In this document: piece by piece, positions 1 to 48,839 of the stretch
How positions within the stretch are numbered: position 1 is the first letter of the stretch
How the letters are laid out: every line of letters begins with the position of its first letter
Source: a virus
Length of the DNA stretch: 48,839 bases
Strand: one strand, 5' to 3'
IMG/VR virus record: IMGVR_UViG_3300030406_003844
Span: 1-48,839 of that record
Translations under genes and position numbers: made by a program
Notes under the pieces: generated by a model
The model's database searches: none
Seen by the model: the letters and a program-made list of their open reading frames with translations, nothing else
What the model was told of the DNA's origin: nothing

Positions 1-1
1 T

Positions 2-919
2 TTTGAATTTGTATCTTCCTTACACGGTGGCCCTGTTTTAGTCTTACCTATAGAGAACGCATTTGCAGAAATTACTGTACTCGGTCAAACTCTAAATTAT
101 GTTAATTATCCAAACTATGAAGATGGTAGTTCTAGGACTGAGGGATTAGCACAGATACCCACTCACCCACTTATCAATACGCCGGGTAAAAGAGCAGACG
201 AATTCATCACTTATCAATTGTCAAAATTGTTAACATCTACATTAGAAATAAGCGAAAGGGCAGTAAACGCTGCCGGTGATAAGACGATGGACAAGGTGTT
301 CACAACTGCAATCAAGAAAAGCGGAGATGGGTTTGAAACACGACTAGAGATAACTCAAGTCCATGCTACGTCACTTGGCACTGTTAATAACCAAATCCGT
401 CACAATTTCGGAGTTGGCCTTTTGCCTACAGTGCAAGGATTTACTGGTGGTAAAGCAGGTAAGAGGGTTAAATCCGCTGGTGATAAAGTGCAGGACATCT
501 TGGGTATACTTGCAAACAGTAACAATTTTGACACTGCTGCCACTAACAATTCTCTTGGTAATTTTGTTGACAAAATAGCAAACTTCGTTACTCAGCCGTT
601 TTACGGAGAAAGAGACAGCGGTGACTATATTTATGCTATACAGATACCTTATGATACTGGTGTGACAAAAGGCAATAGTGATTTAGATACACAGGTTGCA
701 CAAAGAAACCACTGGGTCATGACTGACGATGCGCCAACATTTGAAAAGATGGCTGTAAGTAATGACACCCATGCATCTAAGGATTATGCACCTGAACACG
801 ATGACAGCAGGCGTAACGGCATACACGGTATAATCACAGACTTCCATGTACATAGAGATGCTGAAATGAAAGCCTACGAGTTTGCTTTAAAATTCGTAGC
901 GGCTAATGTAATAATTTGA
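2..919 (+). CDS. Tail/baseplate-type structural protein, 5' end cut by window edge
   Basis: The frame is open from base 2 to the TGA at 917-919, so the gene begins left of the window; 305 residues are visible. A TTG at 218 is an internal codon, not the start. No family is recognised by name. Its second half contains KSAGDKVQDILGILAN and YAIQIPYDTG, and both stretches recur in the next gene (SKSAGDKVQDLIGIVSN, RGIQIPYDSL). The C-termini also align (HGIITDFHVHRDAEMKAYEFAL against RIIPEKLHVRYDAGNKYYAFSL, shown here only as short matching blocks). The two are therefore probably paralogous virion components. Position at the head of a tail/baseplate gene run suggests a tail or baseplate role (inference). 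Confidence 0.7.
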   Translation, partial: FEFVSSLHGGPVLVLPIENAFAEITVLGQTLNYVNYPNYEDGSSRTEGLAQIPTHPLINTPGKRADEFITYQLSKLLTSTLEISERAVNAAGDKTMDKVFTTAIKKSGDGFETRLEITQVHATSLGTVNNQIRHNFGVGLLPTVQGFTGGKAGKRVKSAGDKVQDILGILANSNNFDTAATNNSLGNFVDKIANFVTQPFYGERDSGDYIYAIQIPYDTGVTKGNSDLDTQVAQRNHWVMTDDAPTFEKMAVSNDTHASKDYAPEHDDSRRNGIHGIITDFHVHRDAEMKAYEFALKFVAANVII

Positions 920-928
920 GGGAATGAT

Positions 929-2929
929 ATGGCTTTACCTATACGATTAATTGTTGGCCCTGACAACCTGATGGAGATACCATTGGAAGCACAATCTTTG
1001 GATATCACAGTTAATCGTAATGCGTCTGCGTTCCCTACTCCCAACAATATAGTTGGTAGAGTTGCAATCGATACCAACATACCTGAGATTGACATCGAAA
1101 TAGGTGGTATATTTCAAGACGATGTTGAAACTTCGTTTGACATAGAAAAAACCAAACCTAATTTTGAGGGAGGGGATGTAGTATTCAATTTTGCATCCAT
1201 TGTACCAACTAATAACCTTACCATCGCACCCGGTAGAAGGGGACTCCTTGACTTGAATTATCTTAAGGTTCAATTTAAATCTGACTTAGAAATGCAATCT
1301 ACAAAAACGGGTAGTATAGATATTTTTGACACACCTAGCCAAAGAAACCCTGTAGAAACTAACATGTTTAGCGAATATGATTTGATAAGAGAGAGCATTT
1401 CAAGTCCCGCTGAAGATACAATAAATCATCCGTCTTCAGGAACTTATTCTGCCGGTAGTACTAGCATCGTGCTAGACAGCATAAATGGATTCGGCTCTCA
1501 ACGAAGAATACATGATACCGATGGTAACTTTCTAGGACTAGTAACAGATAGCAACTCTTCTAGTAATTCTTTGACGCTTGCGGGAGGCACTGAAATAAAC
1601 ATAAATGACGGAGATACTGTTAAACAATTCACTACCACATTGTTTGCTCCAAACGGACAGGTAGTAGGTAGTGTGATCGATGCTGTATTAAGTGGCCCAA
1701 CTGATGAAAACGAAGAACATCATATCAAAAAGATTACGCTAGATAGCATTAGTGTACCAATCTATGAAAATGTAGATTACTATATGACTACTTTTTCTAG
1801 GCCTCCGCTAGAGTCTATTTTGAATAACAAAAAGATAACCCTGTTTCCTAATTATTGGAGAGTTGATGGGATAACAAACAAAAGAGACACGCCTTTAGGA
1901 GTTCATCTAGTGTTTTCTAGCGATATGGCTCATTCAGATTATCAAAATGTAACAGAAAAAGGTGTGCAGGTTAACGGTAGTCACCCAAGTGTTACCCAAA
2001 GAGGCAAGCATTACCCTGAATTCAATTCTGATGGTGACAGACTCGCAGGTAGTGGTCAGGACGTTTATATCAAGGTGCCAATAGGTGGCATAACAACTAA
2101 TGCCAATAATGGTAATCCTGCTAGTACTTTAGCCTTAATTGTAAAAAAAGCATTGGAGTTAACCGACGACGTTATGCTAAAAGGGGGCATCAATTCGAGT
2201 CACGGGCAAACTTTGCCATCAGCGTTTACCGTTACTGTAGGTGGACCAATGTTAAAGGTGAAACAAAATGATAGGCCAATCAATTCTAGTTTAGTCTCGG
2301 TATTAGAACCATGTCTGCAATTTGACGCATCCGAAAACTTTGATGTATCGGATGAAGGCACTATTGAACTAGCACAAATAGAGTTTTTTACTGGAGGTTA
2401 TATTGTAAATTCTGCTAGTGTTAGTTCCAAATCTGCTGGTGACAAAGTTCAAGATTTGATAGGTATAGTGTCAAACGCAAAGAAGGATAGGGATTTGATT
2501 AGAGGTATACAGATACCCTATGATAGTTTGATACAAAGTGACGCAGTTACACCGGCTGCAAGAAATTTCTTTCTAACTTTTGGGCAACAGGATATCGGCG
2601 CAAAAGGCTCATCGAGTAACACACTAAGTGCATCTCACAAAATGATACCCGGTTTACTTCCGGGCGATTTAGGCGGTGACCCTTTGCCAGATCGTGGTGA
2701 CAGTTTCTTTGACAATATTGCTGAATTTACAGACACTGTTGGTGCTTTATTCAGTTTCGTTGGCAATTTAGTGGGTGATACATTCGTTACATTGTTATCC
2801 GACCCGCTTGGTAATGATGGTGGAATAAGGATTATTCCTGAAAAACTACATGTACGCTATGATGCTGGCAACAAATATTACGCCTTTAGTTTATATTTGA
2901 AGGCATCTGACTTTGTAATAGGGGTGTGA
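929..2929 (+). CDS. Tail/baseplate-type structural protein, paralogue of the upstream gene
   Basis: A 666-residue protein. The ATG at 929 follows GAGGGAATGAT, a good ribosome-binding site, 9 bases after the upstream stop. Residues about 510-560 repeat the SAGDKVQD...IQIPYD block of the upstream gene, and the last 35 residues match that gene's C-terminus. Residues about 167-235 hold a beta-rich insert (SIVLDSINGF, DTDGNFLGLV, INDGDTVKQF) that resembles inserts in the giant protein and the hub-like protein downstream. This looks like a core shared with the preceding protein, enlarged by an inserted module. No enzymatic motif is visible. A tail-tube, baseplate or tail-accessory role is likely from context; the exact role is unknown. 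Confidence 0.72.
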   Translation: MALPIRLIVGPDNLMEIPLEAQSLDITVNRNASAFPTPNNIVGRVAIDTNIPEIDIEIGGIFQDDVETSFDIEKTKPNFEGGDVVFNFASIVPTNNLTIAPGRRGLLDLNYLKVQFKSDLEMQSTKTGSIDIFDTPSQRNPVETNMFSEYDLIRESISSPAEDTINHPSSGTYSAGSTSIVLDSINGFGSQRRIHDTDGNFLGLVTDSNSSSNSLTLAGGTEININDGDTVKQFTTTLFAPNGQVVGSVIDAVLSGPTDENEEHHIKKITLDSISVPIYENVDYYMTTFSRPPLESILNNKKITLFPNYWRVDGITNKRDTPLGVHLVFSSDMAHSDYQNVTEKGVQVNGSHPSVTQRGKHYPEFNSDGDRLAGSGQDVYIKVPIGGITTNANNGNPASTLALIVKKALELTDDVMLKGGINSSHGQTLPSAFTVTVGGPMLKVKQNDRPINSSLVSVLEPCLQFDASENFDVSDEGTIELAQIEFFTGGYIVNSASVSSKSAGDKVQDLIGIVSNAKKDRDLIRGIQIPYDSLIQSDAVTPAARNFFLTFGQQDIGAKGSSSNTLSASHKMIPGLLPGDLGGDPLPDRGDSFFDNIAEFTDTVGALFSFVGNLVGDTFVTLLSDPLGNDGGIRIIPEKLHVRYDAGNKYYAFSLYLKASDFVIGV

Positions 2930-2931
2930 AA

Positions 2932-5900
2932 ATGACTATACTGATTGACCCCGGACACGCTTTACTCTTCAACGGTATAACGGACGGTGTATTAGTTCCT
3001 CCAAACCTTAACATTGTGCATGGTAAAAACGATGAGAATCTCAAAACTTTACCCAATGTACTGCGCTCGTTTACTTTAGAAACTTGGATAGTACCCGATT
3101 GTGGCGGTATTGTTTACGAGTATGAGAATGTCATGCGATTGAGCGTGGGTACCCCTTCTAGTCCAGCACCCGCTACTTTTGAAATTAACTTAGAAAACGT
3201 GGCTGCTGGTACCACTAGTGTTTATGCATTAAACAGTGCAAAGCCGGTGCACAGCCCTACTGGTGATTTGGCTTATTGGGATGGAGTGTTATTCCCGTCA
3301 GCAAGTTTAGCGGTGCACGACTCATATAACTATCTCGACTCTACTGTAAATGATTCTACAGCCTTAAATGATGGTCACAGAGAATTGCTAAATGTCACAG
3401 TGACCTTTACTGGTAGAAGGTTAGCCATGCATATCAATGGCGATTTAGTAGTTTCAAAAGCCTTTGATGAAGTACAACAAGTTGTTTTGAATCCTTCAAA
3501 CATGTTTCTTGGGGGCAAAGGTGGAGAATATAGGGGTACCATAGAAGCAATTCATCTTTCAAGAGGTGTAAAGCCATCCGGTAGAGTTGCTTATGCTCCC
3601 GTAAAAAGTGACGATACAATAGCACTTTGGAGATTTGAAGAGCCGATCGAACCCATAACCACACAAGTTGTTACTCCGTCAATTTCAGCATCTACCAGTG
3701 CTAGTTCTACAATCAATATAGGTACGACTGCTGCTAAAGCATTAGCCAAAGAGTTAGCAGGTGACGGTATAACTGAAACCATCAATTTTACCGCATCGCC
3801 ACCTTGGAATTCACTAGGCTCTTACACGATAAAAAAATATGCAGCAACATCAACTAGTGATATTACCATACCTAAAGTGCCCTACAATATAATTGTCAAC
3901 CCTCTCGGCTACAATTCTACCACTGGTAAACCCACTGCAAAGGCACCTGAGCGTTTACGTTTGACAGCAATAGATGGCGGTGCAGGAACTATTACTGTAG
4001 AATCTATTCACCTTGACTTTGATGCTACCTCGAATGGTAGAAGAGGAGCGTTACAAGCACATGATGCTGGCTTCTTTGTGGTTGTTACTGGAGATTGTAT
4101 TGTTGATGGCGGTAATGGTAATGACTTCCAACCACAGGGTAGCGGAACACAATTTTCTCATAAACAAGGACAGGTTTGCATCGATGAAAGTGACTTTGAA
4201 AACCATGGGATTATGTTTTCTATGAGTATGGCTATTGATTCTGATAGTTACAATAAGTTTTCAGCATCTTCTGCTAATCCCGGCGACGGCTTTTACATAG
4301 GTCACTCAGGTAGACACACTCTAAATCACGTTAAGAGTCACCCGTTTATGGGTATTCTTCCACCTGTTTCTGATTTAGTTGTAGATAAAAAATTAGATGC
4401 ATCGGCTGATGTGATTTCTGCATCATTTGATTCTCAGTATTCAGACATCAAAGATACAGTGCCCATCAATTCAAAAATATCTGCTTATGATTCACATATT
4501 GCTAACAGGATTTCCAATCTCGCTCACAAAACTAAAGTCAAACAAATTGTAGAAAATGGTATGAGCGACATATCAGATACTCAAAGAGGTATACTCGCTT
4601 TGGGTGGTACAACATTTGACTCTAGTTTGTTCAATCTTAAATCGATTGGTGGCACAAGTGCATTGAGTGATTCTAAAGAAGCCGCTAGACATTTAGTCCC
4701 ATCTAGTGATGCGAGGATTGCGATACTTGATTTGCCTTCTTTATCTACTTACAATTATGCACCATTTATACAAGTGCATTACAATGCTGTTTGTCACAAC
4801 TCAATCAACTTCCCTGTCGCTGCTGCGTCTAGGATAGACTCATCTTTTACTAGCACATCTACAGCCATCAAGTTAGAAAGCATCAAATCTTTTGGCAAAG
4901 ATGGAGCAGTATTGTCTGCCGCTGACTTTTCTATAGGTGACACACCTGCAACAACAAACCCTTCTATAACTGCTACACTAAATCACACTACCAAAAAAGT
5001 CACGTTTAGTGCGGCTACCGACTCAGCATTCCAATCTGCAGACACTACAGGTGCTATTGTAAAATTAAGCATGAATGGTCCTTCCATAATGGTAACAAAG
5101 ACTGTACCTGATGTAAGCACAATTGTTACTGGTAGCACTTCTATTCTCGATCTTATTCACACTGCGTTAGATGCAGGAGATTTGGATATATATTCGCCCG
5201 GAGGCAGAATAGAAATTGACATGCCTGAAAACTTTGGCTTTACTGAGGGAGACTTAGAAGGAGATACAGAAGAAGGCACTGTTGCAGAACCAAAGTTAGA
5301 TTTCACACTATGTCCTGAAAATTACTTACCACTTACAGCAACGGACACTCCTGCTAAAACACCACAAGGCATAGCAGTTGCTAACGCTAATTTGTCTTCA
5401 AAGTCATCTCAATTTAGCAAGATAATAGTGTCCCGTAGTTATAACCCAACAAACCTAGAAGAAGTCGAAGATATGGCTAGGCAGTTGCCAGTTAATCGTA
5501 GAGTTAGGACTGGCTTACTAATTAACAATAACGGTGGCTATGCCGCCAATACTACCACTGCATTGACTGTAGATGGCGTGGACGCTAGAACAATATTTGC
5601 TGACGGGGACATAGTTTACAAAGTGGATGGTACTCAAGTTGGTACAATCAACCATACGGTAACTGAAACCACTATTCGCATATCAGGTAGCGGTGGAACA
5701 ACAGTCGCTTTGCAAGATAACGAAGAATTATTCATCGGTCCTATTGAACTAGGTACTGGAACAACAAATCAATCTACTGGGGTATACGAAATCTTTGATA
5801 TTATTGAGCACCAAGTATTAGGTAAAAAGGTAATTTTGACAGTGCAACCAAGCGATCGTAGGCGTTTCTCACAGTTAGCAAAACTAAGGTCAGATGCATC

Positions 5901-8900
5901 TACTCCTAATTCAATATCAATAGAATATCTTGTTTCGAGAGGCAGAGTATTGTCATTTGGTGATGAGGCTGATGGGACCTCTAGTCTGTTGGCCTACGGA
6001 CTTGTATCTGATATTGCGAGTGCCAGCGTCAGTGCAAAGGGTGATGGGTCACCTGATTCTCACATAGTGAAAGAAATCATGCCCGGAGCACCCGTAGTTA
6101 CAGTTACACTAGGTGGTCCCGGTCAAGGTGCAATCAATACAAAAGAAACTTGGAGCACCAGTCCCACTGCTAGAATGCCTTGGAGTACAAGGCGTGATTG
6201 CGTAGTAAATGGTGGTGCTGTAGACACTAGTGCTAGAACAATTACAGTGGTGCCTCTCAATAATCGTGCGACTGACTTACAATCTTGGGGAACATATTGC
6301 TTCCCAAAGGTAGGTAGAGTTTACCTTGAGATGCCAAGGACAGATGTAAATGAAGCAATTCAGTTTGCTTCCGCAGAGTACGCTTCAAAGACAGGTGTCA
6401 AGTTTACATTTGCATCGGGTAGTCATCAAGGCACTGGTAAGTTTGTTTTAGCAGATGGCAGCGAGGCAGATACGTTTAGTGATTGGGTTACTGCTGTTGG
6501 CTCTACAAACATAGTCGGAGGTAACCTGCATGTTGATGATAAATTCCTTGAAGAGTCTGTTTGTAGTGATGGTACTACTATCAATGATAGATTGTTCCAA
6601 ACCCTCAATACCGTGCAACACGACTATCAACTAGGCACACAGTATGCTAGTACTCGTGCTTTAGTAGAAATTCCTTTGTTTGAAGAATTCTTTTTCGATA
6701 ACCCTGACGAGGGTATCTTCCCCGGCCCTGACAACAGTATGAAGATACATATTGATGCCACTAGAACTGCTAGCAACTGGGCACCTAATCCAGTGGGTAG
6801 AAGGCATGAAGAAATTAGACCTCAAGACCCTGAAGTATTTGGTGCGTTTTCATATTCAATAGCAACTAATACTCACAGATCGGGTACTAAGATTACTGCT
6901 CCCTTTACTGATACGAGTGCTCCAATTTTGATTCATGTCGAAGATGCAAGTATATTCCCCATCCCTACCGCTGGCCCTACCGCTGTTGCAGGTATAGACG
7001 GCAGTGCTAGATTCCGCAGAGCATTTTTGCCGAGTGGAGAGTGGGTACTTTACATTGATAGAGATACAAATAACAATACAATCACAGCAGCATCAGCAGC
7101 AACTGCTGGTGGCAATTTTGCAATGAGCAAAAACTTCGTCAAAGAGTTTGCAGTGGGCGTACAGTTAACTCCGGGTCCGGGCTATCAAGACATGTCTTAT
7201 TCATCTATTGCTGACAACCCTCTCCTCAAGAGTGCTGGTTACGAAGGAAGGCGTTCTTTCTATTATGACAGGTCAAACGTAATGACGCAAGGTGGCAATG
7301 TCGATTACGGTATGAAGCAATATGTTAGTGCAGTTGAATTTAGAGCGGGACCTCGTGTCAATCCTCACCTTGACAGAATACAAAGTGGTAGAGCGAAAGG
7401 TTTAGTTTCTTACTTGAATACAAGCACGAATGTATTAGAGTTGCAAGATGCTAGCCTTTTCCCTGTAGATAAAGAAGGTGTAGATGGTCACACAGGTTAT
7501 CGCTACAGGCTGGCCTATAGAGATGCTAGCGGTACTTTGCATTACGCCTTTTACGAATCAATAACTAACACAACCATCACTCTCAACCACAGAGACACAG
7601 GTTTTACTCCTTCATTTAATGACGAAGTAGTGCTTGTCGATATGCATGCTCACCCTAGTACGATATATCCTGAAGTTAACGATAAAGCACTTTTGAACAG
7701 AAGTTGGGCTTACCCTTATGCTCCCGGTGGTCTTCGTGATGGTGATACTGTTTGGATGAACATGCACTATACAAATCCTCATTCAATTGAAGGATTGTTC
7801 TGTAAGAGCAGAGGCACACTAAACGAAGGTAAAGTTTGGACCGGTTTCAATGGTGGGCAGGGAACAATGAATGCTAACCCAAGAAGCAGCACACCTTTAG
7901 AGAACTTTTTGATTGGTAATACTTGTATAGAAACAGCAAAGAATTTTGTGCAACATGTCAACAAAACAATTGAGTTGAATTATGAGGCACTAGGTCTATC
8001 TGCTGACCTAGCACCCACAGTCGCATATTTAGACCCCTATCAATCAGATGATGAACATACTCGTGTTTTATTGTATGACGTAGCACATGACCGTGAGTTT
8101 ATTGCATTCCAAGACCTTTGGATGCAAGTTCAGAGTAGTGCTGATGCAACTAAGATAGGGACTGCGCCCAGCACCACTACAGGTGTTATTTCTCACAGTG
8201 ATGCAGCCTCCGGCTCTCAATTAGACGTGGCTTCCGGGTTCCCAAGTCAAAACAAATACCTCACTTCAACTACTAAGTCTCAGTTTATTGAAGCCGCATA
8301 TTCGCATCAAAGCACATGGAACGCTAGCACTCAAACCATACTTTCTCCGCATAGCCCCGATGTGGGTAACTATACAACGAATAGCGGTATGCCTAGAACT
8401 AATGATGCTGTAATCAACTCTGCTGATGCATTGTTATTGCATAAGCAAATTGATAAGAACTCAAGAGAGGCATCTACTTTCTTTGATACTCCTGATGGTA
8501 CTCGTGCTATACCTGCATTCCTAGCACTAAAAGGAATAAGGAGTAGCACTTTGGATTTGAGTGGGCACGAAGAAACTAGGCTCAATAATTTAGACCATTG
8601 GACTAAAATGGACTTCGTAAGAAGACTCACTGTTGATTTTGGTGAAGTTTCTTTACGAGATGGTGTTACCAATATAGAATCAGCCGCTCGTGAAGTTGTG
8701 CGTCTAATAAATCAAGCCGGTGCAAAAAATGGCAGGACTCATGCGAGGAAAGAAAAGGAGCGACATCTAGGTGAAAGCACTGGTTCTACTCACGATCCTG
8801 CACCATTTTGGGATGTAAAGAAAGGGTTCTCTAGTCACGATAAAGGAACGCATATGGGTTATGTTCGTGCTCATCTTGGTAGAGTAGTCCTTGACTCTAA

Positions 8901-11900
8901 CGGCAACAAAGGTTTCTCTGTTGTAATACACTCCACTGTTCCCGGTGCAGAGGGTCGAAATTTCTGTGCTTGGTTAGACAGTAGTCGTGCACAAACTCCC
9001 TATCGCCCACAGTACCTAATTGGTCACGGTGGTAGGTTCCGCAATTATTGGTGCCAACCTGATGAGATAACTGGTGAAAACATGCACCCTGCTCCTATGC
9101 CAATCAATAGATTTGGTAGACCGTTTGCCCCTATTACTACTTTGAAGGAATACATTCCTCCTGAAGAAACACTGGATGCGTTTGAAAACAATCTAAGTTT
9201 AGGGCCGGAAACTATTGCAAGTTCAACTCAAAAAACTGACACATTCCGTGAAAATGCTTCGGGTAGAAATTCAAACACTGTAGTCAATGAATCATTTGAA
9301 ACTAAAAGCCCATCATCTACACTAGTTGATGGATTAAGAGCAGGAACATCTGCACAAGCCCGTATTAATTTTGGTGGGCTAACACAAGCCGGTATACCGG
9401 GTTGGGCACCTAACACTGGAAGATGGGGCATGGGTCGAGATGGCGATGACAGATTCAAATCGATATATGGCAACGCATCTAACGCTTCCACTGCTATGCT
9501 AGGTAGCACAATAAATACCTCGGACAATGCTAGAGGTTACATACCGGAAGAGCAAATGAAGCCCACCAACATAGGTAACGGCAATTTGTATGGTATCAGA
9601 TTTGAAGACCACAGAGGTGACAACCACACAATCAGAATGGTATACAAAGAGTGTGACAAACCATTTGGTAACGACTTAACAATGGTACCGCCTACATTTG
9701 ACGAAGAGGTTGTGATTTACTTTGATGACAAAGATGTAGCACAGGGTGGGTTTACGATTGGTCGACATATGGTGGGCACTGGTGAAGTCTGCGGGGAGGT
9801 AAGCGGGGGTACGCCCAAGGAATACAAAGGTAATCTTTGGAACAATTACCCATCTCCTGCTGTAGGTATACATTGTGCGGTAACTCGCAGTTCAAGCACG
9901 GATGAAGAAATAGCGGTTGTCCTTTCTCCACCTTACGATTCAAGTGGTACTCTATCCCATCCCGACATTTTAGGCTACCTTGGATTTCCTGAGTCAGGGA
10001 TGCTGCAACTGACGATAGATGGCACAGGCGAAGAAGGTATTACAATTCATTACACGAGCAGGACTCATAACGACAAAAATGGCCCACACAAATTCTACGG
10101 ATGCAAAGGTGGGACTGGTGCTGCTATAAGTTCAGCGGATTATTTATTGAGTCCAAGAATCAATTTTACTAGTGTGTTAACGGATGAAGTGATTGCAGCA
10201 GCGTTTGAGTTTGCAATGACTATGCCTGATGCAAATGATAGAAGTGTTTCAGCAACTAGTTTTGATTGTACGCACATGTTTGCACCTGATGGTAAAACTT
10301 TAGGTGAATGGGGGGTAAGTCCCACTGCCATTAGAGTCAAGGTCAATAATAAAAATAGAACACCTCTCAGCAAATTATTCAATGTTTCAAGAAGCAAAGA
10401 TTGGGGATTGATGGAGGGTGCGAGCAGTGACGCAACCGTAACTTCAAAACACACTGGTGGACTTACTGACAGCGAAAGAGATGACGGTACAAGATTAGAT
10501 GTCGGCTATATTCCTGAAACCGTTTTGCACATCACTACTCGATACAGAGGCACTAACGCTAATACTGCTACACCGATCTTGGTAGACAGCCAAAACAATC
10601 AGTTAGACATATCGACTTGGCAAAGAAACCTTCGTGGTGAAAACTTTACTGGCGTAGCGGGAGACCACATAATTCCAAAGGTAGATAGCCCAATGATTAA
10701 ACTCAGTGCTAAGTCTTCAACCCGTCTGACTTTAGCGAGTAACACTTTCTTGTATTCTATTTGTGTGCCGGGTTCAGATGACCCCCAAAGTTGGGGTGAA
10801 AGATTTACTTTGTGGTTAGGGTCGGAAGAGTATGCTGAAGTTAAAAGTCAAAGAGATGGTTCTGATGCAGAAATAAAATTAGCATATGAGGCTGCCACAG
10901 GAACCAGTGCTAATTTTGCATCTACAGTTACTGCGACTGATATTCTTATGCGAAATGGTGATGTCAAAAATGGCATGAAAACAGATGGAATTCGTAGGGC
11001 TGGAAGCAAGATGTCTAGCCCGTTCCTCTACTTTAGAGGAGGAAGAGACAGCCCTGACCACTGGGTGCCACTTTACTTTGGTGGTGGCTTTAGTGGTGTT
11101 GTGATGGATGTTAATGATGGTACTCAGAATGACTATGGGGATTTCTATACTCACCCATATGCTGGTGGCCCAACTGGTTCATGTGGTTTACAAAATGTTG
11201 GAGAAATCGCTGGCTCTTATGCTCTCCTCGATACTAATGCTATGCTGGCTATGTTCCCCGGTACACCTTATTTAGATGACCATAAGGGTAAAAATAACCC
11301 ACCGTTGTTTAATCAAGACGGTATTTTGCCATTCGATATGGCTAAAGGTGCGAACAACAAGGCTACAGGCACGACCTATACTGACGGTACAAATTCAGTT
11401 TCAGTTAACTTACCAAGTCCAATTATTCTCCGGTTTGCACATCCCCACGCTAGGTATAGTTCATCAGGTAATGCCGCTGACCAAACTGTATACATTGTGT
11501 TTGGTCCGGGTCAGGCTTTCCCACATAACAGTGCTGACTTTGAGCCACAAGGATCGAATATAGTGACCCTTGGTAATGGGTACAGTGCAGTTCCTATTGA
11601 AATGACTGGCGGTGGTGAAACTTTCTTACCTAATCAATTAGCCAACGGTGGCAGTTCAGTTAGCGGATTCAATACAACACTAACCCCCTCTGCTCATTTA
11701 CCAAGGACATCCTTTTTCCAAAAGAACAGAGTTAGTGGATTTAATTATGATATGAATTGGGAGCCGACTAAAGGTTTCCCAAGTTTAGGTGTACACGCTA
11801 GTAGCGGTGATACGTTTGACCAAACATATGACAAGGCGTTTTATTATGAAGGTGCAATCTTCAGCGTTCCTCATTTTTCATATCCACCGGCAGCACATCC

Positions 11901-14900
11901 TTTTAACCATGTAATTGATGATTTGGCTGGTAATACTTTAGAAAGTGCTTCTCATCCTCAAACAAAGAAGGTATTCGGACTTTGGCACATGGATGGAGGC
12001 TATCATCCGGGTGGTCATTTCCTTGATAACCATGTCAATATTAATCCAAAACATCCAGTAGAAAACGGAAGGCTAGCCACAGGTGATACTAACAAACACA
12101 ATGTGTCTGCGTTTAGACCATGTGGGTTATTAGCCGAAGCATATCTTAGTAAATATGGAGGCTCGCCCAATAACCAAGTAAGTGATGAAAATGTTGTACT
12201 AATAGATGCTACTCGTGTACAAAACGCAGAAGAGTTAGGGGCAGTCATCAGTGCATCTATCAATACATTCCCCGGTAAAGACCCGCTCAAGGCTATTGGT
12301 GGTACATTCCTTCCGTCTATGCAAAGTGCCCACAAGCAGGACAGATACGGTTGGGTGGAATTAGATATTACTGGCTATGCACCTGAAGGTGGCGGAGGCG
12401 GAGCAACATTAACTGTTAATAGTGCTCTTACTACGCTTCCTGAGTATGGATGGTTGAGAGTGAGTAGTGGAGGGCAAGCGGGTTATGCTCCGTACATAGA
12501 TACTGCTAGACCGGATTCTAGTACGCTTATCTTCAATCTTGGCAAAGGACCTGCATCTAGTATGCCCTCTGCTATTGCTATATTAGATCCGGGAACTGGC
12601 GGGTACTCCGCAGCGTCAGGGTTAGCAACATCAGGAGGTAGCGGTACAGGTACAGACCTGACTGTAGAGATAACAAGTGTGAATGGCTCCGGCCAAATCA
12701 CAGGTATAACAATCACCAATCCGGGTTCAGGATATGTAAGTGCTCAAGATGTAATTGTTCAACAAGGAGGCTCTTCAAATGACGCTCGTATTACTATAAA
12801 TTCTGTGACTCGTAATACTAATATTACCGACCCTGAGAATATGAGAGATGTCGCCGTAGACAACTCATTTAAGGCATATGTTTGGACTAAAGCAGGTACA
12901 CATAGACTCAACAATGACGCATCAGTTACTGCTCGTGACCATATGTGTCAGGTGCATTACAACGGCCTCATTGACGCAATAGATAGAACCAAGCCGGTTG
13001 GTGCAGTTGGTTGGGCAGGCGAAGCATATTCTTACTTGAATTCTTACACGGGTACTCAGATAGGTTCAGGACTTTACCCTGCTGGACTTGGTGCATGGCA
13101 TCCTTTCCTCGGCTTCAACCCATATGGTGCAGCAGAAACCTGTCTTGCATCATCTGCTCCCGTAGGAACCGGAGATACAGCCTCGGCAACATTTTCTGAA
13201 TATTGTGTAAACGGTTTATCTTCAAGGCATTTGATTGCAATTACAAATGAAAGTGAGTTACCTCTCATTGCTAAAGCAGACAGAGATGGTATATTGTGTT
13301 CAGGCGATTGGCTAATGGCGAAAGAAAACGGTAACATTTTACACGCTGGTACCATTAAATGGGACACTGATAAAGTGCACAACAAATCACGCTATGTGGC
13401 TTACGCTAACGCTGGTCCTCGTGTAGAGACACAGATGCACAGCGGCTTCACTAGACCATTCGATAATTCAGATTACCCTGCATCGGGCAGTGCACCTACT
13501 GATGCTGAATGGCACCGTACCATACAATCAGGTGACATGGTGCAGGCAAACCCCTGCTTACATGCAACTGGTGATTTGTTTTGGGATGAAAGTATAGTTA
13601 AAGGTTCTAACTTCCATGAAAATTTTGGAACACATGGTGTGGAATGTGTGGGCAATAGCGGCTTGAAAGATTACTTGAATCCCTCTGCAGCATCTACTGC
13701 TATGCCTCACCCCGGATTATTTGGTTTCTATGATAAACGATCTGCTGCTCGTAATTTTTCAGCAGAGCACATAGTTTGGAAGCGAATGGATGGAGGAAGC
13801 CTAACTATGCCTGCTGCTAACGCAAGAGGACTGGGTGCTGTGCCTTGGGTACAGCGCAAAATCACCGGTACTGAGCAATATAGATTAGTGGGTGAAAAGG
13901 TATTGGGTAATGTACGATTTAGTTTTGAATCGACTAATTCTGCTATGTTCCCTATAATACAGGCTCAAGAATTATCGCATCCTCAGTTAGCAGAACAACA
14001 CCCTGTGCAAATTAGAAATGCATTGATGATACCAAATGAAGAACTCCAATTCCAAAGTATGACTGTAGTGGATGATACAGGTCAAGAGCATAGACTAGAA
14101 GGTGGCTCCCCTCTAGGTACGGTCATCATGGACTTTAGGCATGTAAGTGATAGAGAAATTGAAGGTTTAGCACCAGCATTAGCAGGCACAGGTGTGTCTC
14201 CTAATATGAAAATTAGATTGCCTAATCCTGATGAAATACCCGGTAACATAATTGTTAGACCGGGCTTTGATAGAATCCAAGCATATCAAAATGAAACTAT
14301 TGGTTCAGGTGGACTTCAGCACCCAGCACAACCTGTACAACACATAACGGACATGTTTGATAATAAATACGCTGGTCCTCGTCTGTGGCCTACTTGGGAA
14401 AATAACGGATGGGAGCATGTAAGCCAAGACGGTACGGATGTGTCTGTTAAAAAGAATGAGCATAGATTAGACTTCCCTGCATCTACACTAGAGGGTTGGC
14501 AAGACCATACCGGTAACAGACCGTTGTCTACATCTTATGAACCGCATGACAGAAGCCTGTATTTCCATGTAACAAAGATGGGTGTCACTTCCACTCACAG
14601 ATATGGTGTAGAAGAAACACCTTACATAAGTCATACTACCAATACAATTGTTACTGGTGGTGTACTCTCTTCTTCGGATTGGACAGATAGCACTGAACAA
14701 AGTGGAGGCAGATACTTTTTACGAGTCTATGACCAAATAACGGGCAAAGGAACTATTGTATCTTATACAGGTATAGATAGTGATGGCGGTGACACATTTA
14801 CTGGTGTTGTATTTTCTCCCGGCTTTGAGCAGTTTATTACAGACAGCAATGAAGGCTCATTGCTAATTGTTCCGAGTTATTACATGCCTGCAGGTAGCAC

Positions 14901-17900
14901 CCGTATTTTTGCATCTCGTAGACTTCGTGACCACAGCGAGTATAGTGGTGCAAGCCCTGATATGAAAATTACAGATTGGTTCAATATGTATAGCAATTTA
15001 CCAGCAAGTACTGGTAGTTTTGCAGACCCATCTATACCTTACCAATATATTGCAGGTGCCTCAAGTCCTAAGATGACACCTATGCCTATTCCAAGAATGG
15101 GTCATCATTATGTCAACCCAACCATGGCTTTGTTACCGGGACATTATGCTCACCCTGCTTACCAAAGAATATATGATTTAAATCAAAGTTGTAAGACATC
15201 TAGTAACGACTTTGCTATCAACAGTTTAATTGGTACAAATGAAGGAACACGCACCAGTACGACTGCGACTACGACTACGCACGAGCCGGGTCGTGACCCT
15301 TACATTTACTTCTCAGGACCAACGGCTGCATTCTCTCCATCCGACATACACGGTGGAGGATTTACATTGTTGACTGAAACTAAAATTAAGTACGAAGGCT
15401 ATGGTGTAGCAGCGTCTGTAGGAGATGCAGGTACTAAGAACGCTGCTGGTGGACACGAGTTAGTGTTAGAGGCGGCAGGTACATACACTCTCAATGACCA
15501 CTTCCCCGATCCGATGGAGGTAGGGGCTTACCAAATTGTCATACAACCAAACTTATTCAAACAGCAACTCAAAGGATTCCATGCGAACGGTCCTGCTACA
15601 GATGTACCCGATGGTTCAGTTGTAGAACTGACTGGGCAGCAGGTAAATACAGTTATTGCAATTGAACAAGACATCAGTACTAATGGAGCACATACACTCA
15701 TATTAGCAGACGCTATAATGGCAGATGTCAGAGGTTGCGAAGTAATAATTAATGAAATAATGCTTGATATAGAACCTGATTACGGTAGTCATTTCACTAA
15801 TATCCCCGTCTTAGGATTATACAATCCATTAGGTGTACAAGAAACTAGTTCGCCTTCACTTAGCAGAAGAAGCATGCCTTACAGACCCGGTATGTTTAGT
15901 AGTGCTACACCGGGTTACACGGTGACTATTCCTTGGTGGGGTATATTGCACAAAGATGGTGCTGATAGTTTCGCCGCTCGAAAGTTTAGACACTTAGAAT
16001 GGCATAAGCCTGACAACTATTACGAATTCTGTAGGATGTCTTACGGTTGTATTGGAGCACAACTTACTATTGCAGGCTATCCTACATCTTTCATGGACAT
16101 TTACGAAGCACACAATCGTAACAGAAGCCTGAATCCTACCTGTGTAGTTCTTTCTACTAATCAGGGAGGTAGCACGATTACCGTTGACAACAATGATTTA
16201 TTCCCTGTCAAGCCTTATTATGGAGAAGAGTTAGAATATACTAAGAATGGTATAACTTACACCGCTACTTATGCTAATCGTACTGGTACTTTAGCACATG
16301 CCACTTTGGGCGTGTCTACTACATTTGAAACCGTTAGCGGTAGCGCAGAATTTTGGGCTAATATTGCTGCAGATACGGTCTTGAAATTGACTAGACCTTA
16401 CAATACCTATTCTTCAGATACTGTATTTTTGGATTCTAAAGTTAGCGTCTTAGCAAAACTATTCCCACAAATTCCTAGTGGATTGGATAAATCCCTAAAA
16501 GATGGCAGTGGGGACACAAACAGCCTACATTTGCCTGACGCATATTTGTGTCTGTGGCATCCAAATCTAGGCAGACCGTTTACTTGGTACAGCGATACTG
16601 CTACAGGTGGCACCCGTGACTTCTACGACAAGACTGGCGTGGCTGATACACCTGTTGACAAGAAACCGTACAATCACGTACCTGAATACTTTGAAACTAT
16701 ACACTACCATGATTTCAATTATGTTGCTAGTAAAGGGCCGTTTGGATTTGCAATGAAGTGGGTTGCCCCGCCACATGATGCCGATGCTGATTTGTTTACT
16801 GACGACTTCCACGACGGTACTATATACACCGCAGCACAGATTGATTCTCGTGTTATCGATATTGGTCAAACAATGAGTCACCAAGGTGGTACGTTCAATT
16901 CTACTAAATACAATTTTGCAGGGTTTTGGCCCGGTGGCTCCCACGGCGGAGGAGCAGTAAGTCGATTAGAAACTTATGCTAGTGCGTTGATAGGTTGGGG
17001 TGGCGAAACTTATGGAATGGATTGTGGAGGTTTTGATGACAATACTGGGATAAGAACACGAACCTATGCAGAAATGACATCAGCATCAGCATATGCTCGT
17101 AACTATTGTTTCGGTTATAGGTTTGGAATAAGGCAGGCTTACAATAGACCCCGTTGGGCTAATTATGTTCGTGGCTGGTTAGAAGTGGCTAATTCAAACG
17201 CCTTACTCGGTTATTATCATGGTCCCTTTGTACAGCAAGACAACAAAACAGGCGGTTGGGATTATGTCGGTGCTGATAGTGGCGGTGGTGCTCCGAGTGA
17301 TGTCGATTTCAACGCTACTTACATAGGAATACTAGAGAGATTAACACAAATAAGTGCATTGTTGAATCAAGACCAAATCGGTAGACAGGTTAGATATAGT
17401 GATGGCAGAAGAATGACAGAGGCGTTTGGTTGTGCTGTCAGAACTATACGAAATGCATCTACAGTAAGAAGAGAATATCCCGGTGACCATGCAGGTAAGA
17501 ACATAGCAGATTTAGCAGAGGCTCACAAATATTACATGGTCGACTGGTGGGGTAATACCCGTGGTGAAGATGTTCGCCGATTCCCAGTTAGAGGGTTTGG
17601 TGTAAGACCGTCATGGGATCCTGAAGATGCTTACAAAGATACCAATGTTAGTCACAGACCAGCCGCACACAGTTTGTTTGCAGGAGATGGAAATGACCGC
17701 TATAGTGGCAACGCAAACACGGCTAACAATGATGCTAGTAACATGGGTGTTGCCGACTGGTTTAATCCAGCGAGTGCTATGCGTGTTGGCGACAGGGGTG
17801 ACGGAAGGGGTGTCCGTTGGCCTACTGTGTTCAATGAAAGCATGCTCATGAATGTCAGTGAAACACATGAGGCTACAGGTCTAGTTTTGTCTCACAGCAC

Positions 17901-18990
17901 AGCAGAGCCTGCGTTTGGTCAGGGACTAGTTCGACCAAGTAACGAAACTCTACAAGCAGGCGAAGTCGATAGAGGTATCAGTGCAAGACTCGATCTAGCA
18001 GACGAAGACGGATTACTCAAACCGAGTGCATCTGTTGGCGAAGGAGTAGAAACAATTACTGCTGACACTAGGTTAGTAGACCCTGTTGCTAGAGATGATG
18101 TTAGAATGGGATTAGATGTAGATACCATTGCTGAATTAAATGATGGTGTCAGCAGAGAATATGTCATCATGTCTACAGAGGCAGCGAGTTTGCACACAGA
18201 CAGAGAGGTAGGACAGAGAACCAATCTAAGAGGAGCCATGACTGGTGGTAGTCGCACATTAGGTAACTTCGATATGACTGCTCTAAATTTCAGCACCAAT
18301 CCAGTTGCCGGAATTACAAGATTCTCTAACGCTCATGCTTATTGGCCTCTAGGTGGCACTTACGTTATGGAATGGAGCAAATATTCAGGAGTAATAGATG
18401 TGAAAGGATGGGGACAAACTGGTGTATCTACTTCGTCTAACCCATACCAAGATGCTAACCACGACCCTATCATACAGAATACTAACTTCACTGACTCCAA
18501 GATAGAATTCCTGTATAGGCCAGCACAAGTGTTGGATAGTAAGCACGTACAGTTCTTCAGACCTGCGCCTGTGATGAAGAGTAGTGCAGACCAAGTCGGT
18601 TCTAACTTCTATAGAGCAACAGCCGGAGGTAAGTACGGACTGTTTACAAGTGATGCTCCGGGTGCCTTGACAGGCACTCCAAGTAGTCCACCGTATGCAC
18701 CTGTTTACACAATAACTCCCGGCTCTAGTTTAACAGTACCTACAAGCCAAGGGCCTAATATTGAGGGTGTCGATGTGACGGGGTATGACAAGACCGATAT
18801 CCGATCTCCGGTAGCAAGAGTGGTCATGTCTGAGAATACACTTGAACACTTTAGAGCAGACGCAAGTCGTAAATCGCCTGATGATGAGGAAGGTAATTAC
18901 AATGTGCAGCCGAGGCACAGCCAAACACTACATCCAAAAGGTAGCGACGGCGATGTAACTTATAACTCAGGAGAACATAGCGGGGAGTGA
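2932..18990 (+). CDS. Giant ~5350-residue virion protein with LamG-like N-terminus
   Basis: One uninterrupted frame of 16 kb encodes 5352 residues. I place the start at the ATG at 2932, five bases after GGGGTG, rather than the GTG at 2926 that overlaps the upstream stop. Residues about 45-236 resemble a LamG/concanavalin-like fold (SFTLETWIVP, LNVTVTFTGRRLAMHINGD, TIALWRFEE). Further on are several 'TxxITVDNxxLFP...GxxxxY' beta modules (about residues 863-940, 1318-1390, 1490-1570, 3900-3980, 4405-4465). A glycine-rich segment at about 3222-3290 (GSGQITGITITNPGSGYVSA) is of a type common in marine phage structural proteins. No long coiled coil was seen, so it does not look like a tape measure. 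The flanking hub- and fibre-like genes suggest a tail-tip, baseplate or host-contact protein (inference). Confidence 0.85.
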   Translation: MTILIDPGHALLFNGITDGVLVPPNLNIVHGKNDENLKTLPNVLRSFTLETWIVPDCGGIVYEYENVMRLSVGTPSSPAPATFEINLENVAAGTTSVYALNSAKPVHSPTGDLAYWDGVLFPSASLAVHDSYNYLDSTVNDSTALNDGHRELLNVTVTFTGRRLAMHINGDLVVSKAFDEVQQVVLNPSNMFLGGKGGEYRGTIEAIHLSRGVKPSGRVAYAPVKSDDTIALWRFEEPIEPITTQVVTPSISASTSASSTINIGTTAAKALAKELAGDGITETINFTASPPWNSLGSYTIKKYAATSTSDITIPKVPYNIIVNPLGYNSTTGKPTAKAPERLRLTAIDGGAGTITVESIHLDFDATSNGRRGALQAHDAGFFVVVTGDCIVDGGNGNDFQPQGSGTQFSHKQGQVCIDESDFENHGIMFSMSMAIDSDSYNKFSASSANPGDGFYIGHSGRHTLNHVKSHPFMGILPPVSDLVVDKKLDASADVISASFDSQYSDIKDTVPINSKISAYDSHIANRISNLAHKTKVKQIVENGMSDISDTQRGILALGGTTFDSSLFNLKSIGGTSALSDSKEAARHLVPSSDARIAILDLPSLSTYNYAPFIQVHYNAVCHNSINFPVAAASRIDSSFTSTSTAIKLESIKSFGKDGAVLSAADFSIGDTPATTNPSITATLNHTTKKVTFSAATDSAFQSADTTGAIVKLSMNGPSIMVTKTVPDVSTIVTGSTSILDLIHTALDAGDLDIYSPGGRIEIDMPENFGFTEGDLEGDTEEGTVAEPKLDFTLCPENYLPLTATDTPAKTPQGIAVANANLSSKSSQFSKIIVSRSYNPTNLEEVEDMARQLPVNRRVRTGLLINNNGGYAANTTTALTVDGVDARTIFADGDIVYKVDGTQVGTINHTVTETTIRISGSGGTTVALQDNEELFIGPIELGTGTTNQSTGVYEIFDIIEHQVLGKKVILTVQPSDRRRFSQLAKLRSDASTPNSISIEYLVSRGRVLSFGDEADGTSSLLAYGLVSDIASASVSAKGDGSPDSHIVKEIMPGAPVVTVTLGGPGQGAINTKETWSTSPTARMPWSTRRDCVVNGGAVDTSARTITVVPLNNRATDLQSWGTYCFPKVGRVYLEMPRTDVNEAIQFASAEYASKTGVKFTFASGSHQGTGKFVLADGSEADTFSDWVTAVGSTNIVGGNLHVDDKFLEESVCSDGTTINDRLFQTLNTVQHDYQLGTQYASTRALVEIPLFEEFFFDNPDEGIFPGPDNSMKIHIDATRTASNWAPNPVGRRHEEIRPQDPEVFGAFSYSIATNTHRSGTKITAPFTDTSAPILIHVEDASIFPIPTAGPTAVAGIDGSARFRRAFLPSGEWVLYIDRDTNNNTITAASAATAGGNFAMSKNFVKEFAVGVQLTPGPGYQDMSYSSIADNPLLKSAGYEGRRSFYYDRSNVMTQGGNVDYGMKQYVSAVEFRAGPRVNPHLDRIQSGRAKGLVSYLNTSTNVLELQDASLFPVDKEGVDGHTGYRYRLAYRDASGTLHYAFYESITNTTITLNHRDTGFTPSFNDEVVLVDMHAHPSTIYPEVNDKALLNRSWAYPYAPGGLRDGDTVWMNMHYTNPHSIEGLFCKSRGTLNEGKVWTGFNGGQGTMNANPRSSTPLENFLIGNTCIETAKNFVQHVNKTIELNYEALGLSADLAPTVAYLDPYQSDDEHTRVLLYDVAHDREFIAFQDLWMQVQSSADATKIGTAPSTTTGVISHSDAASGSQLDVASGFPSQNKYLTSTTKSQFIEAAYSHQSTWNASTQTILSPHSPDVGNYTTNSGMPRTNDAVINSADALLLHKQIDKNSREASTFFDTPDGTRAIPAFLALKGIRSSTLDLSGHEETRLNNLDHWTKMDFVRRLTVDFGEVSLRDGVTNIESAAREVVRLINQAGAKNGRTHARKEKERHLGESTGSTHDPAPFWDVKKGFSSHDKGTHMGYVRAHLGRVVLDSNGNKGFSVVIHSTVPGAEGRNFCAWLDSSRAQTPYRPQYLIGHGGRFRNYWCQPDEITGENMHPAPMPINRFGRPFAPITTLKEYIPPEETLDAFENNLSLGPETIASSTQKTDTFRENASGRNSNTVVNESFETKSPSSTLVDGLRAGTSAQARINFGGLTQAGIPGWAPNTGRWGMGRDGDDRFKSIYGNASNASTAMLGSTINTSDNARGYIPEEQMKPTNIGNGNLYGIRFEDHRGDNHTIRMVYKECDKPFGNDLTMVPPTFDEEVVIYFDDKDVAQGGFTIGRHMVGTGEVCGEVSGGTPKEYKGNLWNNYPSPAVGIHCAVTRSSSTDEEIAVVLSPPYDSSGTLSHPDILGYLGFPESGMLQLTIDGTGEEGITIHYTSRTHNDKNGPHKFYGCKGGTGAAISSADYLLSPRINFTSVLTDEVIAAAFEFAMTMPDANDRSVSATSFDCTHMFAPDGKTLGEWGVSPTAIRVKVNNKNRTPLSKLFNVSRSKDWGLMEGASSDATVTSKHTGGLTDSERDDGTRLDVGYIPETVLHITTRYRGTNANTATPILVDSQNNQLDISTWQRNLRGENFTGVAGDHIIPKVDSPMIKLSAKSSTRLTLASNTFLYSICVPGSDDPQSWGERFTLWLGSEEYAEVKSQRDGSDAEIKLAYEAATGTSANFASTVTATDILMRNGDVKNGMKTDGIRRAGSKMSSPFLYFRGGRDSPDHWVPLYFGGGFSGVVMDVNDGTQNDYGDFYTHPYAGGPTGSCGLQNVGEIAGSYALLDTNAMLAMFPGTPYLDDHKGKNNPPLFNQDGILPFDMAKGANNKATGTTYTDGTNSVSVNLPSPIILRFAHPHARYSSSGNAADQTVYIVFGPGQAFPHNSADFEPQGSNIVTLGNGYSAVPIEMTGGGETFLPNQLANGGSSVSGFNTTLTPSAHLPRTSFFQKNRVSGFNYDMNWEPTKGFPSLGVHASSGDTFDQTYDKAFYYEGAIFSVPHFSYPPAAHPFNHVIDDLAGNTLESASHPQTKKVFGLWHMDGGYHPGGHFLDNHVNINPKHPVENGRLATGDTNKHNVSAFRPCGLLAEAYLSKYGGSPNNQVSDENVVLIDATRVQNAEELGAVISASINTFPGKDPLKAIGGTFLPSMQSAHKQDRYGWVELDITGYAPEGGGGGATLTVNSALTTLPEYGWLRVSSGGQAGYAPYIDTARPDSSTLIFNLGKGPASSMPSAIAILDPGTGGYSAASGLATSGGSGTGTDLTVEITSVNGSGQITGITITNPGSGYVSAQDVIVQQGGSSNDARITINSVTRNTNITDPENMRDVAVDNSFKAYVWTKAGTHRLNNDASVTARDHMCQVHYNGLIDAIDRTKPVGAVGWAGEAYSYLNSYTGTQIGSGLYPAGLGAWHPFLGFNPYGAAETCLASSAPVGTGDTASATFSEYCVNGLSSRHLIAITNESELPLIAKADRDGILCSGDWLMAKENGNILHAGTIKWDTDKVHNKSRYVAYANAGPRVETQMHSGFTRPFDNSDYPASGSAPTDAEWHRTIQSGDMVQANPCLHATGDLFWDESIVKGSNFHENFGTHGVECVGNSGLKDYLNPSAASTAMPHPGLFGFYDKRSAARNFSAEHIVWKRMDGGSLTMPAANARGLGAVPWVQRKITGTEQYRLVGEKVLGNVRFSFESTNSAMFPIIQAQELSHPQLAEQHPVQIRNALMIPNEELQFQSMTVVDDTGQEHRLEGGSPLGTVIMDFRHVSDREIEGLAPALAGTGVSPNMKIRLPNPDEIPGNIIVRPGFDRIQAYQNETIGSGGLQHPAQPVQHITDMFDNKYAGPRLWPTWENNGWEHVSQDGTDVSVKKNEHRLDFPASTLEGWQDHTGNRPLSTSYEPHDRSLYFHVTKMGVTSTHRYGVEETPYISHTTNTIVTGGVLSSSDWTDSTEQSGGRYFLRVYDQITGKGTIVSYTGIDSDGGDTFTGVVFSPGFEQFITDSNEGSLLIVPSYYMPAGSTRIFASRRLRDHSEYSGASPDMKITDWFNMYSNLPASTGSFADPSIPYQYIAGASSPKMTPMPIPRMGHHYVNPTMALLPGHYAHPAYQRIYDLNQSCKTSSNDFAINSLIGTNEGTRTSTTATTTTHEPGRDPYIYFSGPTAAFSPSDIHGGGFTLLTETKIKYEGYGVAASVGDAGTKNAAGGHELVLEAAGTYTLNDHFPDPMEVGAYQIVIQPNLFKQQLKGFHANGPATDVPDGSVVELTGQQVNTVIAIEQDISTNGAHTLILADAIMADVRGCEVIINEIMLDIEPDYGSHFTNIPVLGLYNPLGVQETSSPSLSRRSMPYRPGMFSSATPGYTVTIPWWGILHKDGADSFAARKFRHLEWHKPDNYYEFCRMSYGCIGAQLTIAGYPTSFMDIYEAHNRNRSLNPTCVVLSTNQGGSTITVDNNDLFPVKPYYGEELEYTKNGITYTATYANRTGTLAHATLGVSTTFETVSGSAEFWANIAADTVLKLTRPYNTYSSDTVFLDSKVSVLAKLFPQIPSGLDKSLKDGSGDTNSLHLPDAYLCLWHPNLGRPFTWYSDTATGGTRDFYDKTGVADTPVDKKPYNHVPEYFETIHYHDFNYVASKGPFGFAMKWVAPPHDADADLFTDDFHDGTIYTAAQIDSRVIDIGQTMSHQGGTFNSTKYNFAGFWPGGSHGGGAVSRLETYASALIGWGGETYGMDCGGFDDNTGIRTRTYAEMTSASAYARNYCFGYRFGIRQAYNRPRWANYVRGWLEVANSNALLGYYHGPFVQQDNKTGGWDYVGADSGGGAPSDVDFNATYIGILERLTQISALLNQDQIGRQVRYSDGRRMTEAFGCAVRTIRNASTVRREYPGDHAGKNIADLAEAHKYYMVDWWGNTRGEDVRRFPVRGFGVRPSWDPEDAYKDTNVSHRPAAHSLFAGDGNDRYSGNANTANNDASNMGVADWFNPASAMRVGDRGDGRGVRWPTVFNESMLMNVSETHEATGLVLSHSTAEPAFGQGLVRPSNETLQAGEVDRGISARLDLADEDGLLKPSASVGEGVETITADTRLVDPVARDDVRMGLDVDTIAELNDGVSREYVIMSTEAASLHTDREVGQRTNLRGAMTGGSRTLGNFDMTALNFSTNPVAGITRFSNAHAYWPLGGTYVMEWSKYSGVIDVKGWGQTGVSTSSNPYQDANHDPIIQNTNFTDSKIEFLYRPAQVLDSKHVQFFRPAPVMKSSADQVGSNFYRATAGGKYGLFTSDAPGALTGTPSSPPYAPVYTITPGSSLTVPTSQGPNIEGVDVTGYDKTDIRSPVARVVMSENTLEHFRADASRKSPDDEEGNYNVQPRHSQTLHPKGSDGDVTYNSGEHSGE

Positions 18991-18992
18991 GC

Positions 18993-20681
18993 ATGGCAGT
19001 AGGTAAGAATCTTGCAACTGGTCGTGCTGATGCGACACAGAATGTCATAATGAAGGCTGTGCGTAAGCCTAAATTTGTAGATAATGCTGTCCGACACGCT
19101 GAATATACTAAACAACAAAGTGGTTTTTTGGTGAAAGCACCGACATCTAGTGACTTCATGCCTACTCATGATAGGACCTATTCTTTGATTGAAGAGGAAG
19201 ATACAATTAGGCTAGTGCATACTGTAAGCAAAGGACACAGATATACTGGTAATGTATTCGTTAATGACGAAAAATTAGACAAGACTTCTCAATCTACTTT
19301 ACCCCCATTAATTATTGGTGCAAATAATCCTGAACAATTATTAGCACCTGCATCTATAGAAACTACTACAGTAGATGCAACTGATGGGTCAAAAATTAGA
19401 CTTGGAAATCTAAAAGGCTTAGAATTAAAACAAATTGGTTTTACCGACAAAAAGGTACGGATTGGTCAGAAAGTAAACGTAGGGCTAAGGACTACGGATT
19501 TAGTTAGTAGATTAGCAAAAGGTAGCACTAATTCTCTGAACGGACTTACTATCAAAAACCCTAGTGGAACATTCGTAGCACAGGATTTCTATGGAACTGA
19601 CGGGGTTAGTGCTATGCGGTTCTTAGCAAAGCACGATGGTTACAAAGTCAGCACAGATCAGTTTGGTAACTTACACTATTCCCACCAACAAAAGCATACT
19701 AGAGAACACATAATTACACAAACTATGGTTTCTGAAGGCTCAATTGAAACAGAGGGTGAAAGCACCCTCAACCGTGTGATAGTCCGTGGAAAGTCTCGTG
19801 CTAACAATGACCAAAATGTAGTGCAAGTTGACGACTTTGGGCCACAAAAAGACACTGTCAATGAGATATCAGGGGGCATCCATGTCCCTACTGCTATAAC
19901 AAAGGCCAGTGCTAAGGCTATTGGTCGCAGAGTATTAGCCATGACGAAGAAAGCAAAGGGTAATGAAAAGTTGATGGGAACATTGATGTCTAGTAGAGTT
20001 CAACCGGGCGACATAATATCTTACGAAACAATCACTGACTCTGATAGAAAGATAGTTTTGTCGACTAGGCACTATTTAACTCAAAAGAAATCAGACATAA
20101 ACATCAACTCTGTCGATGGTTCTATAGAAGATATATTGCAGCGGTTCCAAGAGGTTGATATTGGTTCCAGTACTCGTGATAATGAAGAAAGGAACAGACA
20201 ATTCAATCAAGAAGAATTTGCAACTGCATTTGATTACAAGTTCAAGATTACATGGCGTGTAGAGACTAGAGAAGTCAAAGATCCAACTACAGGTATCGTG
20301 ATTGGTATACCTAATAGGAACACTGTGCATGGTAGAATGCACTTAAAGTCTACAGGAATACTAATCAACAACGGGAGTGGTCACGCCATAGGCACTACCA
20401 CCTTCACTACCGATGGCACAAACGCAAACTCAATATTTACATCAGGGGTTATCAGTGCTGGTGGTGCAGATGCATTCGTTTACAAGGCCAACGGTAACCT
20501 ACTAGGTAAAGTTAGCAGCGCAACTACTACTTCAGTTGTCATCGCCACTGCCTCTCCGCATGCAGTTGCAGATGACGAAGAATTATTCCAAATCTCAATA
20601 GACTCACTACCTGAGTCTGCTAACAGTCATCTAAAGATTAAGATGAATAAAGGTACATTCTCAAGCAGAAGGAGGGGCTGA
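18993..20681 (+). CDS. Baseplate hub-like protein
   Basis: A 562-residue protein starting at the ATG at 18993, preceded by GGGGAGTGA, which also contains the giant gene's stop. The segment AMRFLAKHDGYKVSTDQFG followed by NLHYSH resembles the 'LA...GY...D..GNL.Y' element of hub proteins of the gpD/gp27/gp44 type. The segment RVQPGDIISYE followed by ISVD-like strands and a C-terminal DILQRF fits the end of such hubs. Residues about 455-536 carry a beta insert (GILINNGSG, FVYKANGNLLGKV, DDEELFQI) clearly related to giant-protein residues 863-940. Its place between the giant protein and a fibre-like gene supports a baseplate-centre role. The assignment rests on motif memory and position, with no search run. 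Confidence 0.55.
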   Translation: MAVGKNLATGRADATQNVIMKAVRKPKFVDNAVRHAEYTKQQSGFLVKAPTSSDFMPTHDRTYSLIEEEDTIRLVHTVSKGHRYTGNVFVNDEKLDKTSQSTLPPLIIGANNPEQLLAPASIETTTVDATDGSKIRLGNLKGLELKQIGFTDKKVRIGQKVNVGLRTTDLVSRLAKGSTNSLNGLTIKNPSGTFVAQDFYGTDGVSAMRFLAKHDGYKVSTDQFGNLHYSHQQKHTREHIITQTMVSEGSIETEGESTLNRVIVRGKSRANNDQNVVQVDDFGPQKDTVNEISGGIHVPTAITKASAKAIGRRVLAMTKKAKGNEKLMGTLMSSRVQPGDIISYETITDSDRKIVLSTRHYLTQKKSDININSVDGSIEDILQRFQEVDIGSSTRDNEERNRQFNQEEFATAFDYKFKITWRVETREVKDPTTGIVIGIPNRNTVHGRMHLKSTGILINNGSGHAIGTTTFTTDGTNANSIFTSGVISAGGADAFVYKANGNLLGKVSSATTTSVVIATASPHAVADDEELFQISIDSLPESANSHLKIKMNKGTFSSRRRG

Positions 20682-20682
20682 T

Positions 20683-21039
20683 ATGCCATTATTAAATCAA
20701 GGGACAAGGTTTGTAATCGACTCACTAAAAGACAGAATTAATCAAGTGGTTTTTGGGTTTGGGGGCACGTTGGCTACTCAAGACGACGCTGGTGCAGCAC
20801 AACCCGCAATAGTAGTAACACCTGTAGTTAGAGTGTTAGATGACCATACGTTATCAGTTGAGGCAAAGGTCCCACTTAGTAGCACGTTCAATAGTCCTCT
20901 AAAAGAAGTGGTCATTCAATACAAGAACCCATCAGATGCGACTGATACCACCGCTATAGCAAGGTATACATACGATTCTATAACTAAGACAAGCAATAAC
21001 GAAATTGTATTTTCAGCAATTATTGAGGTGACACCATGA
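20683..21039 (+). CDS. Small baseplate/tail-associated protein of unknown function
   Basis: A 118-residue protein. The ATG at 20683 lies 7 bases after a GGAGG at 20671-20675, one base past the upstream stop. After a short helical start (RFVIDSLKDRINQVVFGFGG) the rest alternates like beta strands (IVVTPVVRVLDDHTLSVEAKV, KEVVIQYKN, NEIVFSAIIEVTP). This resembles small beta-sandwich proteins that sit between baseplate and fibre genes in tailed viruses. No family is recognised. It overlaps the fibre-like gene by ATGA, so the two are probably translated together. Confidence 0.65.
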   Translation: MPLLNQGTRFVIDSLKDRINQVVFGFGGTLATQDDAGAAQPAIVVTPVVRVLDDHTLSVEAKVPLSSTFNSPLKEVVIQYKNPSDATDTTAIARYTYDSITKTSNNEIVFSAIIEVTP

Positions 21040-22223
21040 CGAACCCAAAGGCAGGACATATGGCCGCTGCAGGTATGAGTAGCAGCGCAGAAGGATTGAA
21101 AGACGGAGATGGACTATCATCTCCTAGTTTGACTAACCCGTATGAGGGAATACACGGTAACGGTATCATTCGTATGTCTGACACAGCAGTTGGTAGTGCA
21201 TTGAGGAACAGTATAGCAGCATCAACGCCCGGATTTATCGAGACTGCATCTTCAGGTGTAGTTACTATTCATGGAGGATGGTGTGTACTAGACGGTGCAC
21301 TTTACAAGTTTGCAGGTGGACCGGGTGCTACTCAACAAATCACGATAGGTGCAACTGGTACTGCTAATTTCAATGGCTCGCTTCCAGCAGTTCCATCTGC
21401 CACCAGTGAAGTGTTTGTTGTAGTTTATATTTGTTCAGATAGTGGTACAACTGCTAGAATCAGATATGAAATGGGTACACCGGTTGTACCTTCGCTAGGT
21501 ACACCACTGATACCTTCAGGCTTTTTGTCCAATCCTTCCATAGGTAATACACGCAGTAATCACCAATCAATTGTATTGGCTGTACTTCGTTATTCTATGA
21601 CAGGAGGGGCTGGGACCGTGACTGCTTCTTTGAATGCCACCCCAGTGTTGCATGACAGGCGGGTTTTTATCAGAACCAGTCCTATCTATTTGCAGCACAT
21701 GACAAAGGGTGGAATAACGACAGGTACTGGATTCCACACTGCCTCTAACGCTATTGATTCTCACACCGATCTTGCAGCACTTTATGGCTCACCCGAATCA
21801 GGCGATTTGACTGACAGCGAATATGGAGCCATTTGGCAAAGTCATACTCCTGATTCACACTCTATGCTATACTACGCTGCTTCCAAAACGCTAGGCGGCA
21901 CTAAAGCAATGCATACGCATAGACTCGGTCCTAACGAGGTAAGCATAGTGACTGCTGACACCGCATTCACCTTCGATCAAGCAAATATATGGTTAATGAA
22001 CCCTAATGGAGGTAGTGCTCACGCTACACTCACACCTAGCGGTACATTCCCACCGGGCCATGTAATTGAAATCAGGAACATATCTACCGCTAACTCGTTC
22101 AATGCAATATTTAACGCTAAAACAGACAACGCTAGTGCCGCTAACATCAATATAGCCAATGGTAAGTATGCTAGATTTGCATACGATGGTGCATCATGGC
22201 ATCTACTGATTCTACAGGCTTGA
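21036..22223 (+). CDS. Tail-fibre-like protein
   Basis: A 395-residue protein starting in the ATGA overlap with the upstream gene. It is rich in Gly, Ser, Thr and Ala and has no enzymatic motif. A segment at about residues 60-110 (GFIETASSGVVTIHGGWCVL, DGALYKFAGG) resembles fibre shaft or collar domains. The last 75 residues (PPGHVIEIRNIS ... GKYARFAYDGASWHLLIL) match the common fibre-tip pattern in which a 'G..I.I.N.S' strand is followed by 'A.F.YDG..W'. A role in host recognition is likely but inferred. It is the last large gene of the virion block. Confidence 0.6.
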   Translation: MTNPKAGHMAAAGMSSSAEGLKDGDGLSSPSLTNPYEGIHGNGIIRMSDTAVGSALRNSIAASTPGFIETASSGVVTIHGGWCVLDGALYKFAGGPGATQQITIGATGTANFNGSLPAVPSATSEVFVVVYICSDSGTTARIRYEMGTPVVPSLGTPLIPSGFLSNPSIGNTRSNHQSIVLAVLRYSMTGGAGTVTASLNATPVLHDRRVFIRTSPIYLQHMTKGGITTGTGFHTASNAIDSHTDLAALYGSPESGDLTDSEYGAIWQSHTPDSHSMLYYAASKTLGGTKAMHTHRLGPNEVSIVTADTAFTFDQANIWLMNPNGGSAHATLTPSGTFPPGHVIEIRNISTANSFNAIFNAKTDNASAANINIANGKYARFAYDGASWHLLILQA

Positions 22224-22227
22224 TACT

Positions 22228-22467
22228 ATGGGTAAATTACTCGCAGAACTACAGATAGAATGCGTCAACTGCAACGAGAAAAGCATTCCCCTTGTAATTA
22301 GAGGCGTTTACTTTTCCGGCAAGGGTACGACAATTCAAGAATGTCCCATCTGCGGACATATGTCCAAATTGGGTGAAAAGTCGTTACCTAAATCTAAGTC
22401 TAGCAAGGCCCGCAGGTTTCCCTACGGACGTTTTGCTAGAGAATTAGTTACTGCTTCTAGGCAATAA
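22228..22467 (+). CDS. Small zinc-ribbon protein
   Basis: A 79-residue protein with two cysteine pairs, CVNC near residue 12 and CPIC near residue 39, spaced as in a zinc ribbon. The tail is basic (KSKSSKARRFPYGRFAREL), which suggests nucleic-acid or protein binding. It begins four bases after the fibre-like gene's stop. Its TAA (22465-22467) directly abuts the stop of the convergent chaperonin gene. It is the last gene of the rightward arm. Function unknown. Confidence 0.7.
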   Translation: MGKLLAELQIECVNCNEKSIPLVIRGVYFSGKGTTIQECPICGHMSKLGEKSLPKSKSSKARRFPYGRFARELVTASRQ

Positions 22468-23964
22468 TCACTCGCCACGCTTACCGATGATGTCATCGAT
22501 GCGCAGGATGCTGATAGTGACCTCACTTGCAGACTGAATGGCCTGCTTGACTAGATTCAATGGCTCCCATACATCTGCATCTTTCATCGATGTAGTCCCT
22601 CCATCCTCAATATCGGGTCCGTAATCGATGTTGCCTGACAGATGCTCATTTCTGAGTGCCAGTACAGTGTCCAGTGGATCGTGACCCGCATTCTCAGCGA
22701 TAGTAGCAGGGATTGTTTCTAGTGCGTCTGCAAAGGCATCGATAGCCATTTGAGCACGACCACCAATCTCTGCCGCTCTGCTTCTAAGATTGATAGCAGA
22801 GTTAAGATATGCTGCTCCTCCACCCGGTACGACCTCAAGAGTATTGTATGCTAAGCACACGACACCAAGAGCATCTTCAAAGCCACGCTCGGTCTCATCG
22901 AGTGTCTGCTTAGTAGCACCTCTGAGGATGAGAGTAGTGACTTCACCCTTGCCTTTGACTACGACATACTTCATGTCACCAATAGTGGTGCATTCGACAT
23001 CTGCATCGACAGCATCTCCTAAGTCCTCGATAGTATGAGCCGCTGCTGTATTAAGAAGTAGACCAAGTGCTGTTAGGTCACTCTCAGGCAAACGCTGCAC
23101 AACGCTGATACCAGCCTTAGCCAGTGTAGCGGCAACCACTTCATTTACATGGTCCCTGACAAACACCGCACCGCCTTCAGGAAGACGCTCGATGATAGCC
23201 TCTGCTTTCTTGACCCAAATATCTCTAGTTGTAGTCTGTTGATATTGTTGGTATTCTGCAGCAGATCCAAGTGACACCTGTACATTGTCCTCATTCTTCT
23301 TGTTACTGAGACCAGTGTTGATTAACAACGCTTTACCCTGTACGGTTGGCATTGCAGGTAGCATGAATTCCTTGTGTAAAACCACACCTGAGAAGCATGT
23401 TGAATCTTCTAAGCCTCCACCGGGCTGACACAGGACACGGATGCGCTCAAAATCGCCTCCAGCCAACTCTGCAGCCTTGACACATAGTTCACTGACGTGC
23501 TCCATAGCAGACTCTAGTGACTTACCTGTAATCGATGTCTGAGCCACATGCTTTAGATGAGGCTTGGCTGACTCTGATAATGATTGTATATGCTCTACAG
23601 CCCACTGTGCTGCTTGCCTGTAACCTTTGCAAATTACGTTAGGGTGCAAGCCCTTTTCAAACAGTGATTCTGTGTTACTTAGTAATTGGCCTGCCAATAC
23701 GACTGTACTAGTTGTACCATCGTAGCACATGCTTTCTTGTGTGTTAGCGGCTTCGATAATCATCTTAGCACCGGGGTGTGAAACGTCAAGTTCCTGTAGA
23801 ATTGTAGCACCGTCATTTGTTACAATGACATTGCCACCACCGTCTACCATCATCTTGTCCATTCCCGCCGGACCTAGCGTCGTTCTAACCGTGTCTGCGA
23901 TTGCTTTCGCAGCACGAATGTTCAGGCTCTGTGCTGTTTGTTGTTGCTCTCCATTGTTTACCAT
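22468..23964 (-). CDS. Group II chaperonin (thermosome subunit)
   Basis: A 498-residue archaeal-type chaperonin, an ATP-driven protein-folding ring. Clear family motifs are [11 protein letters not shown] (28-38), VTNDGATIL (48-56), VVPGGGA (378-384), [10 protein letters not shown] (360-369, with Asp364 at the place of the hydrolytic Asp398 of GroEL) and ILRIDDII near the C-terminus. The lid-forming apical region is present. The nucleotide motif normally GDGTT reads C80-Y81-D82-G-T-T-S: the aspartate is kept but the glycine before it is Tyr. At 498 residues it is shorter than usual thermosomes (about 540), mainly at the N-terminus. It is the last gene of the leftward arm. Possible clients are the very large virion proteins (inference). 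Confidence 0.97.
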
Positions 23965-24512
23965 TCTACATCAAACTCCATCGGTATTTCTTCATTTCTC
24001 AATCTCACCCTTATATCGCTTGCGCTACTACAACGCTTAACTAATGTGAGTATTATGTTTGCATCAGATATGCATTCTTGTATTATTTTGGCTTCACTTC
24101 CTTTTTGCCAAATAGGGGCATATATCTCAGTATGTAACTGAGAGGGTAAATCTGTGTCATTAAGATTTATTTTGTGACCAGTTAGTGCCTTTAGTTCATC
24201 ATCTATGTTTATGATATGGTTTTCAATATGGTTTATCATATCACTAGGTGTAGATTTAGTTATTCCTGACCACGATAACGTAATGCCGTAATCTTGAGTA
24301 TTTTTCAGAATCAATATCCCGCCATTATCTACAATTGTAGCCATTTCATCTTGTATTTTTGAATATTTGATGGGCTTAGAATCTGCATAAGATCGATAAC
24401 TGGTGTATACAGAGAGGTAATCATCCCCTGTAATTACCACTACTTCAGGAGCATTGATTATGTGCGAAAATTCACTACCATAAGCAAACACTACGAAGTG
24501 CTTTCCTTTCAT
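23958..24512 (-). CDS. Hypothetical protein, 184 residues
   Basis: No family is recognised. The start ([26 protein letters not shown]) and middle ([10 protein letters not shown]) alternate like an alpha/beta fold. A '[13 protein letters not shown]' type stretch lies near the C-terminus. No transmembrane segment or signal peptide is visible. It overlaps the chaperonin start by 7 bases downstream and the upstream zinc-finger gene by ATGA, so it is probably co-translated with both. Confidence 0.7.
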
Positions 24513-24673
24513 TCCTCTTCACCTGTTAGCGTCTTGATGCTTTCCTGCATCGCACCCATACAGGCTAGGCAGAAATCGCAGAAGTCTACCCTCAAAAGAC
24601 CAAAATACCCACTGATTCCCTCCTCTTTGAAGGTAAATTCAGCGTTACACAGTGAGCAATTTTTCGTTGTCAC
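24509..24673 (-). CDS. 54-residue four-to-five-cysteine zinc-finger microprotein
   Basis: GTG start at 24673 within a GTGA overlap with the upstream ATPase gene. It ends in an ATGA overlap with the next gene. Read directly from the sequence, it begins (M)TTKNCSLCNAEFTF, has a second cluster CDFCLACMGAMQ, and ends in GEEE. CxxC plus CxxCxxC spacing suggests one zinc knuckle or ribbon. The exact coupling at both ends supports it as a real gene despite its size. Confidence 0.72.
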   Translation of the reverse strand: MTTKNCSLCNAEFTFKEEGISGYFGLLRVDFCDFCLACMGAMQESIKTLTGEEE

Positions 24674-26079
24674 TTACTGGCCTCCTTATTTCTGTGTTCT
24701 TTGAGCAGCCTTACGTACTTACTTTTCCCTTCACGAGTTTCTTCAAAGACATTTTTCCCCGATTCATTGTATTTGTTGTTTATACCTGCTTTGCTGCTTA
24801 GGTTCTCTTCTTTACCAAACACTTCCATGAGTTTAGCCTTTTTAGCCCAGCCCGGTCCACGGTTATCGTTGAAATCAAAGTGCTCACAACGCCAATATGC
24901 CGATTTCCAACTAGCCTGTAATTTTCTCTTAGTGGCACTTGCCATGCCCACCTTGACTTCAGACTCAAGCCAGTCGATTAGGTTGTGATACAGGTCGTAT
25001 AGTATTTCTTTAGCCATATCTACATGGTCACCAGTGACTTTCCATACACCCTCTATCATAGCCATGTGGTGGGCCAAGATGTTAGTGTAGTTCTGAAGAC
25101 CCATGATGAAAGATGCGCACACACCCTGCTTTTTGGGGTCCATGTTCTCAACCAAATCGTAGTAATCATCGATTGCTTGGTGCAGAGCCGATCTGTAAGA
25201 GCCGTCGATTTCAAACATGTCATACATAGCGTTCATAGTCCAACCTTCTTGCAATTCACGAGTAGATTGAATCCATTCTTCACCACTTATTCCATTGATA
25301 TCGAGAACTCTCTGTTTTAGACGTGTTTGGAGATTAGTGAAGAATTCAACTACCTCCTCGTAAGACATTTCAAATTCCACTTTGTTGTGAACAGCGTCTG
25401 CCAGTTCGTGTGCGATATTTCGCTTCATTTCAAGTGTCCAATGTCGCCAGTAAACCAACACTCTTTGGAAGATACCCTTGTCTAGTACGTGTTCCTTTAT
25501 TCCCTGTGGGGGGAATGTAGTAATCCACAATGATACAAGAGATTCAATTGTAATGGTGCCGTCTTTCAAGTGTTTTGTCAAGAAATTCCTACCTGTACCT
25601 GCAGCGTTTAGTGCTGATTGTAAGAATAGTACAGTTTGCTCTGAGTGTTGTGTTGGTTTTAGAATAATTGAACCTTCATCAAAGTTCATACCTTTCGCTC
25701 CTGCTAACACACCGGGAGTTTGAATTAGATTGTCATCGCCATCTCTGCTCCAAGACCCCACCATAGCCGCATCTGTGCCAGTTGTATAGTCAACACAGTC
25801 TATTCCTATGTCCTTCATGACCTTTTGAATAATCTCAAACGCTACAGATTTACCCGTTCTAGTATCTTGAATCCAAAACATGCTCACTCTAGGGTCAATG
25901 TTAGATGCCCCTATAGGCATCCTGACAAACGGTAGAGCCACCTGCCCTAAAATGAAGAAAAAGGACAATAGTCCCGGTATTTCGTTATCCTTCGATACTT
26001 CTCTAAAGTGTTCTAAATATCCTCTCAAAATTGGGTATTCTTGCATGCATTCATAGTGTTCTACGCTGTGGTCTATCAT
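24670..26079 (-). CDS. P-loop ATPase, candidate replicative helicase (MCM-like AAA+)
   Basis: A 469-residue protein. A Walker A-like sequence QDTRTGKS lies at 71-78 and a Walker B candidate MNFDEGSII at 131-139. These are followed by LFLQSALNAAG, KDGTITIES, SLWITTFPP (possible sensor 1) and GIFQRVLVYWR (possible arginine finger) in the order seen in MCM-type AAA+ motors. The first Gly of the canonical GxxxxGK[ST] is replaced by Gln. The C-terminal third is helical and basic. No other replicative-helicase candidate of this type is in the window, and its neighbours are primase, polymerase and nucleases. DUF3987-type ATPases are an alternative family. The helicase function is inference. Confidence 0.6.
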   Translation of the reverse strand: MIDHSVEHYECMQEYPILRGYLEHFREVSKDNEIPGLLSFFFILGQVALPFVRMPIGASNIDPRVSMFWIQDTRTGKSVAFEIIQKVMKDIGIDCVDYTTGTDAAMVGSWSRDGDDNLIQTPGVLAGAKGMNFDEGSIILKPTQHSEQTVLFLQSALNAAGTGRNFLTKHLKDGTITIESLVSLWITTFPPQGIKEHVLDKGIFQRVLVYWRHWTLEMKRNIAHELADAVHNKVEFEMSYEEVVEFFTNLQTRLKQRVLDINGISGEEWIQSTRELQEGWTMNAMYDMFEIDGSYRSALHQAIDDYYDLVENMDPKKQGVCASFIMGLQNYTNILAHHMAMIEGVWKVTGDHVDMAKEILYDLYHNLIDWLESEVKVGMASATKRKLQASWKSAYWRCEHFDFNDNRGPGWAKKAKLMEVFGKEENLSSKAGINNKYNESGKNVFEETREGKSKYVRLLKEHRNKEASK

Positions 26080-26789
26080 ATCTTTCCTCTCCCTTTGCTA
26101 TATTTGCGCTCTACTCTTACCGGTTCCTCGCTCGTTAGAACCTCAATTAGTCGCTGTCGCAGAACAGAACCCATCCCTTTCACCTGTTTAACGGATTCGA
26201 CATGCAACATTTCCTCTATACTGCCACATCTTTCTAGTAATTTTTCTACCAAATCTTGTCCAAAACCCGGTACTGCGAGTAACATGTCTGCCCTAATATC
26301 GTTAGTGCTGACTCTAGTGATTGCTTTTGCACCGTGACTAGATGCAGATGTGTGTAGTTTGGAATGTAATTTTGTGATAAACATAGCCGCTTCGCTGTAG
26401 TTGTTAGCCCTCCATACGTGACAATCAAAGTCAGCCATTATGCGGGCAATAATTCCTGTGAGTGTATTAAGTGACTTAGAGTAAGTAGTCTTTCTACCCT
26501 GATTGTTTGCAATTTTGACATACTTCGCTAGATCTCCATGAATTACTAAGAAAACTCTCTGACAATTAGCATCTAAATTCTCCATCTGACGCATCAGATG
26601 TCCTGAATATGTAGATTGAAACAGGTCAGAGATGCTTTTGCACTCGATGTGTCCATCCCCGGCTTTGTAATCACCCATGCCCTGTAGAAATACCTGTTTT
26701 ACGGGTATTCCCTGCCTTTCTGCAGCCCTAACCACGGCATCTTTCAACGGACCTCTTTCATTAGAATCAATTATCAGAGGTACTTTCAT
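26076..26789 (-). CDS. XPF/ERCC4-family structure-specific nuclease
   Basis: A 237-residue nuclease-HhH protein. The ERCC4 catalytic signature is IIDSNERGPL (6-15), MGDYKAG (38-44), then E49-C50-K51...D55. The usual motif is ERKxxxD, and here its arginine is Cys. Residues about 174-222 form a double helix-hairpin-helix (AVPGFGQDLVEKLLERCGS, VKGMGSVLRQRLIEVL) that binds branched DNA. Size and layout match archaeal XPF/Mus81-type short proteins. The start at 26789 follows GAGGTGAGA. It probably cuts forks or recombination intermediates during viral replication. It overlaps the neighbouring winged-helix gene by 23 bases. Confidence 0.9.
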   Translation of the reverse strand: MKVPLIIDSNERGPLKDAVVRAAERQGIPVKQVFLQGMGDYKAGDGHIECKSISDLFQSTYSGHLMRQMENLDANCQRVFLVIHGDLAKYVKIANNQGRKTTYSKSLNTLTGIIARIMADFDCHVWRANNYSEAAMFITKLHSKLHTSASSHGAKAITRVSTNDIRADMLLAVPGFGQDLVEKLLERCGSIEEMLHVESVKQVKGMGSVLRQRLIEVLTSEEPVRVERKYSKGRGKI

Positions 26790-27078
26790 TTATTCTCACC
26801 TCATTTATTTTCCATGTACAGATTCTCATTCTGTGTCCTCTGACATCTGTTTCATCGATGTAACCTGATTTCGTGAAATAAGGGTATTTGTTCAATATTT
26901 GAGCAATCGTGCCTTTTGACGGGTTTTTGCTGTAAAGTCTTCCAGTTCTAGGTGATACTTGCTCATGCATCAAGGAGTATACTTTGTTTGTTGATAGTAT
27001 CTCGCCGTTTTCTTCAAAGGCTCTGAACATACGCTTGATTGTGTTAGTTATTGGGTAGTTTATTCTGTGCTTTGTCAT
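26767..27078 (-). CDS. Small winged-helix-like DNA-binding protein
   Basis: I start it at the ATG at 27078 in the ATGA overlap with the primase gene, giving 103 residues beginning MTKHRINYPITN. The pattern NKVYSLMHEQVSPRTGRLYS, SKGTIAQILNKYPYF, then a beta hairpin ending MRICTWKIN, resembles a winged helix-turn-helix. It sits between primase and XPF-type nuclease, so it may be a replication accessory or a local regulator. The fold assignment is by eye. Confidence 0.6.
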   Translation of the reverse strand: MTKHRINYPITNTIKRMFRAFEENGEILSTNKVYSLMHEQVSPRTGRLYSKNPSKGTIAQILNKYPYFTKSGYIDETDVRGHRMRICTWKINEVRINESTSDN

Positions 27079-28169
27079 TCTATAGCCCCCGTTTTGTCCC
27101 AATATCTACACTTACCCATGCACAGTCCTTTAGACCATAGCATACTGCAGGTTTGGGGGTAATCTTTACCAACAATTGTACGAACCTGATAACGAGTGAT
27201 ACCTTCATCGAAATCAGCCCATTGCAGGCCCTTTATGAAAGAAACAATCTTCTCTGTATGCGTGGTAAGGATGTCTGAATTAAATCGCTCTAAGGGCAAG
27301 AAATGCCTCATTCGCTTTGCTAGATATTTCACCAGTTGCACTCTAGCATCGTGACTGGGGTTGCCCCCTACGTGACACGCTGCTTGGTTGAGACAAGGTA
27401 ATATGATTACACCATCCATTTTCAGTGTAGGTAGGTCTAATGGTGCAGTATTCTTTTGGAATACGCCCTTTTTTTCACCGGGCTTCTTTACATCTAATTT
27501 GATGCCATTTTTCCCGAAGGATATGACACCACTTGTAGGCTCAAGGGCCTTTTCAAGTATGTGACCCATGCCACTTTCTAAATCCTCTGTATTCAGAGGG
27601 ACACTCCAGTAACCACGCTTGGCATTATAGGAGTTAGGAATACGAATCAACCCACTTGTGTCGAATGGCACTGCAGGGTCAGAACAGTACAGATTTAAGT
27701 CCTTAATCCAGTCGTTTACCTTTCTCATACCAGCCTCTCTGATAGCCGATAAATGAGAGCCGCTAGCAGGAGTGTATGTTTTTGACAGTGCTATCCATAT
27801 GTGGAAACCGCCCCCGCTAAACCACACACCATGCTCTATGTCTTTCTCTAGCAATTCTTTATGCAATCTGAGAGCCTGTGACAGAGGTACATCCAGTGCT
27901 ACATCGGGGCGACTAGGGTCAGTGAAATCTTTAGGATCGAAATCTAATACAAAGTGTCTGATTATCGGAGTTTGTAGGTTTACTCTTTTGTGATTAGGGG
28001 CTTCTGTAGCACGATATCCATAGACTGTGGTGTATGCGTTAGATACGCCATTTTTACCTGCCCAATATCGTTCAAACTCAGTGCTGTTGCGCACTAACTT
28101 TCTGAAGCCCTTTCCCTTCTCTGTGCTTAACTCTAATACTTCTCTTGGAAAATCAAACTGTACATACAT
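27075..28169 (-). CDS. Archaeo-eukaryotic primase with PriS-like and PriL-like regions in one chain
   Basis: A 364-residue protein. Catalytic Asp pair in RHFVLDFDPKDF (D76, D78); WFSGGGFHIW at 116-125 with S118 and H123; and LIRIPNSYNAKRGYW at 174-188 as the third primase motif. The C-terminal part has Cys259, Cys341, Cys350 and Cys354 with HDARVQLVKYLAK and DYPQTCSMLW, which resembles the 4Fe-4S domain of the primase large subunit. The ATG at 28169 directly follows GAGGTGGTGA; an upstream start would run into the nuclease gene. It would make primers for the viral polymerase. The fusion reading is by motif inspection. Confidence 0.88.
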   Translation of the reverse strand: MYVQFDFPREVLELSTEKGKGFRKLVRNSTEFERYWAGKNGVSNAYTTVYGYRATEAPNHKRVNLQTPIIRHFVLDFDPKDFTDPSRPDVALDVPLSQALRLHKELLEKDIEHGVWFSGGGFHIWIALSKTYTPASGSHLSAIREAGMRKVNDWIKDLNLYCSDPAVPFDTSGLIRIPNSYNAKRGYWSVPLNTEDLESGMGHILEKALEPTSGVISFGKNGIKLDVKKPGEKKGVFQKNTAPLDLPTLKMDGVIILPCLNQAACHVGGNPSHDARVQLVKYLAKRMRHFLPLERFNSDILTTHTEKIVSFIKGLQWADFDEGITRYQVRTIVGKDYPQTCSMLWSKGLCMGKCRYWDKTGAIE

Positions 28170-28170
28170 T

Positions 28171-29127
28171 TCACCACCTCGGCCAATAGTGCTCGCCGCC
28201 CGGTTGCCAAGCGGGGCAATCTTCAGTAAAACTGCACCAAGCACATTTACCTTGGTGTGGTTTAGGTGGGAAATGGTCGTTAAAGTACGCCTCTAACAAA
28301 GCGTCTACGTCCTTTTCCAACTTGTTTGAATATGATTTGATAACTCTTTCGTGTGACCAACTATCTACGAATCTGACCCCTTCCATGTCTTCTCCACATG
28401 AGCCGTCAGGGTAGAACCAGCCCCAGTGAGTGACGTTTTGTAGGGGGTGGTCTGCCATCTTTAGTAAATCAACATAGAACGCCATTTCCTTGCGCATTCC
28501 CTGTACTTTGTATCTATCATCAACCCACTCATTCTTCTTCTTGTCCCACTTCTGCTTCCATTTACCTGTTTTCAATTCCATCAGACTAATCGAGCCGTCT
28601 TCGTTTTCAAAGCCACGGTCTATCATACCTGCAAAATGTATAGGAACAGTATGTATTTTCCCGTTGTGGACAAAACTGCGTTCTGTAAATACATGAATCT
28701 CGTCTTCATTGATAACTGGTAAGAAGTTTTGACCTTGAGTGGCTTCTAGCCGATCTAACTCCCATTCCAGTCTTTTGACTAGTATTTCCTCTTCACCTAG
28801 AAGATAGGGTTCTTCAGGCTTAGGTAGACTTTTCACAAACAGAGAGAATGCTTCTTCTCTCTTTTTATCGTTTAGTAGTTTGAGTACTTTATCCAAGTTA
28901 GGTCTAACATAGACATAAAATTCCTCCATCGCATTGTGCACATTTGTGCCCTTGCGCATTGCGTCAGTTTCGGGTGTCTCTCTGCCCTCTCTGCGCTTGA
29001 AATGATATTGTTGTGGACAGAAATCAAAATCGCTTGTCAAACTAGACTTAGTGATGCGAAGGTGCTTTTCATGTCCGGGTTCCCACTGATATGTGGATTT
29101 GCTGTATGCTTCAAAATCTCTCGCCAT
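28171..29127 (-). CDS. Cas4/RecB-like PD-(D/E)XK nuclease with probable 4Fe-4S cluster
   Basis: A 318-residue protein. Nuclease core residues are His64 with Glu68/69, Asp170 (FAGMIDRG), then MELKTGK (183-189) and a following helix ending EMAFYVDLL. Cys37 together with Cys295, Cys298 and Cys304 has the split layout of the Fe-S cluster in Cas4 and AddB nucleases. I start at the ATG at 29127 after GGTGAT; the longer frame overlaps PolB. No cas1/cas2 or CRISPR array is nearby, so it is a replication/recombination exonuclease rather than an adaptation gene. It probably trims DNA ends. Confidence 0.88.
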   Translation of the reverse strand: MARDFEAYSKSTYQWEPGHEKHLRITKSSLTSDFDFCPQQYHFKRREGRETPETDAMRKGTNVHNAMEEFYVYVRPNLDKVLKLLNDKKREEAFSLFVKSLPKPEEPYLLGEEEILVKRLEWELDRLEATQGQNFLPVINEDEIHVFTERSFVHNGKIHTVPIHFAGMIDRGFENEDGSISLMELKTGKWKQKWDKKKNEWVDDRYKVQGMRKEMAFYVDLLKMADHPLQNVTHWGWFYPDGSCGEDMEGVRFVDSWSHERVIKSYSNKLEKDVDALLEAYFNDHFPPKPHQGKCAWCSFTEDCPAWQPGGEHYWPRW

Positions 29128-29131
29128 ATTA

Positions 29132-31486
29132 TCACCAATACCTCTTTGGTCGTGTTGCACCCGAAGCCATTTCCAAGTCCCAATCAAGGGCTTTGAAGAT
29201 AGGCTTTACTTTGGCTTTCACTAACTTGTCAACCATTGTCTCCCAATCAGGCTCAAAGCCTTCCAACTCAGATATGTCCTTGTAACATACGATATCAGTA
29301 GGTGGTGCCCAGTTAGGTGACGACGCAACATACACCCAAGGAACACTGTCACCTTCATCAAAGTTGGGTTGGTTGAATCGTTCTGCCATGTGCTTATTGT
29401 AGTATACTGCTGCCTTTGCCCCTAGTGTTGGCTTTTCGTATTTTTCTAATTTCTTAGAGATTCTAGTTACACCAGTTACCTCTTTGAGTTCTGCTTTACC
29501 TTTCTTAATTTTCAAAGAAATAGGTCTTATGAAGTCTATTACCTCTGATTCTGATGCACCCTGACAAATCATGTTTAGGGCATCTCTCTCTAAGTTGCGA
29601 GAGATAGGTGCAAGAGTAGAAATCTTACCGAATCGGGCTGATTTGGCCTTGCCCTCATCTTCAGGGGGCCACGAACAAATACCGTAGTACAGGTTTTTAC
29701 CTGCAACTATCCAATATGGCATATACGCCTCAAATTCTACAATTAGGTGACTAGCGTTGAGATCGATTTGTACTCTTTCTGTTAGGTGCTTGGCTAACGC
29801 TGTAGCCTCATCAAATGGTATCTTTACGAATGCTGAATCAGTGTGACCGTATAGGGCTTCATAGCCCTGAGCCTCTGATTCTTCCATTAAGAATTTGATT
29901 GCCTCTCTACCACAGGCTGTGATAGCGTTGGCTATGTCGAAGTCACACCAGCCCCAGTAAGAACTAGCAACCATACCGTATAGAGATGCCATGACACGTT
30001 TTGTAGCAAGTTGCATTGTGTTCCAACCTGCTCTTTCTGTTGAGGTCTCTGCCTCTCTCATCCTACGCTTATATTCGTCACGCAGTTCAAACATTTCTTC
30101 TACAATCTGAGGCAAAAGCCCCTTCTTAGTTTGACTCCAAGTAGTGCCATCAGGTAATTTGTGAATGCCCTCTTCTCCAGCCCTGTTTCTTTCTACTTGA
30201 GTTTCCCAAGATAAGTTGTGACTCAAAATGATTGAAGGATATAGGCCCTTGTAGTCTACACAGGCTACGCCTTCATATCTACCCGGCTTTGGAGGAGGTA
30301 TGAACGCACCCTCGTAGTCTTGTTTCTCAACATCGGCGTTAGTAGGTGCTTTCCAGTGTGTGCGTCTACTAAGTAAGCCACGGGCGAACCTAGTGACGTT
30401 GTGACATGAAGTGAATGTTACACCACAGATGCGCTGTAGTGACATGAAGAAACTCAAAACGTGGTTCTCCTCATCCATTCGTTTGAGTAGTAAAGTGTCT
30501 TGCATACAATAATCGCAGTAATCGTCAAATCGCTCTGTCCAACCAGTGAACACGTCCATGTCGAATTTGCCGCCATAATCCAGCACGTCAGGGCCAGTGA
30601 TAAAGTCCAATTTGCGACTGGCTAACTGTGGCTTACCACTATCCTTCCATACACGCTCAAAGCCTGTACCGCTGTCATAGGGTGCCGCTGTATCGAAGCA
30701 TAATCTACCTATGATTGGCTGGTCTGTGTACTTGTAGCCACGCTCATTCTTAGGTGGGCGCAATACACGCCCAAGTGGACTAAGCCGCCTAAACTCATCT
30801 AGTCTGCGGACTAGGTGCGGTAAATCTGCCCACATGATTGCGTGGGCTACGAGTATGTCAGGGTTGCATTCCTCTAAGTAATCCAAAAAGGCACTATGCA
30901 TCGATTTTTCATCAGTGTAAAATAAACGCTCGTAACTGAATTCAGCGTCTTCGTACTTTACGTGACGTATTTCCTTTCTAACAAAGCCCTTCTCCTCTAT
31001 TTTGGCTGTCTCTTCACTCCAGCAAAATGTGACATTCCGATTGTTGTAATTGTCTACTACAGACATTACAGTAGTGAAGTCCTCATGCGGATCCCATTCC
31101 AAATCGAAGTGCCACACACGGGGTTTCCATTCAGGCATCTCTTTAATTTCATCTATGAGATATCGGTCTGTTAGGCTCAAGTCAGCCTCCCAAGTTTTAT
31201 CGAATTCTCTTTGCATACTTCTTAAATCAGATTGTCTGTAAGCGTATACTTTCACCAATTCTTCTTCTGTCTTTAGTGCTGTGGCAGTGTCGCTTCGGTC
31301 CACGCTACTTCCGGGGTATCGATTCAGCACATTATTAACTACGCTATCGCTAGTCTCTGCTCTAATCCAAAAGTAAGGTCTGAAGTTGTCAATGTGCTCT
31401 TCAATGAGATTACCTTCAGAATCACGCCATCGTTTGTATATGTGAGCGTGGCCTTCAGGGTCAGGGTGGTATGAATTAATAATCAT
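29132..31486 (-). CDS. Family B DNA polymerase
   Basis: A 784-residue replicative polymerase with proofreading. Exonuclease motifs: HFDLEW (ExoI), VAHAIMWADLPHL (ExoII) and DYCMQDTLLL (ExoIII) keep their acidic residues. Polymerase motifs: VDYKGLYPSII (A, about residue 408), KRVMASLYGM (B) and YGHTDS at 546-551 (C). Motif C has His548 where most family B enzymes have Asp; the metal-binding Asp550 is intact. A KxY-type element (AGKNLYYG) and a thumb domain follow. It lies directly downstream of the clamp gene, with one base between them. Length fits archaeal PolB. Confidence 0.97.
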   Translation of the reverse strand: MIINSYHPDPEGHAHIYKRWRDSEGNLIEEHIDNFRPYFWIRAETSDSVVNNVLNRYPGSSVDRSDTATALKTEEELVKVYAYRQSDLRSMQREFDKTWEADLSLTDRYLIDEIKEMPEWKPRVWHFDLEWDPHEDFTTVMSVVDNYNNRNVTFCWSEETAKIEEKGFVRKEIRHVKYEDAEFSYERLFYTDEKSMHSAFLDYLEECNPDILVAHAIMWADLPHLVRRLDEFRRLSPLGRVLRPPKNERGYKYTDQPIIGRLCFDTAAPYDSGTGFERVWKDSGKPQLASRKLDFITGPDVLDYGGKFDMDVFTGWTERFDDYCDYCMQDTLLLKRMDEENHVLSFFMSLQRICGVTFTSCHNVTRFARGLLSRRTHWKAPTNADVEKQDYEGAFIPPPKPGRYEGVACVDYKGLYPSIILSHNLSWETQVERNRAGEEGIHKLPDGTTWSQTKKGLLPQIVEEMFELRDEYKRRMREAETSTERAGWNTMQLATKRVMASLYGMVASSYWGWCDFDIANAITACGREAIKFLMEESEAQGYEALYGHTDSAFVKIPFDEATALAKHLTERVQIDLNASHLIVEFEAYMPYWIVAGKNLYYGICSWPPEDEGKAKSARFGKISTLAPISRNLERDALNMICQGASESEVIDFIRPISLKIKKGKAELKEVTGVTRISKKLEKYEKPTLGAKAAVYYNKHMAERFNQPNFDEGDSVPWVYVASSPNWAPPTDIVCYKDISELEGFEPDWETMVDKLVKAKVKPIFKALDWDLEMASGATRPKRYW

Positions 31487-31487
31487 A

Positions 31488-32246
31488 CTAGTCCTCCTCG
31501 TATTCTTGGTCCATCACAACTAACAGGAAACCAGTATCACCCTGCTCTATCACAAGCACCGTTTCATCTCCAGTGTGGAGATTGAGTGGTCCCGGCGGTA
31601 GATTAGATAGAAGTGCTGGTAACCAATAGGCAAACGCTGAGTTTACTGTATCGTTGTTAGACTCGCAATTGGTAACAGGTACACGGACAAACATCTTGCC
31701 TTTAGGCTTAGACCCTGCACTAACAACAAATTCTCCTGATGGATCGAATGATGTCTTACATGAAAACTTACCTCCAATCACCTTATCGAATTGCGCTGCT
31801 GGTGCAAAGTCCTCGCCGTTGACTATACCGTGACAGTCTAAACTAAACGATGCCCATTTCTGCCACATGTTATTTTCACCCTCAACCACCAATCTCTCGA
31901 TTAGAGGCAGTTGCTTCTGAGTGGTTAGGTATGATGATGTCGGCAACTGTAGTGTAGATTTACCGCAGGCTACGTGTAAAACTGAAGTCTTTCCCATTTG
32001 GTTGATTGATACTTCTCCAGCCTTAGTAGCCTTCAGAAACGCAAGTAACCTAGAAACATCGCTAACTGCAATGTCTCCAGTCTCTGCCTCTCTGACATTC
32101 ATTCTGCGCCTAAGATAGTGAGTGTCTTTGCCCACTGCTGACTCGACATAGTCATCTTTCACTCTGAAGACTATATCCGGCAACTCCTTACCAAACCCAG
32201 TAATGAACTGGGTTAATTCCTTATTATTTACTTTGAAACTTACCAT
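31488..32246 (-). CDS. PCNA-like sliding clamp
   Basis: A 252-residue protein of the size of archaeal PCNA (about 245-250), and divergent. The first half reads like a clamp domain: FRVKDDYVESAV, DIAVSDVSRLLAFLK, VLHVACGKSTLQL. The second half ends LVIEQGDTGFLLVVMDQE, comparable to the C-terminal strand of PCNA. The identification rests on length, pattern and position one base from PolB in a run that includes RFC. It would encircle DNA and tether the polymerase. The ATG at 32246 follows AGGTGAT, and that site is inside a hairpin (see separate entry). Confidence 0.75.
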   Translation of the reverse strand: MVSFKVNNKELTQFITGFGKELPDIVFRVKDDYVESAVGKDTHYLRRRMNVREAETGDIAVSDVSRLLAFLKATKAGEVSINQMGKTSVLHVACGKSTLQLPTSSYLTTQKQLPLIERLVVEGENNMWQKWASFSLDCHGIVNGEDFAPAAQFDKVIGGKFSCKTSFDPSGEFVVSAGSKPKGKMFVRVPVTNCESNNDTVNSAFAYWLPALLSNLPPGPLNLHTGDETVLVIEQGDTGFLLVVMDQEYEED

Positions 32247-32251
32247 ATTAT

Positions 32252-32265
32252 CACCTACACAGGTG
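32252..32265 (-). promoter_or_regulatory. Hairpin covering the clamp gene ribosome-binding site
   Basis: On the - strand the leader reads CACCT-GTGT-AGGTG followed by ATAAT and the clamp ATG. The AGGTG of the ribosome-binding site pairs perfectly with the CACCT just upstream (5-bp stem, 4-base loop). This could limit initiation on the free leader. Whether it is stable enough to matter is unknown. Confidence 0.5.
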
Positions 32266-32304
32266 GGGGAAGCGGTTCGTGGAAAACAGATAGATGAGAG
32301 AAAT

Positions 32305-32322
32305 CGGAAACCACTATTTCCG
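32305..32322. promoter_or_regulatory. Perfect 6-bp inverted repeat in the clamp leader
   Basis: CGGAAA-CCACTA-TTTCCG gives a 6-bp stem with a 6-base loop. On the - strand it is followed by a pyrimidine-rich stretch (ATTTCTCTC). It could be an operator for a dimeric regulator or a weak terminator for the upstream ATPase transcript. A nearby GCGGAAA half-copy (on the - strand) lies about 15 bases away. Confidence 0.4.
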
Positions 32323-32372
32323 GCTACAACCTTTTCCGCTTATTACTGGACAAACCCCGGTGGTGTGTTGTA

Positions 32373-33383
32373 TCAAAGGACTCCTTCACGCAGTTCAGCA
32401 AGCCCATGCCATTGCGCAGGCTCGCCTTTCTTAGTAACGAAGTAAAGCCTCTCTTGACCCTTTAGGTCAGAGTTGGTCTTTTCTTTGAAGAACTCTGCAA
32501 CGTGTCTGATTTCACCTGTTTCTTTACCATCATCGCCACGCACCTTGTTAGCGTGGCACCAAATGATTTGGAACAGGTCGTTGTTTGCGCTCTTTTCCCA
32601 TGCGAACTTCCAGCCGTCGAATCCGACCTTACCATCCTTGTCCTCTTTGAGGTGAGTTTCCCAGTATATGTCTACACCGAGAGCGTTTAGTTTCTGACAC
32701 AGTGCTGTCATTTGCTTGAATCTAGTGGACCTGATGCTCCAGTTCCAGCCGATACCTTGGTTGACTTCAACCTTAGCAGCACCGACTGCATCCTTTGCGT
32801 TGTTATCCTCTAGATCGAATATCTTCATGTTGTTCATACAGACTGAATCCCATTGGTCTACAGATGTAATCAAAACAGTGTTAAGTTTTCTACCCCCAAA
32901 CTCAGGCTTAGTCTGCTTCTCTGCATATTCTACAGCGAATCGCAACAATTCCATCATACGACTGTGTGTCGCTGGGTAGTCGTAAGCAGTACGGTCAGCG
33001 GTTTGGAATACCCAAGGCGACCATATTCTGATACGGTCATCTTCTCCGGGGTAGTGTGCTTCTTTACAAGCCATAGCCCCGTTATCGAAGTCTAATGCCC
33101 AAAGCATGCCTTCAGGGTATCTGTGCATGTGACCGTCAATTACGATGCCGGACTTGCCGGTGCCCTCGTGTCCAACCACACCACACATTACCTTACTAGG
33201 TCTCATCCTGTTAGGGTTAGTCTGCTGTGCAAACTCTGCCTCCAATTCGGGGAAGTTGCTGTTAGATGCAATTATAGGAAATTGTTCCTTTTCTTGCTTG
33301 TCTACTTCTGCTGCTTCCGCTTGGAAGATTGCCTCTGCTCTCTCTTCTTCTTCTTTCTTTTTCATTGCTCCAAATCCTGCCAT
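32373..33383 (-). CDS. RecA-fold ATPase, Sak4/AAA_24-like recombination protein
   Basis: A 336-residue protein. Walker A GHEGTGKS at 71-78; Walker B-like VLITSVDQWDS at 170-180; DIYWETHLKEDKDG in the place of the downstream RecA-core strand. The first 35 residues are charged and helical. The overall layout matches phage Sak4/AAA_24 nucleotide-binding proteins that act with single-strand binding proteins in annealing. The adjacent upstream gene is an OB-fold candidate, which fits that pairing. It starts in a TGATG overlap with that gene. RadA itself is less likely because the protein lacks an N-terminal HhH domain. Confidence 0.7.
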   Translation of the reverse strand: MAGFGAMKKKEEEERAEAIFQAEAAEVDKQEKEQFPIIASNSNFPELEAEFAQQTNPNRMRPSKVMCGVVGHEGTGKSGIVIDGHMHRYPEGMLWALDFDNGAMACKEAHYPGEDDRIRIWSPWVFQTADRTAYDYPATHSRMMELLRFAVEYAEKQTKPEFGGRKLNTVLITSVDQWDSVCMNNMKIFDLEDNNAKDAVGAAKVEVNQGIGWNWSIRSTRFKQMTALCQKLNALGVDIYWETHLKEDKDGKVGFDGWKFAWEKSANNDLFQIIWCHANKVRGDDGKETGEIRHVAEFFKEKTNSDLKGQERLYFVTKKGEPAQWHGLAELREGVL

Positions 33384-34663
33384 CAGTATTCATCTCCGTT
33401 GTTTCTAAATTGGTCTATGCTAGTGTCACCGCCCTTAGCACCCGGCCTCGCTGTACGAGATGGTACATAGATGCCGAATGCTGTTAGGCTTGGTGTTGTT
33501 TGGTCGTTGAACACACTCATGCGTACTCTACCAAATATAATCACAGGTGTCTTCTCTGCATAGGGTTGCCATTCACCATAATTGTCCTTAAACTCGAATG
33601 GGTGACTGTCATCATAAACTCGACCCGGTACCCACACAGTTACCTCGGACATAGAGGAGTCTCTGCCATACTTACGCTGTACACTAGGGCTGGTAACGCT
33701 GAGTCTGAATGCACGACCAGTTTGGTCATACTCGTTGTCAGATGGCTCCTTGTTCAACCTGCTGACATATCCCTTAGTGATGATAGTTGGACCGTAGTAG
33801 TTACCATTGCTACCCTGTATCTTGCGCTCATCGTAGGCTTCGCTCAATTCATCTAGTTCGACGAATGAATCATGCATACCTTTGCTGACTAAGAATTTCT
33901 CAGGTCGCAGTAGCACTCTGTCTTCTTCATCCACGAATGTGTCTGTGTAAACCATAGTCTTGCTAAAGTCTCGATTAGTGTATACTGTATCTGAACCTTC
34001 TTTCTTAGCCCTGATTACTTGACATGTAACTGGTCTGCCAAATTCGTATTCTTCGGCCATGTTGTTGCCTGTCAGTGATACACGCCAAACGCTGATATCC
34101 TTGTTGAAGTCCTCTTTGGCATTACCAAGAAGATACAGGTTGCGCACTTTGCTTTCAGGTGCTATAGGTGTGCCCTTCTCATTCATCAAACATATCAGAT
34201 CGCCATCGACCTGTAGTCCGAACCATGGTAGTCTGTCACCATCAATGCGTTCCTTTGTTGGCTCACCATTGACATGCCATACCCCATCCTTTGCTTTTAC
34301 AATACCAATCAAACCGTTGTCTATGGCTTGGCTAGAATTGTTTCTGTATGCTGAAATCGCTGAGTTTCTAAGATTCTCTCTGTAGTCGTTGATTTTGTCA
34401 TCTATTCCTACAAATTGCCCTACGAATGTTACAGTTTCACGGCTGCTACCGCTGCTACCTAGATTGCGTGTTTCAAGTGTAAACATCTCTGCCCACTCAA
34501 CCAACAAATCATCATCTTCGTCTTGCCAATGGTCTACAGCAAACTCCTCGCCTATCCAAGCAAGGTATTCGTTTACTGCCTCTCCTATCTTTTTCTGTGC
34601 TCTCTCTGCATATCCTTCTAAGCGTTCTAGTACGCCCTCCGGTATTTTTCTCTCTTCGTTCAT
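33383..34663 (-). CDS. RPA-like single-strand DNA-binding protein (candidate)
   Basis: A 426-residue acidic protein. Segments at about 78-200 (ETVTFVGQFVGIDD, LIGIVKAKDGVWHVNG, DISVWRVSLTG) and about 290-400 (TIITKGYVSRLN, FRLSVTSPS, TPVIIFGRVRMSVF, SLTAFGIYVP) alternate as OB-fold barrels do. The C-terminus is a short disordered tail (GGDTSIDQFRNNGDEY) like that of single-strand binding proteins. No zinc finger was seen. It is flanked by RFC and the Sak4-like ATPase with overlapping junctions, which supports a replication role. Assignment by pattern and context only. Confidence 0.55.
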   Translation of the reverse strand: MNEERKIPEGVLERLEGYAERAQKKIGEAVNEYLAWIGEEFAVDHWQDEDDDLLVEWAEMFTLETRNLGSSGSSRETVTFVGQFVGIDDKINDYRENLRNSAISAYRNNSSQAIDNGLIGIVKAKDGVWHVNGEPTKERIDGDRLPWFGLQVDGDLICLMNEKGTPIAPESKVRNLYLLGNAKEDFNKDISVWRVSLTGNNMAEEYEFGRPVTCQVIRAKKEGSDTVYTNRDFSKTMVYTDTFVDEEDRVLLRPEKFLVSKGMHDSFVELDELSEAYDERKIQGSNGNYYGPTIITKGYVSRLNKEPSDNEYDQTGRAFRLSVTSPSVQRKYGRDSSMSEVTVWVPGRVYDDSHPFEFKDNYGEWQPYAEKTPVIIFGRVRMSVFNDQTTPSLTAFGIYVPSRTARPGAKGGDTSIDQFRNNGDEY

Positions 34664-35607
34664 ATTTTTTCCTCCTTGTTTTTCCTTAATTTTGCTACAA
34701 AGTAGTCTACAAAGGAATCATCATCATCGGGCCACATATTTGCTAACAAAATAAACTCTCCATATGTCAGCATAAATGCGTACCAATCTTCTTGACTTTC
34801 CTCCAGTAGAGTTCGCCCTCGATGCCTCAGCCCTATTAGGGTTGCGACTCGACTGTTTCCCTCTCTGAGGTTGTTTTTCAAGTGTAATGCTAATCGTTGA
34901 TAGTTCTCACCGATGTAACTGAGTGCTGCCTTGTTTAGGCTCTCAGTGTTGCTTTTTAGTTTCTGTAAAAGGCCACCATCTGTCTTGGGTGTACCCTCTA
35001 AAATGTCGATACTTTGTCTCAAACTTCCGTTGGTCAAACGGTTCAACATAGTATACTGTTCTAGCCATGGTTCCGGCAGGTTTTCTGCCGAATGTATCTG
35101 AGTTAGTTTGTCTCTTGCCTCTTCATCAGTGAGAGGCTTGAATCTGAATGTGAGGCATCTGTCTCTAATTGCCTTGTGAATTGGAGAGATGTCATTGGCT
35201 GTCAATATGAATATCGCAGTTTTGTGACTGTCCTCCATCACTTGCCTCAGTGCCTTCTGTGCCGCAGGTGTCAGAGAGTCTGCTTCATCTAGTACGAATA
35301 TGCGCCTCCTGACTCCTATTCCTTTCTGCTTTGCCATGTGCTTTAGTTCTCTAACGAAATCGATGCCACGCTCATCACTTGCATTGGTTACAATGAAGTT
35401 GGATGGATCGAAGTAGTCACCGTACAACTCCTTGGCTAATGCATAGGCTGCGCTGGTCTTACCTACACCGGGTGGTCCTACATACAGCATGTTTGCTGGT
35501 AGGCTGCCCTTTGCTAGCCAAGACTTGGCTGCTTCTTTGAATTCCTTACAACCTGCTAGGTCGTCTATTTCGTTTGGTCTATATTTTTCTCTCCATATTA
35601 CGACCAT
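34660..35607 (-). CDS. Clamp loader, RFC small-subunit type
   Basis: A 315-residue AAA+ ATPase. WREKYRP at 5-11, Walker A GPPGVGKT at 44-51, Walker B VLDEAD at 105-110, and IRDRC at 147-151 in place of the usual SRC box (Arg150 kept, Ser replaced by Asp). The C-terminal collar region is present and the length fits archaeal RFC-S. It would load the clamp encoded about 3 kb downstream. No RFC large-subunit gene is in the window. It overlaps the OB-fold gene by ATGA. Confidence 0.95.
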   Translation of the reverse strand: MVVIWREKYRPNEIDDLAGCKEFKEAAKSWLAKGSLPANMLYVGPPGVGKTSAAYALAKELYGDYFDPSNFIVTNASDERGIDFVRELKHMAKQKGIGVRRRIFVLDEADSLTPAAQKALRQVMEDSHKTAIFILTANDISPIHKAIRDRCLTFRFKPLTDEEARDKLTQIHSAENLPEPWLEQYTMLNRLTNGSLRQSIDILEGTPKTDGGLLQKLKSNTESLNKAALSYIGENYQRLALHLKNNLREGNSRVATLIGLRHRGRTLLEESQEDWYAFMLTYGEFILLANMWPDDDDSFVDYFVAKLRKNKEEKI

Positions 35608-35723
35608 GAAACCACCTTCGTTTCCTTCTTCTTACCACATATTGGGCAATAATTCCACTTACTTGCTATGCGAATACCGCAGTGTTTGACTACGCTTCCA
35701 TCTTTACGTTCTCCTCGCTTCAT
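35598..35723 (-). CDS. 41-residue zinc-ribbon-like microprotein
   Basis: Read from the sequence: starts MKRGERKDGSVVKHCGIRIA, has WNYCPICGKKK near the C-terminus. It is strongly basic. It starts in an ATGA overlap with the preceding gene and its end overlaps the RFC start by 10 bases. The CPICG knuckle plus Cys15 could bind one metal ion. Coupling at both ends argues it is translated. Confidence 0.62.
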   Translation of the reverse strand: MKRGERKDGSVVKHCGIRIASKWNYCPICGKKKETKVVSWS

Positions 35724-35887
35724 ACAATACACCTCTCAAGTATCTTTTTTCTCCATCCTTTCTTTGAAGTACATGCTTTACACACTAAACCCTTGCCAAA
35801 CAAGTCACTAAATTGTATGTTGGAATTTGGGTCATCCCTATTCCTATCACAAATTAAGCATCTTCTATGTACATCCGAAAGCCTCAT
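35720..35887 (-). CDS. 55-residue four-cysteine zinc-finger protein
   Basis: I start it at the ATG at 35887 in the ATGA overlap with the upstream gene (MRLSDVHRRCLICDRNRDD). CLIC near residue 11 and CKAC near residue 36 form a classical four-cysteine zinc site. The tail is basic (SKKGWRKKILERC). It ends in an ATGA overlap with the next microprotein gene. Function unknown; nucleic-acid binding is plausible. Confidence 0.68.
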   Translation of the reverse strand: MRLSDVHRRCLICDRNRDDPNSNIQFSDLFGKGLVCKACTSKKGWRKKILERCIV

Positions 35888-36438
35888 GCCGTCACCTCCA
35901 CGCCTCGCCACCAGTTAGGAGCAGGTGTTCCCTTCTCCCACTTAGCAAACTGCTTGGAATGGTAGTATGCTCGGTAGGCTTGCACCGCATCGTTGTCACA
36001 ATTGGTTATGTTTTCGGGGTGGCGATACTCCACACTATACTCGTCGGGCATGGCCTGTGCGAATGGTGTCCTCTTTCCAACAGGGATGCGTTTTGCCATC
36101 CCGCTCATGACCATGATGGGAGACTCACAGGCATGCATTTTGCCGAAACGCTTCCTGTATTCTTTGTACAATGTTTGTGCGTGTACTGAAAGCCAAGTGA
36201 AGTTGCTTCGGTTTTCCCCAGCCCATACTGTACAAGGATGATGATGGTAGCCACCTTTGTAGGGTGTACCTGCTTTTGTCACGACACCCATGACCTTGAA
36301 AGACTTTTCAGTAACACCGTGTCGGCGCAGGGCTGATGCCATCATCTGTGCTGCTTCGACACACATCTTGGGGATGTGCTTGTCGCAGTGCATCTGTGCG
36401 GCTACTTCTGCATTGGGATGTAGGACGAAGATGTTCAT
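35884..36438 (-). CDS. Conserved phage-type protein with DKH...KM motif
   Basis: A 184-residue protein starting MNIFVLHPNAEVAAQMHCDK and continuing HIPKMCVEAAQMMASALR, then HHHPCTVWAGENRSNFTWL, FAQAMPDEY and DAVQAYRAYYHSK. I recognise this as a widespread tailed-phage family of unknown function, sometimes loosely annotated as related to pyrimidine-dimer DNA glycosylases; I cannot confirm that. Conserved His, Asp and Cys positions suggest an enzyme. It sits between microprotein genes with ATGA overlaps at both ends. Confidence 0.72.
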   Translation of the reverse strand: MNIFVLHPNAEVAAQMHCDKHIPKMCVEAAQMMASALRRHGVTEKSFKVMGVVTKAGTPYKGGYHHHPCTVWAGENRSNFTWLSVHAQTLYKEYRKRFGKMHACESPIMVMSGMAKRIPVGKRTPFAQAMPDEYSVEYRHPENITNCDNDAVQAYRAYYHSKQFAKWEKGTPAPNWWRGVEVTA

Positions 36439-36578
36439 GCTTCCACCTGCCTTTCTAGGGATATGATAATCCCCGTCAGTGTATCTCTCGCTTTGTCTAT
36501 GTCACCATTGTCTATGTGTGCTATTGCTACGCTCACCAGTCCAATGATTGACTTCTCCATTATTTCTCTCCAGTTCAT
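36435..36578 (-). CDS. 47-residue hypothetical protein
   Basis: Begins MNWREIMEKSIIGLVSVAIA and ends SLERQVEA; the centre is HIDNGDIDKARDTLTGIIIS. It looks like two amphipathic helices with a turn, the kind of fold that mediates small protein contacts. It ends in an ATGA overlap with the DKH-motif gene and starts 5 bases after the ligase-like gene's stop, near GGAGTGAGAG. No family recognised. Confidence 0.6.
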   Translation of the reverse strand: MNWREIMEKSIIGLVSVAIAHIDNGDIDKARDTLTGIIISLERQVEA

Positions 36579-36583
36579 TTCTC

Positions 36584-38059
36584 TCACTCCGCTAATTCTA
36601 TCAAATCTGTTAGTTGTGATGTATCACTGTAACCCAGTGTATCATCTGCATATAGTATGTTCAAGTGTGTGGCTTTCATCTTCTCAAGATCGAAGCCGGT
36701 TACTTCGGCTACTACAACCAAACCATATTCGTCTATAGGCATCCAAGATTTCCCCGCAAGTACTCCCTGTTGACCCAGCCTCGTTCTTATGTGTTGGGCT
36801 ACATCAGTCGGAACCTTGCTCTCACCTACCTCAAATGTCTCATAACCATCTAGCACAGATAGGCGCAGGATTGTATCGAATTCCTCATCCTTACGAATTG
36901 CACTTACTAAGAAGTGTATGTGGAACGCTTGCTGAATTACAACCCATCCGTTGCTATCACGCATCTCCACTGGACCGGACTTGACTAGGCGCAGTCTCTC
37001 TCTGCCGTCTAGTTGATTCAGTAGGGAGCCAATGTCCGACCCGCTCTCCACTAGTTTGCCACCGTCAACAGGGACAGTTGGTTCTAAACTGTTTACCCTA
37101 GAAAGACGCTCTGACCTGTTTACTCTGTAAACCTCCCAGTCTTCGCCAATCGAATAGGCATCAGTTATCTTGGTGATTTTATCACCGGACATCTCTACTT
37201 CAAGGATGGCCTCGACTTGGAATGGCAAGTCGAATGTGTGTATCTTGCCCACCACTTGTCTGTCCCTAGAGTAAACCGTTCCTCTGAAAGAACCCTTTGG
37301 GAATTCAGTGATGTGTAAGTATCGCCTTGAGCCTTTCATCACATCTGCATACACACCTGATGGTGCTACCATCGATGTCCACGCTTGGAAGATAGGTGCC
37401 ACGAATGGCTGTCCCGGTTGAAGGAACAGTTCATTGTTAGGCGTGACTAACTCCTTGTGCAATATCTTGATTGCCACTTCTTGAGGACTCATGGTCGTCA
37501 GTAGGTGGCGAATGCTTTGTAGATTGGTTATGCCGTTTGACTCAGGTAGATACGAGAGCATCTGCAAGAATCTGTCAATAGGCATGGGTTCCTGTTCACC
37601 CATTGCCCTAGACCAAAACAGCAGTGCTTCGTCCTCGTTCATGTTTTGAGCCATAGACAGCACACCCTCATCCTTGATGCGGTGCATTGCCATCAGTGCC
37701 TGCTTGATTGTCCAGCCTTCGCCTCCTATCTCAGAGGACTCGGTTGCCAAGAATGGCACGATTGGTTTGCCTGTCATAACTGTGTTCCAGTGTATAGGTG
37801 ATATGCCCAACTCTGTACACACATTGTCTCTAACCCAAAGCACTGACACAAACTGCTGTTCGTACTTAGAATACTTGGGGTAGAATATATCGATGACATC
37901 TTCAATCACTTCGACTCTCTCACTGAGTCGCTGCTTCAATGCTCTGATTGATATTTTGAAGGCTTCCGATCTTGATTCGGTTTCACGCCTCCACCTCGTA
38001 TAGGACTCCTTGAGTCTGCGTGACAACATTGCTGCTTCAGCCAGTAACACCCTCTTCAC
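36584..38059 (-). CDS. ATP-dependent DNA ligase-like protein lacking the nucleotidyl lysine
   Basis: A 491-residue protein, about the length of an archaeal ligase. Residues about 165-215 resemble the ligase N-terminal helical domain (LSYLPE, RHLLTTMSPQEVAIKILHKEL). PFVAPIFQAW then YADVMKGSRRYLHI (237-250) corresponds to the motif I region, but the KxDG motif reads VMKG, so lysine and aspartate are both missing. ITKITDAYSIGEDWEVYRVN then RSERLSRV matches the ligase 'D.l...GEDL...ERR' segment. The end (LRLSVLDGYETFEVGESKVP) resembles the OB-fold. It may be inactive or structural. GTG start at 38059; internal GTG (38050) or ATG (38029) are alternatives. Confidence 0.5.
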   Translation of the reverse strand: MKRVLLAEAAMLSRRLKESYTRWRRETESRSEAFKISIRALKQRLSERVEVIEDVIDIFYPKYSKYEQQFVSVLWVRDNVCTELGISPIHWNTVMTGKPIVPFLATESSEIGGEGWTIKQALMAMHRIKDEGVLSMAQNMNEDEALLFWSRAMGEQEPMPIDRFLQMLSYLPESNGITNLQSIRHLLTTMSPQEVAIKILHKELVTPNNELFLQPGQPFVAPIFQAWTSMVAPSGVYADVMKGSRRYLHITEFPKGSFRGTVYSRDRQVVGKIHTFDLPFQVEAILEVEMSGDKITKITDAYSIGEDWEVYRVNRSERLSRVNSLEPTVPVDGGKLVESGSDIGSLLNQLDGRERLRLVKSGPVEMRDSNGWVVIQQAFHIHFLVSAIRKDEEFDTILRLSVLDGYETFEVGESKVPTDVAQHIRTRLGQQGVLAGKSWMPIDEYGLVVVAEVTGFDLEKMKATHLNILYADDTLGYSDTSQLTDLIELAE

Positions 38060-38321
38060 TCTCCCTCTCTTCTTGCAAATGCTCTACAAGTTTAGTCAGT
38101 GCCTTGCTCAGGGACACTGCATCTTCCAAAGAAAGGCGAATGCCCTCCCTTGTAAAGCCACCTGTTACATTGTTGCGTAGTCTGATGTCCACTTGTGGAC
38201 CGCTCGGTGGGTAGACTTTGGTAAGCACTGTTTCCTTCTTACCTTTGTGACGCTTGCTCGTAGCAGGTTTGCGCCATACGATGTATTGCGGATATGCTTT
38301 ACCAATGTCTACCTCACTCAT
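38037..38321 (-). CDS. Hypothetical protein, 94 residues
   Basis: ATG at 38321. A basic N-terminal half (VWRKPATSKRHKGKKETVLTK by parts) is followed by VDIRLRNNVTGGFTREGIRL and a helix SLEDAVSLSKALTKLVEHL with an acidic end. This is reminiscent of small single-strand-DNA or transcription coactivator-type proteins, but no family is recognised. It overlaps the start of the ligase-like gene by about 23 bases and the upstream microprotein gene by 8. Confidence 0.62.
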   Translation of the reverse strand: MSEVDIGKAYPQYIVWRKPATSKRHKGKKETVLTKVYPPSGPQVDIRLRNNVTGGFTREGIRLSLEDAVSLSKALTKLVEHLQEERESEEGVTG

Positions 38322-38466
38322 TATATCTCACCCATTGTGGTTCTGCTTGTTTCATAATTCTGTGTACTAATTCTTCATTGTCGATATGTGGGTCAAGCAA
38401 GTACCTTGATATTATCAGTGTGTTAATGTAGTCGCATTCTCTCTGTGTAATTTCTATCGTAATCAT
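38314..38466 (-). CDS. 50-residue hypothetical protein
   Basis: Preceded by GGAGGAATGAATATG; the downstream ATG (38466) has the best 7-base spacing, the ATG at 38472 is the alternative. The sequence starts MITIEITQRECDYINTLIIS, includes YLLDPHIDNEELVHRIM and ends QWVRYNE. It is likely alpha/beta with a helical C-terminus. It overlaps the next gene by 8 bases. No family recognised. Confidence 0.6.
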   Translation of the reverse strand: MITIEITQRECDYINTLIISRYLLDPHIDNEELVHRIMKQAEPQWVRYNE

Positions 38467-38478
38467 ATTCATTCCTCC
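38464..38478 (-). promoter_or_regulatory. Junction cassette GGAGGAATGAATATG
   Basis: Ribosome-binding site GGAGG, the upstream stop (TGA) and the downstream ATG seven bases on are combined in 15 bases, linking the cysteine-rich 87-residue gene to the 50-residue gene. Confidence 0.75.
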
Positions 38479-38732
38479 TTATGATTCGCTTCGCATCCAC
38501 AGTCATTGTCTATGTTACAAATATAATCTGCCGTACCTACATGGTCTAAGCAATTCCTGTAAGATATTTCTAAGTAAGAGTGACAAGTGTTGAAGTTCCT
38601 ACCTTCCGGTGCAAAGATTTCCCACTTTGCATCACATTCGTCATATCTGTCTCTCATGTAATGTGCATGACTATCCCATAGTGGGACAATCTCGTATACT
38701 CCGTGGTCTGTTTCTATGTAATGTGTTTTCAT
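38469..38732 (-). CDS. Cysteine-rich hypothetical protein, 87 residues
   Basis: Starts at the ATG at 38732 (MKTHYIETDHGVYEIVPLWD) with a 7-base-spaced GGAGG; 38738 is the alternative. Cysteines occur in DECDAKW, NTCHSYL, RNCLDH and, near the end, YICNIDNDCGCEANHKEE, which could form a metal site. No family is recognised. It ends in the recurrent GGAGGAATGA junction. Confidence 0.6.
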   Translation of the reverse strand: MKTHYIETDHGVYEIVPLWDSHAHYMRDRYDECDAKWEIFAPEGRNFNTCHSYLEISYRNCLDHVGTADYICNIDNDCGCEANHKEE

Positions 38733-38744
38733 ATTCATTCCTCC
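38730..38744 (-). promoter_or_regulatory. Junction cassette GGAGGAATGAATATG
   Basis: An exact copy joining the 81-residue winged-helix gene to the cysteine-rich gene; upstream product ends Glu-Glu. Confidence 0.75.
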
Positions 38745-38980
38745 GCTAATGTCCACAAACTGACACGCCACTCCTCTTGCTCTGTCTTTACAAAGCGTTT
38801 ATCCTGTCTAAAGAAATGGGTTGCCGTGCGACCTGTTACCTGCTTAAGCATTTTGTTACTCAATCTCTTTGCGAGTGCTCTTGCTGCAACTTTGTCTATG
38901 ATTACATTCACTGTCAAGGCTTCCTTTTCTTCTCTCAATACTTCCTCTGCTAAATTAGTAAACTTAGTTTTCAACTTCAT
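38735..38980 (-). CDS. Small winged-helix-like protein
   Basis: An 81-residue protein starting MKLKTKFTNLAEEVLREEKE at 38980 (38983 also possible; both follow GGAGGAAGA). The order is a helix (NLAEEVLREE), then VIIDKVAARALAKR, a candidate recognition helix SNKMLKQVTGRTATHFFRQD, and a beta wing RFVKTEQEEWRVSLWTLAEE. That arrangement resembles a HARE-HTH or other winged helix. It may bind DNA. The C-terminal EE is part of the junction motif. Confidence 0.58.
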   Translation of the reverse strand: MKLKTKFTNLAEEVLREEKEALTVNVIIDKVAARALAKRLSNKMLKQVTGRTATHFFRQDKRFVKTEQEEWRVSLWTLAEE

Positions 38981-39711
38981 CATTCTTCCTCCTCTATTGC
39001 TTTGTACATGACCACTGCGCCCCTTACGTGTGGCGGTAGTAACGCACCACTGAAGGGACAAAACGACCCGGTGATGAGTATGTTATCTGCACCGGGTTTA
39101 GAGTCAATTAATTTTACAATTGTATTCCTGTCAAGTGCCTCCAGTTGAACCTTGGGGGTTCTGTATGACATCATCAGATCGTCACCGGCTAGCATTGCAA
39201 ACTCCAGTGGCTCCATTGAAATCAGTGTGCCACAAACAGGACAATTGATGTTAACCGCCCATATTTCTACATCATGCTCGTTACCTTCATCATCGTTCAT
39301 TTTCTCTTGACCTACTAAAATCCATTCGGCTTCTTCAAGAGGGAACGCTGATAACAAGCAACCACAATCAGGATTAACACATTTCCAAGTAGACTGTGCT
39401 ATCTCTTGTCGCCTCATCTGCTCCTTCATGTAATGTTGCTGCGGTGACAAATTTTCAGGTGGGGTAATCTGTACATTATCCTCTTTTACTTGCCAGCCAG
39501 TTTTAGCCATCAGTATTCCCAATCTAACACGAGACTGCGCTGACTCAGAATTGTCTTGTTGTATCATCAGTTCAACTTCTCTGTCACCAATCTTCATGTA
39601 TGTCAGGCCATGTCCGGCAGGCTCCCATAGAGCACCTATTGCCAACCCGCTCAACAACAATTCAACTTGCTGCTCAGGCGATAACTCATCGTCATGCTTC
39701 GTAGATGTCAT
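38980..39711 (-). CDS. Zinc-binding hypothetical protein, 243 residues
   Basis: I start at MTSTKHDDELSPEQ (39711, after AGAGGGAT); an ATG at 39726 would overlap the upstream gene further. A helical N-terminal half (QVELLLSGLAIGALWE) is followed by cysteine clusters CVNPDCGC, NCPVCGTLISMEP and, near the C-terminus, GSFCPFSGALLPP. The first two have zinc-ribbon spacing. It ends EEEE at the junction with the winged-helix gene. No known family recognised. Confidence 0.65.
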   Translation of the reverse strand: MTSTKHDDELSPEQQVELLLSGLAIGALWEPAGHGLTYMKIGDREVELMIQQDNSESAQSRVRLGILMAKTGWQVKEDNVQITPPENLSPQQHYMKEQMRRQEIAQSTWKCVNPDCGCLLSAFPLEEAEWILVGQEKMNDDEGNEHDVEIWAVNINCPVCGTLISMEPLEFAMLAGDDLMMSYRTPKVQLEALDRNTIVKLIDSKPGADNILITGSFCPFSGALLPPHVRGAVVMYKAIEEEE

Positions 39712-40018
39712 TGTTATCCCTCTCATCTGTCATCCAAATCATGCTGTTACAGCAGTGCGCTGGGTACATCTTGGTAAACTCTGTCACTAGTATCACACCC
39801 GGTGCCGGAGCAGTGCCACACTTAGGGCACATGTCTAGCCAGCCGTCTGCATTGACTAGCATCAACACCTCTTGTCGCTCAGGGTCCATCTCCAGCCTGA
39901 CGTTCTCAGGGATGGGGATGTCTCGACCCAGCAGTGGTATCTCTTTACCATCCCAATGCCACACACCGTTTGTATCTACATCTGTTGCTTGTATTCTTAG
40001 TACTTTTTCTTCTGTCAT
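39692..40018 (-). CDS. Zinc-ribbon hypothetical protein, 108 residues
   Basis: ATG at 40018 after GAGGTGTAAAC. A beta-rich first half (LRIQATDVDTNGVWHWDGKE) carries a segment MCPKCGTAPAPG near residue 63 and AHCCNSMIW near residue 87, consistent with one four-cysteine zinc site. It overlaps the next gene by about 20 bases. Function unknown. Confidence 0.66.
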   Translation of the reverse strand: MTEEKVLRIQATDVDTNGVWHWDGKEIPLLGRDIPIPENVRLEMDPERQEVLMLVNADGWLDMCPKCGTAPAPGVILVTEFTKMYPAHCCNSMIWMTDERDNNDIYEA

Positions 40019-40020
40019 GT

Positions 40021-40278
40021 TTACACCTCATGTATTAGTATCAGTTTTCTGTTTTTCTTTTTCATCTCATCTTGGATTTCACGAATTGCACTTGCCAACA
40101 ATTCTGAAGAAGACAATTCATTAGCCAATGATTCTATCTCCCTAATCAGTCTTGCGTTAGTTTCTTTCAAATCGGCAATCTCTTCCGACATCTTATCTAT
40201 TACTATAGTAGTTGATTCTAGTAGATTCTCTACCTCATCTAAATTCTCATCTATTTCTTTTATTTTCTTATCATACAT
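40021..40278 (-). CDS. Coiled-coil protein, 85 residues
   Basis: Almost wholly helical with heptad-like spacing of Leu, Ile and Val (KIKEIDENLDEVENLLES, EEIADLKETNARLIREIESL), then a basic end KKKNRKLILIHEV. It probably oligomerises. Starts with an 8-base overlap of the HARP-SNF2 helicase's end, so it could be a translationally coupled partner of that helicase (inference). Confidence 0.65.
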   Translation of the reverse strand: MYDKKIKEIDENLDEVENLLESTTIVIDKMSEEIADLKETNARLIREIESLANELSSSELLASAIREIQDEMKKKNRKLILIHEV

Positions 40279-42256
40279 TTTCAGTCACCTCTGCCCATGT
40301 CCAATCTCTATCTGCTTTCATTCTCTTCACCAGTTCCTTAACTAGGCTCTTTCTCTCTTCGACATCTCCTCCGTCAAGTACCGCTTTAACAACCTGCCGC
40401 TTCTGTTCGACCACTCGATCGAAGTGCTCATCGACAGTGTTCATACAAGACAGGTAAACAGAGTGTACATTGTCACTCTCTTGACCAATACGGTGTACTC
40501 TAGCCTCAGCCTGCTCTTCATCAGAAGGCACCCATTCTCTCTCAATGAATAGAATAGTATCAGCCTTAGTTAGAGTCAGTCCTTCCTTAGCAGCCATTGT
40601 GCTACAGACCAAGACATCTACATGTCCTTCTTGGAAGGAGTCTACGATATCCATCCTCTCCTTAGCAGGTGTCTGCCCTGTGATGTTGGCAACCTTCAGG
40701 TCACCAAGTCCCAGTGATATACCCTTGATGATGTCTGAGTGGTGTGCAAAGACAATCAACGGTTTACCTGTACTTGAATTGTATTCCTTTACCCAATCAC
40801 AAGCATAAGGTATCTTGATTTCTCCACACTTCTTTCTCAGTTCACCCAGCATGACCAACATAGTGCCGGGTGGGATAGGCTCACCATTGAGATAGTACTC
40901 GTTAATGCGCTGCTCCCATTCATCCTGTGCAATGTCATATGTTCTACGCTGTTCAGGTGTAAGTTGAATAGGTAAGAACTGTCTTGTTCTAGGTGGTAGG
41001 TCAGGTAACACTTCGCTCTTGAGTCTACGGATGCACACATCACGAGTGCGCTCGTTCAACTCTTTGGTGTTAGATGCCCCGTCAAAGTTCCAACCGAAAC
41101 CGTTGTGGAATGGGTCACAGTAACTCTGCTTAAAGTTCCACTCAGAATTGAATTCGTCAGGGCGTAATAGGTTGAGCACATTAAAGAATTCTTTCGGCCT
41201 ACTTGCAATTGCTGTACCGCTGAGTGCTATCACTTTAGGACAGTGTCTTGCTACAGTCATTGTGGCGACTGTGCGCTGGGCCTTGCTGTTCTTGATGTAG
41301 TGTGCCTCATCTATGATAGTTAGTTGTGGTCTTATCCTCAAGATATCCTGCAATCGATTGACTAGAAGATCGTAGGTGATGATGTAAAACTCAGCCGCAA
41401 CCATCTCTGTCTTACTACTGTCAATCACCTGCACTGTTTCAGCAGGCAACCACTTCTTGATTTCTTTCTGCCAGTTGTACTTGACGTTGGCAGGACACAC
41501 AATCAATCCGGGTCTAGCATGATTGATGGCAGCATAACCAATAGCCTGTATTGTTTTACCTACACCCATCTCGTCACCAATTAGGCATCGACCATTGCTA
41601 GCCTCAGCAAATGCTACGCCCACTTTTTGAAACGGGTACAGTTCTAGGTGAGGGGGGATTCTTGACTCCAACCTGTTGTCAATATCTTTCAGGTCCTCAG
41701 CCGACAACTCAGCAGCACTGCTCATCTCCACCCGCCTGATACTGTCCCAAACATCATGCACTGCTGCATCACAGTTTAGGATAGCCTCTGCTAGCGGAGG
41801 GTACAGGTCCTTCATCGTGTTGTAAAGTATCTTACCCTGTGCTAGAGGAATGCTCCAACATTTTGCAAGTGGCTCAAACTTGCGCCCATCGATTGAACGG
41901 ATAGCAAGCCTAACTTGCTCTCGCAATTCTGCGTCTTTGATGAAGGGCCAATGGACTTTGAGTCTTGTACCTGACTCTTCTACCCAACAGTCGTTAGGAT
42001 TGCGCTGGTCTACTGGGTGAATGTTTGCACGGTTGTACAGGTCTTCACCATCAAGACCGAAGTCTACCAGTGTCTCAGCCGCAATCAGTATGACTGTGCG
42101 GTTGTCTTGTATGCTCCATACTTTGTGTTCCCCATCCCACTTCACACCGGGAAATCCAATCTTGGATTTTAAAGCGTTGTTGAGATCGGGATTGTATGGG
42201 TATTTCATACCAATTCGTTTACCAAACTTGTCGCTGTAATCAATTAGTTCCACCAT
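40271..42256 (-). CDS. SNF2-family SF2 helicase with two HARP-like repeats (SMARCAL1-like)
   Basis: A 661-residue protein. Walker A GDEMGVGKT at 227-235, DEAH at 316-319, SGTAIASRP (motif III), FAHHSD (motif IV), AAKEGLTLTKAD (motif V) and QAEARVHRIGQ at 582-592 (motif VI). The N-terminus has two copies of a HARP-like element: KYPYNPDLNNALKSKI then VKWDGEHKVWSI (about 13-60), and VHWPFIKDAELREQVRL then FEPLAKCWSIPL (about 98-148). SMARCAL1-type enzymes with HARP repeats rewind RPA-coated DNA and remodel stalled forks. The ATG at 42256 follows AGGCGAT. It overlaps flanking genes on both sides. Confidence 0.93.
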   Translation of the reverse strand: MVELIDYSDKFGKRIGMKYPYNPDLNNALKSKIGFPGVKWDGEHKVWSIQDNRTVILIAAETLVDFGLDGEDLYNRANIHPVDQRNPNDCWVEESGTRLKVHWPFIKDAELREQVRLAIRSIDGRKFEPLAKCWSIPLAQGKILYNTMKDLYPPLAEAILNCDAAVHDVWDSIRRVEMSSAAELSAEDLKDIDNRLESRIPPHLELYPFQKVGVAFAEASNGRCLIGDEMGVGKTIQAIGYAAINHARPGLIVCPANVKYNWQKEIKKWLPAETVQVIDSSKTEMVAAEFYIITYDLLVNRLQDILRIRPQLTIIDEAHYIKNSKAQRTVATMTVARHCPKVIALSGTAIASRPKEFFNVLNLLRPDEFNSEWNFKQSYCDPFHNGFGWNFDGASNTKELNERTRDVCIRRLKSEVLPDLPPRTRQFLPIQLTPEQRRTYDIAQDEWEQRINEYYLNGEPIPPGTMLVMLGELRKKCGEIKIPYACDWVKEYNSSTGKPLIVFAHHSDIIKGISLGLGDLKVANITGQTPAKERMDIVDSFQEGHVDVLVCSTMAAKEGLTLTKADTILFIEREWVPSDEEQAEARVHRIGQESDNVHSVYLSCMNTVDEHFDRVVEQKRQVVKAVLDGGDVEERKSLVKELVKRMKADRDWTWAEVTENV

Positions 42257-42695
42257 CGTATCGCCTCTTCACCCTCTCCATTATGTCTTCAGGGACTTGG
42301 CTTGACTTCTTACTGTCGTAAGGATTGTCTACACTGGGTTCCATAGGGTCAAAGTCTATGGTCGCACCATCTCCATCATGGGGAGAGTGCTCATCAATCT
42401 CAACATCAATCTCATTCAAACCTAAAGTAGCCAATGCACCGACTTTCTCCTCATCATCGGGCATCTCTAATGAAATGTTCTCAAACAATTCTGTCTGTGC
42501 ACCACATGTTGAACATACCAATCGCATCTGAAGTATCTCGTGAAACTCCTGCTGCTCTAACTGCAACTCAAAGGTGTGTCCGTGCACCAAACACTTCTGT
42601 AGATTCTTCATAGTCTGTAAGCCAGCCTGCGCTACCTTGGCCTGTTCTTGTATTTTCCTTGCCTCTTCTTCTAGTACTTCTCGATTCATGTTCAT
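42240..42695 (-). CDS. Zinc-finger-containing acidic protein, 151 residues
   Basis: The ATG at 42695 lies 7 bases after GGGAGG. A helical N-terminus (EVLEEEARKIQEQAKVAQAG) is followed by KCLVHGHTFE (near residue 35) and VCSTCGAQTELFE (near residue 60), a possible C-H/H-CxxC zinc site. The last 60 residues are acidic and probably disordered (DDEEKVGA, HSPHDGDGATIDFDPMEPS). Overlaps the helicase start by 17 bases. Function unknown. Confidence 0.65.
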   Translation of the reverse strand: MNMNREVLEEEARKIQEQAKVAQAGLQTMKNLQKCLVHGHTFELQLEQQEFHEILQMRLVCSTCGAQTELFENISLEMPDDEEKVGALATLGLNEIDVEIDEHSPHDGDGATIDFDPMEPSVDNPYDSKKSSQVPEDIMERVKRRYDGGTN

Positions 42696-42994
42696 TTAGA
42701 TTCCTCCCACTTTTTCTTGTAATGGCTCTTTGATTTGGGCTTCCAAGTGCCCTCTCTAACTGCCTTGGCTCTTGCGGTATTGTAAGCATTCTTTTTCTTA
42801 CGCCACTCTTCATTCTGCATGTTCCTTTTGTGATACTCATTGACATGCTTACCTTTTGTTTTTTCATAATGAGTTCTTGGTAAAGCGTTTAACCTCGTTA
42901 GTTCCTCAACTATCGCATTCAACTCTTGTTTATCTGCTTCCTTTATTGCATCAATCTGCAACTGTATTGCTTCTCTTACCTCTTTGTTGTTCAT
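42692..42994 (-). CDS. Basic hypothetical protein, 100 residues
   Basis: I start at the ATG at 42994 (MNNKEVREAIQLQIDAIKEA) after GGAGTGAG; a GTG at 43000 in the GTGA overlap is the alternative. An N-terminal coiled helix (QELNAIVEELTRLNAL) precedes a strongly basic half (TKGKHVNEYHKRNMQNEEWR, KKKNAYNTARAKAVR, KSKSHYKKKWEESK) likely to bind nucleic acid. It has a distant look of HNH- or phage-type DNA-binding proteins but no catalytic set. Ends by ATGA overlap. Confidence 0.6.
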   Translation of the reverse strand: MNNKEVREAIQLQIDAIKEADKQELNAIVEELTRLNALPRTHYEKTKGKHVNEYHKRNMQNEEWRKKKNAYNTARAKAVREGTWKPKSKSHYKKKWEESK

Positions 42995-42996
42995 TC

Positions 42997-43200
42997 TCAC
43001 TCCACATCCTTATTTCCATTGAATCTAATATTGTCAAAGGCATCATAGTCATATGGCATCGGCTCACCATGCTCGGTCAACCAAATCCGAACTGCGTGGT
43101 TACCTTCAGCAATCACTTTAGCGGGAACATCACCACGATAGCCATGATAGAAAATACCATCATATGTCATCTCAATTGATTGAGTCTTTTCATCACTCAC
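42997..43200 (-). CDS. Hypothetical protein, 67 residues
   Basis: GGAGG-AATGAAT-GTG: the GTG at 43200 has a 7-base spacer, whereas the ATG at 43206 would lie one base from GGAGG, so I choose GTG. The sequence (VSDEKTQSIEMTYDGIFYHG, KVIAEGNHAVRIWLTEHGEP) is beta-rich with an acidic tail. No family recognised. It overlaps the next gene's GTG. Confidence 0.6.
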   Translation of the reverse strand: MSDEKTQSIEMTYDGIFYHGYRGDVPAKVIAEGNHAVRIWLTEHGEPMPYDYDAFDNIRFNGNKDVE

Positions 43201-43212
43201 ATTCATTCCTCC
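43198..43212 (-). promoter_or_regulatory. Junction cassette variant GGAGGAATGAATGTG
   Basis: Here the upstream stop lies before GGAGG, so the ATG is not needed for coupling. The 7-base-spaced start has become GTG, supporting the downstream codon as the true initiator. Confidence 0.65.
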
Positions 43213-43953
43213 TCAAATCCATGTCGACTTGAACAGTACCATGTCTTTCTTCTGATTGAAATTGTATATCTTTGTCAACATTATGCCGTAACTCTTTGGG
43301 TTACTGGTAGTAAGCACCTCAATGTTGTGCTTAGATTTCAACTTCCTCATCATACGCTTGTGAGAGTAGTCAGTATGTTCTGCAACTACTTTGTAAGCAC
43401 TGATGAAGCGTTCAGTATACGCATACGGTAAGTAGTCAACAATTTCTTTCAACCAACTTACAAGCACATCACCTTTGTCTTCCCCTGTCAACCTCCACTT
43501 ACCTTCTTTGAAGGCTTGATTTGAATTAGGTTTACCATACAGTTTCGACAGGGAACCGTAAGTCAAGTAAGGATGCTCTTCGTGCTTTTTCTTGAGTAAG
43601 GCATAAGGTTTCTTTATCTCAGGATTCTTGTGCACTGAAAAGAAATCAACGAAGTTCGCCATAGTCCAGTTAACCTGTATGGTGTTCATCTCTACTATCG
43701 CATCCATTGCATCCCAACTGATACTAATCGCTGGTACGCTCAGTCCTAACTCAGATGCTGCTGTCCACCTGTGTTGACCGTCTACCACTAGAGTTTCTTC
43801 GTCATTTTGATAGATGGTTATACTCGACAACACACCGTACTTCTTCATGCTCTCCTTAAGTTTGTTAACAAGTGCCCTGTTTACAGGTCTGTTGTATGTC
43901 AACATCTTTACTTTGTCTTTTGGTTCTAAATTTATTATCTTCATTTTTGTCAT
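43213..43953 (-). CDS. ParB/sulfiredoxin-like nuclease-domain protein
   Basis: A 246-residue protein starting at the 7-base-spaced ATG at 43953 (MTKMKIINLEP). Residues about 25-75 carry the ParB-family core: RALVNKLKESMKKYGVLSSI, then LVVDGQHRWTAASELGLSVP with DGQHR at 58-62 in the place of GExR/GxxR. The remainder (LSKLYGKPNSNQAFKEGKWR, AYTERFISAYKVVAEH) is helical. No ParA or centromere-like repeats are nearby, so classical partition is unlikely. Such domains occur in phages as DNA-binding or nuclease proteins and in modification genes. Confidence 0.78.
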   Translation of the reverse strand: MTKMKIINLEPKDKVKMLTYNRPVNRALVNKLKESMKKYGVLSSITIYQNDEETLVVDGQHRWTAASELGLSVPAISISWDAMDAIVEMNTIQVNWTMANFVDFFSVHKNPEIKKPYALLKKKHEEHPYLTYGSLSKLYGKPNSNQAFKEGKWRLTGEDKGDVLVSWLKEIVDYLPYAYTERFISAYKVVAEHTDYSHKRMMRKLKSKHNIEVLTTSNPKSYGIMLTKIYNFNQKKDMVLFKSTWI

Positions 43954-43965
43954 ATTCATTCCTCC
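43951..43965 (-). promoter_or_regulatory. Junction cassette GGAGGAATGAATATG
   Basis: An exact copy before the ParB-like gene; the upstream product ends DEEE. Confidence 0.75.
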
Positions 43966-44171
43966 TCGTCGTAGTGCCAACTGTATCTCCAGTGTGGTGC
44001 TTCTGCTTCTTGTCTAGCGTACTCCATTAGGTTACCAATGAAATCTCTAACCAATTTCTTGTGTACGGTTACTGTTTTGGATTGATTCCAAAAGCCAATC
44101 TCGTCGTGATGACTGTGCCCACTAGGGCAACCTGCTCCTATCTGTATCGTTATCATATTATCGTCATTCAT
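43956..44171 (-). CDS. Hypothetical protein, 71 residues
   Basis: The ATG at 44171 has AGGAGG 7 bases upstream. The sequence (MITIQIGAGCPSGHSHHDEI, SKTVTVHKKLVRDFIGNL) suggests a beta start and a helix, then RYSWHYDEEE. The stretch CPSGHSHH could bind metal. Ends in the recurrent GGAGGAATGA junction. Function unknown. Confidence 0.6.
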   Translation of the reverse strand: MNDDNMITIQIGAGCPSGHSHHDEIGFWNQSKTVTVHKKLVRDFIGNLMEYARQEAEAPHWRYSWHYDEEE

Positions 44172-44347
44172 GCTACTACCTCCTTCTTCCTGTGTCTTCT
44201 AGGTACACACGTTTCTCTGTGATAAACTGAAACGTGGTTGTCTGTCGGTTTGTTTACTACTATCTGTAAGCAGTCTCTACAAACGCCACCACCACAGTGA
44301 TCGCATTTGGTTACTGCCTCCTTCGTACATGTTCTACACATCATCAT
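44168..44347 (-). CDS. 59-residue cross-brace-like zinc-finger protein
   Basis: Read from the sequence: CRTCTKEAVTKCDHCGGGVC, then RDCL, then VYHRETCVP and a basic tail RRHRKKEVVA. CxxC-x7-CxxC-x4-CxxC plus late His/Cys gives enough ligands for two zinc ions, an arrangement seen in RING, B-box, ZZ or FYVE-type folds. Start within ATGATGATG (44347, 44344 or 44341), overlapping the upstream stop; end in ATGA overlap with the next gene. Which of the folds it is cannot be told by eye. Confidence 0.68.
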   Translation of the reverse strand: MMMCRTCTKEAVTKCDHCGGGVCRDCLQIVVNKPTDNHVSVYHRETCVPRRHRKKEVVA

Positions 44348-44532
44348 TCATCACCTCTTAAGTCTCTAATCCTTTGCTCCATCATGGCAATCTTGTTATC
44401 AAACTCGTATCGATATACATCTTCAGGGATGAAACCGAGGTCTCTTAGAATAAATGCTGCATTACTAGCACTCTCTAAGCAACCCAGTAGGTCAGTTATG
44501 TTGTATTCTATTGCTTTATTCATTTTCTTCAT
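44344..44532 (-). CDS. Small helical protein, 62 residues
   Basis: Starts MKKMNKAIEYNITDLLGCLE (44532; the internal ATG at 44523 is possible) and ends DNKIAMMEQRIRDLRGDE. Predominantly helical, coiled-coil-like C-terminal half. Its end overlaps the start of the zinc-finger gene and its start overlaps the upstream gene's end by about 17 bases. No family recognised. Confidence 0.6.
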   Translation of the reverse strand: MKKMNKAIEYNITDLLGCLESASNAAFILRDLGFIPEDVYRYEFDNKIAMMEQRIRDLRGDE

Positions 44533-44665
44533 GGCCCCCTTGACATTCTTCGCATAAGCCGTGTTTGTTCATGTCTTCTAACGGGTAAGCATGGGAGCAA
44601 CCCAAACAGTAACCCATCAGTATTCCTTTCTTCGTTCCTTCAATGTATTCATCGCTGTCGTTCAT
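44516..44665 (-). CDS. 49-residue four-cysteine zinc-ribbon protein
   Basis: I start at MNDSDEYIEGTKKGILMGYC (44665) after GAGTGA; an upstream start at 44713 would run across the neighbouring gene. The pairs CLGC (near residue 20) and CEEC (near residue 38) form one zinc site; the end is GGHEENE. Function unknown. Confidence 0.62.
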   Translation of the reverse strand: MNDSDEYIEGTKKGILMGYCLGCSHAYPLEDMNKHGLCEECQGGHEENE

Positions 44666-44669
44666 TTTT

Positions 44670-44837
44670 TCACTCTTCCTCTCTTCCGTATAACCAGTTG
44701 AGGTATTCCTCACTGGCGTGTATTTTGTCTATTGCTGCAATCTCTGCTCTGATTGCCTCATCGCTTAAACACTTGTGGTCACTTTCTATCCGAAAGTCCG
44801 CTTCTTTCCAGTTCCTGCATATACTGCACCTAGTCAT
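44670..44837 (-). CDS. 55-residue small protein with CxxC
   Basis: Read from the sequence: starts MTRCSICRNWKEADFRIESD, has HKCLSDEAIRAEIAAIDKIH and ends LNWLYGREEE. CSIC and the later His-Lys-Cys could bind one zinc ion. The ATG at 44837 follows GAGGTGATTGA. It begins in an ATGA overlap with the upstream small gene. Confidence 0.62.
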   Translation of the reverse strand: MTRCSICRNWKEADFRIESDHKCLSDEAIRAEIAAIDKIHASEEYLNWLYGREEE

Positions 44838-44968
44838 TCAATCACCTCGTACAAGTCTTTGATAAAGCCCTGCAAATAAACAGGGTCAGCCGCATCCATG
44901 CAACGAGCAATGTCAGAAATCGCTTCACGCAACCGCTTGACTTCTGCGAGCAGTTCATCTTCATTCAT
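44834..44968 (-). CDS. 44-residue helical microprotein
   Basis: Sequence begins MNEDELLAEVKRLREAISDI and ends YLQGFIKDLYEVIE. Largely one amphipathic helix. A 19-base stretch in it is repeated in the adjacent upstream gene, in the same frame (EVKRLR). The ATG at 44968 follows GAGGCGATTAA and it ends by ATGA overlap. Confidence 0.58.
   Translation of the reverse strand: MNEDELLAEVKRLREAISDIARCMDAADPVYLQGFIKDLYEVIE
44927..44945. repeat. 19-base direct repeat, copy 1
   Basis: The 19 bases acgcaaccgcttgacttct occur here and at 45034-45052, both encoding EVKRLR on the - strand in two adjacent small genes. Confidence 0.7.
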
Positions 44969-45183
44969 TTAATCGCCTCTTTACAATTCCCTTCTATTTG
45001 TATGAGAAATCTTTTCAATCTGTCATTCTCTTTACGCAACCGCTTGACTTCTTCAAGGAGATACACCGCATCTCTCACCAATTGCTCATCTTTGTCATTC
45101 GCCCAAACAGGTAGGGCACGACCCATCATCTGCCATCTTCCAATATCTTCTGTATGTCCTTTGTATTTGTCTGTGTCAATCAT
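44965..45183 (-). CDS. Coiled-coil hypothetical protein, 72 residues
   Basis: The ATG at 45183 follows GGTGATTGA. The first half (YKGHTEDIGRWQMMGRALPV) is of unknown fold; the second (AVYLLEEVKRLRKENDRLKR) is a charged heptad helix. It shares a 19-base repeat with the downstream microprotein gene. Function unknown. Confidence 0.62.
   Translation of the reverse strand: MIDTDKYKGHTEDIGRWQMMGRALPVWANDKDEQLVRDAVYLLEEVKRLRKENDRLKRFLIQIEGNCKEAIK
45034..45052. repeat. 19-base direct repeat, copy 2
   Basis: Identical to 44927-44945 over 19 bases, 107 bases further right, in the coiled-coil part of the 72-residue gene. Confidence 0.7.
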
Positions 45184-45193
45184 TCAATCACCT

Positions 45194-45655
45194 TCAATAA
45201 TTCATCCATGATTCTCTTTCTGCTTTCCATTCGGGAAACTCGTCTTCAATAATCTCTTTGAACGTAGTGCTATCAGTCATTATTTGATAGTTCATAGGCG
45301 TACTTTCCACAATGGGAATCTCATAGTTATAGAGGCACTGCATCGCTTCATCAACGTGAACGATGATAGTTCCTGTTCGCTCAGCCATCTTGCGAACTGC
45401 CTTGGACATCTGAGTATACTCTAGTCTGTTGTACTCATGCTCGTCCAGTGGAGGATAATTTTGTGTGGCTTCTAACATTTTGTTGATGAAATCTGACGCA
45501 CTCGTACCTTCTTCGACTTCAATCCAGTCTTCTCCTTCTTCATGTACGAGTCTCCATTCGTCTCTTGAGTGGTTGTCACGTAAGTGGTTACTTACTACGA
45601 AGTGATTGCACCTATCCACTAACCAAGAATTATCACTAACTGGGAACACCCTCAC
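45194..45655 (-). CDS. Hypothetical protein, 153 residues
   Basis: GTG at 45655 in a GTGA overlap and 7 bases after GGAGG. Beta-rich start (FPVSDNSWLVDRCNHFVVSN, WIEVEEGTSASDFINKML) followed by helices (YTQMSKAVRKMAERTGT) and a strand IIVHVDEAM. No motif or family recognised; cytoplasmic by composition. Confidence 0.62.
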   Translation of the reverse strand: MRVFPVSDNSWLVDRCNHFVVSNHLRDNHSRDEWRLVHEEGEDWIEVEEGTSASDFINKMLEATQNYPPLDEHEYNRLEYTQMSKAVRKMAERTGTIIVHVDEAMQCLYNYEIPIVESTPMNYQIMTDSTTFKEIIEDEFPEWKAERESWMNY

Positions 45656-46263
45656 TCACATTCCTCCGGCCTTTCTTTAACTAAGCGAGGAGTATCCATT
45701 TCCTCATCCCATATCAGATACTTATTGTTGTAAAATGGCTCAGACAAATCCATGTTCCATACGTTGAACGCTTCGCACAACTCTTCGATGTAATACATAT
45801 CTCTCCCTTCTCTATCACTGTGGATTGCATCTCCTACTACAGTGCGAATCATTTCTTTCCTTTTGCATACATCATTCCATGTCTCGTAAGACTCGGTCTT
45901 CTTGACATATTCAAGGTCTGCTCTATCGAATAACTTACCGAACGCAGTATTCTTCAGATGCCACAAGAACTCTTCCTTGCTCTTGTGGCTTATGTTTGCT
46001 GACCAACCTGCTTCTTCAAGTCGCTTAATGTTTTCAAGCGTGATGAAATCTGATACTTCATCGGGCTGCCAGTCAAGTGCATCCATCATCAAGACGAATC
46101 GCTCGTAGGTTTCCTCTGCTGATACCGAGTAACTACCTTCACCAATCTTACCGGTTCCAGTACGCATACACAGTACTCCAAAGGTGAAGCCGTTAGTGAC
46201 GTTCAGTTCGTCCTGTGTGAATCCCTTTTCTATTCCGTTTTCTATTCCTATAACTAATGCCAT
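45652..46263 (-). CDS. Hypothetical protein, 203 residues
   Basis: Preceded by GGAGGAATGAATATG; I choose the second ATG (46263, MALVIGIENGIEKG). Acidic, mixed alpha/beta (LMMDALDWQPDEVSDFITLE, IKRLEEAGWSANISHKSKEE). The C-terminal part is rich in aromatic and acidic residues. No recognised domain. Overlaps the next gene by GTGA. Confidence 0.62.
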   Translation of the reverse strand: MALVIGIENGIEKGFTQDELNVTNGFTFGVLCMRTGTGKIGEGSYSVSAEETYERFVLMMDALDWQPDEVSDFITLENIKRLEEAGWSANISHKSKEEFLWHLKNTAFGKLFDRADLEYVKKTESYETWNDVCKRKEMIRTVVGDAIHSDREGRDMYYIEELCEAFNVWNMDLSEPFYNNKYLIWDEEMDTPRLVKERPEECE

Positions 46264-46275
46264 ATTCATTCCTCC
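46261..46275 (-). promoter_or_regulatory. Junction cassette GGAGGAATGAATATG
   Basis: An exact copy before the 203-residue gene; the upstream product ends NKEE. Confidence 0.75.
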
Positions 46276-46598
46276 TTGTTTGTCTTTTCAATCTGCTTTC
46301 TAAACCAACCGTTCGGTGCTACCATGCCTAAGTCGTCTAACCATTGTATGATGTCTCTGTCTAGTGAGAATACACCGTCGTAGTCGTTGATGAATCCATT
46401 GTCATCAAACCACATGCCACCTTCACCGTAGTAATCTTCACCACCGGATTCAATGTCGTATATCTCAAAGCCACCACGCTGCCTATCAGCGCAAGCCCAT
46501 GCGGTTATCTTCATTGTCTTTGTCTCAGGTTTACTCGCACCAAACGAGTTCTCCCATCTTACTTTGCTTTCTCTTTCCATGTCTAATCTCTCAGTCAT
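46266..46598 (-). CDS. Hypothetical protein, 110 residues
   Basis: Starts at the ATG at 46598 in the ATGA overlap with the preceding gene (MTERLDMERESKVRWENSFG). The core (MKITAWACADRQRGGFEIYD, EGGMWFDDNGFINDYDGVFS) is glycine- and acid-rich beta structure, then IIQWLDDLGMVAP and a Lys/Glu tail ending NKEE. No family recognised. Ends at the GGAGGAATGA junction. Confidence 0.6.
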   Translation of the reverse strand: MTERLDMERESKVRWENSFGASKPETKTMKITAWACADRQRGGFEIYDIESGGEDYYGEGGMWFDDNGFINDYDGVFSLDRDIIQWLDDLGMVAPNGWFRKQIEKTNKEE

Positions 46599-47476
46599 TG
46601 TCTCATCTCCTTGTTGCATATAGCGTCATACGCCGGTTTCATTACTCCAAGCCAGCGTTTTGAAGCAGCGTAATACGCATACTCATAGTCCACAATCTCC
46701 TTGATGTAAACATCCGCTTGCCCTTTGTAATAATCATTAAGTGTGTCATACTTGCACTGTGTCTTGAGTCCTTCAGATATATTGTCCGGGTCGTACTCCT
46801 TGAGTTCCATACTTTCGTCAACATAACGAGTACAGTAGTGAAGTGAGAAACCGAAGTCACCGTTAGTACTGTTAGCGTCACCAGTGACGAACTTACCTAA
46901 CGTGTTGATTAGTTTCGCCCTAATAGTCATTGAGTCTAACAAGTTACGTTGTCGATTGGCTTCGTCGTTTGCCCTACGCTTCATGCCCATTACTAATTCA
47001 GACTGACGTTGCTTCTCCAAGTCCTCCAATACGTTGTCTCTGTTGACCCAGTGTTGTTCGATGCGACGAGTCCATCTCTTAAATACAGAGGCAACTGGTC
47101 GCGAATTTCTATTGAGTTCAGTGTACCTTGCTTGATAACTATATTTGACAAACGGCTCCACTGCGAATCTCCAAACTCTGCGAGTGTTGTAGTAACTGCC
47201 CTCTTCTTTGTAAGTTAGTAGGTGATTGACCCTGTTCTCTAGCATGACCAGTAATGTTCTGATAACGTTAGGGTCTATCTCGGATAGTGCGTTATCGACT
47301 ACCTTCTGCTTTCGCTCTTCTCTCTCCTCTTCGTCTTTCATACCGAGAGGAATGTAAGTATTGTCTGCATCAAACAGTGCGCTGAGTATATCGTTGTATT
47401 CTCTTGCGCTTACTTTCTCAAACTTAATGCCCTTGTCCACTTGTTTCCAATCTGATTTCTTGTATAACTTTGCCAT
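46595..47476 (-). CDS. Hypothetical helical protein, 293 residues
   Basis: The second ATG of a GGAGGAATGAATATG site is chosen (47476, MAKLYKKSDWKQVDKGIKFE). Long helices rich in Arg and Glu (KQKVVDNALSEIDPNVIRTL, QRQSELVMGMKRRANDEANR) and aromatic clusters (VEPFVKYSYQARYTELNR). The composition suggests a nucleic-acid- or complex-binding protein, but no domain is recognised. Confidence 0.63.
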   Translation of the reverse strand: MAKLYKKSDWKQVDKGIKFEKVSAREYNDILSALFDADNTYIPLGMKDEEEREERKQKVVDNALSEIDPNVIRTLLVMLENRVNHLLTYKEEGSYYNTRRVWRFAVEPFVKYSYQARYTELNRNSRPVASVFKRWTRRIEQHWVNRDNVLEDLEKQRQSELVMGMKRRANDEANRQRNLLDSMTIRAKLINTLGKFVTGDANSTNGDFGFSLHYCTRYVDESMELKEYDPDNISEGLKTQCKYDTLNDYYKGQADVYIKEIVDYEYAYYAASKRWLGVMKPAYDAICNKEMRQ

Positions 47477-47488
47477 ATTCATTCCTCC
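47474..47488 (-). promoter_or_regulatory. Junction cassette GGAGGAATGAATATG
   Basis: An exact copy before the 293-residue gene; the upstream product ends AKEE. Confidence 0.75.
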
Positions 47489-47736
47489 TTTGCTTTGTCG
47501 TGAGCGATTCGCATATCTCTTACTAGGCTCGGTAGTCCTGAACCTAGTCGGTTGGCCCAATCAGTTACAATGTCCAGTATACCTTGTCGGTGTCCATCGT
47601 CAAAATTATCGAAGCATTCTAGTGCTTGGCGCAGTAACGCCATACCTTCGTATGCGCCTTTCTCTGATGTCGCCGCACCTGTACCGAATCTGCCAACTGC
47701 TCTTGCTTTTCTTATCCATTCTTCTCTATTTACCAT
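47479..47736 (-). CDS. Hypothetical protein, 85 residues
   Basis: Starts MVNREEWIRKARAVGRFGTG after GGAGGAATGAGCATG (47736; 47742 is the alternative). Helical, with a GTGAATSEKGAYEGMALLRQ loop and the end RIAHDKAKEE. No family recognised. The junction on both sides is the recurrent cassette. Confidence 0.6.
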   Translation of the reverse strand: MVNREEWIRKARAVGRFGTGAATSEKGAYEGMALLRQALECFDNFDDGHRQGILDIVTDWANRLGSGLPSLVRDMRIAHDKAKEE

Positions 47737-47748
47737 GCTCATTCCTCC
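47734..47748 (-). promoter_or_regulatory. Junction cassette variant GGAGGAATGAGCATG
   Basis: A one-codon variant (AGC for AAT) before the 85-residue gene; the upstream product ends NEEE. Confidence 0.7.
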
Positions 47749-48098
47749 TCGTTTTGTGATTTGTACCACTCTCTCAATGCAATGTGATACTGCTTCTTCG
47801 CCTCACCCCACTGTGCATTCTCCCAGCAATCATTGTGAATAGGTACGATGATGTCCAATGGGTGTACTCCACCGACACGCTCTCCCCACTCAATACCGAG
47901 TGCGATGTAGTATTCGTCATGACCTGCGTCGAAGATGAAGCCACTGTCGTGTCGTGGGCAAACCTCACCGCACATGATACATTCGGGGCCAACCGGCTCA
48001 AAGTCCGGCTCGCTATACATGTCAATCAATCTGTCAATCGCATCGGGAGTTCCTGCGGTCATCCCATGTGTTTCTGTTAGTTCTCTCCAATCGCTCAT
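47739..48098 (-). CDS. Zinc-binding hypothetical protein, 119 residues
   Basis: The ATG at 48098 follows GGCGATTGAA. A helical start (DAIDRLIDMYSEPDFEP) precedes ECIMCGEVCPRHDSGFIF near residue 40, and HNDCWENAQWG near residue 88. CxxC plus later His and Asn/Asp loosely recalls an HNH-type zinc core, but a catalytic pattern cannot be confirmed. Ends EEE at the junction cassette. Confidence 0.6.
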   Translation of the reverse strand: MSDWRELTETHGMTAGTPDAIDRLIDMYSEPDFEPVGPECIMCGEVCPRHDSGFIFDAGHDEYYIALGIEWGERVGGVHPLDIIVPIHNDCWENAQWGEAKKQYHIALREWYKSQNEEE

Positions 48099-48108
48099 TT
48101 CAATCGCC

Positions 48109-48270
48109 TCAATAGTCCTCGTTTTTCCAATAGTTGCGAAGCCATGCGACTCGCTCTTTCACTCTGTCTGCGAGTATGTCGCATTCATCTAGTGAGAGGT
48201 CACTGTTCAAAAGTTCCTCAACCATTTCGTGTATCTTTGGATGCTCGTTGCTAAAGTTGTCTCCTGCCAT
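48109..48270 (-). CDS. 53-residue helical microprotein
   Basis: Read from the sequence: MAGDNFSNEHPKIHEMVEEL, LNSDLSLDECDILADRVKER, ending VAWLRNYWKNEDY. Two or three short helices, acidic. It begins one base downstream of the upstream gene's stop. No family recognised. Confidence 0.6.
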   Translation of the reverse strand: MAGDNFSNEHPKIHEMVEELLNSDLSLDECDILADRVKERVAWLRNYWKNEDY

Positions 48271-48271
48271 T

Positions 48272-48838
48272 TCAATCTCTCCTGTTTTTCTTCTTACGTG
48301 CCTTTTGTTCTTGTCTAAATTCTTCTTGCTTGTGCTTGAGTACTATGTCAATTGCCATCTCATCCCAGTGATATACTTCCTTGTAACCTATGCCATGTTT
48401 GACGAGTTCGTCAAAGTCAACGGTAACCTTGATAGGCATACCTGTTTCCCACGAAGTTTTGATACCATAGATTGTTGAGCCTTCGGGCGCATTTGTCAAT
48501 TCGTTTAGTAGGAAGAATCGCCTGTTCCAATTTTCAAAGTTGTCCACAGTCATGCCATTTGTAACCTTAGTAGGGTCACTGTAGTCTTCATAGAGTGCCC
48601 AAGTTTCTTTGCTTGAGTTATCTACACGCTCAAGACCTAACCACTCAGAGTGGTCGACAACTTCTTCGCCGTCATAGGATACGGATGGTAATTCGTCACC
48701 CTCAAATTCACTGTACTGAGGATACCAGCGCATTCCGCAACATTCGCAGTCTGATTCATACTCATAGTCGAAGTAAACATCAGTGTGTTTTTCTGCAAAT
48801 TCGTTAGCAGCCTCAGCATTTGGTGCATTTACTATGAC
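48272..48838 (-). CDS. Hypothetical protein, 5' end beyond window edge
   Basis: The frame stays open to the right edge, so the ATG at 48733 is probably internal; 188 residues are visible. Upstream of that ATG lies YEYESDCECCGMRWYPQYSE, a cysteine cluster that may bind metal. The downstream part (WALYEDYSDPTKVTNGMTVD, STIYGIKTSWETGMPIKVTV) is beta-rich, and the C-terminus is basic (RQEQKARKKKNRRD). No family recognised. Confidence 0.62.
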   Translation of the reverse strand, partial: VIVNAPNAEAANEFAEKHTDVYFDYEYESDCECCGMRWYPQYSEFEGDELPSVSYDGEEVVDHSEWLGLERVDNSSKETWALYEDYSDPTKVTNGMTVDNFENWNRRFFLLNELTNAPEGSTIYGIKTSWETGMPIKVTVDFDELVKHGIGYKEVYHWDEMAIDIVLKHKQEEFRQEQKARKKKNRRD

Positions 48839-48839
48839 A

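Follow-up and report, generated by a model that had tools for sequence, protein, structure and literature searches.

To our knowledge, no magrovirus has been cultured, and neither virion proteomics nor microscopy of magroviruses was found in the literature. One study reports magroviruses as one of the most abundant groups of marine viruses and counts their LamG genes among the auxiliary metabolic genes (PMC10160649); the ICTV profiles describe their virions as predicted only (PMC10768690, PMC12999244). Among the described archaeal tailed viruses, HVTV-1, HCTV-1 and HHTV-2 (Druskaviridae, Saparoviridae) resemble the lineage studied here in having a homologous connector, tail terminator, tail tube, TAC, tape-measure C-terminus and hub, encoded in the same order, and HHTV-2 gp63 has an annotated LamG domain. 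However, these haloviruses have neither a chaperonin nor the very large protein that is the subject of this study and that is termed giant in the following: between tape measure and hub, HVTV-1 and HHTV-2 have a gene of ~150 aa alone, whereas giant occupies this interval in the lineage studied here.

The window, i.e. the whole stretch of 48,839 nucleotides that was analysed (IMG/VR record IMGVR_UViG_3300030406_003844), encodes PolB, an ERCC4 nuclease, an archaeal primase, an RFC-like clamp loader and a thermosome in a module that runs opposite to the morphogenesis module, and such a gene set has been described for magroviruses (PMC5332604, PMC10768690, PMC12999244). An HK97 MCP related to that of the Druskaviridae, the portal, TerL and the protease are encoded in relatives, outside the region that corresponds to the window. 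By gene content, the window can be assigned to a magrovirus-type genome, of which it is a fragment, within the thermosome-bearing lineage of Magrovirales, and the putative hosts are Poseidoniales/MGII archaea, as assigned in the same studies (PMC5332604, PMC10768690, PMC12999244). The nearest near-complete relatives have 97-109 kb. In a phage record collection without magroviruses, the best-covering matches of the window PolB are haloviruses, at 24-25% identity. PolB is whole in the window and consists of two adjacent ORFs in G013, G015 and G022, with the split at about residue 433. GC and AT skew change sign at ~22400, near the junction of the rightward tail and the leftward replication module. 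The window also encodes a pyrimidine dimer DNA glycosylase, a DNA repair gene (35884-36438; Pyr_excise, 2.6e-8), and, in the leftward module, a ParB-N-like protein (43213-43980; E 3e-4).

The frame of giant is open from a GTG at 2926 to 18990 on the plus strand and comprises 5,354 codons with zero internal stops. As the GTG is not conserved and relatives such as L013 retain only the equivalent of the ATG at 2932, translation most likely starts at this ATG, giving a product of 5,352 aa. The stop of the upstream gene at 2929 lies two bases ahead of the ATG, and giant would overlap this stop if it started at the GTG; at the 3' end, the downstream gene begins at 18987, within the last codons of giant. 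Such overlapping or abutting codons with both neighbours resemble a translationally coupled operon. Relatives of giant are encoded on at least 413 IMG/VR stretches, and among the IMG/VR loci fetched, 58 distinct orthologues are complete (5,100-6,362 aa, median 5,439) and align end to end, also in nine-sequence alignments. In comparison with four relatives, dN/dS is 0.060-0.066 (about 0.065 over the whole length), and pN/pS stays below 0.24 in each 250-codon block. Split copies are few (G005, 1652+3702 aa; L086, 960+4424 aa; L082, 3364+1861 aa), and as these splits lie at differing places, they do not point to a conserved gene boundary. A preliminary description of the window had claimed a single gene of ~16 kb with a frame open for about one third of the window, and had named assembly or frame errors that conceal several genes as the finding that would speak against it. 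Such errors were looked for, and the ORF was intact in many independent contigs. Giant is thereby confirmed as one real gene that is neither an assembly artefact nor a product of fused genes.

Table 1. Features of giant and its surroundings in the window (positions are those of the window).
Feature	Position	Strand	Basis or remark
Distal-tail gene g824, 3' part, truncated at window edge	2..919	+	synteny with G005/G013
g671-like distal-tail protein, 666 aa	929..2929	+	387-416 aa in other clades
giant gene	2932..18990	+	5,352 aa from ATG 2932; 5,354 aa from GTG 2926
LamG/LNS-like jelly-roll domain, giant N-terminus, ~aa 1-240	2932..3645	+	AlphaFold, Foldseek, Pfam
Shared beta module, giant aa ~860-940	5503..5745	+	hhalign 98% con559, 87% tail tube; hub C-terminus match
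'DASLFP' beta-insert copy 1, giant aa 1483-1548	7372..7569	+	self-comparison
Optional 'GSGY' beta module, giant aa 3215-3300	12568..12825	+	PHROG 460, E 1.8e-6
'DASLFP' beta-insert copy 2, giant aa 4397-4454	16114..16287	+	self-comparison
Baseplate-hub-like protein g564, 564 aa, gp27/YqbQ/Phage-tail_3 type	18987..20681	+	Pfam, hhalign
Shared beta module copy, hub aa 456-534	20352..20588	+	similarity to giant aa ~860-940
g118, 118 aa conserved beta-rich tail-module protein, unnamed function	20683..21039	+	
g395, 395 aa beta-rich protein, possible fibre	21036..22223	+	weak Phage_depo_C match, 0.037
Group II chaperonin (thermosome), convergent with tail module	22468..23964	-	PF00118, 2.8e-128; NCBIfam thermosome

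The surroundings of giant (Table 1) can be read from the relatives G013 and G005, in which the gene order is TerL, portal, a large variable gene, protease, MCP, small connectors, con559 (connector), tail terminator, mtp689 (tail tube), TAC, a small helical gene, g824, g671, giant, g564, g118 and g395, followed by the convergent thermosome gene. Profile-profile comparisons with HVTV-1, HCTV-1 and HHTV-2 gave 95-98% for the connector, 95% for the terminator, 93-97% for the tail tube, 70% for TAC and 82-84% for the tape measure. The hub orthologue in L102 has Pfam matches to YQBQ (1.2e-5) and, above the cut-off, to Phage-tail_3 (2.7e-5), and the hub family aligns with the HVTV-1 gp133/HHTV-2 gp51 profile at 84% in hhalign. 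Synteny together with these matches upholds the earlier placement of giant downstream of tail genes and upstream of a hub-like gene, and by gene order giant belongs to the late morphogenesis operon, where the tape-measure and distal-tail genes precede it and the hub gene follows.

Several further genes of this region vary among relatives. The g824 and g671 proteins, both encoded upstream of giant, are paralogues (hhalign 100%), and several other clades have a single version of ~387-416 aa. In several relatives, extra small genes of ~150-205 aa separate giant from the hub (G005 52421-53601; L025 20100-20696), and L438, L443 and L441 have long ORFs of ~744-1,170 aa downstream of giant, possibly fibres or receptor-binding proteins. 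In G005, a helix-rich gene of 1,307 aa is located between head and tail genes (79345-83268; L050:1-3924), and its G013 counterpart has 147 aa. The gene between portal and protease encodes 1,817-1,939 aa (G013 L034:5204-10657; G005 87709-93528) with low conservation and without PHROG match, and its product is possibly ejected from the virion.

As to the distribution of giant, its C-terminal part was found on 16 of 21 marine MCP-bearing contigs, including all those longer than 53.1 kb; the five without it have 44.8-53.0 kb. In another contig set, for which a halovirus MCP was the starting point of the ranking, the N-terminal part was found on 12 marine contigs, and the four marine contigs without it (G064, G073, G074, G076) apparently end near the MCP, judging from MCP position and contig extent. 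Giant is absent from the halovirus-like records G057, G058, G059 and G075. Every sufficiently long related MCP-bearing contig thus appears to contain giant, which we claim for the sampled thermosome-bearing lineage only; GroEL-encoding magrovirus groups have been described (PMC5332604) and lie outside this sample. Neither GTDB genome contigs nor, in a tblastn search with the central 1,200 aa, INPHARED gave a match to giant.

In agreement with the beta-rich composition and the lack of a tape-measure coiled coil that had been noticed before, giant is beta-rich with low helix propensity and has no coiled-coil stalk, and no transmembrane segment was seen. An AlphaFold model of aa 1-1200, based on 45 sequences, reached a pLDDT of 84.8 and a pTM of 0.79, and Foldseek matched its first ~240 residues to neurexin LNS (probability 1.0, target-normalised TM 0.55-0.60). 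Of nine relatives, one had a weak match to Pfam Laminin_G_3 (E 0.0012). The model thus predicts a LamG/LNS domain for aa ~1-240 only: of the LamG-like modules assumed in the preliminary description, the N-terminal one could be substantiated, and none was confirmed elsewhere in giant. Foldseek matches to botulinum binding domains (target TM ~0.23) were discounted, as they reflect the common jelly-roll fold only and have no functional meaning. For aa ~240-1200 (~960 residues), no separate PDB match was among the 50 Foldseek matches listed. The AlphaFold model of aa 4160-5354 was unusable (pLDDT 52), and no fold is therefore claimed for this part. Profile searches with both halves of giant against the PDB gave only chance-level matches, and the profile searches altogether gave almost only the Laminin_G_3 match and module-level PHROG matches. 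In all, ~4,100 residues are without recognised fold. No enzyme or polyvalent-protein domains were detected by Pfam and PHROG with the whole protein or by NCBIfam with the first ~3,860 aa, and giant thus lacks the several enzymatic domains that define a large polyvalent protein.

In the self-comparison of giant, the two 'DASLFP' inserts are the single like pair above 30% probability (91% in hhalign), which makes giant a long unique sequence and not an array. The previously noted repeated beta-insert modules are therefore real as far as this pair and the module at aa ~860-940 are concerned, which recurs in other tail proteins and is 40% identical to the hub C-terminus (E 1e-6), but there is no wider internal repetition. 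An apparent homology of giant to g564 and g824 was discarded, as the alignments were contaminated by giant fragments and the short beta module alone survived their removal. The most conserved parts are the LamG domain, aa 4000-4250 and aa 5000-5250. Occupancy is low or conservation weak at aa 601-700, 2601-2700 and 3201-3300 (occupancy 0.24 in the last, i.e. ~24% of relatives), and close relatives differ most at aa ~500-600, 1500-1600 and 3000-3300. In the alignments, giant appears as a scaffold with a conserved core, in which beta modules are optional and variation or insertion occurs at discrete sites.

The reading that we favour, with a confidence somewhat above even, is that giant is a distal-tail (tip or baseplate) structural protein that is assembled with the hub and serves the contact with the host surface. 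This reading is based on the syntenic morphogenesis module and the codon overlap with the neighbours, on the beta modules that giant has in common with connector, tail tube and hub, on the LamG fold and the absence of transmembrane segments and enzyme domains, on the conserved core with its discrete variable sites, and on the co-occurrence with the MCP. Moreover, there is a precedent in the structurally solved archaeal siphovirus HFTV1, whose hub is a trimer that includes a carbohydrate-binding domain and whose tail tip also has fibres (PMC12494034). We infer from these data the virion presence, tip location, copy number, oligomeric state, ligand or glycan binding and triggering role of giant. 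Giant would be expressed from the late operon along with tape measure, distal-tail proteins and hub, and probably few copies would assemble around the hub to a large adhesion or host-contact body. The N-terminal LamG domain and the inserted beta modules may attach to the host surface by binding its glycans or S-layer components. The conserved core could hold the tip together and relay the binding signal to the hub, which would result in DNA release. Two observations speak against this reading: the LamG domain is strongly conserved, unlike a host-range determinant, and no fold was recognised in the C-terminal part and in much the greater share of the middle.

What else could giant be? It could instead form side fibres or wrap around the tail. 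A very long side fibre or whisker with a receptor-binding tip, emanating from tail or baseplate, would account for the LamG and beta modules, and genes downstream of giant look like fibre genes in some relatives. However, giant is non-repetitive over 5,354 aa, co-linear and conserved at its C-terminus, and thus has neither the internal repeats nor the variable C-terminal tip of a repetitive trimeric tail fibre; as a hypervariable tip and a collagen-like or coiled-coil stalk are also absent, we consider a side fibre unlikely. The size of giant, the protease encoded in the morphogenesis module and the three weakly occupied or weakly conserved regions would also suit a precursor polyprotein from which the viral prohead protease or host proteases release several virion proteins, but 58 complete orthologues consist of one ORF without any recurrent split site, and no repeated cleavage-like linker was seen, which renders such a processing distinctly improbable.

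A tape measure, or another tail-lumen or ejected protein, would fit the location of giant directly downstream of the tape-measure position. This possibility is already largely refuted and is hardly credible, as giant is low in helix, is not the long alpha-helical protein with TMP profile match that a tape measure would be, and coexists with a separate tape-measure gene in the clades examined. In the clade of the window, this gene has 136-163 aa and ends with the motif TDRTDKRxLAxEI (L035:365-847; L030:14103-14525); in other clades, it is found at the end of a gene of 403-593 aa that matches tape-measure profiles, and the length of giant is unchanged between clades with mini and long tape measures. 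The idea that giant substitutes for a tape measure, which was considered when the clade seemed to have none, was abandoned when the motif was detected on the 136-163 aa gene and on the longer genes of other clades. In HFTV1, a tape measure of 341 aa corresponds to a tail of 560 A (PMC12494034), and by this ratio a tail of ~23-26 nm would be predicted for the clade of the window. A role outside the virion, for example as an adhesin that is secreted or displayed on a surface or as an enzyme that acts on glycans, would be in line with the LamG fold, but the late operon, the strand, the codons overlapping with tail genes and the beta modules common to giant, tail tube and hub make this very improbable.

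The chaperonin gene was present in all 16 near-complete giant-bearing genomes tested, and the 14 gene products that were compared with the window thermosome are 44-69% identical to it. Among further divergent records, 9 of 11 have a chaperonin (43-56% identity), and four haloviruses without giant have none. It is a speculation that the chaperonin may help to fold giant, and common ancestry alone could explain the co-occurrence. That the lineage depends on a non-repetitive single-chain virion protein of ~570 kDa with mostly new fold, for which the adjoining group II chaperonin is a co-inherited dedicated folder, we regard as doubtful; if such a link is true, it would provide a testable reason for the presence of a chaperonin in magroviruses.

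The size of giant alone is not new, as PHROG profiles reach 6,136 positions. What is new is the giant family, which occurs across the whole magrovirus lineage sampled, is unique and non-repetitive in sequence and is encoded beside the hub, and no earlier description of the family was found in a literature search that did not cover Philosof 2017, Zhou 2023 and Prabhu 2025. With ~15% of the genome, its conservation and its position next to the hub, giant is the first candidate for a role in host attachment, and it can serve as lineage marker and as a large pool of new folds. The data also suggest that magrovirus LamG matches counted as auxiliary metabolic genes may belong to virion proteins.

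How does giant compare with characterised tail proteins? The HFTV1 hub gp44 and tail fibres are likewise distal-tail proteins of an archaeal tailed virus that follow the tape measure and have a proposed carbohydrate-binding domain (PMC12494034), but gp44 has only 954 aa, and hhalign detected no similarity of HFTV1 tail proteins to giant and its neighbours. The Tal/gpJ tail-tip proteins of siphoviruses are also encoded after tape measure and distal-tail gene, and a host-contact role is proposed for them as for giant; in contrast to them, giant starts with a LamG domain and is several times larger, and its gp27-like hub is a separate downstream gene: no gp27-like fold or Phage-tail_3/YqbQ match was detected in giant, and the match falls in the next gene. 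The giant virion structural proteins of PHROG, phrog_701 (6,136 positions) and phrog_2885 (4,179 positions), are comparable in size and have small mobile beta modules in common with giant, but the similarity is at chance or module level only, without overall homology. The sole full-length match of aa 1-1200 in the viral structure library is BFVD A0A1B1IU10, which covers this entire N-terminal part with 29% identity (E 4.9e-94) and is a member of the giant family that is already contained, unannotated, in UniProt.
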